A stretch of DNA of 64,000 nt, taken from assembly GCF_963678975.1 (NCBI RefSeq), contig NC_089275.1, positions 18,674,220-18,738,219 on the forward strand, written 5' to 3'. Position numbers and translations under genes: made by a program. The stretch is from Dysidea avara (taxonomy: Eukaryota > Porifera > Demospongiae > Dictyoceratida > Dysideidae). The notes beneath the pieces were generated by a model that had not been told where the DNA came from, searched no databases, and was given only the letters and a program-made list of their open reading frames with translations. Positions 1 to 64,000 of this stretch are shown piece after piece. The number at the start of each line of letters is the position of its first letter. Within the stretch, counting starts at the first letter, position 1.

Positions 1-117
1 AATTGTATTGCCATAGCATTATGGTACAAAAAGTTATGAGTGATGAAAGTTTGAAAAAGTAGGCAAAAATCAAGTGCCCACATGCCCTATTTTCGCAGGG
101 CCAGTCACATATAATAA

Positions 118-888
118 TAAGCTATAGCACTAGTTCTCACCTTAGCCCAACGTTTTGTCAACTTGTAGGATAGAAATGCTTTCTGTCTGAGTAGTTTTCC
201 TGGTGAAATCCAGGTCGTGCATTATAATCATGTATTAATCGATCCCCACAATCGATTTTGGCCTTAACGTCTGTCAGGAGCGCATCGAATCCTATGGACA
301 AGGGAGCATGTAACTTTCTGAAGAGCAAAATTCAAACATGGTTGCCGTGTACTATAATAAATAACTTTTTAAAATTTCCCAATTAGGATATTATGCGGAG
401 GCACATGCTCTAGTATGTCACACTTCTGCTGCGACGAAGTGAAGCTATGGAAACGAAGTTCATTGTCACGATGGAGGAATAGTAGCACAGGCTTAGCAGG
501 ACAGTCTTTCTACAGTCACTAATCATGTGAAATCATGCGAAATTGCTCACTTGACTATTCCTAGCTCTACCTTAGACTCGACCATCTTCCTATCGAAGCA
601 GCTTTACATAAAACAATGGAGTAGCAGCCCATTCAGTGTATCCCTGTTGCGCGTAAGAATGATGTAACCAATTATGTACATAGTAACACTGTATGAATTT
701 CGCCCGTAGTATTGGTAGTGTACGGAGTTACATGCTCCCTTGTCCATAGGATTCAGTGAGCTCCTGCGTCTATACAATCGCTGCCCAGATGTAGCCCAGT
801 CTACATTTTGTATGTCTGAGCTAGGTAGCTGGGCTACATACGAAATGTAGCCCAGGCAGCTCCTTTAATCAGAAGTGTGGAAGCGTTA
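118..888 (+). repeat. Dispersed repeat family A, copy 1 (interrupted)
   Basis: The segment from about 118 to 274 and its continuation from 767 to about 888 match copies 2 (8222-8945) and 3 (12337-13390). Shared landmarks are the run CTTAGCCCAACGTTTT, the stretch CACAATCGATTTTGGCC, and a terminal GTAGCCC/GGGCTAC hairpin ending in CAGCTCCTTT. Here the family is split by the 275-766 MITE. No transposase is visible; it is probably a non-autonomous element with a hairpin near each end. Class unknown. Confidence 0.7.
275..766. mobile_element. MITE nested in family A; 7-bp target duplication
   Basis: Inverted termini begin CAGGAGC and share a subterminal block around ATCCTATGGACAAGGGAGCA on both sides. 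Flanks are CGTCTGT (268-274) and CGTCTAT (767-773), a 7-bp duplication with one mismatch. The paralogous family A copies at 8.8 and 13.3 kb have the uninterrupted site, which confirms insertion. No coding capacity. TIR start and duplication length match the 12656-12995 and 20282-20520 elements. Confidence 0.8.
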
Positions 889-1132
889 TATATTATGATG
901 TACACACATAATTATGTAATGTGCAACGCCATCCAGTAAACATTCCAGTGCTCTGTACATAGCTTTCCCAGACCTGTTTTTTTTTTGGGTCAGGTGATGG
1001 TAGAATTTATCAAGTTGTCTATCTGTGTATCCAGTGGTTAGGTGACCTCAATGTGGTCTCAATGGGTGAGGTCATGATGACCTAACTTTGAAACCTGGTA
1101 TATCAGTGTGCCATTGTGTGAGTTAGTGTTAA

Positions 1133-1719
1133 TAGACTCTATCCAAAACCACGCCCACTTTTCGGACGCCATTTTGAATGGGGCCAATTTCAATATCACT
1201 GACTGCACTGCATTGAAATTCAACGATGAAGAAAGCTCGCACAAAGTGGTATTGTCAAACAGTAGTCCATGAAAGCTTTCAATGCTGTAAATTCTTTGTT
1301 CTGGCTAAAAGCAGGTGATTATCAGGTGATGAACAAGGCGGACGACACTAATTCCCTTGTTTACCTGTACAGGGAGCGCCTGGATGGTCAGCCGCTACTA
1401 CAGTTGCTATCACTAATAATTTACCGCAGTAATGGAACTAAAATACTATCTATTTGTTTTGCAGTGCTTCCTGTGTGGGCCAACAAGGCAATTTGGGCTG
1501 TCGATGCTTTGCGCCTTGTTCAACCCTAATAACCACCTGCCCCTAACCAATTTACAACCTTGATTACTTCCACGGCCAATTGTTCGACAATACCCCCTAG
1601 TTCGAGCTTTATTCATCATCAGATTTCAATGTAGCGCAATCGTAATAATTGATACTGGCCCCATTCAAAATGGCGGGAAGCTGTTGCTATGACAATTACG
1701 TAGTTTTGGATTGTGTCTA
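1133..1719. mobile_element. 587-bp MITE with TTAA target duplication
   Basis: Termini are TAGACTCTATCCAAAAC on the left and TAGACACAATCCAAAAC in reverse complement on the right, flanked by TTAA at 1129-1132 and 1720-1723. A second inverted block carries CCATTTTGAATGGGGCCA. TTAA duplications are typical of piggyBac and Kolobok transposons; I cannot choose between them without a transposase. Small ORFs inside look incidental. Confidence 0.75.
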
Positions 1720-1806
1720 TTAATGCAAGATGAAAATTTTGATGTGCTCATTTTGTGGGGAGTAAATTTTGTAATGTGCAATGCTCCATATATAACCACC
1801 AGTTAG

Positions 1807-1986
1807 TGTAACAAAACTAGTTCTAGCACAAACTCCACGACGATTAGCACAACTAATTTCACCCCCTTTGGCGATGCTAAGGGATTCCGTTAGCACCTCA
1901 TGTCGACGGCCATTACGGTTTTGTTCACGTGAGCGAATAATTATTTTTAAAACAATTACAACACATTATGCTTCTGTTCTGTTACA
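1807..1986 (-). repeat. 3' LTR of the BEL/Pao element
   Basis: 180 bp, plus-strand ends TGTAAC...GTTACA. It differs from the partner LTR by a single T/G substitution in GGCGATGC(T/G)AAGG, implying recent insertion since LTRs are identical when integrated. Confidence 0.95.
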
Positions 1987-2142
1987 CTCCCCGTGATTGA
2001 TTTGCGGGTGAAAATCAAGCATACATAGTGACCTAACCTGTTACAAGATGAAAAGCAAATGAAAAACCATAACTAGTACAACTAAAGGAAAGAAAATGAA
2101 ATTATAGCCTAACATAACAATTGAAATGGGTTCAGTTTCAGC

Positions 2143-4671
2143 TCACTTCTGACCTCTACGCAACTTCTCCCCAGCTATTGCTGCCTGACGACGAGGACGC
2201 TGACTGAGTGTTCCATCATTCCCTTGGGTAGACTGATGTTCTTCAGACAATTCAGCAGCCGGAACAGTTGGAGGATTCAAAGCGACTTGTCTTGCTCTCT
2301 CCGACGGGGGAGACTGAGCTTTCACTTCAAGGGGGTATAGGTGCTTTATGGAACGTCTCAATAAAACTGCTCTTTTTCCACCAGACTTGTCAGCGACTTT
2401 GACTACAGCTGCTCGGACATTGTCATCTCTTCCTGGTAATAACTCCTCTACCACTCCCAGTCGCCAAAATGCTCGGTTGGATAGATCACCTTTAACTAGC
2501 ACTACATCTCCCAATTTAATTGATAAACTTCCTTTACTACTGGTTCCCTGACGATGGTGTTCTCTCAGACTCAACAAATAATCCTTTCTCCACTTCATAG
2601 TAAATTGAGACAATAAATGCTTGTGGTGTTTAGCTCTTCTTCTGAGAGATTGATGCGTACTGATAACTTCAAAGGTTTCAGAATTCGGCATTGTTGTGAT
2701 CTTTCTACCATAAACTAGGTGAGAGGGAGACAGTGCTGTGCTAATTCCCTCCTGGTCATCATAAAGGTATGTGATGGGTCTTGCATTCAAAATTGATTCT
2801 ATTTCCACGATAACTGTGTGGAGCTCATCGAAAGACAAGTTGGCTCGACCAATAGATTTTTTAAGGCAGCGTTTCACTGAGCGGATCAGTCGCTCCCAAA
2901 ATCCACCCCACCAGGGAGCCCGCTCAGTTATAAAGGTCCAGGTGATCCGATGATTACTTAGAAACTGTACTACTTCTGATGCTCGAGAAATCCGTGCTAT
3001 GATCTGAGATGAAGCCTTGAAGGTTTTAGCATTATCAGTTATGAGTGTTGACGGAAGCCCTCTACGGCTGGCAAAACGTCTAAACAATCGAAGGAAAGTG
3101 TTAACAGACAGATCTTGTGCCAGTTCCAAATGCACAGCCCTTGTAGAAGCGCAGGTGAACAGACACACATAAGCCTTGTTGGAGTCGCCACCAGTTGAGG
3201 TTTCAAAGGTGTAGAGAGGCCCCGCAAAATCTATTCCAGTATTTGTGAATGGAGCATCTTCTGATACTCTAAGACTTGGCAGGTCTGGAGACTTGACTGA
3301 CGCATATGGAATTCCCTCGAATCTGCTACAAACAACACATGAGTTTAACACTCGTTTCACAGCTTGCCTTCCTTTCAAGATCCAGTAACTTTCTCGCAGG
3401 GTGGACAGTGTGTCAGCGATTCCACTGTGCTTTACTTGCACGTGGACATGGAGTATCAGTAAGTCAACAAAAGGATGCCGCGTTGGCAACAACACTGGAG
3501 TCTTAGAACTCTCTGGAACATTTGCATTCCCAATTCGCCCTTTACACTTAAGCACAGATTCTTCACTTAAAAACAAATTGAACTGATCGGCTCTGATGGG
3601 TTTGGGAGGTGACGGGTGTTTCAAGTGACTGATTTCCGAGGCAAACATTTTTCCTTGAATTGACTGGATCCAATATCGTTCAGCTTTGTTCAATTCACTA
3701 GCTGTTGGGACACAGTTCGATGTTTTAGGAGGACATAAAATCTTCGCAAATCTCAATACGTATACTGTGACTCTAAGAAGCTTGACAAAGGATCCAAATC
3801 TGCGGCAATCAAATATATCTTCCAGGTTTTTTGAAGAGCGGCTCAGATTAGCAACCAGGGAGTGAGTGTTTAAAGAAGGACTCTTGATTAATTCTGACTC
3901 GACAGTGCAACTGGTGGGGGGAACAGTTGACTCTGGCCACCTTTCCTCTGGCAACTGCAAAAACTGAGGTCCACACCACCACAATTCACTGGACAATAGA
4001 CTCTCTCCATTAACACCCCTCGACGGAAGATCAGCAGGATTACATGCACCAGGACAATGCCTCCAGCTCCCCGCAGTGGAGCGGGTTTTAATCTCATTAA
4101 CACGATTGCTTACATACTGTTTCCATTGTCTGTGGTTACAGATCCAGTGCAACACGGTAGTCGAATCAGTCCAGTAGAAGGGTGTGGGGTTAGTCGGCAG
4201 AGAACTAACAACTGTGGCAGAAAGCCTCGAGAGTATTAGAGCTCTAAGCAACTCAAGTCGAGGAATGGTTTGTGGCTTAGATGGTGCAACACGGCTTTTG
4301 GATGCAACCATCCTAACTTGCACATGGCCACTCCCATAAGTTGAACGAAGATAAACCACTGCTGCGTATGCATGACTAGAGGCATCACAGAATCCATGAA
4401 GCTGGATTGTGTCCACATCATCGTAACTTACTTCAAAATAGTACCTTGGCACTTTGACCCTTGACAGAAAGTGCAATTCAGAAACTATGCTCTTGTATTT
4501 CTCTAGCAGTTCACCATGAAGGGGATCATCCCAACATTTGTGGTCATCACATAGCTTCTGAAACAGTATCTTCAACTGTATAATATACGGACTCAGGAAC
4601 CCTAAAGGGTCAAACAACTTTGCTGTGAATTTCAAAAGAGTAACGTTTAGTAAATGTAAGTGATTCAGCAT
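2143..4671 (-). CDS. BEL/Pao Pol, C-terminal part: RNase H and integrase
   Basis: 842-codon ORF continuing the retrotransposon polyprotein after a frameshift. It begins in the connection region (the conserved LFDPLGFLSP stretch near residue 20), followed by RNase H with FCDASSHAYAA near residue 95. The integrase zinc-binding region follows, with paired His and a CVVC motif near residues 400-450. The integrase core has Asp in GIDFAG (about residue 480), Asp in TDNAKTF (about 545) and Glu in GGFWERL (about 594), so the DDE triad is present. The start Met is only the first Met of the open frame; the natural product would be a fusion with the upstream frame. It overlaps the 4610-7654 frame by 62 bp. 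Integrase inserts the cDNA copy into host DNA. Confidence 0.9.
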   Translation of the reverse strand: MLNHLHLLNVTLLKFTAKLFDPLGFLSPYIIQLKILFQKLCDDHKCWDDPLHGELLEKYKSIVSELHFLSRVKVPRYYFEVSYDDVDTIQLHGFCDASSHAYAAVVYLRSTYGSGHVQVRMVASKSRVAPSKPQTIPRLELLRALILSRLSATVVSSLPTNPTPFYWTDSTTVLHWICNHRQWKQYVSNRVNEIKTRSTAGSWRHCPGACNPADLPSRGVNGESLLSSELWWCGPQFLQLPEERWPESTVPPTSCTVESELIKSPSLNTHSLVANLSRSSKNLEDIFDCRRFGSFVKLLRVTVYVLRFAKILCPPKTSNCVPTASELNKAERYWIQSIQGKMFASEISHLKHPSPPKPIRADQFNLFLSEESVLKCKGRIGNANVPESSKTPVLLPTRHPFVDLLILHVHVQVKHSGIADTLSTLRESYWILKGRQAVKRVLNSCVVCSRFEGIPYASVKSPDLPSLRVSEDAPFTNTGIDFAGPLYTFETSTGGDSNKAYVCLFTCASTRAVHLELAQDLSVNTFLRLFRRFASRRGLPSTLITDNAKTFKASSQIIARISRASEVVQFLSNHRITWTFITERAPWWGGFWERLIRSVKRCLKKSIGRANLSFDELHTVIVEIESILNARPITYLYDDQEGISTALSPSHLVYGRKITTMPNSETFEVISTHQSLRRRAKHHKHLLSQFTMKWRKDYLLSLREHHRQGTSSKGSLSIKLGDVVLVKGDLSNRAFWRLGVVEELLPGRDDNVRAAVVKVADKSGGKRAVLLRRSIKHLYPLEVKAQSPPSERARQVALNPPTVPAAELSEEHQSTQGNDGTLSQRPRRQAAIAGEKLRRGQK

Positions 4672-7654
4672 ACCTTATCAGCTCAGTGAAGTTAAAGGTC
4701 AAATCATCAGTACCAGCATTCCAGGCTACGCCAAGGAGTTTAACAAGGTCATCATTTGCCTCTGCTATGTAACCAGTAGTGGCCTTAGCAAATGATTCAT
4801 CTTCTTCAGACACAGTTCCTGAACTTATCTGGAGACGTTCACTCACTTCAGATCCCTTAACATGATGAAGTAACTCTTGTGAGTTTGATTTCCACTTACG
4901 CAGGTTCATTCCTGCTTCTGACATAACCTTCCTGGCATCACAATAAAATTCAATTGCTTCAGTGACTGTGTTTGTACCTGACACCAAATCATCTACATAC
5001 AACGAATCCTGTAATTTACTCACTAACTCTGGAACACTGTCTTTGTATTTCTGCAAATGATGACAGATGACGGCTCCCAAAATTGCGGGTGATGGTCGAA
5101 GGCCAAATACTAGTCTTGCAAAACGGAGATGAACTATCTCGGACTGAGGGTTAGTTGGGTTCTTTAACCAAAGGAAACGGAGAAGGTCGCGATCTGGCTC
5201 TCTTATGCCTACCATGAGGAAAGCCTTCTCAATATCAGCAGCAACAGCCACACGATGAAATCGAAAACGGATGAGCACTTCAAACAATTTGGGTATGTAG
5301 TTTGGGCCTTTCTGCAAACAGTCGTTTAATGAACAGTCATCACCTGCAGCTCGAGCTGAGCCATCATAAATGATACGGAGCTTTGTAGTTTGGCTGCTCG
5401 TACGCACCACTCCATGATGAGGAAGATAATGAATGGTTGAACTAGACTTATCAGTCGAAGTCAATGGTTCCTTGACGGTTTCAACAATACCGAGATTGAT
5501 CTGCTCTTCAATTATTCTACTGTACTCTTGCACTAATTCAGGCTGAGAGCAAAGTCGCCTCTGCAGCAACTTTAATTGTGTTTGACACATGGTCAAGTGG
5601 TTGGGTACGTCTGGATGACCATCCCTCCATGGCAGCCCCACCTCATAACGAGTGCCATCAAAACTTATTGAGGAAAGAAACAACTCTTCATTCTCATTTA
5701 CAGTAGAATTCTCAATGACGCCGATAGACTCAGTGTCCCAAAATTTCTTCACTGCTGATAGCAGTTCAGAATCTCTGTCCTTGAACACAGAATTGTCAAG
5801 GCCTGCAGCTATACTAACATGTGTATGCGACAAGGGACTTGAGCCAAGAGGGGGAACCGGTCCGGAAAGAAGCCACCCAAATTTGCTGCTGACAGCCACA
5901 GGCCCTCTTTCACCCCTTCGCAAGTCACCGGTAACAATGGTCCAATAGTAATTGGAACCCACCAGTACGTCAATAGTACCATGGTCATCTGTACCACTGT
6001 CAGCCAAAACCAAATCTTCAAGATGTGCGTAACTCACAGGATTAACAACAGAAGGTAAGGGAGAGCATATGACTGGGAAACTTAGAGCAGAGATGGTGAC
6101 AACATCCTCAAGGCCTGGCTTCCTTAAAGACAACTTCACTACACCACATGATTGAGACTTGTACCCAGAACTTCCAAATGTGTTGAGATGTAATTTTTCA
6201 ATCCTTATGGGCTTTAGCTTCAGTTGATGTTGAAGTTTCTCAGAAACGTAGGACAGTTGACTGCCACTATCAAAAAGTACACGGACCAGAGCTTGAGGCT
6301 GCTCACTCTCCCCAGATGCCACCACTCTAGCAGTTTGTAAAAGGACAGTTTGAGGATTCTTCATACCAACATTGGCGGTGCTGGAAGAGGTCTCCACTGA
6401 TTGTACTGCTTGGTTACCTGGCTCCTTTGGTGAGGGATTGAGTCGGTCACAGATAGATTGGTGATGTTTCCTGTGACAGTGCCTACAACTCTTGGTAGAA
6501 GTGCAATCTCGCGCCTTGTGATCTGGCCTCAGACAATTAAAACATCGGTTGGCACTCAGTAACAGTTTCTTGCGGTCTTGAATGTTCTGAACCTTGTCAC
6601 ATGAAGCCGAAAAATGATCCTCATTACAGTATGCACACTTGACCTTCATTTGGCTGGCAGAGAGTGCATTGGCAGTGGGGTTGTGGTTTCCTGATGAAGA
6701 TCTATTGGAAGGTGGCATGGGTGGTTTAACTGCATTCATTCTCACTCCCTCGCTAGCTTCTCTTGCCTCGACCTCAGCTTGAATGACTTGCATTAGATCA
6801 TCTAAACTCCACACATCATCCTTGGTTTCTCTCGCCACTCTCAATCGTATTTCTCCAGGTAACTTGGACATTATTATTGGTATAAGCAAACTGCCGTACT
6901 GGGTGGAGCCAATCCCCAAAGTAGCCAACCCTCTTATGTGTACTGTTATCTGGTCATAGATATACCTCAGAGCCTGGGGACGATCATTAGCACTGCAGGG
7001 TATCTTCACAAGCTCTTCCATGTGTGCACAGATAATATGTTGAGGACGTCCAAAACGCTGTTTCAGTAATTCAACTGCTGCATCATAGTTGCCATCAGAA
7101 AGTGTTAAGCCCTTGATGGCACGGGCAGCTGCACCATCTAGCAAGCTAACCAGATAATTAAACTTGTCAATTTTTGTTAACTGATTGTTATCGTGAATTG
7201 CAGACTTGAATGAGTCCCAGAATGATGTCCATTTTGTGACATCCCCTTTGAACGTGGGAAGGACCAACTTTGGAAGGCGGGCCTCGGCGCCCACAACAGA
7301 AGGAGCTCCGGATACGGTAGAAGTTACAACGGGTGAGCGACGAAGCTTCATTGATTCTATCTTTCCCTTGCACTCCATAATTCGGGCGACGACCGACTCA
7401 GATTCTTCCACTTCCATTGATATGTCCTTTATGTCACATAACGATAAGGCTTCTTTGTCCAATTCAGCTAACGACAACGACTTGGCTTCCAACTGGCGAT
7501 AGATCACGTCTAGTCTAGTGTACTGATCATTAGAAACAGTAGCGGTGGATGAGATAGTGTTTGTCTCCTCTAGTAACTTAATCACGAAGCTCCTATTAGC
7601 TGCCCGGATCGCTTTGCATCGTTCATATTTGACTTGCTTTTCTTCGTCTCCCAT
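4610..7654 (-). CDS. BEL/Pao Gag-protease-reverse transcriptase (frame-truncated)
   Basis: 1014-codon ORF starting at a Met 76 bp inside the primer-binding site. N-terminal Gag (to about residue 320) is followed by three CCHC-like knuckles, CAYCNEDHFSASC, CFNCLRPDHKARDC and CRHCHRKHHQSIC (about residues 335-405). Next come an aspartic protease with LFDSGSQLS (about 460) and a reverse transcriptase with IIYDGSAR, DIEKAF and the catalytic YVDD box (about 885). The frame stops at 4610-4612, in the middle of the connection between reverse transcriptase and RNase H, while similarity continues one frame over in the 2143-4671 ORF. A break inside a folded region suggests a disabling single-base indel rather than programmed recoding. 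The Gag-Pol single-frame layout is normal for BEL/Pao. Confidence 0.9.
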   Translation of the reverse strand: MGDEEKQVKYERCKAIRAANRSFVIKLLEETNTISSTATVSNDQYTRLDVIYRQLEAKSLSLAELDKEALSLCDIKDISMEVEESESVVARIMECKGKIESMKLRRSPVVTSTVSGAPSVVGAEARLPKLVLPTFKGDVTKWTSFWDSFKSAIHDNNQLTKIDKFNYLVSLLDGAAARAIKGLTLSDGNYDAAVELLKQRFGRPQHIICAHMEELVKIPCSANDRPQALRYIYDQITVHIRGLATLGIGSTQYGSLLIPIIMSKLPGEIRLRVARETKDDVWSLDDLMQVIQAEVEAREASEGVRMNAVKPPMPPSNRSSSGNHNPTANALSASQMKVKCAYCNEDHFSASCDKVQNIQDRKKLLLSANRCFNCLRPDHKARDCTSTKSCRHCHRKHHQSICDRLNPSPKEPGNQAVQSVETSSSTANVGMKNPQTVLLQTARVVASGESEQPQALVRVLFDSGSQLSYVSEKLQHQLKLKPIRIEKLHLNTFGSSGYKSQSCGVVKLSLRKPGLEDVVTISALSFPVICSPLPSVVNPVSYAHLEDLVLADSGTDDHGTIDVLVGSNYYWTIVTGDLRRGERGPVAVSSKFGWLLSGPVPPLGSSPLSHTHVSIAAGLDNSVFKDRDSELLSAVKKFWDTESIGVIENSTVNENEELFLSSISFDGTRYEVGLPWRDGHPDVPNHLTMCQTQLKLLQRRLCSQPELVQEYSRIIEEQINLGIVETVKEPLTSTDKSSSTIHYLPHHGVVRTSSQTTKLRIIYDGSARAAGDDCSLNDCLQKGPNYIPKLFEVLIRFRFHRVAVAADIEKAFLMVGIREPDRDLLRFLWLKNPTNPQSEIVHLRFARLVFGLRPSPAILGAVICHHLQKYKDSVPELVSKLQDSLYVDDLVSGTNTVTEAIEFYCDARKVMSEAGMNLRKWKSNSQELLHHVKGSEVSERLQISSGTVSEEDESFAKATTGYIAEANDDLVKLLGVAWNAGTDDLTFNFTELIRYAESLTFTKRYSFEIHSKVV

Positions 7655-7729
7655 TCGGCCGCCGATCCACTGTTGGGGTGCCTGTTCTAACCCGGCACCA
7701 AGGAATTCAAAGTTTACAGGTGACTTCGT

Positions 7730-7747
7730 GCCCCACGTTGGGCGCCA
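7730..7747 (-). other. tRNA-Lys primer-binding site
   Basis: On the minus strand the 18 bases read TGGCGCCCAACGTGGGGC, two bases (TC) inside the 5' LTR. This is complementary to the 3' end, including CCA, of animal tRNA-Lys(CUU) as I know it, so minus-strand DNA synthesis of this element is probably primed by tRNA-Lys. Confidence 0.9.
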
Positions 7748-7749
7748 GA

Positions 7750-7929
7750 TGTAACAAAACTAGTTCTAGCACAAACTCCACGACGATTAGCACAACTAAT
7801 TTCACCCCCTTTGGCGATGCGAAGGGATTCCGTTAGCACCTCATGTCGACGGCCATTACGGTTTTGTTCACGTGAGCGAATAATTATTTTTAAAACAATT
7901 ACAACACATTATGCTTCTGTTCTGTTACA
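7750..7929 (-). repeat. 5' LTR of the BEL/Pao element
   Basis: 180 bp partner of the 1807-1986 LTR; plus-strand ends TGTAAC...GTTACA, followed directly by the GTTAG target duplication. It should carry the element's promoter on the minus strand. Confidence 0.95.
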
Positions 7930-8084
7930 GTTAGTGGATATTTTGATTTACCTATTTATTATATGCACTAGAGCTATTTCACAATAATTTTTCATGGATA
8001 ATTCTACATTTTTGTCATTGCACTTACATTCTATTTAACAAAACTGACACCTTGGCTAATGCTGTTGATTGTACTCCTCTGCAG

Positions 8085-11000
8085 GTACTGAAGAAACCAG
8101 AATACTTTGGCAAGTTTGGCAGGATCTACAGGGTGGTGATTAATAACAGTACTGTATATACCTGTTCTCAGGTTAGGCTATGTACATACATGTATATGGT
8201 AAAGATGTTATATGTGTGTATGTAATAGTTTTAACATGGGAATGAGGGCTTTGCCTGATATATGCCCGACTGCCCGAGGGTATGCATATCAGGCAAAGCC
8301 CAAATGCCCCGTGTTACAGCTAATATGTAACACTCATCAGCCTGATAGCCTGTATAGGGAGATCAATCACCCAAGCCAATACAAATGTAGCCAGTGGATG
8401 TATTATATATGCATACCTAAAAATTATCGATTATGGGTCAGCAGCTAGAACATTCTGGTTACGTTCGATTATGACACATGGACATATCCTAGAGATATCG
8501 TGGAGAATTTCAGTTACGTGAGTGTGATGTTTTAATCAGTGCTATTGAATCATTTACAGAAAAGGTATGGAGTTCACTAAAGGCTTAGATAGGTAAGCTT
8601 GCTTGTAGAGTGGTTACTCCATACAAAGTGGTAGCTTCGTGATGGGTGTGTGTCCATACTTGAAGATGTGTGGAAACAATTGATGAATAAGCTGTAGCGC
8701 TAGTTTTGACCTTAGCCCAATGTTTTTCAACTCGTAGGATGGTGGGGATAACAAAACGCCCTCCGTCTGAGTGGTTTTCATAGTGAAATCCTAGTTATAA
8801 ATTCTAATCACGTGAGTATAATCAATTTTGGCCTCAATGTCTATATAATCAGTGCCCAGTAGTAGCCTGGCTACATTTCGTATGTAGCCCGGCTAGCTGG
8901 GCTACATACAAAATGTAGCCCAGGCAGCTCCTTTGATCTGAAGTGTGATTGTGTTTGACAGTCCCTATAGAATGTTGTTGTTTTGTGTAGGGAAACAGCC
9001 TGGGGGCATACATAACATTCTACCGCAGTGAAGATGCCAGTAAAGCAATACAAGCTGTCAATAATGCTTACATTGATGGGAGATGTCTTAAGTGAGTGAA
9101 TGTTGTTATGTTAATCCTCACTTTTGATTATCATTGTGATCTCATCCAAAGTGTTGTAAATGTGTTGCATTGAGCATAGACAGTGATACTATACGTTCAA
9201 AGGACTCTCTGTCTGCAAGTTATGTATGGCATAAATGTGACTGTCTCTGGGAAAACCGGTCTTATCGCCCATTTAAAAGTATCGAGAAATGTCGGTTTTA
9301 AATATTCAGAGTGTTGTAGCCGGCCAGTGGTGGTAGCTATGCATACTAAATTTTCACACGTTTCACAACAATTTCTTACCTTCCAGATCATCCACTGATG
9401 AAGTAGCCAATGGCCAAGTTTCCCGCCATTTTGGATAGTTTTTAAACCGAGGTTGTCTGTATCAGGCAAGCTCCAGAAGGGTGGGAGGCAGGGACCCTGG
9501 AAGGTGGGCAAGATGGTGTTCAAAAATTAAAAAGAAATGTGTTGGGATGAATTAGGCCAAGTCATGGGCCATTTAGGGCTCAGAACTGGCTAAAACGAAA
9601 GGAAATTTATAGCACAGTCATTGTCCAACACCACAGAGCTGTACAGCCACACACAGCCATCTCCTGGTTGGCCAGGGCTCCACCAAAACTCCAGACCTCT
9701 CGTATGGCTCGCCACTGTGCTTTTAAAAAGCAGTCAGCAAAAGCAGACCACTTTAGTCTGGTCAACTGTGACAGTGAAATTTGATTAGTACATTCATTAA
9801 GCTTTGTGTTTGTGTGAAAAAATCAAACTTCCTGTCTTGGGCAATAGGAACAGTTTTCACAGATCCAGTCACATATAGTGATTGAAGGACTTTTGAATGG
9901 TAGGGAAATGGCTAGTGCCACCTTGAAGTTTTTGTAGATGTGTCTGTGTGGTACGTGTCACCTCAATCTACTAGACTTTAACCCTTAAACCAGAAAACTG
10001 GATTTAAGCTTAATAAATAAGTATACTTTGTACAAAGCATTGTACCTTTCGAAGCGTCCATCCTATGGCTATGCAATTTACGTCATTCTACTGGTGATGT
10101 AACAAGGATTAAAATGCCTAGAGTTTTGCCCTAAAGCTAAATAGTGAGGCCAAAACTAGCCGTGAAAATAACTTTTCAGTAAAGAAACACTCAAACCCTT
10201 TAAATACCTTTATAAAATGGTCGATAACTCGATGGTAGTTGCTCCTATTACCTTGCAACAACTTCCATTCAATTTGTTGTGAAATTTTCTATCAGGCCAT
10301 ACATATATGACTCATATTAGTGAACCCACAATCGAAATTAAACACTTGGCAAGAATTTTGACAGAGACGCAACTCGTCACTGTTGATTGCTTCATAACAA
10401 GTAAGCCACTATAGTTACAGTGTTCATTTAACCTTTTCCAAGTAGCCCAGTAAACACACTTTTAATCTATGTGACTGGATTTGCAAAAAGAGGTCTTCCA
10501 CACACATCCAATTTGTCAACTTTGACAATTCATAACTTCAGATTGAAAAGAGTTATTGACTTGAAATTTGGTCAGAAGTCGGCACCAACATAGCTGAATA
10601 GATGGGAATAATTTCAGGTTAATATTAGTGCTCTGCGATATATCGGTAATACCGTTTATCGTGATAAATTATTGTAACCGATTATCATACCGTGACAGCG
10701 TTTGATAACTGATATATCGAAATACCGGTATATCGATGAATACTGGTATAGGATTGCTTTTAACCCAGCCTTTGGTGTTTAATTATCCAATTTGTTGATG
10801 GTTTAGTAGACATTCCCTAAACAAAACTTGAGGTCGTCACATTACAACACATGCTTACTTGTACTGAACTATATAGTTTTGGATTTTGGGATGATACTAG
10901 GCCCAAGAAATGATGCAATAGTTACAATAACAAGCTAACTATATACCGATATACCGCGATATTTTCCTGTTACTAATACCGTGTATTCAAATTTCAATAC

Positions 11001-14000
11001 CGCCGAGCTCTAGTTAATATGTTACTTGAACACCAAGGTCTCCCAAATTTATGAAAAAGTTATTTTATTGGCTTTGTTCTGGTAAATCATGCAACTGATA
11101 TTTTTGTGATGTTCGTAATTGTTTTTTACAGTTAAAGTTTTGCAATTACAAATAGTTATATTATTTATTCTTCCTGTGTAGGGCATCATTAGGAACAACA
11201 AAGTATTGTTCACACTTCTTGGCTGGTTTGACGTGTCCCAAGTCGGTGAGTACTGTATGGTGTGTGTCAGTGCTAGACTTGGTAGCCTTTTGTGTTTGTG
11301 TACACATGTCTAATGTATCAGAAGCAAGTCCTCTCCAATATTACTGGACGTACCATTCTCCCATTATAATTCTAACCCTGTATGTACATGATGTTCTTAC
11401 AGGATTGTTTATTCCTTCATGAGCTAGGAGAAGAGGAAGCTAGCTTTACTAAGGAGGACATGCAACTTGGGTAGGTATCTGTATAACATGCAGTCACATG
11501 TACTAGTTTGGGAGAAAGTAATGTCTTGTAGACGTGCATTTCTGACCTGAAATGCTTCGGTTAATTATAAGGTGGTAGTCACCTTATACTTTCCTGTAAC
11601 CCACAAGTGTGCATGATTAGATTAACTATGTGGATGCACCTTGTACAGGCAAGTCATGATGGTGCTGTTAATCCTTGTTGAGATGCTTCACTTGTAGAGA
11701 ATACATTGTAACAACCCATCAGTACAAGCACTTGTACAACAGAAGCTCTTACATAATGCTGTGGCGAACATGCCGTTGTGAAATTCGCATTGATTATGTA
11801 ACTTGCCTATTCCTGTTGAGCAGGTTTTTCTACAATGGTTCATCGTAACAGGGCCAACTTTTGAATGCTAGTTGTGAACAGGTTGAAATAAAGAATGTTC
11901 CCTTGTATAACCATCATGTTGTGGTTAGGTTTTTAGCAGTAGAGCTGCTTTTTCAAGCTTAGTGTGAGTTTTGTGCATCCAGTATTGATTATTATATATA
12001 GGAACATCAGTGTTAAGAATCACAGGATACCAAAAGGGATGATTATTGTTTCATGTTGAGTTATGTAATATTCTGAAACAGTGTAACATAGTACCGAAGA
12101 TGAAATGGTCTTCTTTACACAGTGGAAATATAGGTTCATGAACTTTATCTATATAGAGATAAGCATTTCAAAGAACTTTGTTACAATATATAATGAGTGA
12201 CCTTAAATACTTTGTATTGTCTGTTATATATGTTAAACATATACAATTGGTTAATACATGTAATTGCAGTAAATTTGTCTGACTGCTAAAATTATGCCAA
12301 CTTGACTGCTATTGCTGGTGTACATGTAATAGTTGTAACACGGGCATGAGGGCTTTGCCTGATGTATATGCCCGACTGCCCCAAGGGCCACAGGCCCGAG
12401 GGTAGAGGGCATACATATCAGGCAAAGTCCTAATGCCTCGTAATATGTAACACTCATCAAGCTGATAGCCTGTATAGGGTGGTCAATGCCAATACGACTG
12501 CAGCCACTGGATGTATTATATATGCATACCTAAATTTTCTATTATGGGTCACAGCTAGTACACTATAGTTACATTTTGTTATGATGAATGGATATATCCT
12601 AGAGATATCGTGGAGAATTTCAGTTACGCGAGTTTAATGTTTTAATCAGTGCTATCAAGAGTTCATAATATATGTATATATATTTAGGAGAGTATCCAAC
12701 GCCTTTATTGCTGGTTCAAAACACACTGCTATATTAATTGTGCAACATATCCGAATATTTTAGTATAATTTCAGTAAACTCCAACACATGGCTTCACCAT
12801 GAAAGACTTGTTGATAGGCGTTGATATACCAAAGCGAAGACCTGCAAGCACTTCAAGGTCCTTATAGCTCTTGAAGCAAGTTAACACATTTGGTGATGAC
12901 GACTATTGCGTAACATTATTAAGCAGTGTGTTTTGAAGGGGCAATACAGCATTGGATACTCTCCTAAATATATATATATATATTATGAACTCTTGGTGCT
13001 ATTGAATCATTTATGGAAAAATTACAAATTTCACTAAAGGCCTAGATAGGTAAGCTTGCTTGTTGAGTGGTTATTCTGTGCAGGGTGGTAGCTTTGCGAT
13101 GAGGGCGTGTCCGTATTCCAAAACGTGCAGAAACAGTCAGTGAATAAGCTATAGCTTTAGTTCTCACCTTAGCCCAATGTTTTCAACTTGTAGGATGGCG
13201 AGGATAACAAAACGCTCTCCGTCTGAGTAGTTTTCATGGTGAAATCCAAGTCATGCATCCTAATCACATGAGTATTAATTGATACCCACAATCAATTTCG
13301 GCCTCTACATCTATATAATTACTGCCCGGTTGTAGCCCGGTCTACATTTCGTATGTAGCCCGGGCGGCTCCTTTGATCTGAAGTGTGAAAGTGTTACATA
13401 CTGTAATAGATTACCTTTACTTATCCCCTCATGTGTACAGGAAACACCAAACCTACGAGTCCACCACACTGGCTCAAGCTGCTAACACTACAGCAGTCAG
13501 TAAAGAACAGGATAAACAACCACAGTACGTTAAAAGGTCAGCTTGTGGTGATGTGTATCACTGCATGAGTTAGTTGTAAAACATTGTAGTGTCTATGTAA
13601 TGTACTGTACACACTTTCTTTAATTCACATGTGTGTTTTGTAGGCCTCTGGTTGCTCAAAAGTCTAAAGAGGTTAGTTTGTATGGTCAGATGTGTACATT
13701 AATGATAGGTCATTGTTTAGTATGATAGTATTCCTGAACCAGTTCACTTCCAGTCAGAATCAGCCTTACCTGCTACAGCCCACTGGTAATGCTTGTCAGT
13801 ATGTTGGTGTACGTGTATCCATTACATTATATTCACTTTATATTGAGTTATGGATGGAGATATACTTTGTGAACTGTTTCCCATATGTAAAGTTGTGTGA
13901 CAGGCAGATCAAAGCTGAAATACATTTTTGTTGTGGACTTATACTACCTGCACTATCTTTCCATTTATCCCATTTAGTTGGTACTTACTGTGTTGCATCA

Positions 14001-17000
14001 TAATGGCTATTGTTTCAGGCGTGAATCCTTGCTTCATTTTTTAACGTTTTAGCTTCAAAACATATTTAGGTTTTGACGTCTGACTGTAAGCAAAATACTC
14101 TATCTTTCAAACCATCTTCCTATATTTAGCAATTTTACACGTTATGTAATAAGCTTTAAAAATAACTAGATTTTAGTCCAAACCTTGCCATGAAAACAGC
14201 TTTTTTTTGCTCAGAGACTGTACATGTACATTCACCCCAAGTTCAGATGTTCTGGTAACATGAAATGGAGGTTGCACAATATAGCATTTTGACCGCTTGA
14301 GGGTGATCATGCAGACCAGTAGGTAAGCAAATCATACATTTTGCTTTTTAAAATGTAGTATTGGTACTGCTTTTCCTAAATTCTGATGTTACATCCACCA
14401 AGATTAGTACTCTTCCGCAAAGATATTTTGTTTCATAAAGAGTCTTTCCATTTTTAACTACAGCATGTAGAGGATACTGTTTTCTTAAATGCTACTATGT
14501 ATACCTACGTAATTATATTGCTTGCTTATGTACATGTACACAACCTATCAGGGCCTCACAAAGTAGCAAGTTACCAGATGTCCCAAAACCCATCATCACT
14601 CAAGCACCACATACAACTGATGTTAATACCAATGATAGTAACACTACAGTGAAGAACAGTAGTGAAATAAGGAGTGTAGAAGACCTGTCATCACTGACTA
14701 TACACGACAATATTATTGTTGCTTCTTTGACTAACAGTGGAGGCTATGACCTCACTAACACTGGCCAACACAATTACTCTGCCATGTACCAAATTGTGAA
14801 TGAAGAACCATCATCTACTAATAGTAACGTTGCTATTGCTAGTACTGGGGATGTTATGTTAGAACGGCAAAGTAGTGGTGACTCTAATAGCAGCAGAAAT
14901 CACCAGCAATCTCAAAGTTTGGGCAAGGAGAGTGTACCATCACAGTCCCACAAGGGACAGCAGCCAAAGTCTGGTAGTAATAAGACAACTAAAAAGTCTA
15001 AAGACAAGAAAAACACTTCAAATGTTGCGGACAAATCGAAGCAAAGCAGTGGACATACAAGTGGTGGAGCATCTCCTGTTAAACATGATAATGTTCCTAA
15101 GCTAGTTAAAGAGAACACTGGTAAAGTGAGCACAGCTGGTGGTGATGTTCATAAGAAGAAGAAGAAAGATAATGTTGTTTTACCTGCTGAGAGTGTGGTC
15201 ACTCATGAAGGACAAGTAGCTGCTATAGTGAAGACTGAGAATGTTGTGGAGCGTAAGGTACCACCTACCGGAGGTGTGAAGGCACCCCCACCTGGACTGA
15301 CTAAACAACCATCACACACTAATGCTGTAAATGGTAAGTTGCAATTGTTTGTGTGTGCGTGTGTGTACGTGCATGCATATGCGTGTGTGCATGCGTGCAT
15401 TGCATGTGACTATGTGATAGTGTCCTTGTATGCAAGTGACTTATTTGTATGTTAATGTTGCTCAAGTAAGAAATCATTGTTGAAGGCAAGTATGCTCCAT
15501 TTCATATTGTTGTCTTTAATTTGTAGTTCTATCACAATTAACCAGAAATCAGTACAATACTAGGTAAGTGTTTGTGCACCATCTCCACATTGTAAAGTGT
15601 TATTGCAATTTGTGTGTATACCGTATATTATTGTACACTATCGTACACTACACACTGAATTATATCTACGTTGTATTACTATATTTTATGTACACAGTTA
15701 TGGACTGAACTGGCCTGACCTCAGTACACGAAATGATGATGATGAGTTAGGTCAGTATTTGTATCATTAATTTCACTGTTCACAGTGTAATTACAATAGG
15801 GTTTGATCCATGGAGTATATCATCAAAAGGATTTGAGGACATGTTAACATCACAACCAGTCACTTCTGTTTATAGTCAGCCTCCTCCTCCTCCTGTGGTT
15901 GATACCATGAAGACTGAAAAAAGTGAGTAATAGGCTGTGAGATATGTTGATATGTTTGAGTACATCACTGGATGACACTGTGTCTGTACTATTTTTGCAC
16001 ACATTTGTGCACACATGACCACACTAAAGCATACCCGGACAGATGCACTCTCAGCCACACTGACACCAGGGTTAAAACCAAATTGACATCACCAACCCGG
16101 TTAGTAATCTAGATTTGAAACAGTTTCATTAGAACAGTAGCATTTCAGGTACTTGTATAATCTTTTTTCATTGATTTCAACCTGGTACATGTAGTGAAAA
16201 AAGGTGATGCAAGGATAAACTTACCCAGCAATGAATTTCCCTATTCACGGCGAACATGGTGCAAATATCATTGCGTTCTTAAGTACCTGTAATTTATTTC
16301 CCAATATTTGCTTTACAAATTGATCTTTCTGTTTGTAGGGCTACAAGTTATTGGCATACAAGGCTGTAAGAGTATCATACAATATGGTAGTACTGTATAG
16401 TAGGGACCACAAAGGAGTAGACGTGGCCCACAAAATGACATCACCCGAAAACTAGGGCTGGGAGATTATATTGATTATGGGATTAATCATGATTGTTTCT
16501 GAACATTGTGATGTTGATATGTGTTATATGAACATCGTGATGTGACATCACAAGTAAACAAATTCAAATGGTGACACATACTATTGTGTAAGCGCTTGAT
16601 CTGGAAAACAAGCCTACACTTCTGAGACTGTTCATTGTGTGAATAAATCTTACTACTGAAAAGCTTACCTGTTACAAACCGTTGAATTTCTAAGGACACT
16701 ATTATTCAGTATACTGTTTGTATTGAACTATAGCTGGTCTGATCAGTTGTACACAATTTCACCTTGTTTTGTAATTTATACGAAGTTGTGCATATGCGAT
16801 AGTTTGATGCATGTAAAGATATGACATCATGATTGTTATCATAATCGTGATAAGTTGCATTTTATAATCGTGAAGGTAGCAAAATTTCATAATCGCTCAG
16901 CCCTACCGAAAACCAGCCTCGATTTTCCCTGACGGCGATGAGGCAGTATTGGTTAGGCAAAACTAATTCCCAAAATGCTTTTTCAACAAGTTGCTATGGA

Positions 17001-20000
17001 ATCTGAAAAGAAAATTATTTAATGGAATTTTCTACTGACTAAGTAACTGACTGATGCCTTCAGACAAGCGTAACTCGACAACGTCTAAGGATACGGGCTT
17101 GATTTTTTATTATTTTTATTGTTCGGCATCACTTTGGCCTGAGAGGTGCCTTTTGGCATACCACAGTATGTACAATGCATTCTTCATGGACTTACCAGTG
17201 TCCTGCTTTGTGTCCCATTCATCTTTGCTGACAGTGAAAAGTGTTGATTTGGTGATACCATGTGTTGGCTTCCCTTCGTAACGGAAACCGTCCGTATTTT
17301 TCATAGTGGCTATTTTAATTGCAGAGGTGTTTTTCAAACAGTTCTTGATTCGTACTGCTGTATAACGGGTTGAACATAACCAACAATGAAGCGAATAATG
17401 GATACTTCACTTTTCAGACGATAATTGATATAACTGGGGTACGCTGCACCATTTCTTTCTTTTGGTATGCATGAATTGCAGAGGGGACTTTTTGAACAGT
17501 TCTTGATTTGAAATGCTGTGTAACAATGGGTTGAACATAGCTGACAACAGATACTTCACTTTTCAGACGATAATTGATATAGCTGGGGTAGGGCGCATAG
17601 CACCATTTCAGATGCGGTATGTGTGGATTCACTAGTCATAATAATTATAGCTAACAAACAAGTACACAAAATAAATTGGAACTTTCAACTGGAGTAGGGA
17701 CCATAGCACATTGATTAAAAGTACTGAAACAAGCTGGAGTAGTTAAATCATAGTAAAACAATAAGAAGTGTTATACCCCTACTGTGCATTTCCGAGTACC
17801 TTGGAGCACAGTAGGGATATAACACTTCTTATTGTTTAACTGTGATTAATATCGTGCACTACTCCAGCTTTTTTCAGTACTTTTTATTGATGTGCTATGG
17901 TCCCTACTCTAGTTGAAAATTCTATTTATTGATTTTTGTGTGGTTGTATATTTGGCTATGTATATAAATATTCAACACATGTTTATCCAATGCACAATTT
18001 GGGTCAGACCCAGTTGACCTGAAGACAACATTGCGCTCTCTCCTCCCTCACGCACACACATGCACGCGTGTGCACACACACAAAAGCTAACTGGCACGCC
18101 TACCCAGTGAACCAACACTGAGACACCTGTGCTGTACTCATGTGCTTGGAGTCAGCACGCACAAAGCAAAGCCTCCGGCAGCCCTGCAAAACACAGCTAT
18201 TGTCACCCAGTGAACCAACACTGAGACACCTGTGCTGTACTCGTGTGCTTGGAGTCAGCACGCACAAAGCAAAGCCTCCGGCAGCCCTGCAAAACACAGC
18301 TATTGTCACCCAGTGAACCACCACTGGGATTCCTGTGCACTACTCAGGCACTTGAGTCTAGTGCAGGCGAATCCTCCTGGGGCAGAACTAATCACCTGCA
18401 GGAGGACCATCCATCCAGGTGTCATGGAGAGAAGTCGCGGAACTTTGGAAGTTCCACAACAACCTCTAAGCAAGACAAGGACAGTTGGCATTTGCTTCCC
18501 CAGTTTACACCAGGTACCCATTGGTATTACATCTGGGTGGGCTGCTTCCCTAGTTAACACCTGGCACACACAAACATTACTCACTATACACACATATACA
18601 CACATGTACATAAATAAGCACACAGCATTCATGAAATGTTTAATGTTCCAGGACATAGTCAACCATTGTCCAGCACATTTGTAGATCCACAGAGACAAGC
18701 GGCTGCAGCATATGTCAACTATGGTCCCATCACCAATGATCAACTTCATCAGTTACAATATCATGGCATACCCATCCATCAGCAACAACACTCCCCTCGC
18801 AGTCATCCTCCGACAGCTGTAAGTATTGTGTGGCTAGCTAGGAGTGTATTATTGTGTGTGCCAAAGTGTGATATCAAAGGTGGTGGTCATGATGTTAAAG
18901 TGACAATATCAATGTAGTAATTTCTTGACCACCACATTTGATATCACATCTCTTATTAACCCTTTGAATTGCATATCGGCCACTACAAAGTGCTGTAAGT
19001 ATTTTACTCATGATGTAATAAGCCTTAAAATGATACCTAGGAACTTACCCTACACCAAAAGTATGAGGACCAAAACAGGGAATGGAAGTTTATAAGCACA
19101 CAAATCTTTTATATATGATTAGTAACTCATTGCCAGTTGATCCGATTCACTTCAAATAACTATTAGCCGCTTTGACATTCAGTAGTGAGTAAGGTCATAC
19201 ATGCAGCTCATGTGATCCTGGCTACGATTACAAAGCATGAAATATGCTGTTGTAATAAAACCAGTCGCTGTTCATTGCTTTATAACCAAGTAATCCCCTG
19301 TTGTTACAGTGGCCAGGTTATTGGCTTTCTTCTAATATCTCAATGAATAAGGTTTCTTTTGATATCTGCTTAAGGAGGCCAAGCTACTTGGCCATATAAG
19401 ACATGTTTTGTGTAGACGTACGTTCCTCAAACTTTTTATACAGCTTCAAGGGTCAATGCTGGTTTGTTTCTAAATGCTTGCAAGGTACTTGATGTTGCAA
19501 TGAGATTTAAAGAGCATGAAAATCTTAATTTTTTGGTTCCTGTGTGTACACTTGTCAGTTACATACCCGCATGCTATTTTTGGTTGCACAACACATCACA
19601 TTGCTTTATAAGGATAGGTTTGTGTATGTATAGGCTCTACAGGGAGCTTGCATTCTTATTAAATGTACATTGTTTTCTTTGATTTTCCATTTCAGTCTAA
19701 TAATCACACAATGGAGAACCAGTTACGTGCTCTCCTACCTGGGATTAACATCAGTATTGACTGTAAGTACATGTTATGTAATGTTAGGGATCATAGAGGT
19801 TTGGGTTTTATGGCCGAAAATATCACCCAAAAACCAGCTTCATAATATCATCCTGGCAGTATTGGTTAGCCCAAAAGTGCCTTCAGGATGACCCCAAATG
19901 CTTCAAATAGATTGTTACAAAATTTTGAGATTTTTTATTTAATGGTATTTTCTACTGATTAACTACCTGCCTGATGCCTTCAGGCAAGTGTAACTCGATA

Positions 20001-23000
20001 ACAGCTAAAGCTATGTGCTTGACTTTTCACTGTTCCAAGTCCCAAGATGTGCCTTGCGTACCGCAGTACATACAGTGCACACATCGTGCACACATCGTGG
20101 ACTCACCTTTGTCCTTTGTGACCCATCTCTTTTTGCTGACAGCCCAAGGTGTCAATTTGCAGTAGTGTGATGCTGTAAATGGGAATCGTCCGTATTTTCC
20201 ATGCTGACTGGATTGATTGCAGAGAAGCTTCTAATACTATTCTTTGTTTGTAATGTGTAATGGACTGAAAATCGGTGAAGGCAGGACCTTATGAGCTGGC
20301 GAAGGAGCATGAAACTCGGTTCCAGCACAATCCAAATACGTCACGTTTTTTGAATAAATTGCTACAAGTGTCGTTCACTATTAGCACACGGTGTCTACTA
20401 ATGAGATTATTCTTTCCTTATATGGAAACTAATTGCTAATGAATTTGGATTTCGATAGCACCCAGCAGGCAGCGTAAGTTTCATGCTCCTTCGCCGCCTT
20501 CGGCGGCTCATAAGTTCCTGGTGAAAGCGAAACATAATGACCACTTCACTTTTGCGTCAGTAATTGATAGTTGGGGCATGCGAATCGTCCGTATTTTTTG
20601 TGGTGATTGGCTTGCTTGCCAATGTGTTTCTCCTACTGTTCTTCATTAGTAGAGCTGTATAATGGGCTGAAAGCAAAGCGTAGTGGCCACTTCATTTTCG
20701 AGACAGTAATTGATAACTGGGGTGTGTGTTCAGATGTAAACTTTATCTCTGGCACCATCCTTCCTTGTGATGTGGTATGGGCGATTCACCAGTCATAGTG
20801 ATGTTGCAAAAAAAGTTAACAAACAAATTTTAAGTTCGATTAGGGATCATAGAAAAAAGTAGGGAAACAAGGGAGGAGGTCGCCTACACCTGCAGATATA
20901 CTAGTGAACATTTATTCCCTATGGTATAAAATTACTAATTTTTCCTTATGCTTGTATACTACTGTAATTTACTTTTTCCCCTGTTATTTTCATATGCAAA
21001 ACTTGTACATAGATTTCTCACACAAAATTTTTACACAAGATCGAATTACTCTAATAGAGCAGTCATTTATGTAAATCATATAAATATATTGTTACACGGA
21101 AATTTTTTGCACGAAAATAAAAATTATGTTGTAATAGACTGTATCATATAGTACTGTGTAATAGTAGTAAGATATATGTACTACATGTATGATGGTTTAT
21201 TAATGACTTGTCTGTTCTATAGCTGGTGCACAGTACCCACTTCCTCACAACAACACACACTACACCTCATCATATCCTACTCAACAAGTTCAACCTCCAC
21301 CTTCACTGCCGATGATGCCACATGCCCAGTCACGGCCTACCCTCCCACTGACACACCGCCCTGCAGTAACCAGCTCCAGACATGTCATTGCATCTCCATT
21401 TGATATTCCCTCCCTCAGCTATGTCACTACCACCATGCAGAGTGGATGGCCTGATTTGATCAATAGTAGTGACAGTAGAGGTGGTTCTGTTAACAGTAGT
21501 AGTGTAGGTTGTGTTGGTGGTAGAGCAATGATGAGGGAACCAGTGACTGCTTCACATCATCATCAACCACAGCCCACTGTGTTCCCATCCAATCCTGAAC
21601 CATTTCTAGGTATAGTGTGAGCTTGTGATGTGTACACTATGTACGTTATAATACACACAAGTGTACACAGGACACACTGTATAATGCTCTTTTGTAGTAA
21701 ATGTATTGTATGATGTACAGTTTTTGAGTGCAACTTGATGCAGGCACAAAGGTACAGTCCTAGCACTTGGAGGGGTGGGGAGTTACCTTTTGACCAACTA
21801 ATAGCTTTTATAAATCTTATTAAAAGGGTATATCGATCTCCTTTAGCATTATGTTTGTCTGTCTGACATGTGAGCAAGAGGTGTGGGTTTCAAACAACAA
21901 CTGTTTAACTACACATGTGGTACAGCTTAAGCACAAATTGATACAGTTGCTACATTAAGTTACTCTTGAAGTTACCCTCAAGGCAACCTGATTGTTACAT
22001 GATCTTATCAACTATATCAAGTATTGACAGGTACACTAGTCTGATACTTGCTCTATGGTGCAGGACTTACCATACCGAGCAGTGTAAAAAAGTTGTGACC
22101 AAAGGGTTACCAAACAAAAGAAAGGATGAAAGGAATTGATTAGAAAGCACCTCTAACAAGTTGTCTGTAAAAGAAGACATGAATAATTTGAATAGCTAGG
22201 TTGTTTGCTTACGGTTCTCCATGCGGTTGGCACTAAGAATTTCAATGTGTTTTTCACTACACCCTTGCATCCAATGTGTTGTGGACAATGATTGATTGGT
22301 TACTGTTATAAACTGCATTGAAAGTCCACGTGAATGTTGACAGAATCATTTCAGCATGCGAAAGTGGGTGACATCAATGGACAGATAGACAGACAGCTTT
22401 AAGAGACCTATAGGACTGTTTATCACAGAGCCGGTCACACGTGTATTATTTAACCTAATTGTACTGTAGATTATCGTACTGGTATGAGGTATTCAGCCCC
22501 AGTGACCAGTAGAAATACTGCTGGTGCTACTCATCCAATTGATGGTGAACGCAACAAGGGAGAATACAATCTGTGGAGTGATAACAGTTCATTTGGTATG
22601 TGTCTGAGTTGGTGTACTTTTGTCTAACTCTACAAGTGTAGAGCTGTAAATCTACAGTTTGATTGTACATATATTTAAATCAGTGTTTGAAAAAGTAATT
22701 TGAATGTTTGCTTAATAAATTATTTATGTTATAGTGATTAATTGGGGAGGCTGAATAAGCCACTGTCATACCAAGTACACTTATAGTATTTCTATATTTC
22801 ACAGGTACTGATTTCAACTTATTTTCATCATATGCTACTGAGTACCACCAGACCATCATCAAGGCAAGTTGTACCATCAAGAGACAAACAGCTACAAGAT
22901 AACTGAAATGTTTACTCAGAGAATTTTATGTTTATATGCAAATGACTGTATATTATGTACAGATGTACTTTGTGACTGAGAACAGTTTTATACAAAACTA

Positions 23001-23743
23001 AAAAAATCTGGTTTGTTTTGTGTGCATGGGAGTGTACAAAATTTAGTTTGTGTGTCTGTCTGTCTGCGTACATGTGTGTTGAGTTACATGGTGAATGACC
23101 AAGCTTTGATAGAGCCAGAGCATCGTTGAGCATGCTGCATGAAGTTGGCTTGTTTTGAATGTGAGTTGTGAGCATATTTCTGTAACGTGTGTATGTGTGC
23201 AAGTTTCTAATATAGTGAGATTTTTTAATCTCTTTTCTCTTTGTGTAGGAGATGCAAGGTACGAAATCTTTGAAGAGCTCATGGCTGGATTTGTGTAGCA
23301 ATGGTGACTGTAGCATTCCTCCATCTGGTCTGGAGTTCCACAACACACGACTACTACCAGACAATGCTTCACAACAATCTGCTACTGTCAATCCGGCACC
23401 AAATCCTCAAGCTAAATTCCCTCAACAACTTCAGGGGAGAGAAACTGTGGAACAATCAGCTGTTGGTAAACCAAAAAACAATACAGCAAAGTTTACTAGT
23501 GGTAGTTGTGTTTCTCAGAGTAACCCACTGACTACAACAAGTGTTCAAGACACCAGTAGACATGTTGGTGCTAGTAAGAGTCATAACAAGCCCAACCAAA
23601 GTGTCACCACTATAATGAACTATTCATCACATCATTACACTGGTCCACACTACAGTAGACTACAAGCAGCATCATCATCATCAGGTAGTTATCAGAGAAA
23701 CAGTAGACACTCTAATTATCATCAACATCATCACAATACATAG
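8085..23743 (+). CDS. CNOT4: CCR4-NOT E3 ligase subunit CNOT4, 3' seventeen coding exons
   Basis: Exons: 8085-8171, 8991-9091, 11182-11245, 11403-11470, 13441-13536, 13644-13671, 13754-13785, 14552-15333, 15527-15563, 15698-15750, 15800-15922, 18652-18818, 19696-19762, 21223-21609, 22470-22595, 22805-22863, 23249-23743. All phases agree and sum to 2772 nt (923 codons plus stop). The first two exons encode the RRM (KKPEYFGKFGRIYRVVINNS, then YITFYRSEDASKAI). Exons 3-4 encode the CCCH finger (C-x8-C-x4-C-x3-H) with LHELGEEEASFTKEDMQ, diagnostic of CNOT4. Exon 7 gives LPATAHW, a motif shared with Not4 proteins. Exons 10-11 encode NDDDELGFDPW, matching the conserved C-terminal motif of animal CNOT4. 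The rest is low-complexity Ser/Gln/His/Asn. The N-terminal RING is not in the window and must lie left of 1. Known role: RING ubiquitin ligase associated with the CCR4-NOT deadenylase. Exon 17 and the splice choice in 13754-13785 are the least certain parts. Confidence 0.9.
8222..8945 (+). repeat. Dispersed repeat family A, copy 2 (uninterrupted)
   Basis: Lies in CNOT4 intron 1. It starts near a hairpin (GGGCTTTGCCTGATAT paired with ATATCAGGCAAAGCCC) and ends with the GTAGCCC/GGGCTAC hairpin and CAGCTCCTTTGATCTG. It serves as the empty-site reference for the MITEs nested in copies 1 and 3. It ends about 45 bp before a CNOT4 splice acceptor. Confidence 0.75.
9092..10625. other. CNOT4 intron 2, no recognisable feature
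   Basis: AT-rich intronic DNA between the exon ending at 9091 and the hAT MITE at 10626. Short ORFs at 9183-9523 have no recognisable domain. I see no repeat boundaries or RNA gene here. Confidence 0.5.
10626..11012. mobile_element. hAT-like MITE with 8-bp target duplication
   Basis: 387 bp in CNOT4 intron 2. Ends are TAGTGCTCTG and, in reverse complement, TAGAGCTCGG; flanks are a perfect GTTAATAT duplication (10618-10625 and 11013-11020). The interior is rich in near-palindromic TATCGGTAT/ATACCGATA steps, as in many hAT MITEs. No ORF. Confidence 0.85.
11471..12336. other. CNOT4 intron 4, first part, no feature seen
   Basis: Intronic DNA between the exon ending at 11470 and family A copy 3. 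I find no coding similarity, RNA gene or repeat boundary. Confidence 0.5.
12337..13390 (+). repeat. Dispersed repeat family A, copy 3 (interrupted)
   Basis: Same landmarks as copies 1 and 2, with both hairpins. Its middle is split by a 340-bp MITE at 12656-12995. It ends 50 bp before the CNOT4 exon at 13441, as copy 2 ends just before the exon at 8991. Confidence 0.75.
12656..12995. mobile_element. 340-bp MITE with 7-bp target duplication
   Basis: Ends are CAAGAGTTCATAATATAT and its inverted partner ATATATTATGAACTCTTG, followed inward by inverted TTAGGAGAGTATCCAA. The perfect duplication GTGCTAT lies at 12649-12655 and 12996-13002. Family A copy 2 has a single GTGCTAT at the same place, an in-window empty site. 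No coding capacity. Confidence 0.9.
13786..14551. other. CNOT4 intron 7, no feature seen
   Basis: Intron between the 32-bp exon 13754-13785 and the large exon at 14552. An open frame at 13692-14003 runs through the exon but has no similarity I recognise outside it. Confidence 0.5.
16398..17690 (+). repeat. Dispersed repeat family B, copy 1
   Basis: Lies in the CNOT4 intron 15923-18651. It shares long stretches with 19785-20850 and 25075-25335: TTTCAACAAGTTGCTAT, GATGCCTTCAGACAAG, the GCCTTTTGGCATACC box and CGTCCGTATTTTTCAT. The second half holds two diverged copies of a roughly 140-bp block with TTCAGACGATAATTGATAT. The left end shows AGTAGGGACCACA and the right end AGTAGGGACCATAG in the same orientation. 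Class unknown; no ORF of note. A hAT MITE is nested at 16453-16905. Confidence 0.7.
16453..16905. mobile_element. hAT-like MITE with 8-bp target duplication
   Basis: Ends TAGGGCTGGGAGATTAT and, reverse complemented, TAGGGCTGAGCGATTAT. Perfect duplication CCGAAAAC at 16445-16452 and 16906-16913. The interior is rich in ATCATGATTG/CATAATCGTG. Nested in repeat family B. The TAGGGCTGRGCGAT terminus is characteristic of widespread animal hAT MITEs. Confidence 0.9.
17686..17915. mobile_element. Foldback element, near-perfect palindrome
   Basis: About 230 bp whose halves are inverted copies. CTGGAGTAGGGACCATAGCA pairs with TGCTATGGTCCCTACTCTAG, and inner arms AAGAAGTGTTATA pair with TATAACACTTCTT around a short TTTCCGAGTACC centre. 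It abuts and shares its terminal AGTAGGGACCATAG with repeat family B, so it may be a snapback derivative of that family. Confidence 0.75.
18102..18350 (+). repeat. 103-bp tandem repeat, about 2.4 copies
   Basis: Units start ACCCAGTGAACCA at 18102, 18205 and 18308 (exact 103-bp period); the first two are nearly identical and the third decays after about 45 bp. GC-richer than its surroundings and within the CNOT4 intron. The downstream 18360-18565 stretch, with GGTACCCATTGGTATTACAT, looks like a retroposon tail, but I cannot name it. Confidence 0.85.
19785..20850 (+). repeat. Dispersed repeat family B, copy 2 (interrupted)
   Basis: Lies in the CNOT4 intron 19763-21222. It matches copy 1 through GATGCCTTCAGGCAAG, TGCTGACAGCCCAAGG and repeated CGTCCGTATTTT blocks. 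It ends with ATTAGGGATCATAG in the same orientation as its left end (TTAGGGATCATAGAGG). A 239-bp MITE is nested at 20282-20520. Confidence 0.7.
20282..20520. mobile_element. 239-bp MITE with 7-bp target duplication
   Basis: Ends CAGGACCTTATGAGC and, reverse complemented, CAGGAACTTATGAGC; both arms then carry GGCGAAGGAGCATGAAACT. Flanks are GTGAAGG (20275-20281) and GTGAAAG (20521-20527), one mismatch. The subterminal GGAGCATG is shared with the 275-766 MITE, so the two probably belong to one superfamily. Confidence 0.8.
20992..21125 (-). repeat. Dispersed repeat family C, copy 1
   Basis: Inverted relative to 24645-24775; both contain TTTTCGTGCAAAAAA, a central TGACTGCTCTATTAGAGTA motif, and a TTGTACAAG-like arm. 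About 130 bp with weakly inverted ends. No coding capacity. Confidence 0.7.
22864..23248 (+). other. GC-AG intron of CNOT4
   Basis: The upstream exon ends ATCATCAAG and is followed by GCAAGT, the canonical form of the minor GC donor; the acceptor is TTTGTGTAG at 23248. Using GC keeps phase 0 on both sides and joins to an exon open for 164 codons. No GT donor nearby preserves the frame. Confidence 0.75.
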
Positions 23744-24644
23744 ATCTTCTGGCATATCTGTCAACTTCACATACATTTTTATTATTTTTCAATGAAAATA
23801 AAAACTGTAGAAATAATGCCTAAAAATACAAAATCCCTCTGGGAGCATTGGTAATATCAACCCGTAAAACCTGTTTGTGTAAGAGCAAAGTAGGTATGCA
23901 ACAAGAACTATACTAATGAATTGACATTAATATTTTCATGTTAACAATGAAAGCCAGTAGAGATAAGTGCATTTTATGTGAACAGACAACAAAACATTCC
24001 CTAGTGTTATGGTGTTGTTTCCTGTTGCTATAATAAACACAAAGTACAATCCCACCATATAGTTATTTCTTTGTGCACGTCGGAAAGTGCATGATCATTG
24101 ACATCATTGTCCATGTAGAATATCAGGCATAAACTTACAAGTTATTTACTCACCCACCCACACATTTATTCTATACCCCATTAGATATATTCTACATTGT
24201 TGATTATGTTTTCATGCCTTGATCTGCTCATTAGTATTATTTGCAACCAAATTTTGGAAATGGGTGCAAGTGAGAATATTCATGTTTAGTGGGTTACTAT
24301 TTTGAGCAGAGTTATAAAAATATTTCTAGAATTTTCTAGTAATTTAAGGTATTGAGAATGGCTTACAATCAATAACAAGTAGGTTTGCACTATAAAGCTT
24401 GTTATTTGGTCCTAAGTGTCAAATGCACCCATGTGGTTGATTTTCCAAAATTCGGTCAGATTTATGCTTTATTGTGGTTATAAATGTTTGCAGTGTCTCA
24501 AAGCACACTTATAAATAGTAACAAAAATCTGTAATCTGAGTTCACTGTCGTAGAACAAAAATTTCATAAAGCCCCACTTATTGAATTAGACAGGCCTGAT
24601 CTTCTTTCAGAAAATTAGTAAAAGGTTGTTTTTTTAAGTACCAT
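23744..24644 (+). other. CNOT4 3' untranslated region and downstream DNA
   Basis: AT-rich sequence after the CNOT4 stop codon. An AATAAA at 23797-23802 is the closest polyadenylation signal, about 55 bp downstream of the stop. No further gene seen to 24644. Confidence 0.6.
23797..23802 (+). promoter_or_regulatory. Putative polyadenylation signal of CNOT4
   Basis: Canonical AATAAA 54 bp after the TAG stop at 23741-23743. Other A/T-rich near matches occur further downstream, so the choice is probable, not proven. Confidence 0.55.
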
Positions 24645-24775
24645 AATTCGTTTTATTTTCGTGCAAAAAAAACTTTTGTGTAAAAATATTTTCACATGAT
24701 TTATTTGAATGACTGCTCTATTAGAGTAGTTTGATTTTGCGTAAAAAAAATTTGTGTAAGAAATTTTCGTACAAG
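24645..24775 (+). repeat. Dispersed repeat family C, copy 2
   Basis: Reverse-complement partner of 20992-21125, containing TTTTCGTGCAAAAAA and the central TGACTGCTCTATTAGAGTA motif at 24710-24728. Confidence 0.7.
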
Positions 24776-25074
24776 TTCAAAAATATTTTACAACTTAAAA
24801 AAAACTCATTACAATATGTGAAAAACTATATATGTATTTCGAAAACCTATGGAAACCACAATGTAACTTTTTAAAAACATTTTTTTTTTAAAATCTGGTC
24901 CTATTAAATGTCAAGCCTAGTGAGAGCTTTCATCAGTTACAAAATCATTGCTAATGAAACTGAAAGCCATAAATATACATAATTTTGTGTGGTTGCCATG
25001 GTAACATGTGTCTAAATATAGTATGTACAAGTTGAGCTGGGTCCTTCAGATCCTTCAGATCTACCTGAAATGCT

Positions 25075-25335
25075 TTCAACAAGTTGCTATATGTGGAATT
25101 TTAAATATATATTATATATATTAAATGGAATTTTCTGCTGACTAATGTCAAGCGTAACTCAATAATGGCTAAGGCTACGGACTTGATTTTTACTGTTTGA
25201 TGTTGCTTCAGCCAGACATGTGCCTTTTGGCATACCGTAGTACGTACAATGCATTCTTCATGGACTTACCAGTGTCCTCCTTTGTGTCCCATTTATCTTT
25301 GCTACTATCACGAAAGGTGTTGATTTTGCAGTACC
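25075..25335 (+). repeat. Dispersed repeat family B, 5' fragment
   Basis: Third partial copy, matching TTTCAACAAGTTGCTAT, GCCTTTTGGCATACC and ATTCTTCATGGACTTACCAG of copy 1. It breaks off near 25335 into a different GGTTTCGTCTGAACATCC sequence. Confidence 0.7.
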
Positions 25336-28150
25336 ACAGAGAGCTCCAGAACTGTAAGAGTTGGTGTGATTAAAAAAAAAATTCTGCCTCTGAGAGGGTT
25401 TCGTCTGAACATCCGAACCCCTCTCTGGCTATGCCCTTGACATAGTCTTGTCCTTATGGAAAGAAAATCTTCAGTACAAAGATGACTGTAAAGGTGACCA
25501 AAGGTCAAATCAGAGATGGCACTATAAAAAATGAATGTCATTAGGAATACAATTACTATATTATGGAAAGTTTCATCACAAATGACACAACTTTCACACT
25601 GTGCCGCTCTCCTATCACCAAATTATTTGTACTGCTCAAGAGAAAGTTGTACTTTTAGCAAACATTTCTGATGCATGTAAAGTGTTTTTAAAGTTGGTTG
25701 TGGGGATGAAACAACTACAGTGTGACCACTAACTGACTATACTACATATACACCCTGTGTACAGATAGCCAGAGATTATAGATACCGTACATGTTATCAT
25801 GCTCCACATTAAAACCCTTTAATCCTCATTTGATATTAAAGCACACAGGAGATACTAGCACTGTATACGGAATGGACGCTGTCCGCGAATCATTTCACTT
25901 GGCGGACTGTATACGGGTGTAAACCCGTGCGGTGCCCGCCTAATGGCTTCCTCCACTACGCGGATACAACGCCTATATCCGCAAAGCAACTTATTCTACA
26001 ACGCGGACAAGACGGAAGTAACGGGTAGATAATTATAGTAGCTACAGGCTCCCACAATGATGTATCTATAAGGCTAAAACCACAGATTCAGATTTATAGC
26101 CCATGCGCGTCACGGCGTTATAGCTTGAGGCCTGCACTCACTACTGTCCACTTTACCAGTCAGGTACTGGAAGGTGAACATTGGAGGCAAAACCTGTACG
26201 AGGTGCTTATCACGAGCCTGGACACATAGAGGCCAATGAACGACTGATAAGAAAAATCGGGAGTATCGATGCCGGAGTTTAGGTATTAATGGTGAAACTG
26301 GCGCCTGGGCACTTGAAAGCAGGCGACCACTGTGTCTCGGTGCTGGAAACACTTTGCACATGATGCATCAGCTAGCATGAGACCCCTCCTCGCCACAGAT
26401 TATACCCCAGCACTCGTGTTTAGTGGCAAGTACCGCGGGTGCGGTTACCATTAGCTGCAAGAATCCAGACCTGCAGTTCTGTGGCATATTATGGCACAAT
26501 ATACCTACATCAACTTTTTAAGCTAGCCTCACCCCCGGAATCCCGATACACCTACTGGGGATTTGACCATCTACATCCTGGGGCTTTTGATAGTGGCGGT
26601 CAAAAATCATTTTGATAAATTAATTCCCCTCAGAAACCCCCTTTTGAGGTGGGAATATAGTGGGGTTTTAGCTTCAGTACTGGGAAATTTGACACTATAC
26701 CTTGTCAAATCTGCTATATTCCCCACCCTACCTGGAGTGGGACATGAATAGTGCATTGAAGTTTGGTATAACTCACCATAAAAGCTATCATATTAACAAA
26801 TACTTGAATTGGAGCTATGACATCATGGGAAGTGTGGCTTCATGGACCAAGTAACTAAACTAACTTCGTAACAGTATACTACATCCCCCTTCTTCAATAA
26901 GACACTCAGAACATTGTTTGTCATGCATTAATCAATTATAAATTATTATACTTCTTTCATTCGTGTTTCCCATTTATGGTATGTACTGTCCAACTTGACA
27001 GCAGCTCATGGTTATAGGCTAGCTTCAATCACATGGCAAAGTTGTTAGCCCAGTTGCATACCTTTACCACGTCCAGTATGTGCATAGACAGGTGACATAT
27101 ATAATTATTACGATGATAATTTCACTGTGACAGTTCATTTAACCTGCAAACAGAAACAAACAACTCAATATGTAGTAGTTTCAATAGCCGTATGTGTCCA
27201 ACTCAGCAAAATCCTCGTATGTGTCCAACTCAGCAAAATCCTCAGCATATCACAAAGCACCACTGCTGGACCTGTATAAGTGTTGTATATGTACAATTCA
27301 TTAATTATCGAACCTGACAAACACATAATGGACAAATCACATGCTGGAAGGAATGATGTGGCGGACACGGCTTTACAATACAATCATTGTTATACAATTG
27401 CTTTACTTTCAGCAGGTAGTACATATGAATAATAGTTAGCATATTATATAGTTACTGTGGGCTTGTCCCACCACCCTTGCATACCATCCCACAATTCAGC
27501 TCCATTTCACAGTTTTAACTATGCCACTAATACAAGCTTGGAGTTCCACATGCCAGACAAGTGGGCAGTTTAAATCTTGCTACACAGTCACAACATTAAA
27601 GAATACTTATAAGCATTTGATCTGATTAATGCACAGTAAAGAGGAAATTGTTCACTATCAATATCAGTGGATATATAATTAACATCTTGCAGAGGAGGCT
27701 GGTCATGCTACATCAAACATCTTATGGTCTCCAAAAATTGTTCAAACCATTCAACTGTGATGCTAAAAATTATTGAATTTAATTATTTTAAAAGGACTCT
27801 GGGAACTTCCCAGAACCCTACTCAACACTTGTTTGGCTTTCGTAACTAATAAACAAATGCTACGAACATTATGCATACCCACTTAAAAGTGTCAAAGGAC
27901 TCCATATGGACGATGATATTTTCAGTGCCCCGTTTGGTTCTGCAGGCAATGTTGTAGAGCTATGACACACGGCGAACCATGAGCTCCTCTGGTTTAGGGT
28001 AGTAAAGATCAATCACCCTATCTCATACACACTTATGTTAATCCAGTTTGGTAAATCAACTAAGTACTTACACACACACACACACAGACGCACATCCACA
28101 CACCAGGAATATGGCAGGAAACACCAACAAAATAGTTATGAGAAATTTTG
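25336..28150. other. Intergenic DNA, two small CpG-rich patches
   Basis: No gene I can support. About 25870-26040 is strikingly CpG-rich (CGCGGATACAACGCC-like text) compared with its surroundings, as is 32560-32830. An 83-codon minus ORF at 26110-26361 has a basic, Ser/Pro-rich N-terminus but no recognisable domain. 28073-28085 is a short (CA)n run. Confidence 0.45.
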
Positions 28151-28199
28151 ATAGCTGAGATTTCTGAAAACTTTCATGTTTTCAAAGCTGCAAACAGTG

Positions 28200-30100
28200 A
28201 GCTGCGTACCCACTGCGTATCCACATGCCAACAAAAGATGGGACATCTTGACAGGACATGCCAACAAAAGATGGGACATCTTGATGGCTGAAAATCATGA
28301 GTACCGTTTTGCAACTGCGAACATTGTAATAACATTGATAATGATAAACAGCTACGTACCCACTGATTTTTCCTGACTAAAGATGGGACATCTTGACAGG
28401 ACTTGCCAACAAAAGATGGGACATCTTGATGGCTGAAAATCATGAGTACAGAGCTAAAGCTTGTACGGCTTTGAAACTGCGAACACCGTAATAACATTGA
28501 TATTGATAAACAGCTACGTGCTCACTGATTTTTCCTGCCTAAAGATGGGACATCTTGACAGGACTTGCCAACAAAAGATGGGACATCTTGATGGCTGAAA
28601 ATCATGAGTACAGAGCTAAAGCTTGTACGGCTTTGAAACTGCGAACACCGTAATAACACTGATATTGATAAACAGCTATGTACCCACTGATTTTTCCTGA
28701 CTAAAGATGGGACATCTTGACAGGACTTGCCAACAAAAGATAGGACATCTTGATGGCTGAAAATCATGAGTACAGAGCTATATATAGCTTGTACCGTTTT
28801 GCAACTGCGAACATTGTAATAACATTGATATTGATAAACAGCTATGTACCCACTGATTTTTCCTGCCTAAAGATGGGACATCTTGACAAGACTTGCCAAC
28901 AAAAGATGGGACATCTTGATGGCTGAAAATCATGAGTACACAGCCAAAGCTTGTACGGATTTGAAACTGAAAACACCGTAATGACACTGATATTGATAAA
29001 CAGCTACGTGCTCACTGATTTTTCCTGCCTAAAGATGGGACATCTTGACAGGACTTGCCAACAAAAGATGGGACATCTTGATGGCTGAAAATCATGAGTA
29101 CAGAGCTAAAGCTTGTACGGCTTTGAAACTGCGAACACCGTAATAATACTGATATTGATAAACAGCTATGTACCCACTGATTTTTCCTGACTAAAGATGG
29201 GACATCTTGACAGGACTTGCCAACAAAAGATGGGACATCTTGATGGCTGAAAATCATGAGTACAGAGCTATAGCTTGTACCGTTTTGCAACTGCGAACAT
29301 TGTAATAACATTGATATTGATAAACAGCTACGTACCCACTGATTTTTCCTGCCTAAAGATGGGACATCTTGACAGGACTTGCCAACAAAAGATGGGACAT
29401 CTTGATGGCTGAAAATCATGAGTACAGAGCTATAGCTTGTACCGTTTTGCAACTGCGAACATTGTAATAACATTGATATTGATAAACAGCTACGTGCTCA
29501 CTGATTTTTCCTGCCTAAAGATGGGACATCTTGACAGGACTTGCCAACAAAAGATGGGACATCTTGATGGCTGAAAATCATGAGTACAGAGCTAAAGCTT
29601 GTACGGCTTTGAAACTGCGAACACCGTAATAACACTGATATTGATAAACAGCTATGTACCCACTGATTTTTCCTGACTAAAGATGGGACATCTTGACAGG
29701 ACTTGCCAACAAAAGATGGGACATCTTGATGGCTGAAAATCATGAGTACAGAGCTAAAGCTTGTACGGCTTTTAAACTGTGAACATCGTAATGCATTGAC
29801 ATTGATAAACAGCTACGTACCCACTGATTTTTCCTGCCTAAAGATGGGACATCTTGACAGGACTTGCCAACAAAAAGATGGGACATCCTGATGGCTGAAA
29901 ATCATGAGTACAGCGCTAAAGCTTGTACGGCTTTGAACTGCGAACACCGTAATAACACTGATATTGATAAACAGCTACGTACCCACTTATTTTTCCTGTC
30001 TAAAGATGGGACATCTTGACAGGACTTGCCAACAAAAGATGGGACATCTTGATGGCTGAAAATTATGAGTACAGAGCTAAAGCTTGCAGTTTATAAAACT
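28200..30100. repeat. 162-bp satellite array with trimeric higher-order structure
   Basis: Unit starts (AGATGGGACA) fall at 28381, 28543, 28705, 28871, 29033, 29195, 29357, 29519, 29681, 29842 and 30004: a 162-bp period with one 166-bp and one 161-bp step. Each unit holds two copies of the hairpin AAGATGGGACATCTT. Variants repeat in threes (GTGCTC..GCCT, GTACCC..GACT, GTACCC..GCCT), giving a 486-bp higher-order unit. Because 162 is a multiple of three, long minus-strand ORFs of a 54-residue repeat appear; I regard them as incidental. Confidence 0.92.
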
Positions 30101-30273
30101 GTGAGCATTGTAATAACATAAAATGAGATATCTTGAAAGCTAAAAACCATGAGTACAAAGTTAATTTGTATATTGACAGCGATTATCAAACATAGAACGT
30201 CTTTGAAGTGGTCTATTTTCTTCATTGCTCTACAGATACATATATGCAATTACGATGTGGGTTAGGTTTACAC

Positions 30274-30872
30274 TAGTCTCGCGTGGCCAGACCGCTTTTT
30301 CTTCGTCACGGCGCTTATCGATTAGAGATTCTAAGCGCCTACTCCGAAATAGGGTCTGGTCCAGAATCAATACGTAAACTCGTTTTCACACCCCAAGCAA
30401 GAGCTCGGGGTGTTTAATCAACTTTCGTCATAAAACGTATACTCCCTTTTAAACTTCAAGCCACGTACGCACTGGAAATGCCATGAGCGATAGTCGGTAG
30501 AGTCGATGAGAAACACTGAGGGTGGTTTTCTAAGGCTAAAAAGAACACGGGTTGATTCCTTGCTCAGTTCGCCTTCAGTCTTTTCGTTTTCACAAGGAAT
30601 CGATCCGTGACCTTTTTAAACCAGCCTCAGTGTCTCTCATCAACTCCACCGACTATCGTTCATGGCATTTCCAGTGCGTACGTGGCTTGAAGTTTAAAAG
30701 GGAGTATACGTTTTATGACGAAAGTTGATTAAACACCCTGAGCTCTTGCTTAGGGTGTGAAAACGAGTTTACGTATTGATTCTGGACCAGACCCTATTTC
30801 GGAGTAGGCGCTTATAATCTCTAATCGATAAGCGCCGTGACGAAGAAAAAGCGGTCTGGCCACGCGAGACTA
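30274..30872. mobile_element. Foldback MULE-like element with 9-bp target duplication
   Basis: 599 bp with very long inverted arms (about 270 bp each) starting TAGTCTCGCGTGGCCAGACC. Flanked by a perfect 9-bp duplication GGTTTACAC (30265-30273 and 30873-30881). Long arms plus a 9-bp duplication point to Mutator-like elements. The arms are highly similar, with few substitutions. Related ends (GGTCTGG/CCAGACC) recur at 50820, 57700-57940 and 58850. Confidence 0.88.
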
Positions 30873-30881
30873 GGTTTACAC

Positions 30882-32946
30882 CTCTTGAGTTCACCAAAGA
30901 CTTAAATACAGGTCGGCTCACCATTTGTGAGGGTACGGACAGTATACTATCTAACAGGATATCTCGTCGGATGTGTCAGTCACTCTGAGGATAGCTACAT
31001 GTTAGCCGCTAGCTCAGTACGTCGGTAACGAAGAGACGGTTGTTTCTTCCGTTTATCGTCCAATACTTGAACACAATACAGTAGCAGAATGATAGGTACC
31101 ACACGAGGTCTAAAGATTGTTCTGGAATTATTTTAACAGATGCGCACCTTTTAACTGGTGGAGGCGTGCGCACAACAAACCATCTTTGATCATCAAAATC
31201 ACGTGCGGTTTCTTTTTGACGGAAGTGATTGGATACTGACGCTAAGCAGTCTAACGCAGCCGGATTGTTGAAGAAAACTAGGGTTAAACATGGCGCAACA
31301 TTGGCGCTACTCAATACCAATGATTGCGACGATACTTTCATGGAATTTGGGGGGTTTTCGGGTGCTTGGCAGCTGAGACGTAATGGCGCTTGACTGAGCA
31401 GATCTAGATGTGAAGGATACCATCGTGTCAAACACCTCAGATTGTTTTCGCCAATCGATACGGTGAAATACGTATTGTTTTTAATAACTGTTTTATGTAT
31501 TATAACAGACATTCCGGGTAGAGAGAACTACCGTCCTAGTCTGCTTTCTTCTGTTAGAACACTAAGCTGTGTGATGGTATGTACTCTTTGGTAAGTATAG
31601 TTGTGTTTTGGTTGGTAAGCCATGGCTGTTTTGTAGTGTAGTTTATTGGACCGTGCCCTTAGTGGATGATTTCAACCCAATATCTGCTATGTTGCTGGGA
31701 TGCAATCGTACCATGGGCTGTTTGGCTGTCGTAAGGATTTTAGTTACTTACTATTCAAATTCATGGTAAGACTTGTTTTAGTGTAGCTTGATATAATTTA
31801 ATGTGTTTCTCTGTGTACCAGTTGTCTAGCCAGCTTTCCAACAGTAGTTCAGTGCTATCAAATGATTTTACAGCATTAGCATCTCAATGGAATTTCCTTG
31901 CCACTACTTGCAATAAGCTGTCAAGTACTCAATAACTGAAATACCAGAGACTGTTAACAGAATCCTATGGCATTAAGCCAGTCTTTGGAAGCCAGATTGT
32001 TGCAAGCTGATCGTAGCAGTATGATGACCCCTCTGGCACGTGATGGCAGACATCAACCACAAAACAAACTCTTTACCTTACCCAGAAACTTCTAATGGAT
32101 ATTCCACTTTCTGCTAACGTCAAAGTCAACTTGTAAACAGTGGTAGCTGATGGACACGTGACTATGGTACGTGCTGATAGTGTAACTATTTTCTTTCCAT
32201 TATGTATAGGCTTTTTCCAGGTGTTGTCGTGTTTGCAACAAAGAACTATTCACACAAGTAGTGTTCACATCTGGTACTTTGGCATGTGCTAGGTTAGTGT
32301 ATAGTAATGTGCAGTTTGTGATACACTGTAATGTATGTTTTTCTTCAGGTTGAACTTGCTTTGCTTCGAACAGTTATTCAAGGTACATGTGTAGTGTGTA
32401 GCTGCATCATCTTACTTTTGTTATTGACAGAACTGGAACGTTGGAATGCATGGAGCTAAGAATGTTGTGTAAAAGAATGAACAAGACATTTTTATTTTTA
32501 TTGTGGAATTTTATGCATTTTAAATTATGCTCTCACGTGACAAAAACTGAATTCATTATCGGACACAGCGGCCCGCGCGTAGGATCCTGCGTGACCCTTT
32601 AGGCTCATTGGCGGACACCGGATAGGTGCTTACGGAGAACTAGGCGGTTTATTGATGGCACCGTACGGAATTCTTCGCGGGTGAGACGCGTACATCCGCG
32701 TATAAGTGGTCCCAAACGGGGTACTAACAGTAGTCCGCGTACGCCTACGCGGATAACCGCATCTCAACCGTCTGCTCCCACTACGCGGTGTCTAATCCCC
32801 TTGGTACGTTGTCCGCAATCAAGGTGCGTTATTCCTGTGGCAACTATAGAAAAGTTCATCACACAGTAATACTATTACAGGTTTGTGTGTAGAAGTTGTA
32901 CATATACAAAACAATACTTACAATTGGGTCATAACTGATAATAATG
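30882..32946. other. Intergenic region; one unassigned open frame
   Basis: The only sizeable ORF is 31009-31512 on the minus strand (167 codons, starts MSVIIHKTVIKNNTYF), with a balanced composition unlike random AT-rich sequence but no domain I recognise. A plus-strand stretch at 31822-31935 (ending QWNFLATTCNKLSST and a stop) could be a terminal exon, again unidentified. 32560-32830 is CpG-rich. A TTTATT (AATAAA on the minus strand) near 32490-32505 could serve the TRIM gene that ends at 32947. Confidence 0.4.
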
Positions 32947-35900
32947 TCAAGTGGTAATAACTTGAAGACGTTGATTGATCCTCTCTGTAACAAAGATAGT
33001 ACCAACACTGTTGACTGCTATACCAGTGATGTCATTGAATTGTCCTCTTTGACTTCCTTTTGTTCCAAACTTAGTAATCAACTGGTGGGTGGGGCTGAAC
33101 ACTGTGAGGATGTCACCATCATCAGTTATTATATAATCATCAGGAGTAAGACAAATGGCATATGGATTGTTACAATTGATCTTCTTAATAAAGTGACCAT
33201 CTTCACTAAACACAATTATTCCTCCACTACTATCATAGTCAGTCACATACACTTGGTCACTGTTGTCCAGGGCAATATAACGTGGATACTGAAACTGTCC
33301 TGGATTAGATCCTTTGGAGCCAAATTTGAATAAAAATTTATTATTGCTATCAAACACCTGAATTCTACGATTACTACAGTCCACCACATATAGTAAACCT
33401 TTACTATTAAATGTTAGTCCTAGAGGATTATGGAATTGGCCATCTCCACGTCCACTGCCACGGGAGCCAAACTTTGATAGGTAGTCTCCTTGTAGAGTAA
33501 ACTTCTTCACCACATGATCATCATACTCACTGACTGCTATTACATTGTGACCTATAGCTACACCTACAGGATTGTTCAGTTTACTGTCTCCACTTCCTTG
33601 ACCAAATGATCTGATCAACTTCATATCTTTATTTAGTATCACTACATCTTTATTGTCACAGTCTACCATAACAACATCATCATTAGTGGTGGTGGTAACA
33701 CCACGAGGCCACTGAAACTTTTTTCCTCCATATTGTGTGATCAGTTGACAATTTTGTACTTCAATTTTAGTGTAGTCTCTCAATGTTGTTGTCACTCTAA
33801 GACAATACACAATAATTTAGTGAATGTTAAGGCTACCTCAATGCTATTGTACAATTGAAAGATAATCAAATTCTATTTCATAGTTCACCAAAATACAAAT
33901 CACTTTGTGAGGGATAAACTCTTATCAGCAGTTCATACTTTCTACACAAGCAACAAAATTCTAACAATACATTTATCATTTAACTGGTGTTTGCTGTTCA
34001 CTGAAATTGTGGTACTGTTGTTAGCATATCAAAACTTGTATAAGATATTCCGGTTTTCCGAATAGGTTACACCCGTTTCGTATAAAATAACACCGTCTTT
34101 TAAACAAGGTGCTATAACTTCCGTGTACTCTGGTTGACAGATAGGGATGTGGTGATTATGCCAGCATAATTTCGGGCATAATATATTAAGGTATGTGTGG
34201 GAATCAGAAATTATGCTAGCATTTTGAGGTGATTATAAAAGCTTTAACAGTAGGAAAATCTGCAGATTGCACAATTCCGTTAAAAAAATCGAGATACTCT
34301 AATAGAGCAGTCAGAAACTCTAATAGAACAGTCACTGAATATTATTTACTCTAATAAAGCAGTCATATTGAAACGAAACTCTAATACAACAACCAACCAG
34401 TGTGTCTGTCTCCTTAGCACTATTACAGTATACAGCATCTCACAGGTGTTGTTTCAAACACTTTCTGTATCTACAGTACAGTCCACTTACACCTTCACAT
34501 TTTCTGTGCATCTGACATGCAACCACATATGTAGCAAGTGCCACACAGCCATGTTGTGTTTGCCACACAGTAGTTTTGTATCTTAGCGGCACTATATGGC
34601 ACTCAGTTGTAATGTTGAGGCATTGATGTAGCTACAGGTTGCTGGCAAGTATCTAGTCAGTTATTGGTATGGCCTAATAGTTACTGTACATAGCTACAGT
34701 AGTTACCCATTGTATGTGAACTATGACCTTTAACATGAGCAAACCTCAACCTCAGTAGCTAAGTGGTAGGATACAGTACTAATGTAGTACAATAGTATAA
34801 ACAATTTAGAGCTACATTGGCCAAGACATTGTATCAGCTGCTTCCTGTCCTGTTGTAGACTATAGTACCAGCTTACCACAATTAAAAAAAAAATTGTAAT
34901 AATAACTTAACTGTGCATGAGAGGAGCTAACATTGTTGTTCACTAGAGCAGGGGCGTAGCCAGGGGGGGTTCAAAGGGTTCGGATGAACCCCCTTTTCAG
35001 AGTTAAGTTTTTTAAATCGTGATACTGGTTAACTAGAACTGAATTAACTTACACAAATCCACTGAAATGGGTAGCTACAGGTCTTCAGGCAGAGGAATTC
35101 AAGTACCTCTACTCGCTATTGCGAATGAATTTATAAGAATACACATGTTTACACGTGTACACGGCCCCAGACCCCCGCTGTGGAGATTCTATACTTAGGG
35201 CAGAACCCCCCTTTTGGAAATCCTGCCTACGCCCCTGTAGAGTAATGTATCACAAGCTTAACAGAAAAATGTATGGTGGTACACAAATTGCCATGTGTGG
35301 TATGTGTGAGGTAATAAGATAAGTGGACCGTACTGCAACATATAGGCAGCGGAAAAGGGGGGCTAGGGGGTTGAAGCCTCCCTCAGTCTGTTGAGGGGGT
35401 TTAGCCCTCCTCAGAATGATATCTCGCTGAAATGATCCCTCTTGGAGTGGGGCTGAAACCATGTAAAAGATCATTATACTCTAATAAAATGCTCAAATAT
35501 CCTAATAGAACAGGTGCTTCATAAAACCGTGTTCCTAATAGATACTTACAGTGGGACTCAAACCATTGATCTCTTACTTTGACAGCTGGCATCTTACCAC
35601 TGTGCCAAGTGTTTCCAGGCTATTTTTACTGCCTATATACTACATACAGGTACTGTGTGTTTGCCACCTCTGTAGTTGACAGTTAAAATCTGTCAAAAGA
35701 GATTTTTATTAACTGCAAATAGCTTGTATAACTGCAAATAGCTTGTATTAATTGCAAATAGCTTGTATTAACTGCAAATAGCTTGTATTAACTGCAAATA
35801 GCTTGTATTAACTACAAATAGCTTGTATTTACTACAAATAGCTTGTATTGACTGCAAATAGCTTGTATTAACTGCAAATAGCTTGTATTAACTACAAATA

Positions 35901-38900
35901 GCTTGTATTAACTACAAATAGCTTGTATTTACTACAAATAGCTTGTATTAACTGCAAATAGCTTGTATTAACTGCAAATAGCTTGTATTAACTACAAATA
36001 GCTTGTATTAACTGCAAATAGCTTGTATTAACTGCAAATAGCTTGTATTTACTACAAATAGCTTGTATTAACTGCAAATAGCTTGTATTTACTACAAATA
36101 GCTTGTATTAACTGCAAATAGCTTGTATTAACTGCAAATAGCTTGTTGTTTAGTTGAAATGCACAAATTGCACCTATAAATTAATTCTGGTGAACTTTTG
36201 AGACATTGTGAAAATTAAATGGCTACAGCTTCTGGAGGGCTATGCCCCCCAGACCCCCGCTGCTTACTCTGCTCAGCCACTCCTCACATCAACTATTTCC
36301 TCCACCACTGCTGTAACACTGTTCACAATAAAAACTCCCCATGCACAACCAGTTTATAGGGGTAGCTATTCTTGTTTGTGTTCAACATGAACAGTCATTA
36401 TTGAGTGTGAAAAGTATCTCATACCGTAGACGTAGGCACCCAGTTTCCTAGTGATGTTAATTTGTAACTGTTGTTTATGATTGTGATAATCCCTAACTAG
36501 TGCAATTAAAAGTTATTAAGCTACAAAATATATATGAATGATTACAACATAGCTATGTAGTGGCCATAGACATAGCAAAATACTTTTAGATAGTGAGGCT
36601 CTGCTCCAAGCTAAGTACAGTAGTATTCAAGACACAAGGAGCACAATCCCTCTGGTGGACTGGTGGCATGCTCCACAGGAATTTTATCCTTCGAAAGTTA
36701 AATCTGAGGCAATTATTTTCACTGACTGCTGTAGTAGAACGGCTGACTGTTCTATTAGAGTATTTCAATCTTCAAAAAACACACCTACATAATTGGTTTA
36801 TGACGTGGCTTTCAGAATGTGATGTTGCCTTCAATGACTATTATTAATGTTCAGTGTTGGGCAAGTTATTTTTGTAAAAGTAACTAGTTACATATTACTT
36901 GCAACTGAACTATTTAGTTACAGTTACATATTACCCATAAAATAAAGTAACTGTAATAATATTACATATTATATTACTTTGTGTCCACAGCCTTAAGCTG
37001 TCACGTGTGAAACTACCACCTTATCACGTGACATGTTTGCGTTGTTGGACAATGTGCAAATCTTGGTTATAAGTAAGAAGCTAGTGAATAAGCTTCATTC
37101 AGTAGGCCTCGTTACTTCGTTGTGGTTAGGTGTTACTCAGAGCATTACTAACGAGATTAGTAACTTCGTTACTTTTAGCAATAATATTACATAATATTAG
37201 ACTCGTTACAGTAACTATATTACTTAGGTAACACGTTACATTTGTAAGTAAAGTATCTTGCGTTATATTACTTGTTTTCATAGCGTATTTCGTTATATTA
37301 CTTTGTTACTACAAAAGTAATAATATTACGTAACGCGTTACATAAGCAACGCGTTACATAAGCAACGCGTTACTCCCAACACTGTTAATGTTGTAGCAGT
37401 GTAGCTGCTGTATATATCGCTAATAATGGACCTTTTCACAATGATGTCAAAGCACAAAATGTCATAGCGTGGACACTTTCGTACAGAGAGTATTGGGAGA
37501 GATGGCAGTTTGCTGTTAATATTTACATACTGCAGCAAGGGGCAAGGTGAGGCATGCATACTCACAAGACAAATGCGCATCGTTGTGTCAATACCAAAAC
37601 TTAAGTCTGGTTTCGTCTGGTGGGACTATTTTGCATCGCCACATCATGTTAACTATATAGCCTCTCACCTTATTATTCAGTAGTTCCATGTCATGAAGTC
37701 TGCAAACAAAGCTCATTTTAGTGATTACATACAAAGTGCCCACACTAAACACGGTCAATTATGATGTCATTGCGGATAAGGTCCCTTTCGTATTAATGGG
37801 TAAGTGTTGGCAAGTGGTGGATTATTACTTTTTAGTTCTAATTTGCAAGTAATTAATGGGATTATCAAGTTAAAGCCGTCTTGGCTTTATTGCCATGCCA
37901 TGTTACATGAATGCTAGTTCACTGAAACAGCATGAAAGGAGAGTACTGTATACAGGTAGCCCAGCGATGTAGCCTAGATCAACAGCATGGCACTCACACG
38001 CTATCCAAGAGCTACAATAGCGTCAGATAAATTCTCAACAGTGCGTAGATTCCTAGTGTCACTGCCAGCTATTTGTAATTTCATTAGCCTCTCTAGTACG
38101 CTGGTTTCTCTATACTAAAACTACCACCAAAGTTTGGGAACAGTACACCGATCAACCGCCACCTTCACCATTGTTCCAGGTATATCATCACTATAAGACC
38201 ACTATTTTCTGTAGTCCCTATCCTTAGCTTGAATTACTGCTAGCGGTGAGAATGGTGGTGAACTATCATTAGCACTAGAATTATCACCAGTGGTTTTGTT
38301 AAGTAGAGTACTAAACGAAGCAATTAGGCCACTCCAAATAAATTCTGTTTCCCATACTGGACTCAAGCATATTTGCATGTGGGCAGGCGGTCCATTTCCA
38401 TTATTTCATTATAAGATTGGCAGCTATTCAAGCCATTATTTGCCTTAAAAAGCTGCATAAAAGCAAGCAGTATGAATAATAAGCTTGTTCCTTCCTTTTC
38501 AAGTTGCAAAAATAACACAAACATGAAGTTTGTGCCGAGGAAGTTTGTGCCGAGGAAGTTTGTGCCGAGTTGATAGCACTGCTGACATGTGAGCTGACAC
38601 TGTTCAAGATGGCTTTTACTGAGCCTGTTAGTATGGAAGAATAAGCGGACAATAATGGAAGAATACGGAATAATGGAATATTTAGAGCTGACAGTAGGCT
38701 AGATGCGGGCGGTGGATGGGAAACAGAGAATTTATTTGGAGTGGCCTTAAGTACATGAACAGCCATTTATACAACCTGTAACTGCAGACAGGTTGTTGTA
38801 ATGCAATGAGACAAAGTTTTCCTGAGAGAGGAAGACCACATCTAACATCTAAAGCAGCTTTGATGCATATATGGTAGTATGAAAAACTTTCAGCCTTTAA

Positions 38901-41900
38901 AAATGTATTTTGTACAGGAGTCTATCGAAACCGTGAGTTGTGGTTAACAATATCGTACTCCAGAAAAGTGAAGGAAGTAATTAATACTAATGACATATTT
39001 TGGTTAGGTAAACAAAAAGGCCTATAGGGAGCTTCAGCTACTTCAATTTAAGCAATTTTTTAATGGCACTAGTTTAGGTCACTATGCAGTGATTCTCTGT
39101 TTTTCATCAGAAAATTCCAAACGTAGAATGTGGACAGGTGTGTCATTACCATTACCCATTAACCTTAGTGCTGGCACAATATAGCTAGCTAGTAAGCTCA
39201 TTTTCGTATCTACTTCTATTCTCTACATAACTGGCAGTTAGCTAACTAGGATGACTCTATATATGTACAACTTGGTATACCTACCTGCCTGATACCAAGA
39301 GTATATAATAGTAACCAAGAATATCAAATGGGTGTATTACCCCGTGATTAATGATTGCATAAAGTAACATGGATATTTCAGTAATTGTTCATTTATATTG
39401 TCAATTTGCCTTGAAGGGTTGCTGTATTTAGCCACTAAACAAAGCGAAAACATGATAGCATTAAAGGGAATTGGTTAAGTTCTCTGCCAAGCAGATCCCT
39501 GAAGGCATGACAACACGCTCGTTTGTGTAACCATTGTTTTAACAAGTTGGAGTTATCTTGGGTCCTTACTACACTTTCCTTGTACAATAACTGTTGAATA
39601 CTTGGTTGAATAACATGGAAAACTGGCAAGCAAACACCCGTTGTCATGTACACATTTCAAATTACCATTTCACGTAAATGAACAATTACTGAAGTATCCG
39701 TGTTACTTTACGCAATCATTAATCACGGGCTAATATACCATTTGACACTCTTGGCTTCTATTGTATACCCTTGCTGATACCGATACCTAGCAGTAAATGT
39801 TCACCAACAGAGATACCGATAATTGCCATACAATTCACACACCTCTCAAGTTAGCTATGTGTGACTACTCTATTAAAGAATATTTTATTGTGCAGTGACT
39901 GTTCTATTAGAGCATTTCAATCTTAAAATCAGTAAATCAATAGGGAGCTCCAGTTACTTCAATTTAAAAAACTTTTTAAATGCACTAGTTTAGGCCACTA
40001 TTTGGTGATTTTCTGTAAAATTCCAAATGTAAGGTGTGGGAGGGTGGGTCATTACCTTTATCCATATATAGTACTGGCACAATATAGTGAGCTGGTAGGC
40101 TTATTTTCATACTCATATTCTCGCACAACTGGAAGTTAGCTAAGGGATGACTCTACATACGTTTAGACTATGGTATGGCTCATATACAGGTTTACTAAAT
40201 CACTTAGTCACCTGACATGCTCACTTAGTCACCTGACATGCTCACTTAGTCACCTGACATGCTCACTTAACCACCTATACATGTTCACTTAGAAACCCAC
40301 CCTCAAGCAATTTTGTACATGATAAAGAATTATAACATGAAAGGCATACTGCAGTACTTGATAATACTGTAACACTCTTCTTCTCCGTGTTCTGCAAATA
40401 ATTCTGGCCAAATAGTAGACTAAGCGGCGTATCTACTGTAGCTCTAGCTGTTACTGTGGTTACTGATCAAATAATTATTTTTGTGGGCGCTGTATGGAAT
40501 ACAGGATGAACTGTTCCACTGTTGTGCATTGCTCTTTCATCCCACACTCATGCTCTGGCTATAAAGGTACCTACTTTAAAACCATTGTCTAAATAAGTTA
40601 GACACCAAGACCAACTGGAACTAAGCAATTTAGTAACCCCTTAGTAGCGCTCTTGCTGCGCTCGGGACACTACAACTTTGGGCCATCAGGGTTACTAAAT
40701 TGCTTGTTCCCTTGGACTTGGTGTCTAACTATTATATAATTTGGTATTCTTCTCAAGTAACAACCACACTTGCAACCACAAGATTCTGGTCCACTTCAGA
40801 TGTGGCTACATATACTAGTCATCCTTGAGTCTAGTCCCACATGAGGTTCAACTTCTTTAAACTTTTGCAAATGCTAATTTTCATAGAGTTTACTACACAA
40901 TTTTCTTGGCTACAATGCACAAGGTACAGTAGCTATTGTATGGCAATCTTGAAAAACTGAAGTGTACATGCTCAGTATTTCATTAATAATGGTTAAATCT
41001 TTAGTAATGGGAAATATGTGTGGTAGTAAAAATACATGTGGTATGTATAGTGAAAAACAGAAAATCATTAAATAGTTTAACCCACTCACTAGCAAATTTT
41101 TAGAAGCTCTAACCGACTGCTCTAACTTATAAACCATACAATATAAGCCCATAAAACTATATATTAAATTACTTGCTATACGTAGAACAATTAGGAAATT
41201 AACCACAAATCCATTACGTATATGTTAAAGCATAGCCGCGAATGCTATATGAAAAATAAAGTACGAGGGGCGCGGCCAAGATGCTAATAAAGCACGAGGC
41301 GAAGCCGAGTGCTTTATTAGCATCGAGGCCAAGCGCCGAGTACTTTATTTTTCATATAGCACGAGCAAGGCTATGCTTTAAATGATTTATGGAACTTTCT
41401 AGTCGTGTAGCTTCACCATACACTAGGACTCGTAACTAACAATCGTTTCACGAATTATTAGCAGCCTGAACGCACACAAACTAGTTTAACAAAGTAACTC
41501 AAGCATATTTCACCATAGTTTGGCACAGTAGACGTTCATCGCGTCTTTTGGCAGGTTTTGCTCGCAACCCACAATCGGTTCTATTGTGAGTCACATGGTG
41601 AAGTATTTCCGTGATATCTCCAGGACTTGTCCGTTTACATTAACAAACGTAACAGCAACGTTACCTTCTCCCACCCATCATCGAAGCATTTAGGTATGTC
41701 TATAAAAGCAATCCAGTGGTAGAAATCGTATTGGCTGGGGTGATTGATCACTCAGCGCGGCGAGGCTATCAGCCTTCACCGGCTTGGGTGATTAGTCGTA
41801 CTGGCGCGAGCCCCGTAGGCTATTAGCCTACACTAAGGCACGTGGGCAACTGTGCTTTATTGCCCACAAAGAGTGCTTTATTGCACCGCAAAGAGTGTTT

Positions 41901-44605
41901 TATTGAACGAATAAAGCACTCTTTGCGGTGCAATAAAGCACTCTTTGTGGTCAATGAAGCAGTTGGCCGGCTGAGAGTGTACTTTATGAAATTTAAAGTA
42001 CACTTTTCCTTTGATCTCGCCAACACAAAGTTCTATAAACAACTATAAAATGCAAAATTTGGCTTAAGTGAAACCACACGTGATATCTCACAACTTATCA
42101 GTCTAGTACTTTAAGCAAAGGTAAATACTGCTTTTACCATTCTTACATAACCTTTTTAGGTAATGTGATAGACAAGCATGGAATTTTACCTGACTCAAAG
42201 AAAACCACCATGGTCACCAGAGTATCCAACACTATAGGATGCATGTCTCACCTTATTAGGGAAATTGAGAATTTGTGCAATCATGTCTTGTCTGTTAGAA
42301 AACAACAACTAAAACAGAGAGCCTCTGATTGATGTATCATTGCCCAGTCATCCTTGGGAAAATATTGTTGTAAAACTCTTTGAGCTTAGGAATTCTACCT
42401 ATCTAATAACAGTTGATTATCACTCCTGAAGTATAAAGATGAATTCAACAGTTTTGTGACACATTCAAGGGTTGAGATCATAGGCATAGCAAGATATTTT
42501 TAGATAGGGGGGCTCTAGTTTGGTGTTGAAGAGAAAAAAAAAAGGTTGACACCTGCTAAGAATGGCTGCCCTCCACTAAATAATATCAATTGTATCACTG
42601 ATAAAGCACATAAAATCCTTATTCACAAGTGAATTGTAACTTCACAGTTTGCTACATTGTTTTTCTGAACATTGTGACTGCTTTATTAGAGTAATTGACT
42701 GCTCTATTAGAGTACCTCCATCTTCTTTGAATTTACAATCAGCAAATCGTAAGGGGGCTCCAGCCCCCCTGGGTTGCTACACCTATGGAGATGGTATCAA
42801 AAATGGATATCTACACTATTTCTGAAGCCCTAAGAGGCAATTAAGCACTTGTCAAGCACAATAAGAAGGTTATTGACAAAGACTGTGTAGAGTTGCTGTA
42901 CCCAAATTTCACACCAGCAGAAAGAAACCACCTCAGAGCAAAGCATACTGTACCTATGTGGAGGCTAAAGCAGGCTTCATTTAGCCTTTCACCACGTAAT
43001 GGTTTGCTTAAGTCTGTTTATACAGACAAACATGGGTACATGCACAGATAAGTACACGTACACACACACACACACTTTATTAGGAAAGTAGGAACACTCA
43101 TAGCTTGCCTGCGACTGGCTGTAGGCAAGCACCTGGTTAAAAGTTTTAAAAATGTGCCAATACGTGAGGTCACAGATTCATACACTAACTTACTTAAATG
43201 GACTTCCTGGGATTGGTTCTCCTGCCACTAGTACAGACAAGGTGTGGACACCACAAACCCTGGGAGTATATGAGACTTCATAGTGACCACGTCCAGTATC
43301 TTTGATTGTAGCTAGTTCAGTAAGGTGAGGTATACCACTGTAGTGAACTTCAACCTTCATACAATCTGTAACATTTGGTACCCCTTGACCATGTGAGTCA
43401 TTAGCTTTAGCAGAAAAGGTGGTTATACAATTCTTCTTAAAAGGAAACGTGCATTTCATGTCACTTACGGTGCACTTTTGTATATCAATAGGTGTAAACA
43501 TTCCTAAACAAGATAACCATTTCTTCACTTGATGACTGCCATAAAACTGTATCTTCTCTTGCTCACAAACTGTTGGATTTAGATTTACGTTGCTCTTCAT
43601 TTCTTTTAGTTTATCTCTTCGCTCCAACATTGATTTCTTCATGGCCAACACATCTTTGCTAATACCTCGTTGTAGTTTGTCATCGATGAAACTCCAGCAG
43701 CTCTTCAACTGGCTTAACAAGAAACACAGTTCATCTTCCTGTACTACTAAGCCTTTATCCTTTCCCTCTGTATCCTGTGTGATCTGTTGTTGTAATTGCC
43801 TCTTTCGTTCATCTAGGGCAGCATGAAGAGCATGAAAGGCATCATCCAACCTGTGAAAGTTTTCTTCTTTCCTGTTCTTCACATCTTGTCTTTTGCTCTT
43901 TACTCCATTGATGGCTCCTTCTACTTCATCTATTAGTTGCTGGATACCAGGAAGAGCTTCCTTTAGTATCTTCTTCTCACCATCTACGACATCAGAGATC
44001 ACATCATAGTCATGGTCCTTGTGTTTCTTGATGATGCAGTCTCGACAGATCAACACATCTTCACACCTGCAGTACAACTCTAGTGGTTTGGTAGGGTGGA
44101 CGGGACACATCTCAACCTTCTCTGGTAAGATGGATGGAATATCAGTAACACTGCCTTTTCTCAGCTCATCCAGTGAGCGGATTTTGTGCCCTCTAAAGGT
44201 TCTAATTTTTCGATGTGCTTTTTCACAAAAATCACACAAGAATATAGCACACTCGCTGCACGACGACGTTGCCACTTCTCCAACTTCACAACTCTGACAG
44301 ATGGGCGTGACCTTCTTACTGCTTGCTTGTTCTTGTAGACGCACGATCTCCACCAGACGAACGACTGAAAAATGCGATGGTAACTCTTCTACAGCACGTG
44401 GAGTAGATAGCGCAACCTTTCCTCTGCATAGTGGACACTCGAGCTCACGTTTCGAAGCCTCCAAGTAGGGCAATCGTCCCAACCATTCTTTAAGGCAGCC
44501 AGTACAAAACGAATGAAGACAAGGGAGTATCTTGGGATCTTTCAGGAGATCTTGACAAATTGCACAAGTGAGCTCTTCTTTAACCTTTTCCCAGTTAGTC
44601 GCCAT
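32947..44605 (-). CDS. TRIM-type E3 ubiquitin ligase with filamin and NHL repeats
   Basis: Two coding exons: 43194-44605 and 32947-33796, phases matching, 753 codons plus stop. Residues 14-60 form a C3HC4 RING (CAIC...CLHSFC..C...CPLC), 103-140 a B-box 1, 167-199 a B-box 2 (CPVH...H..H), then a coiled coil to about 340. A filamin/ABP280 immunoglobulin-like domain (GVPNVTDCMKVEVHYSG... to ...AGEPIPGSPFK) fills the rest of exon 1. Exon 2 encodes six NHL blades (for example FHNPLGLTFNSKGLLYVVDC, FQYPRYIALDNSDQVYVTDY). This is the TRIM2/3/56/71-like class: RING ubiquitin ligases whose NHL propeller binds RNA or protein. I chose the Met at 44605 (MATNWEKVKEELTCAIC) over in-frame upstream codons because TRIM RINGs begin shortly after the start. 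The gene is intact. Paralogue identity not determined. Confidence 0.92.
33797..34948. other. TRIM intron, 3' part
   Basis: Intronic DNA with three tandem-like copies of the ACTCTAATAGARCAGTCA motif at 34296-34365 and a CTCAGTAGCTAAGTGG stretch near 34752 that resembles a tRNA A-box region. No gene seen. Confidence 0.5.
34949..35237. mobile_element. MITE with 5-bp target duplication (CAGGGGCGTAG ends)
   Basis: 289 bp in the TRIM intron. Ends CAGGGGCGTAGCCAGG and, reverse complemented, CAGGGGCGTAGGCAGG; duplication TAGAG at 34944-34948 and 35238-35242. Subterminal inverted AACCCCCCTTTT/GGGGGGTT blocks. Same style as 42479-42787 and 49063-49554. Confidence 0.82.
35535..35615 (-). repeat. tRNA-like head of a SINE
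   Basis: On the minus strand, CTTGGCACAGTGGTAAGATG fits an RNA polymerase III A box (TRGYNNARNGG) and GGTTTGAGTCC about 45 bp downstream fits a B box. Downstream sequence contains the CTATTAGAGTA motif. It is not a functional tRNA: stems do not pair well and no CCA-adjacent acceptor is seen. Confidence 0.6.
35713..36146. repeat. 20-bp minisatellite, about 22 copies
   Basis: Perfect 20-bp period of ACTGCAAATAGCTTGTATTA with two main variants at one position (CTGCAA versus CTACAA) interspersed along the array. Lies in the TRIM intron. There are no spacers, so it is not a CRISPR array. Confidence 0.97.
36852..37384. mobile_element. hAT-like MITE (CAGTGTTGGG ends)
   Basis: 533 bp; ends CAGTGTTGGGCAAGTTA and, reverse complemented, CAGTGTTGGGAGTAACG; perfect 8-bp duplication TTAATGTT (36844-36851 and 37385-37392). 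The interior is dense in GTAACT/AGTTAC steps, typical of this widespread hAT MITE type. No ORF. Confidence 0.92.
37393..38326. other. TRIM intron segment, nothing recognised
   Basis: About 0.9 kb of intronic sequence; the minus ORF at 37338-37580 overlaps the MITE end and is not credible. No repeat boundaries found. Confidence 0.45.
38327..38746. mobile_element. Harbinger-like MITE with TTA duplication
   Basis: 420 bp; ends GGCCACTCCAAATAAATTCT and the matching inverted AGAATTTATTTGGAGTGGCC; TTA at 38324-38326 and 38747-38749. A 3-bp TWA duplication is the mark of PIF/Harbinger elements. It contains three tandem copies of GAAGTTTGTGCCGAG near 38525-38570. Relative of 59828-60943. Confidence 0.82.
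39020..40165 (+). repeat. Direct duplication of a 230-bp block around a foldback element
   Basis: 39025-39260 and 39940-40165 are diverged direct copies (both contain GGGAGCTYCAGYTACTTCAA, CACTAGTTTAGG and CTGGCACAATATAG). Between them lies the foldback element at 39289-39780. Confidence 0.75.
39289..39780. mobile_element. Foldback element in the TRIM intron
   Basis: Outer arms GATACCAAGAGTATATAATA and its partner TATTGTATACCC...GATACC, with inner inverted blocks GTGATTAATGATTGCATAAA and TTTACGCAATCATTAATCAC, and AATTGTTCATTTA/TAAATGAACAATT. The target duplication is not clear. Boundaries approximate. Confidence 0.65.
40200..40292. repeat. 21-bp tandem repeat, about 4 copies
   Basis: Unit CACTTAGTCACCTGACATGCT repeated with increasing divergence at the right end. 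Confidence 0.85.
40600..40728. mobile_element. Short foldback MITE
   Basis: About 129 bp. TTAGACACCAAGACCAACTG pairs with the right-hand CTTGGACTTGGTGTCTAA, and GCAATTTAGTAACCC pairs with GGGTTACTAAATTGC. No coding capacity. Confidence 0.7.
41226..42000. repeat. Two palindromic blocks with AATAAAGCAC repeats
   Basis: 41226-41380 is a hairpin (GCTATATGAAAAATAAAGTA with TACTTTATTTTTCATATAGC, outer AAGCATAGCC/GGCTATGCTT). 41845-41960 is a second near-perfect palindrome built from GAGTGCTTTATTGCACCGC units around a GAACG centre. Together with 41700-41830 they may form one composite foldback element; no transposase is present. Confidence 0.7.
42479..42787. mobile_element. MITE with 5-bp target duplication (CATAGGCATAG ends)
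   Basis: 309 bp; ends CATAGGCATAGCAAG and, reverse complemented, CATAGGTGTAGCAA; duplication GAGAT at 42474-42478 and 42788-42792; inner GGGGGGCT/AGCCCCCC arms. It carries two copies of the TGACTGCTYTATTAGAGT motif. A diverged relative begins near 36563. Confidence 0.82.
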
Positions 44606-44701
44606 GTTTCTATTGTTGAGTTGCTCGCATATGCTTGCATGCAGCTGCAGCAATAACTGTAACCAAATATAGAAATGTTCGGGCATGTTGCTTAGCGACA
44701 A

Positions 44702-44849
44702 GCGCTAGTATAAGCATATGTTGCGCCTGTGCGTAAAACTGAGTTCATGCTTGTGCTTGGAACCTTGGTTGGGACCCATTCTCTCTGCAGCCGTGTGCAA
44801 TCGAAGAAGGAACAATCACTGGCGAGATCATATGGCACGCCATCTGTAA
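44702..44849. other. Region upstream of the TRIM gene
   Basis: Short stretch between the TRIM start and the GGGCCC array; presumably holds the TRIM promoter on the minus strand. No TATA box I would commit to. Confidence 0.35.
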
Positions 44850-45060
44850 CAAAAATAGGCTGTTAAATCGGGCCCTTTTAAAGCAAATCCGGCTCGATTT
44901 AAGACAATCCGGCTAGACTTAAGAGCTGCAAGCTTATCTCTGGCCCTATTTAAGCCTTATCTCGGGCCCTAATTAAGCGTCTTATCTCGGGCCTTATTTA
45001 GGCGTCTTATCTCGAGCCTGATTTAAGGGTTTATCTTGGGCCCTTTTTATGTCGTATCAG
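44845..45060 (-). repeat. GGGCCC-rich repeat family D, copy 1
   Basis: Begins TATGGCACGCCATCTGTAAC then ATAGGCTGTTAAATCGGG, followed by five or six imperfect copies of CTTATCTCGGGCCCTATTTA. It is in reverse orientation to the two tandem copies at 50345-50794. Function and class unknown. Confidence 0.8.
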
Positions 45061-45209
45061 CACTTAATTTTTGGACGATGTTAATGATCCTTATGCATGG
45101 AATTGATGATGGGAAAACTAACAGCTGAATACAATGAGGATGAGGAGGTGATAACTGGTTCCTCCATCAACAAAATAAGGACCAGAGGGAGGCACGGGGG
45201 GCACGTGCC

Positions 45210-45268
45210 CCCTCCCCTCCCACCCACCCACCGACCCACCCACCCACCGACCCACCCACCCACCCAAA
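45210..45268. repeat. (CCCA)n microsatellite
   Basis: Interrupted CCCA/CCGA repeats followed by AAAAAAGG, embedded in a C-rich stretch. Two copies of ACTCTAATAGAACAGTCA follow at 45298-45340. Confidence 0.9.
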
Positions 45269-45363
45269 AAAGGGAAACCATAATGCAAGATCGAGATACT
45301 CTAATAGAACAGTCAGTCAAATACTCTAATAGAACAGTCACCACACATAATGCTACTTTCATA

Positions 45364-46866
45364 GTTATATTAGTATTAGTATTTGTGTTACAGGTAAAGA
45401 AGGCTCAAGGAGCCTGTAAAGCCTGATCTGTACAAAAAGAATTTGCAACTACATAGCAAAAACTTATATACAATAATAGTTAACTAATTAATAATCATAC
45501 AATAAAGTAGACCAGCCACTGTCAAGAAAATTTTTAAAATCATCAAGTGTGGGTGCATTAACTATGTGATTGGGTAAACTGTTCCAGTCATTGATGGCTC
45601 GTACAGTGAAAAAAGTAGATCTCACTCTTGCGGTTGCTTGAGGTTTAAATAACTCGTAATTGTGACCCGTAGTTGTTGATGAAGTTGCAGTAGTAAACAA
45701 ATCTGATGTATCTAGACTGAAATGGCTGTGTAATAGCTGATAGAACATTATCATATCACGCGCAGTCTGCGGTATTTAAGTGATGGCAAGTTTAGAGCAG
45801 TGAGGCGATCATTATATGTGTAGTTTTGAGGATCCTGGACCAATTTTGTGGCTCTTCTCTGTATCTTCTCTATTTGTTCTTGATCTAGAATGTATTGCGG
45901 TCCCCAGATGACGTTACCATACTCTAACACTGGGCGGATATATGATTTATACAAGTTGATGAATGCAGCATGGTCGAAATTCTGAAAAGTCTTGTGAATA
46001 ACTGCTAGTAGTCTGTTAGATTTCTTGGCAACTGTGGTGGTATGATCGTGAAACTTTAACTGATTGTCAATCATTATTCCCAAGTCCCTTACAACATCAC
46101 AAGATGTAATAGTAGTGCCATCAATTACATATTCACCAAATCCGTGAGGTTTACCTAAGTGTAACCAATTACACTTACTAATGTTGAACTTCAGTTGCCA
46201 TTTCTTAGACCATGCAAAAAGCAAATTTATATCTTGTTGAAGTTGGCAAAAGTCGTCCACAGTCCTGGACATCTTGACGTCATCTGCAAATTGAAAAATG
46301 GGACTATTAACTATTAAGGGCATGTCGCTGACATATATATTAAACAAAATAGAGCCCAAAACAGAACCTTGAGGCACTCCACTACTGACACTTGACCAAT
46401 CTGATGCATGACTGTTCAGTACAACTTTCTGCTTCCTTCCCACAAGAAAATTCTTCACCCACGCTAGCAGTTTGCCAGATATGCCACACCCTTGCAACTT
46501 GGAAATTAAACGGTTGTGTGGGATGGAATCAAATGCCTTAGCAAAATCAAAATACAAGATATCAACAGAATGGCCATCGTCAAGCGCTTTGGTCCAATCG
46601 TTCATGGCCAATAACAGTTGAGTTGAACAGGATCTTCCAGGAGTAAAACCATGCTGATGAGGAAGCATCACATTGTTAGTCATCAAAAGTTCTTGGATGT
46701 TGTCTTTAATGATGGATTCCAAGATTCTACAAATAGGCAAGGTCAAACTAACAGGACGATAATTGCTAACATTAGAGCGATCTCCCTTCTTATGTACTGG
46801 AGTTATTAGAACTTCCTTCCAGTGCTTGGGTAGTACTGAACACTCCAAGGACTTATTAAATAATGT
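45364..46866 (-). mobile_element. 5'-truncated LINE with reverse transcriptase (CR1/Jockey-like)
   Basis: Two frames of one pseudogene. 45751-46848 encodes most of a non-LTR reverse transcriptase: LITPVHKKGDRSNVSNYRPVS, DFAKAFDSIPH, SGVPQGSVLG and the catalytic QFADDVKM. 45488-45754 carries the C-terminus (LFTTATSSTTTGHNYEL...FFTVRAINDWNSLPNHIV) after a frameshift near 45752. The 5' end is cut at about 46866, so the endonuclease is missing. The 3' end (left side) carries AATACTAATACTAATA, a short tandem tail typical of such LINEs. Not functional. Confidence 0.9.
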
Positions 46867-46984
46867 GCAGCCTCAGTTTGAGTTGACGATAAATGCACAT
46901 ACATTACACTTACACTAACTAAGGTACATATGTATTACTTAATAAAGAAATAATGTTGCTACTATATGATGTTAATTTGCTGAG

Positions 46985-47710
46985 AAAAGGAATGATTTCA
47001 ACTGCTGTTTAAGGATAGATAATGATGGTTGTTGGATAAGTTCTTGAGGTAGTGAGTTCCATAGCCTGATTGATCTTGGAAAAAAAGGAATTGCTGTATT
47101 GGGTTGTTCGAGCATAGATCTGACGGAATATTTGATTGTAACCTCTGGTGGATGGGTTAACAGGAATAAGATCAGTAGAAGTTATTAACAATCTTATGGA
47201 ACAGGATGATACTAGAAACTTCTCTTCTACATTCAAGACTGGGGATGTTAAGATCCAAAAGCAAGTTAGTTACACTACTGAAGCGGGAATAGTCACCTGT
47301 TATAAATCTTGCACACTGTCTTTGCACTCATTTAGGGTATGAGGCAGAACCCCAGTGAAAATGTCAGGCAAACTAAAGCTTTACCTGACATTGATAGCTA
47401 CACTGCTGCTTCACACAATTTGGCATTCAGGGAATTTAATACATCGACAGATTTACTTAAGCTTAGTATGTGTAATGGTACACTCATTATTGTGTTTACA
47501 ATTTACTTGTACACTAAAAACCCTATAATCAACCTTGCACTACTTCCTTGCATTTTAATCTGACATTTTGTCAGGCAGGTTCCATTGCGGTCGGCCGTGC
47601 ATGCATGATATTTACCTGACAAATGGCCTATGTCAGGCAGTAATAATTGACTCTGCATAGTAAGAGGTAACCAGACTGGGTTGGCATACTCTATTAATGG
47701 ATGTACCATG
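46985..47710 (-). mobile_element. Second LINE fragment, C-terminal region, interrupted
   Basis: Minus-strand pieces read HPLIEYANPVWLP near 47690 and then, across an insertion at about 47338-47655, FITGDYSRFSSVTNLL...PPEVTIKYSVR-like text and SIRLWNSLPQELIQQ near 47040-47330. This is the end of a LINE polyprotein with stops and shifts. The inserted segment has inverted CTGACATTTTGTCAGG-type blocks and is probably a MITE. Confidence 0.7.
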
Positions 47711-48439
47711 GTGTTATAACATTACTAGCATCTACAGCACTATCACATGCATGGGCACACTTAGCCAGCTAAGGATATTTTGCAAATGAAATGCACTTGG
47801 TCATGTGTGTGCCATTCTTTAGGTCGATTATTATTAAGTAGTTCAGCTACTCATGTCCGTCACTTATAACTCTTGATCAATGTAGTCCACTTAGAAAGCA
47901 GTATGATTTAGAAATATGTATATAAAACTACATCAAAACATTTAGCCCTGAAAAATATGAAATGGCTTTAGCTTCTGGGGGCTGTGCCCCCTGACCCTTA
48001 TGCCTACTGCCTTGGCGTCCCTCCCCCTCCCCCCCCCCCCCCCCCCTGCCAAACCCTGGATCCGCTCCTGAGGACTGCAATTCAGTACAACAGACTGTCA
48101 ATCCACTAATTGCACCAGATAGCTATGGATCTACCAGCATGCAAGCACTTGATTCAGTGTTAGACATCATACAGCTGATTTGTGTTAGCTATAATGATTT
48201 TTTAATATTAAGGAATGATTGAGCAGTCACAGTAACAGAGTCGCATGTCTTGCTATATGGTGTCCATGATCCAACTGTTTTCATCGCTTAATACAACTTT
48301 CATCTCGGTGGAGAACTGCACATAGTTACTATATTCAGTTGAAATCTCAATGATAAATGCACATGTATGTGCAATAGGGCGATGAGTGTAATTCTAATCT
48401 GGATCTTCCTTAAAATTGTAGGACACACACTGCATTCAG
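47711..48439. other. Intergenic, with an 18-C homopolymer
   Basis: No gene seen. 48029-48046 is an uninterrupted run of 18 C, preceded by CCTCCCCCT. 47960-48000 resembles the CAGCCCCC tail found in 5-bp-duplication MITEs. Confidence 0.5.
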
Positions 48440-50375
48440 TAACAAATCGATTGATTGATTGATTTTGATTTGATTTTTTGTTTAAACTCATGACGTTCGG
48501 CATAGCCGTTCTTCCACGTCAGAGTACGCTGAGACATATACAAATACAAAAGTAGCTACAAAACTGAAAAACATACAAGACATGACACATACAAAGCAAT
48601 ACATTTAAATAATACACAGATTAATTATTATTAGTCATACAGTGGGTCTTCATTAAAGTGACAAATTCTCCATGCTTGTGGGGCACTTCAAATGGTAGCT
48701 TATTCCACCAGCAAGTGGCACGATGTCGAAAATATTGCTGTGTTCTAGCCAGATGATGGTAAGTGCTGTTAGCAAAATAGGCCTTACACCAAGTGTTATA
48801 GGTGTGAGAGTGACCAAATGTTATTGGAGGTGACTAAAACAGTGATGATGAAATGCTGCCAAGCTACAGATCTCAATTTCTTCTGATATGTTAGGCCAAC
48901 CTAGCTGTTCACGTGGTACAGACACATGATCAAACTTCTTAAGGGAGAAGACTACCCTCACCGCCCTATTCTGTATACGCTGTAAGCAGCCAACTTGGTG
49001 ATTCAGAAGAGGGGTCCCCACACTGGTAGAGCATACATGATGCACGATGAAATGAGGGACTCCAGGGGTGGATCCAGGACCTGGAAAGGGGAGGGGCACA
49101 AGCAGGCAAGTTGTAGGTGGTTAGGGAGAGCCAGATCCTCTTGTTAGTTGCTGCATTTTTGAAGCAGCAACTAATACATCCCTTAGTAGTGTCTCACTTT
49201 TGATTTTTACCATTTTGGTCTTTTTAGATGGTTGTGAAGTCTTTAAAACTGTTTAAAAGGCTCTGAATGTCTTAAACAACACAACAATTATTTTTAGAGG
49301 CGCTTAGTATGCACGGAAGTGCTAGGTGATAATTTCATAGTTAGTTTGACTTTGGTTCGCTTTAGTTTCTGGTAAATTCGTAATGAATGCTAGTAAATGT
49401 GTATATTTTCGTGAATTTTATAAGCTGATCTTGGCTTGGCATAAAATTTAGTATTTTAATCAGAAGTATGGCTCCTCCACAAGGTGAGCTAATAATTGAA
49501 TTGAATTGAGGGGGGGGGATTTGCCCCAAATGCCTCATCCTGGATCCGCCATTGGACTCCATTAGCAACTTAAGAAGGGAAACAGGTAGATGTTTGTGAC
49601 TGCATCCAATGAGATATAAATAGTAAGAGCACTTGCGACACACTTCAGACACCTGAGCATTCCACTGAAGACAACAATCAAAAATTATTCCTAAATAGCA
49701 TTGCTGAGTGACAGCTGTAAGAGGTTGGTCATCAATCATAATAGCTAGGAGGATATTCTGACTTTCTTTTGCTGTGCTTGGAAGAGAACCACATCACACT
49801 TGATTTGTTAACATTAAGCCGCATCTTACTCTGAAAGATCCACTTAGAAATCAGCTCAAGGTTGTGCAATAACTTCTTCTCAACTTCTTCACAAGTATCT
49901 CCAGAACAAATTAGAGTTGTGTCATCAGCAAACTGCAAGAGGTTACCATGGTGCACCAGGGAGGGCATATCATTGACATATACTAGGAATAAAAGTGGCC
50001 CTAAGGCACTTCCCTGTGGTATACCTCCACAAACAGAAATCCATGGTGAAAAAGAACCCTCGGATTTTACTGTGACTCTCCTGCAAACGGTTGGTCACTG
50101 AAGTAATCGAAGGAAACGACCAACATCTTCAGTGGATGAGTTCAATCAACTGCTTTAGTTTAAATACTCAAAAACTTTCTTTTCTCGTGGATTCAACAGA
50201 ACAGGCTCTTCAATAAGGTTCAAGACTTGACTAGGTGATGCTACACTTATTGTCGTACACAAAGAATTCAAAGTGGTATTAAACACACAAGGCGATGCCA
50301 GCACTACTGAGGTGTGGGTGAGCCAACAAATAGAGTTCTTAAATGGAGCCCGAGATAAGGCATAAAAAGGGCTCA
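48440..50375 (-). mobile_element. Third LINE fragment, split by a MITE
   Basis: Decayed reverse transcriptase on the minus strand. GGIPQGSALGPLLFLVYVND (about 49965-50035) leads into QFADDTTLICSGD (about 49900), then QQCYLGIIFDCCLQWN (49690) and, beyond the MITE at 49063-49554, NHQVGCLQRIQNRAVRVV (48950-49000). The 3' end carries ATTGATTGATTGATT-type tandem repeats near 48450-48480. The 5' part beyond 50100 is frame-shifted. The reading frame is continuous once the MITE is set aside. Confidence 0.85.
49063..49554. mobile_element. MITE inserted in the LINE; 5-bp target duplication
   Basis: 492 bp; ends CAGGGGTGGATCCAGG and, reverse complemented, CAATGGCGGATCCAGG; duplication GACTC at 49058-49062 and 49555-49559. 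The LINE frame on either side rejoins without shift, which independently fixes the borders. No transposase. Confidence 0.85.
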
Positions 50376-50794
50376 AGATAAACCCTTAAATCAGGCCCAA
50401 GATAAGCCGCCTAAATAGGGCCCGAGATAGCTTAAATAGGGCCCGAGATAAGGCTTAAATAGGGCCAGAGATAAGCTTGCAGCTCTTAAGTCTAGCCGGA
50501 TTGTCTTAAATCGAGCCGGATTTGCTTAAAAAGGGCCCGATTTAACAGCCTATTTTTGTTACAGATGGCGTGCCATAAATCCGAGATAAGACATAAATAG
50601 GGCCCAAGATAACTTAAATAGGGCCCGAGATAAGACGCTTAGCTAAATAGGGCCCGAGATAGCTTAAATAGGGCCCGAGATAAGGCTTAAATAGGGCCCG
50701 AGTTAAGTCTAGCCGGATTGTCTTAAATCGAGCCGGATTTGCTTAAAAAGGGCCCGATTTAACAGCCTATTTTTGTTACAGATGGCGTGCCATA
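50345..50794 (+). repeat. GGGCCC-rich repeat family D, copies 2 and 3 in tandem
   Basis: Two consecutive copies (to about 50574, then to 50794), each made of several CTTAAATAGGGCCCGAGATAAGG units and ending TTTTTGTTACAGATGGCGTG followed by CCATA. Inverted relative to 44845-45060. The last copy directly abuts the left arm of the IS3-like unit. Confidence 0.85.
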
Positions 50795-51160
50795 CGCCCG
50801 CCCCTTCGCATAAAGTAAGGGTCTGGTGAAATACAGATACTAAATCATTTCTAGCGCCCAGATTCGGCGCTAGCCAATTAGTGCATGCCAATGACGTTCA
50901 CACAGAAATCGCCTTGGCATACGGTGGCCCGTTCCGGTCTACTTCTGGGAAATTTCCCAGAAATTTCTTTCATTTCTGGGAAATTTCCGAGAAATTTCTT
51001 CACTTTTTCTAAAGTTTCTCACCTTCTTCTCAATTTTTTCTCTATTCTTGAAACTTTCCCTAAATTTCTTTAGTACTTCTCGATCTTTTCTCGTTTCTCA
51101 AAAATTTCCATAGAATTTCTTTTTGAAATACGACGTCATTAGACGTCATGTGCACGTGAT
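50795..51160 (+). repeat. Left inverted arm of the IS3-like unit
   Basis: Inverted copy of 58470-58872. Shares AAAGTAAGGGTCTGGTGAAA, the GGTGGCCCGTT box and a long run of imperfect GAAATTTCY repeats to TTCCATAGAATTTCTTT, then CATGTGCACGTGAT. The middle (about 50835-50920) is diverged. It ends about 40 bp before the integrase ATG and so should include its promoter. Confidence 0.9.
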
Positions 51161-51198
51161 ATTTGTTATTATGGGATGGTGTCAAGCACGGCACTATC

Positions 51199-54100
51199 AT
51201 GGCCATTCCTGCTTTGTATACAGTGGGTGAGGAAGATTTAATATTACGTTATTTCAAAGACGATTATACATATGAGGACATTTGCAAGTTTTTACACTTA
51301 CGGCACGGTATAAACTTAACAATAGATCAACTGAGGAAGCGACTGAAGAGGATGGGCTTGCGAAGAAGAGACAAAAACGGTCAAACTTCCTTTGAAGAAG
51401 TCGAAGCGGCTATTAAAGTAAGTTGTATATCTATGAAAGTAGTTCATTCGCATACTCCCTTCTCCACAGCTGTTTAGTCTATAGCCTATCTGTAGGTCCC
51501 TAGTGGGAGATATACTTTTTTGCACCTATTAAATCCCCAACTACCATGGTCCACAGATGTGGGCTGAGATTGCGGATGGTGCAGGGAATCTGTAATTTTC
51601 AGCTCCTTACTTATAGGAGAAGTATAGGCATTCAAGTAAAGCACAGGAAAATAGCTAGTGGGACAGTCACAGGAAGGGATGTGCAATCTTGTGGTGTTGA
51701 TCTATGAATTCCAAGTTGCGAGTCGATATGCGTGAGTGGCCCCTTACATGAATACATGCAGTATCTTAGTATCCAAACGTTCAAGGGACCCACATCTTTG
51801 CCTCAGTTAATAGCAATCAATTCCCCCCTACCCCAGCCTGTATCTGTGGTAGTCAGAAATTACACTGAATGGTATATTGTAGCCTATAAAGCAAATAGTA
51901 TTCAAGAGGTAACACACAAGCACTTGCTGTAGGCTGGCAGATCTGTAACAACGGTGCGAGGACACTGGTAAAATGTTCTCCACACATCTTGTACTGGAAA
52001 AGTATCTTATTCACAGGTCAAGAATTATAAAATTGTCAGTGTTGAAGAGTCGGTATCATAGTACTACAATACAACCTGCTGCATAGCTATGAGAGCTATT
52101 CTATTAAAGAATTTCTGTTGTTTATGAATTTCTGCCTATCCTATTATGAGTTGTGAGAGGATGCTTTCATTGTATGTTGCAGGCTTTGTGTAGCTTAAAG
52201 AAGGGTGAGAAGCAATTGCTGGTTCCAAATTCCATGCTACATGGATCCAACATTGGGACAATTGTTTACATTCATTCTACGGTCTTTCAAAATAAATGTG
52301 ACTATCATTACTGCAATACTGTATTCATAGAAAGAAAGAGAGGTGTCAGGGAACTGCATTGGTTACCGCATATTGCACAAGAGGCTGAAAGAGAAACATA
52401 GTTTGCGTGTTGGAAGGTGAGTCAGTTGGTCCTTTATTTAGTCGGTAAGCAACATTTTGCTACAGAAATGTTGTGATGATGTTGTCAGCTTTGGATAACC
52501 CAGAAGGCGCTGCAGCTAGGAAAGGAAAAAAAACTGAAGAGAAGGATATATCACAGCAAGGTGTATTCATTTCACCAGATAATGCTTTATTGTACTTTGC
52601 GTCCACTTTTCTGGTGAACTGTAGGGGCCAGACTATATATGGCATTGTGACGGATATGATAAATTAAAGCCGTATGGTTTTGCCATACATGGCTGCATTG
52701 ACGGGTAAGCAATATTAAAAACAAGCGCATAATCCTTATCTAACCTTTTAACAGCTACTCACGTAGAATCCTTTGGCTTCATGTATCCCCCTCAAATAAT
52801 GATCCATACATTATTGCAGGGTACTATTTAAATTGTGTAGAAAAATTAGCAGGTTAGTTGAAAACATGAGATAAATATAGTATACATACAACCAAGCATT
52901 AATCCTCTAACTCTTGATATTACTTGTTCAACTTTTTTGCTGAATGACTTAAGCATTTTTACACTTTAATATTTTAGGATTGCTTTACTTTAATTGTCTA
53001 CTGATGTGTTCTAAGGATGAAAATTTTGTGAAAACATCAACTTGCAATCCATATAACGACATTGCGTTTGAGTATATAGTACCATAAGATAGTTGCCTTT
53101 TGGGCATTGGAATAAGTGAATAGGTGCTGCCCTCAAAAATGGCAGAGGGTGCAGTTGCCCACCCTCATCCTTCCTAATTCTCAGCTCCTGCAGGATGGCA
53201 TTTTGATCCTCGGATATACAGTATATGTAAACATATAAGGCCAAGACATAATATCCAAATGTACTATAATAACGTACATTTTTAGATTTGATAAAAAAAA
53301 GGCTTACATTTGAATATAGTGGCTGTAGCTATACTGTGTCAGTGAACATGCCTCACGGTGACAATAATTATGTATCTGTAGTGTTAGAAAGGTAATCCTA
53401 CAGTAATAGAGAAGAGAACAAACAATAGTTATTCTATAATGTGTTTCTGTATGCCATACCTTTTGTCTATTGTTTCCATTTTTAGTGTACATTGTGGTGA
53501 AACACATTGCAGCTATTGTAATAAGTACGTACTCTTTTTTTGATGCACTGAGGTCTATGAGCTGCTTTGTACTGATAGCACCGGCTACCCTTGAATATCC
53601 TCATTAGTTTTTTATACTATATTATAGGCTAATTACAGCTGCAGTGTTTAATTAATCAATTGAATGTGGTATGTTTTAAGGCATATGATAGCTAAACATA
53701 TAAATTAAAACTGATGTGTTTATTACTGTAGGGTGCCCTACAATTTTAAGAACGGACAGAGGAACTGAGAATACAAATACAGTGGATCCTCACTAATCCG
53801 AACTCCAGTAATCCAAACGCTCGATAGTCCGAACAGTACAAATGACTGTTTTATTAGAGTATTTGCAAACAAATGTATGTTCTATTAGAGTAATTGAATT
53901 AGGTTCTGTATATAATCAATGGGTTCACTAATCCAAACAAATTCACTAATCTGAACAGACTTTTGTCAACTTGAGAACAGAACTGTTCGGATTAGTGAGG
54001 ATTCACTGTATAGCATTTTTGCAGCCATTTTTGCGAGATCAACATGACGATCCCTTTGCAAAGGAGAAAAGCTTCATGTATGGCCGATCTACTTCCAATC

Positions 54101-54835
54101 AAGTTTGTTTACCTTGTATTTTATTATTTGTTTGTTTTAATCGTGCACAAACTAGCGTATTGAGGCTTGGTGGGGACAGCTCCGCAAGAATGCTGCGCAA
54201 TGGTGGATGGATTATTTTAAGGTGTGTGAAATTAGTGTTTCACATGTGATAAGTGCAAAATTGCTATGATTACAGGCTTTGAGAGAAACTGGTGAACTGG
54301 ATGACAGCAGTGAATATCATATGTAAGTAAAAGAGTGTTGAGACAATGTATATTGGCTGGATTATAGTTTGGCTAACACAGCTATAGAATTTGTCAAAAT
54401 ACACATACTTCTCACCAATTAAACAATGGATTTTGTCTGTAGTGACTGCCTTCGATACTGTTTTATGGACTTGATACAAGCTGAATTGGATTACGTGGCA
54501 CATGAATGGAACATTCATAGAATACGACCAAGTAATTATAATCCTGGTGGTATACCAGATAAGCTGTATTTTCTTCCTGAAGATGAAGGTATGATAAACT
54601 TAAATTTGAATAAAATGTTATGCAATTATTAGGGACACGATCATATAGACACACCGTGAGTAGTGATGATGTAGAATCTGCACGTGAATGGAGTGTCACT
54701 AAGCCCTGCTCTGTACCAAAGGAGTTCACTGATTTAGCTGAACATGTAATGAGTGAAGATAATATTTCAAAGCCTACAAATGCCGATGAAGCTATAGTAT
54801 TGTACAAACATTTAAAAAGTGTCTTGAGTTGTTAA
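51199..54835 (+). pseudogene. DDE integrase/transposase of the IS3-like group, interrupted
   Basis: Exons 51199-51417, 52331-52416, 52466-52562, 52625-52704, 52755-52852, 53732-53779 with 54011-54102 (one exon split by a MITE), 54156-54221, 54276-54322, 54443-54588, 54633-54835; about 393 codons. The N-terminus has two helix-turn-helix-like segments (DDYTYEDICKFLHLRHG...RLKRMGLRRR; GNCIGYRILHKRL). The catalytic core shows Asp in WHCDGYDKLKPYGFAIHGCI, Asp in ILRTDRGTEN and Glu in QRIEAWWGQLR, so DDE is complete. The C-terminal domain has ELDYVAHEWNIHRIRPS. Exon 6 is broken by a pogo-like MITE that puts a TAA in frame at once. The exon 3 donor (GTATTC at 52563) is weak; the stronger GTGTAT two bases earlier would shift the frame. 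Ends 4 bp from the kinase stop. Probable role: transposition of the flanking arms. Confidence 0.85.
53780..54008. mobile_element. Pogo/Tigger-like MITE inside the integrase exon
   Basis: 229 bp; ends CAGTGGATCCTCACTAATCC and, reverse complemented, CAGTGAATCCTCACTAATCC, flanked by TA on both sides (53778-53779, 54009-54010). Removing it with one TA restores an open frame across the exon, proving insertion into pre-existing coding DNA. It contains TGACTGTTTTATTAGAGT at 53843-53860. Confidence 0.93.
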
Positions 54836-54839
54836 ATAT

Positions 54840-57800
54840 TTATTCCCTTAGTTGTTGTATCACAGTCATCATATTGATTCTCTTTTTCTCATCATACTGC
54901 AAACAACCTTCACACACCCTTCTGATGGTTGGGTTGAGGTGTTGTACGGAAGGTAGAGTTTTAGCCACAATAAGTTGTGCCATCTCAGCATGGGTCATTA
55001 GTTTTCCCCACGCATGCTTTCTCCCGAACACTTCAGATAAGACTAAACCAAAGCTCCAAACATCAGACGCAAGGCATGTGTTTCCAAAAAAGCATTCTGG
55101 TGAAGAATAATAAGGTGTGCCTTCAGCTTTTCCAACATTTGTCATTGTACAAGCTGTTGTCTTGAGTCTGGCTAATCCCATGTCTGTTAAGTATACATGG
55201 AAAGTTCCCTTTTCAACCTGTGAACAATAATTATAATTTCTAAAAAACCATAAAATTATTTTATTCATAAATAAGTTTAAAAGTACAATATTTACTTGGT
55301 TAAACGCTGCGGCTACTATTACCTTATAGTCTCAAAAATCGATGTGGCGACTATTCAAGCTTAACCACCGTTCAATACACGTGAACGATGTTTAAGCCCT
55401 TATTTTCACAATCGATTGTGGGCCCCCCTTCAGTGCGGCAACTATTAAAGGTGCGGCGTTTAACCAAGTAAATATGGTATATTGTTTTATGTGCAGCAGA
55501 AAGTCCAAAGTAATACAAAAGTACTTGTGAAGTTCATTTGCACAATGTACAAAGCTTTTAAGGTACCATATCAGTGACATCCCATAACATTTATACCCAA
55601 TCTTTCTCTAGTAGTACTATTAAGGCACCGAAGAACTTGACAAGTACACAGACAATGCTTGCCTATATTACATCAATCTACATATGTACTTACCAATATG
55701 TTCATTGGCTTTACATCTCGATGAATAAAAGGAGGCTTTCGTCCATGCATATAAGCAAGTGCCTGTGCCACTTGATCGGTTATCGACAGTTGGTCACTTG
55801 CTGAGAGTGGTATTTTCTGTGACGATAATTACACATGTAAAGATTTCAGTCAAGTCAATAAATGTACCTCTTTGAAAAGGAGGTTGAATAAATCTCCACC
55901 ATGTACATAATTAGTCAAGATGTATATGTGATGTTCATCTCTGGAGTACCCCATGAACACAACAATGTTAGGGTGGCACAGTGAGCTGTTCAGTGTAAAC
56001 AAATGTTATAAAAGCACGTATGGAAATCATATAGCTATATAACTATTTTATCACCTTAAAACATTAATCTCACTCATGTCGACCTCATCTGATGTCAATG
56101 GAATTTGCTTTGCAGCAACAAACGTTCCATTTAGTTCGGACAGGAACACCAATCCATAACCCCCCTTCCCAAGTTTACGTCCCAGTGTAAATGATGAAAA
56201 TGGAATTAAGTGTTCATCTTCGTACATGCGTAGAGATTGAAATTGTGTTACAAAGCTGTGATATATTTACCTATTTTCTTTTCACTGCTGCGTTGTACAT
56301 CTCTCAAAGCCACCTCATCATTTGAGTCAGATGGTATTGTGGCAACAACATGAGAAGTACCTGGCTCTGGTATTGGAGTATGAACATTATCTGGCTCACT
56401 GGGAATACCGATGATCTCTTGCTATATAGATTTCCAATACACATGATTAAATATCCCATATTCAGCATATACACAAGACTGCTTACTTGTACACAGAATA
56501 TCCTAGTCTTTGATGGAAACATGCCATGCATGTGTAGATAATCTGCCAAAACCCATGGGCGGCCTTGCAAGGTGTTGGGCAACTTGCTTCCTTGCCCATC
56601 TGCCAAAAAGTATTCACGACTTGCCACACCTGCTGCGTTTTCCTTGTAACTGAAGAAGTATTTTATTCCTTCCTCAACCAATTCATCATACGTTGCTCTG
56701 GGTGCCATAGAAACCCTAACATTAGGTCCAAGTTCCTTGCAGTGTACACCACGTTGCTTTACATCATCGAACCTCATTCTACCAAGTGTAATCTAACATA
56801 ATCGAACAAACTTATTGAGTCATTTGCACACATGTGGCTAATGCCTCAAGGGGTGGATCCATACTTTCAGGGTTTCACTATTGCAACCCACACTTTTGAA
56901 GGCTCAGACCAAAAGCGGCAGAAATTTTGAGTGAATTTCAGTTTTTCTCAAGTTCAACATACAGTAAGACCAATTTGGCAACCGCCATTTGATTACATCC
57001 TGGACGGTTGCATTATTGTAGTGATGGTACAATCTATCGTATACCGTGTATCTCATGATAATCATATTGTGACAAAGCTATATTGTGATATAAAAATTTC
57101 AACTAAATACATAGTAATTGCAATAAACAAGAAACTTTCTCTGATAGAAATTTTCATCACTAGTTACAACTGCACTCAGAAACTTGTTGTTTGTATAAGT
57201 TCTCACCTGTAGACTGGCATCTAATGTTACATGTTAATTGTCGTGATAATTATCATAATCGTGATAATTTTGCTTGCAATAATCACAACATGCAATGTAA
57301 ACAATAAGCTATATCGCACATCACTAGATTTTAGTGAATGCTCTATTAGAGAATTTTGATTGTGCTTCATTGCTGATTTTTCAAAAAGGGTGCTCCATGA
57401 ACCCTCTCAAACCCCCTGGATACACCACTGATGCTTATTAGAATAGTTAGTTATACACTGACCTTAATTAAAACTGGGTTTCTCTTTTGAACACTAGCAG
57501 CACATCTTGTCTTCTTAGAGCTATTTGATCGTTCTCCTCGTTGGAGTTGCTTATATTTTTCAATAATCTCAGCTCTTTTACTGCTACCTAGTAAAATGAA
57601 AGTGCCATGTTGCTGGTGATGCCTATAAAACACTAGCTAGTCACGTTCCTCGTAAGCACCACTCGTCAATTAGAAGTTTAAAATCCCCCATTTCTAGGAA
57701 GGGGTCTGGTGAATCATCCATACCATTCTTGTTCAAAATTGTTGCATGCAAATTAAGGTTAAGGCCTTGGTGGTAAGATTATATGGTTAATGCCTTGGTG

Positions 57801-58396
57801 GTAACAACAAATTGTATGCAAAAAGTTGCTGAACAAAAAGGTGTGGGCAGACGACAAAACTTTTTCTGAGGGGGTACTTATAATCTCTAATTGATAATGT
57901 CAAGAAGTTAAGGCAATACGGTCTGGACAGGAGACTTTCATGCGACTAGCTACATATTATACAAATTAAAGCAGGCATTAAAAGGAAAAATACAAGTTGG
58001 CTACAATAAAAATGTTATGAACAAAAAAGATATTTTCTGATAAGAGCTCAAGGCAGAAGATCCTGCTTTTAAAACACCATTGCTCATGAGCACTACATAT
58101 AGAGCATTTTGTTTTGACAAAAACCAGACAGCTCTACAGACCAAAGCCAGGTTTATACATTAAAGTCAATATGCACGTGCTCGAACTACGTTCAGTATGT
58201 GTAACAAGATAACGGTTGCTGGCTTACTTGCAATTGGTGTAGGGGGTTGGATACTATGATTGGGTCCATATCTCATAATAGCTCCTGTGGTGGCTGATGA
58301 TCTGCCCTTGCCAATGATATTGATGGCTTCGTCTCCCATAATCTTGCCTTCCTTAACGCACTTGAACAAAAAAGAAACTTCATCTTTTCCCGCCAT
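54840..58396 (-). CDS. Protein kinase with an N-terminal ubiquitin-like module
   Basis: Eight exons: 58228-58396, 57463-57587, 56487-56792, 56271-56421, 56055-56217, 55868-55985, 55694-55816, 54840-55217. All GT-AG, phases agree, 510 codons plus stop, no internal stop. Residues about 1-100 are basic linker. About 100-200 (VSMAPRATYDELVEEGIKYFF...LPNTLQGRPWVLADYLHMHG) look like a ubiquitin/PB1-like fold, by pattern only. The kinase domain starts near 265: GKGGYG loop, AAK lysine, HRDVKPMN catalytic loop, DMG in place of DFG, TPYYSSPE in place of APE, SDVWSFGLVLSE. Catalytic Lys and both Asp are present, so activity is plausible. Class looks TKL/Ser-Thr. I started at Met 58396 (MAGKDEV). It lies tail to tail with the integrase. 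Substrate unknown. Confidence 0.88.
55289..55476. mobile_element. MITE in kinase intron 7
   Basis: Inverted ends TATTTACTTGGTTAAACGC and, reverse complemented, TATTTACTTGGTTAAACGC, with inner TCGATGTGGCGAC-like and CAATCGATTGTGGG text. About 188 bp; borders may be off by a few bases and the target duplication is unclear. Confidence 0.75.
56853..57431. mobile_element. Nested MITEs in kinase intron 2
   Basis: Outer ends CAAGGGGTGGATCCA and, reverse complemented, CAGTGGTGTATCCAGG, resembling the CAGGGGTGGATCCAGG element at 49063. An inner hAT-like element at about 57018-57326 has TAGTGATGGTACAATC and TAGTGATGTGCGATAT ends. Target duplications are degenerate in both. Confidence 0.6.
57690..57950. 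repeat. Degenerate MULE-like remnant in kinase intron 1
   Basis: Holds AAGGGGTCTGGTGAAT on the left and ATAATCTCTAATTGATAA plus ACGGTCTGGACAGGAGACT on the right, echoing arm sequences of the foldback MULE at 30274-30872. Too diverged to fix ends. Confidence 0.5.
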
Positions 58397-58469
58397 ATCC
58401 ACGCGCACTTTTAAGTTGTACAGTAAGAACTCTTAATTACGCATTATGACGTCGTATGCCACGAAGAAA

Positions 58470-58872
58470 TTCTATGGAAATTTTAGAGAAGTACTGATCA
58501 CGTGCACATGATCTCTTATTTCTCAAAGAAATTCTATGGAAATTTTTGAGAAACGAGAAAAGATCGAGAAGTACTAAAGAAATTTAGGGAAAGTTTCAAG
58601 AATAGAGAAAAATTTGAGAAAAAGGTGAGAAACTTTATGAGAAATGAGAAAAAGTGAAGAAATTTCTCGGAAATTTCCCAGAAATGAAAGAAATTTCCGG
58701 AAAATAGACCGAAACGGGCCACCGTATTGGCAACACAATGCTTTTGTTCGAATTGAAGTGCAATCATCTGACGTAACAAGCATTACGTGCGCTGTCTAAT
58801 TGAATTCCTTTTGAAATGATTAGGTATTTGTATTTCACCAGACCCTTACTTTTTGCGAAGGGGTGGGCGGCG
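58470..58872 (-). repeat. Right inverted arm of the IS3-like unit
   Basis: Inverted partner of 50795-51160. It includes an extra local duplication of TTCTATGGAAATTTTWGAGA near 58467-58550. Ends 75 bp before the kinase start codon and so should include the kinase promoter. Confidence 0.9.
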
Positions 58873-59827
58873 CCAGACTAGGGTCTGGTATGGTATGCTT
58901 AGTATAGTGGAGTTGTACCGGATTACCAAAAACTGGTGCAACCAATCAGAACGCTCCACGTTTAATCAGCACATTTTTGTGTATGTTACGTCAAAAGAAT
59001 GAATCAAATGCCCTAACAGTACTGAAGAAACATAAGGAGTTAGCTAATAAAGAACAAATTAGGAGAAGAAAGTGTTATATCGGGAAAGGCTTTTCGCCTT
59101 GTTTGATACGCGAAAAACCCGGGTACGCTCTGATTTCCTAGGTAGGGAGACGTGTGTACTTTATAAAAGTAGACCAATCCACTTTCGCCTGTGTAAAGGT
59201 AGGGTCCGCAATCCGAAAAATCAACTTTTACAAATCGAACCCCCTACCATTGTGGGATGTTCATTGTGGTATCCCATTGCTAGATCCACCATGAAACCGG
59301 AGGCACGATTGTCGTCTTCACAGAAATATCAATTTTAGTATTTCGTGAGAAGCAAAAATTATTTTTAAAATTTTGTGCTCCACACAAACAACAGGATAAA
59401 ACTTACTGCTTAGCTAGATATTATCTAGAGTTAATGTAGTTTAAAAGTACGCACAGAAATAAGCAAATGATTCACTGGATTCCTGGCACAGAATTGCTTT
59501 CTCTCGAAAACGAAACACAAATTTTCGAATTCAAACTGCCCTACCAACCAAGACAAGAAAAGCCAACTCTTCCTCATAGTGATGTGATAAAGTTGGATGC
59601 ATAGTCTGTCTATGCTGTTAGTCTGGAAAGGATCTGAGACTTCTCACCATCTGGGTGAAGAACGTCAAACTTTTCGTGCGTCATTTCAAGGGATTCTCTA
59701 AATGGTACCAAAGTGCTTTCCAGTACTTCTGATGCCACAATGGTCACTTAATTTTGTTTAGAATGATGATAAATGATGGATCAAAACGTTTGGTAGTAGT
59801 AGTTGGTGTTTCTGTGATTTCATATTA
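58873..59827. other. Unassigned DNA right of the IS3-like unit
   Basis: The only ORF of note, 59072-59338 plus (88 codons), has no recognised domain. CCAGACTAGGGTCTGG at 58872-58887 is a small palindrome next to the right arm. Nothing else recognised. Confidence 0.4.
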
Positions 59828-60943
59828 GGCCACTCCAAGTCATACCTTAGTTTCTGGTCACTCCCTAGCCAACAAAAGGATGCGGGCGGGCGGATGATCA
59901 GGACTTCAGGACTATCATAGACTCTTACATATACACCAGTAATACTGTAATGTTATTAATTTTGCTCAATTTACCCATTTCATATTGAGTTTACAACCAA
60001 GCTTAACCAACATTCTTATAGCATAAGTAGTTAATTATGCTTCTGCAAAGTGCACCAGGAAAATTGTTGATGGCTAGCTACACTGCTGAGCACAACAATG
60101 TGTAGCTAACACTAAGGAAAGGTCTGCTCATGTAGCTACTTTTGCTTTACAAATGAAATGTTTCATTAGCTATGTCAGGAAATTATTATTTATTAGCTAG
60201 CTAATAATAATCCAAAACTATATTAACACATCAGAAACTCTTTCAAATCTGAAGTCTTAGTCAACTATATATGCATGTGTTTCCAGCCTTCTATACAGTA
60301 AACCTTCAGTAAAGTAGCTGTCAAAGTTTTGAGTTGAGTTGTTGAGTGCTCCAGGCTAGTGTTTTTCAGTGATCATGTGGGAAAGCTAAGTTAATGTTTT
60401 AACTAAGGGATGCCATGCACTTGTTAATTTAGGACCATACTTGCAATTATGTAATCATGGAAAAGTTGAAGTTTGAGCTCACCAAATGTTACCGGATTTC
60501 TAGTCAGTATATCAGTGATCAGTGATAAGGAAGTCCAAGTTTAGATCCACTAGAAGAGTTACTAGATTAATCATTAGAGGACCACATCTGAATTGTTAGG
60601 AAAGTTTAAGCTGTGGTATATCTGATCATTAGGATAGTGATCAATGCTACATACATACTGTACTGAAGTTACTTACTGGCAACAGAAGCATTACTAATAG
60701 CTATATAGCTAATCAAGGACAAGTCAAAAACGTTATAGTAGTATCTGTCTATTCTAGTATTAAAGTTAAGGGTAGTGTGACTGCTCTATTAGAGTATCTC
60801 GATCTTTTGCAATGTTTAAAAATCACTGTCCTTGGTCACGTACACTTAAGCGCCTGTAATATTAATAATAGTCCTCATAAACTGGGGTTCCAGTTTTCCA
60901 TGCGGGCGGGTGACCAGAAACTAAGGTTTGACTTGGTGTGGCC
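59828..60943. mobile_element. Harbinger-like MITE, 1.1 kb, TTA duplication
   Basis: Ends GGCCACTCCAAGTCATACC and, reverse complemented, GGCCACACCAAGTCAAACC, continuing through TTAGTTTCTGGTCAC and GCGGGCGGG blocks on both sides; TTA at 59825-59827 and 60944-60946. No transposase ORF. It carries the TGACTGCTCTATTAGAGT motif at 60778-60795. Confidence 0.82.
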
Positions 60944-61002
60944 TTATCTGAAAACGTTCGCGATCAGAACCGTAACGAACTGGAACTATCCCGGATTGCC
61001 GT

Positions 61003-61140
61003 GATGTCGACGGATTCCCCTCAGCTCGAGCACACACAACACATGCCACAGTATTCTCACGTGATTAAACATTACATAATACATTCTAAATAGTACACAC
61101 TAATTCTAAATAATAAGCGCTATATAACCTGTTCTCTACA
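61003..61140 (-). repeat. Probable 3' LTR of the second BEL/Pao element
   Basis: On the minus strand the LTR would start TGTAGAGAACAGG at 61140, directly after a GGAGAAAA purine tract. The distal end near 61003 (..GTCGACATCA) is a guess because the partner LTR is beyond the window. The polyprotein stop codon (61136-61138) lies inside the first bases of this LTR. Confidence 0.5.
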
Positions 61141-64000
61141 TTTTCTCCGGGGGGCGGCGTAGTGTATTAGTCCACTCTGAAATGTTCTTCATAGCTCTAG
61201 TAGCAGCTGCTCTCTTAGGTCTTGGTAGTACTGGACCATCACATTGAACATCAGTATTAGATTGTTGTTGCATACTTACTGGGGTTGAACTATCCTCTGT
61301 ACTCTCTCCAGTCAAATTGTTATTTGGAGTGCTGACAACTTCCAACGGATATAGTCTGGTGATGGGTCTATTAGTCTTGTAGTTAGCAGTTGAAATGTGG
61401 GCTGAGCGAACTAATCCATCATTTCCCTTGACTAGATCATCCACTATAGCCAACTTCCAGTGGAGTCTTGGGGTGTCATCATGGACCAACACAACATCAC
61501 CCTTCTTGATGCACTGTTTGTTATTTCCTGAAGCTTTGTGAAGTTCTCTAAGGGCAGTTAAATATTCCCTTTTCCAACGAAGCCAGAACTGTTGAATAAG
61601 TCTTGAGTGCTTGTTTACAGCCTTTCTCATGTCTTTGTCAGTCAAGTAGGATGGATCAGTGATCTCCTCCTGGTCATCAATAGGGTGTGGAGCAGACACT
61701 ATTCTTCTGCCGTACATGAGGTGAGCTGGGGTAAGAGGTTCAGGGTCAGAAATATCGGTAGACACATAAGTAAGTGGTCGATCGTTAAGCATGCTCTCAA
61801 TCTTGACAACAACTGTCTCTAAAACTTGCAGTGATACAAACGTTCTTCCTAGGGTTTTCTTTACTGCCTGCTTTGTGAGGCCTATAAGGCGCTCCCAAAA
61901 CCCCCCATACCATGGGGCCCGTTTAGGTATAAAACTCCATGTGACGTATTGACGCCCCAAAGCTTCCTTCAGATCATCAGATTCAAACAGTTCCTTAATT
62001 TCCTCCGCAGCAGCACGATAAGTAGAGGCATTGTCAGATAGCATCTGTGTTGGGAGTGACTTTCGACTTGAGAATCTACGAAAAGCAAGTAAAAAACTAT
62101 CCACAGTTAAGTCATGTACAATTTCTAAATGCACTGCCCTAGTACAGGCGCAGGTAAACAAGCATATGTAAACCTTCCTCTCTCCTGTTGTGTCTCTTAC
62201 ATACAGTGCCCCAGTGATGTCAACTCCTGTGACTTTAAATGGCTGAGATGCTTCTACACGCATTCTTGGTAACGGTGGAGGATCTGGAGCTTGGTAAGGT
62301 TTACCCATGAGTCTATTGCATGTCACACACTGGCGTAGCTGCTTCTTGACTCGTTGTCGAATAGTCGGAATCCAGAAGACTTGTCTCAACGCGGTTATGG
62401 TGGTACTGACTCCAGCATGGTGAAGCTTCTTGTGTGTTTGTTGTATAAACATGTCAGTCAGTAAGTGTTTGGGGGGTAGTAGAATTGGAAATTTGGCAGC
62501 ATCTGCTACAGGGGCATTGTGTATTCTGCCACCACATCGTATGAGGTTACTCTTGTCAAGGAACAATCTCAGCTGCTTAACCAGCGTAGGGCAATGGTGC
62601 TTGCTCCTCTTCATCAAATAGGAGAGTTCCTCCTTGAAACATGAGTGCTGGCTACTTGAGATCCAGAGCTTCTTAGCTGCCTGCAATTCAGAAGCACTCA
62701 AGGGTCCACTTAGTCTAGTGTGTTGTCGAGACAAATTGTGAGTAAACCTCAAAACATATGCAGTTACAGCTAACAACTTGTAGATGTTACTATGGCGTGT
62801 TATGGTGACAACATTTGAAATACCTGTAGTAATGCTGGCGTCATCTTCTGGTGTAGTCACTTCTACCTCCTCCTCAGCTTCTGCTATGTTGATGTGTAGA
62901 ATACCTGTTGGCAACCACTTGGGCCATTCAGATTCTGATGGTAACCAGCAGGGACCTTGAAGCCACAACTGTGAAGAAAATAACTGCTGGGCTGATATGC
63001 CTCTTGTAAGTAGGTCAGCTGGGTTGTCTGATGTTGGAGTAAATGACCACATCTTAGGTGGGAAGGAGTTGACAATTTCAGTGACACGGTGATTGATAAA
63101 TGGCTTTGAACTGGTCTGTTTGTAAATCCAATACAGCACAATTTGGCTATCAGTCCATAAGTGAGTATTGGTAGACAAATTGTAACTATGTAGTGAAGAC
63201 TTGACAAAGTTAGCTAGTCGAGAAGCCATTACTGCAGCCATTAACTCTAGTTTGGGTAGTGTAACAGTCCTAGTAGGAGCAACTCGGCTCTTGGACATCA
63301 CTAAACAGACCTTGCCCTGCTGACATAAGTACACTACTGTGCCATAAGCTTTGGTGCTGGCATCTGAAAACACATACATGTTACAAGTATTGTACCTCTG
63401 ATTAGATGGTGTGAAGTAGGGTCTTGGTACTGTTAGCTTGGGTAACTCAAACAAGTCAGCAAGAATACCGATCCATCTGTCTCTGATATCAGTTGGTAGA
63501 GGCTCATCCCAAGAGAGCTTGCTTTGCCAAATATCTTGAAGTAGTATCTTGGCCTTAATTGTAATGGGTGTAGCCCATCCTAGAGGATCATAGATTTGTG
63601 AGGATGTTTGCAACATGTCTCTCTTGGTAAGTAGATTTGTGTTAGTGGACAACTTCTTTGGGGAGAGCGACAAAGTATCCGTTGCTATGTTCCACTGTAA
63701 CCCCAAAATTCCAACTGTTGTGCTAGGATCTCCTGTCTTCTCTTTGGCTACAAGTTCTTGGAGCTGTTGACTGTTAGAGGACCACGACCACAGATTAAAC
63801 TTTGCCTTACCCATGATTGTTCTAGCTTGAGTGTAGTACTGTACTACTTCCTCCTCTGTATCACAGCCTGATAAAATATTATCTACGTATAGATTCTCTT
63901 TCATATCATCAGCTATGGGTGAAGGCGTATTGTTTAGATGTAGATTAAGAACAGCAGCAAGCATGAAGGGGGAACTACAGGAGCCAAATGGTACAACTGC
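61136..64000 (-). CDS. BEL/Pao Pol, 3' part, continues past the window
   Basis: Open frame running off the right edge (no start inside the window; the first Met is at 63964 but coding continues upstream of it). From the edge: the end of reverse transcriptase with LYVDNILSG (YVDN form of the catalytic box), the QIYDPLGWATP connection, RNase H with VFSDASTKAYGT, and a zinc-binding segment ending CVTCNRL. The integrase core has Asp in GVDITGA (about residue 580 from that Met), Asp in LSDNAST (about 643) and Glu in GGFWERL (about 690). The C-terminus is Pro/Ser/Gln-rich. No frameshift or stop in 2.8 kb, so this copy may be intact and recent. It is clearly a different lineage from the element at 1807-7929. 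Confidence 0.93.
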   Translation of the reverse strand, partial: AVVPFGSCSSPFMLAAVLNLHLNNTPSPIADDMKENLYVDNILSGCDTEEEVVQYYTQARTIMGKAKFNLWSWSSNSQQLQELVAKEKTGDPSTTVGILGLQWNIATDTLSLSPKKLSTNTNLLTKRDMLQTSSQIYDPLGWATPITIKAKILLQDIWQSKLSWDEPLPTDIRDRWIGILADLFELPKLTVPRPYFTPSNQRYNTCNMYVFSDASTKAYGTVVYLCQQGKVCLVMSKSRVAPTRTVTLPKLELMAAVMASRLANFVKSSLHSYNLSTNTHLWTDSQIVLYWIYKQTSSKPFINHRVTEIVNSFPPKMWSFTPTSDNPADLLTRGISAQQLFSSQLWLQGPCWLPSESEWPKWLPTGILHINIAEAEEEVEVTTPEDDASITTGISNVVTITRHSNIYKLLAVTAYVLRFTHNLSRQHTRLSGPLSASELQAAKKLWISSSQHSCFKEELSYLMKRSKHHCPTLVKQLRLFLDKSNLIRCGGRIHNAPVADAAKFPILLPPKHLLTDMFIQQTHKKLHHAGVSTTITALRQVFWIPTIRQRVKKQLRQCVTCNRLMGKPYQAPDPPPLPRMRVEASQPFKVTGVDITGALYVRDTTGERKVYICLFTCACTRAVHLEIVHDLTVDSFLLAFRRFSSRKSLPTQMLSDNASTYRAAAEEIKELFESDDLKEALGRQYVTWSFIPKRAPWYGGFWERLIGLTKQAVKKTLGRTFVSLQVLETVVVKIESMLNDRPLTYVSTDISDPEPLTPAHLMYGRRIVSAPHPIDDQEEITDPSYLTDKDMRKAVNKHSRLIQQFWLRWKREYLTALRELHKASGNNKQCIKKGDVVLVHDDTPRLHWKLAIVDDLVKGNDGLVRSAHISTANYKTNRPITRLYPLEVVSTPNNNLTGESTEDSSTPVSMQQQSNTDVQCDGPVLPRPKRAAATRAMKNISEWTNTLRRPPEKM

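Follow-up and report, generated by a model that had tools for sequence, protein, structure and literature searches.

A two-gene IS3EU-type DNA transposon of the sponge Dysidea avara encodes an ordinary protein kinase opposite its transposase

Complete families of IS3EU, a Repbase superfamily of eukaryotic DNA transposons treated together with GingerRoot as IS3EU/GingerRoot, have TA..TA ends and usually 6-bp target duplications, according to the part of PMC10045372 that deals with them; the word kinase is absent from the main text of that paper. A kinase has, however, been described in fungi. In fungal IS3EU elements an alpha-kinase gene lies opposite the transposase, and in all TET-positive IS3EU families a TET gene is placed between the oppositely oriented transposase and alpha-kinase genes, as stated in the relevant sections of PMC12730594. 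The alpha-kinase family is also reported, in the pertinent part of PMC4469406, to be highly expanded in rusts. In Styx of Zymoseptoria, an IS3EU-derived element with four genes, copies with a degenerate transposase also move (PMC10853768, section on Styx). The pertinent part of PMC9587614 contains nothing on kinases.

The element described here, from the sponge Dysidea avara, shares TA..TA ends, 6-bp duplications, an rva_4 DDE transposase and terminal inverted repeats with the IS3EU superfamily, but differs from the account in PMC10045372, at least in its part on IS3EU, in carrying a kinase. With the TET-positive elements of rusts and other fungi, as portrayed in the sections of PMC12730594 cited above, it further shares the TAYGG..CCRTA ends (found in the rust families), the 6-bp duplications and a kinase opposite the transposase. 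The fungal kinase is an alpha-kinase, whereas that of Dysidea is an ordinary eukaryotic protein kinase, unrelated to it, and the third gene in the middle of the TET-positive fungal elements has no equivalent in Dysidea. Styx has a similar IS3EU-type transposase, but its other three genes encode DNA-binding motifs or a domain of unknown function and, as far as the section on Styx goes, no kinase (PMC10853768). Thus, a kinase opposite an IS3EU transposase is already known in fungi, and the new part is the ordinary protein kinase type. No description of such a kinase in an IS3EU element was found in the literature searched, which consisted mostly of open papers, and one may exist elsewhere. The 575-Mb assembly of Dysidea avara comprises 15 chromosomes, according to the assembly data in PMC12909245; the words transposon and transposable are absent from the main text of that paper.

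The window analysed, a stretch of 64,000 nucleotides (C4:18674220-18738219), contains an IS3EU-type DNA transposon that is structurally complete from end to end (Table 1). A first-pass annotation of the window had described two inverted arms of 350-400 bp spanning 50795-58872. Arms do exist, but these extents are composite, their outer parts being the halves of an older MITE. A genome search with the left arm (40 scored of 748 candidates) split the query at base 125: bases 126-369 were found at other members of the family, and bases 1-125 in short elements elsewhere. The view that each arm is a single repeat of 350-400 bp was therefore rejected, the outer parts being accounted for by two uninterrupted MITE copies, L028 and L029. 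Both match the left half of the window's MITE through TTGGCA and the right half from the same TTGGCA. The 6 bp by which the halves overlap are the target duplication, and L028 and L029 show the empty site. The element proper has the termini TACGG..CCGTA and is flanked by TTGGCA on both sides; aligned with each other, its terminal repeats are 84% identical over 251 columns.

Table 1. Features of the transposon and of its insertion site, in positions of the window.
Feature	Coordinates	Strand	Remarks
Whole IS3EU-type transposon, 7,807 bp	50920..58726	.	termini TACGGTGGCC..GGCCACCGTA
Target-site duplication TTGGCA, left copy	50914..50919	.	single in uninterrupted MITE copies
Target-site duplication TTGGCA, right copy	58727..58732	.	
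Left terminal inverted repeat, transposase side	50920..51160	+	element positions 1-241 versus 1-230 of other end
Right terminal inverted repeat, kinase side	58497..58726	-	counterpart of left repeat
Older MITE (insertion target), left part	50795..50919	.	100% identity to L028 and L029
Older MITE (insertion target), right part	58727..58880	.	98-99% identity to L028 and L029
Transposase gene	51199..54835	+	about 10 exons; rva_4/PF24764 DDE core; broken in window copy
Transposase exons 1-5	51199-51417, 52331-52416, 52466-52560, 52625-52704, 52755-52852	+	
Transposase exons 6-10	53732-54102, 54156-54221, 54276-54322, 54443-54588, 54633-54835	+	exon 6 interrupted
226-bp MITE within transposase exon 6	53786..54011	.	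also in copy L009
Kinase gene	54840..58396	-	8 exons, 510 aa
Kinase exons 1-4	58396-58228, 57587-57463, 56792-56487, 56421-56271	-	
Kinase exons 5-8	56217-56055, 55985-55868, 55816-55694, 55217-54840	-	
Kinase exon 3, N-terminal domain of 102 aa	56487..56792	-	residues 99-200

Further copies of this element (family 1) were sought with the inner terminal repeat as query, and all 32 first-look candidates were scored. These made up 12 pairs, 5 single ends and 3 distant matches (69-75%), the remaining 5 of the 37 rows being secondary matches inside the arms. At the nine loci whose ends were examined, TACGG was present on the left in eight and CCGTA on the right in eight (at L021 no right end was located); five had perfect 6-bp target duplications, while that of L009 was imperfect (4/6) and L014 and L018 had none. 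In all 12 pairs both genes are matched, each on the strand opposite the other. Among the five single ends, three match both genes. The kinase search shows only the last exon at two single-end loci on C12, with exon 7 additionally at one. The single end L023 matches nothing but kinase exons 1-3. The 9.3 kb fetched at L024 contain transposase exons only.

Kinase matches of 40-57% identity led to a second, diverged family. A search with the end sequence of this family yielded 42 matches (40 scored of 60 candidates), of which 24 paired into 12 elements. The left end TACGGTGGCCGG is present in all 12, and the right end is CCGTA in nine, CCATA in two and unreached in one (C4). Perfect 6-bp duplications flank eight of them, and the pairing is less certain for the other four (C12, C10, C6 and C4). 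Every family-2 element contains a kinase match. A transposase match was obtained in 10 by the first search and in the other two, C8 and the second C12 element, by an rva_4 search (150 scored of 226 candidates), the latter matches being weak (E 2e-4 to 5e-4) and read by eye. To judge from these sequences, both Dysidea families have the TA..TA termini of IS3EU, in the TAYGG..CCRTA form of its rust members. They also have its 6-bp target duplications, perfect at 5/9 and 8/12 loci, with an empty site for the window copy.

Taken together, the two families comprise 24 two-ended elements, all of which match kinase and transposase on opposite strands, an orientation compared by eye in each. The first-pass view of a two-gene transposon, as opposed to a random insertion, is borne out by these copies, 12 in each family. 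The opposing explanation is a chance arrangement, in which an integrase unit had inserted next to a host kinase gene and unrelated inverted repeats happened to flank the two. In its favour, the outer parts of the arms do consist of unrelated MITE sequence. It is refuted by matches to both genes in every one of the 24 elements that have the two terminal repeats. It is also excluded because 12 family-1 loci have both repeats and five of nine have perfect duplications, and its probability is close to nil.

Two observations had been named as contrary to a joint element, namely an integrase unit without the kinase and a kinase at a host locus without arms. Among the candidates that were scored, every copy with two ends had a kinase match; L024 is the single end that has transposase exons only. 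Similarly, no host copy of the kinase outside the elements was found among 84 scored of 880 candidates in the kinase search (the transposase search scored 106 of 312). Within this scope, all kinase matches above about 40% identity belong either to family-1 loci or to one of the 12 family-2 elements, and the window kinase as a host gene was rejected. The next-best matches, at 29% (C13) and 35% (C11), are separate kinases. At L030, the one further rva_4 locus inspected, neither a kinase frame nor long terminal repeats are seen within 7 kb. These comparisons indicate that the kinase is a standing component of the element rather than a host gene that it picked up accidentally.

As first annotated, the element contains two genes only, whose exon structures on opposite strands place them tail to tail with stop codons a few bases apart. 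The call of an IS3-like DDE integrase holds for the type of enzyme, an rva_4 DDE transposase of IS3EU type, but not for its integrity, exon 6 being split by a 226-bp MITE so that the reading frame is not intact in the window copy. The start of exon 2 and the exon positions beyond 53785 were placed by eye from copy L010 and NCBI model P0123. The nearest database proteins are the Dysidea avara models P0121-P0123, and PF24764 (rva_4) matches three Dysidea models with E values of 5e-34 to 1e-26. Putative catalytic D, D and E residues, which we take to be the catalytic triad, are invariant across 18 transposase sequences with spacing of 58 and 40, and the predicted protein corresponds to the integrase-like rva_4 DDE transposase of IS3EU. 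Exon 1 gave weak Clr5 and helix-turn-helix matches under the Pfam cut-offs. An A-run in exon 3 is alike in length in the window, L010 and L015, has another length in 11 and was unmatched by the pattern in L014 (15 copies with the exon). The window's length is out of frame with P0123, which is derived from another copy, and single-base runs may be sequencing errors.

The exon-6 MITE has at least 38 further copies in the genome at 92-99% identity (40 scored of 803 candidates, two being the element copies). It is shared with L009 on C3, which is 99.7% identical to the window element over 7.2 kb but has different flanks. The same MITE at two sites with different flanks shows that the broken element moved after the MITE had inserted, presumably by means of transposase from other copies.

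The complete 510-codon kinase that had been annotated stands. Its frame is open in the window copy, with GT-AG introns, and residues 261-506 match Pfam Pkinase (E 6e-44). The other Pfam matches are PK_Tyr_Ser-Thr and a weak Haspin. No match to alpha-kinase (PF02816) was obtained, and identity with that family was rejected; the 22 alpha-kinase matches in the Dysidea avara genome do not coincide with these elements. The nearest database protein is NCBI model P0001 of Dysidea avara (100% over 325 aa), and with P0001 as query the closest solved structures are CTR1 and LysM and other receptor-like kinases, with NEK1, BMX, TAK1 and IRAK4 behind. Judging from this list, we read the kinase domain as TKL-like, CTR1/Raf-like kinases, TAK1 and IRAK4 being those that we take to form the TKL group, although NEK1 and BMX are also among the best. 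The motifs GKGGYG (267), VAAK (284, with Lys287), HRDVKPMN (376) and DMG (397, in place of DFG) make up the complete set of an active protein kinase, so that the window kinase is probably active. Family-2 copies C2, C9 and C15 retain the glycine loop, Lys, HRD, Asn and DMG, and C11 has Thr at the position of the catalytic Lys; DMG is found in all four family-2 copies read.

In contrast to the kinase domain, the N-terminal 200 residues match nothing beyond these elements, TKL-group kinases included, at the search sensitivity used. The domain encoded by exon 3 is conserved (51-52% identity between families) and has no Pfam match and no credible PDB match (best E 0.23). A database search with the N-terminal domain, which requires shared 5-residue words, returned from 784 candidates a single match, the window's own NCBI model, and no kinase with this domain outside Dysidea avara. 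On viral contigs, none of 21 pattern matches was confirmed. An AlphaFold2 model from one sequence reached a pLDDT of 54, too low for a structure search.

Selection on the two genes was assessed by comparing the window kinase and the transposase exons of L010, each with family-2 copy C2. The kinases are 48% identical with pS 0.81 and pN 0.34 (423 codons; exon 4 not aligned), and the transposases 71% identical with pS 0.75 and pN 0.21 (244 codons; exons 1-3 not counted). Since synonymous sites are saturated and the proteins nevertheless alike, selection has maintained both genes. Three lineages can be distinguished, i.e. the window family, C2/C9 and C11/C15. The latter two are 57-59% identical in the kinase and 72-75% in the transposase, and each is 48-55% and 64-71% identical, respectively, to the window family. 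The order of relatedness is thus the same in both genes, in identities over differing codon numbers and not in a tree, as expected had kinase and transposase travelled together.

Within family 1, comparison of 12 copies in 66 pairs gave a pN/pS of 0.61 in the kinase against 0.30 in the transposase (exon 3 left out), and stop codons occur in the kinase of six copies and the transposase of five (frameshifts not counted). Kinase exons 1-4 give 0.88 and exons 5-8 give 0.40. The weak constraint on exons 1-4 and the six copies with kinase stops would suit a host kinase captured by an ancestor of the element and since carried as passive cargo, without use to it. Divergence within the family is, however, largely decay after insertion and so says less about function. 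Unused cargo would have decayed rather than retain 48% protein identity and most catalytic motifs at saturated synonymous sites, and the kinase is kept in all 24 paired elements; we regard passive cargo as improbable. The codon comparison does show that recent constraint on the N-terminus of the family-1 kinase is weaker, and constraint on this part may recently have been lost.

TKL-type kinases act in growth and stress signalling pathways. A kinase whose closest solved relatives include CTR1, receptor-like kinases, TAK1 and IRAK4 might therefore serve the host cell, for example in such signalling, and so pay the element's way. Against this, copies decay about equally often in kinase and transposase, and the 84 scored of 880 candidates include no kinase copy outside the elements, so that nothing points to the host having retained the kinase at a particular site. 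Service to the host is accordingly unlikely, if somewhat less so than passive cargo.

The arms of family 1 may have a part in expression. ACGTCA or TGACGT, which we assume to be half of a CRE site, occurs in all 16 arms tested (eight copies), against 0.125 per 400 bp window-wide, and, among the 14 arms with a located start codon, 12 have ACGTCA 56 bp upstream of it, on both sides of the element. As the copies are related, the 16 arms amount to about two independent observations, and the motif is absent from the six family-2 arms tested. Its placement suggests that the arms may drive both genes.

It is thus very probable that the window holds one copy of a two-gene IS3EU-type transposon, with the kinase a permanent part under selection, presumably active and helping transposition. 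The helper role, as one element of this explanation, is given slightly better than even chances. It is favoured because kinase and transposase remain together, the only locus that lacks the kinase is truncated, and copies decay instead of settling as host genes. The long retention of the kinase with the element likewise suggests that it helps the element to spread. In such a mechanism, the DDE transposase would cut and insert the element, leaving the 6-bp duplications; the window copy, unable to make normal transposase, would be moved by enzyme from other copies; and the kinase would aid transposition in trans, its target being the transposase, which it would phosphorylate, or host factors of repair or silencing. 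The N-terminal domain without a database match may serve as the targeting module of the kinase.

To our knowledge, few eukaryotic DNA transposons carry a gene for an enzyme that could intervene in signalling. Animal and fungal IS3EU elements may independently have placed kinases of two unrelated families opposite the transposase, phosphorylation being part of how the superfamily transposes or escapes its host, although we put this forward tentatively and at rather less than even chances. If true, a kinase would be a general second component of the IS3EU superfamily. With a selected kinase in Dysidea avara and an unrelated one in fungi, in the same orientation, the dependence of IS3EU on phosphorylation, and the substrate of that phosphorylation, become testable.

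By eye, at least 20 transposase frames of the rva_4 type, each 390-500 aa long, can be counted among the matches listed for the Dysidea avara genome (150 of 226 candidates scored), and none of the 20 listed coincides with a kinase match (84 of 880 kinase candidates scored). These 20 frames may represent kinase-free IS3EU elements or domesticated genes, L030, a locus with neither a kinase frame nor long terminal repeats within 7 kb, being the only one of them that was read.

Several other repeats and frames lie around the element in the window (table below). The minisatellite is found close to the nested MITE, on its left, and includes an exact 92-bp duplicate (50486-50577 and 50703-50794). The pair of 44-nt inverted repeats possibly marks a small transposon. 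Judged by eye, the two overlapping frames read like a second BEL/Pao-type element, and the TRIM-like frame is a possible host gene.

Repeats and open frames in the window
Feature	Position	Strand	Remarks
Two long overlapping frames	2143-7654	-	842 and 1014 aa; label by eye
TRIM-like frame	43190-44701	-	503 aa; RING and B-box look; label by eye
Non-LTR element	45751-46848	-	reverse-transcriptase-like frame, 365 aa; label by eye
Minisatellite	50338-50747		units of 20-24 bp, TTAAATAGGGCCCGAGATAAGG-like
44-nt inverted repeats	59818-59861, 60910-60953		91% complementary, spacing 1,048 nt
BEL/Pao-type retrotransposon	61136-63964	-	942-aa open frame, matching Peptidase_A17, DUF5641 and an integrase

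Another family-1 copy, at L012 (C10:12314560-12324559), is bordered by the duplication GATTTA and, from its flanks, also seems to be inserted in the same kind of MITE as the window copy. The location of the window copy, and apparently of this second one, in such MITEs hints at a target preference of the element.
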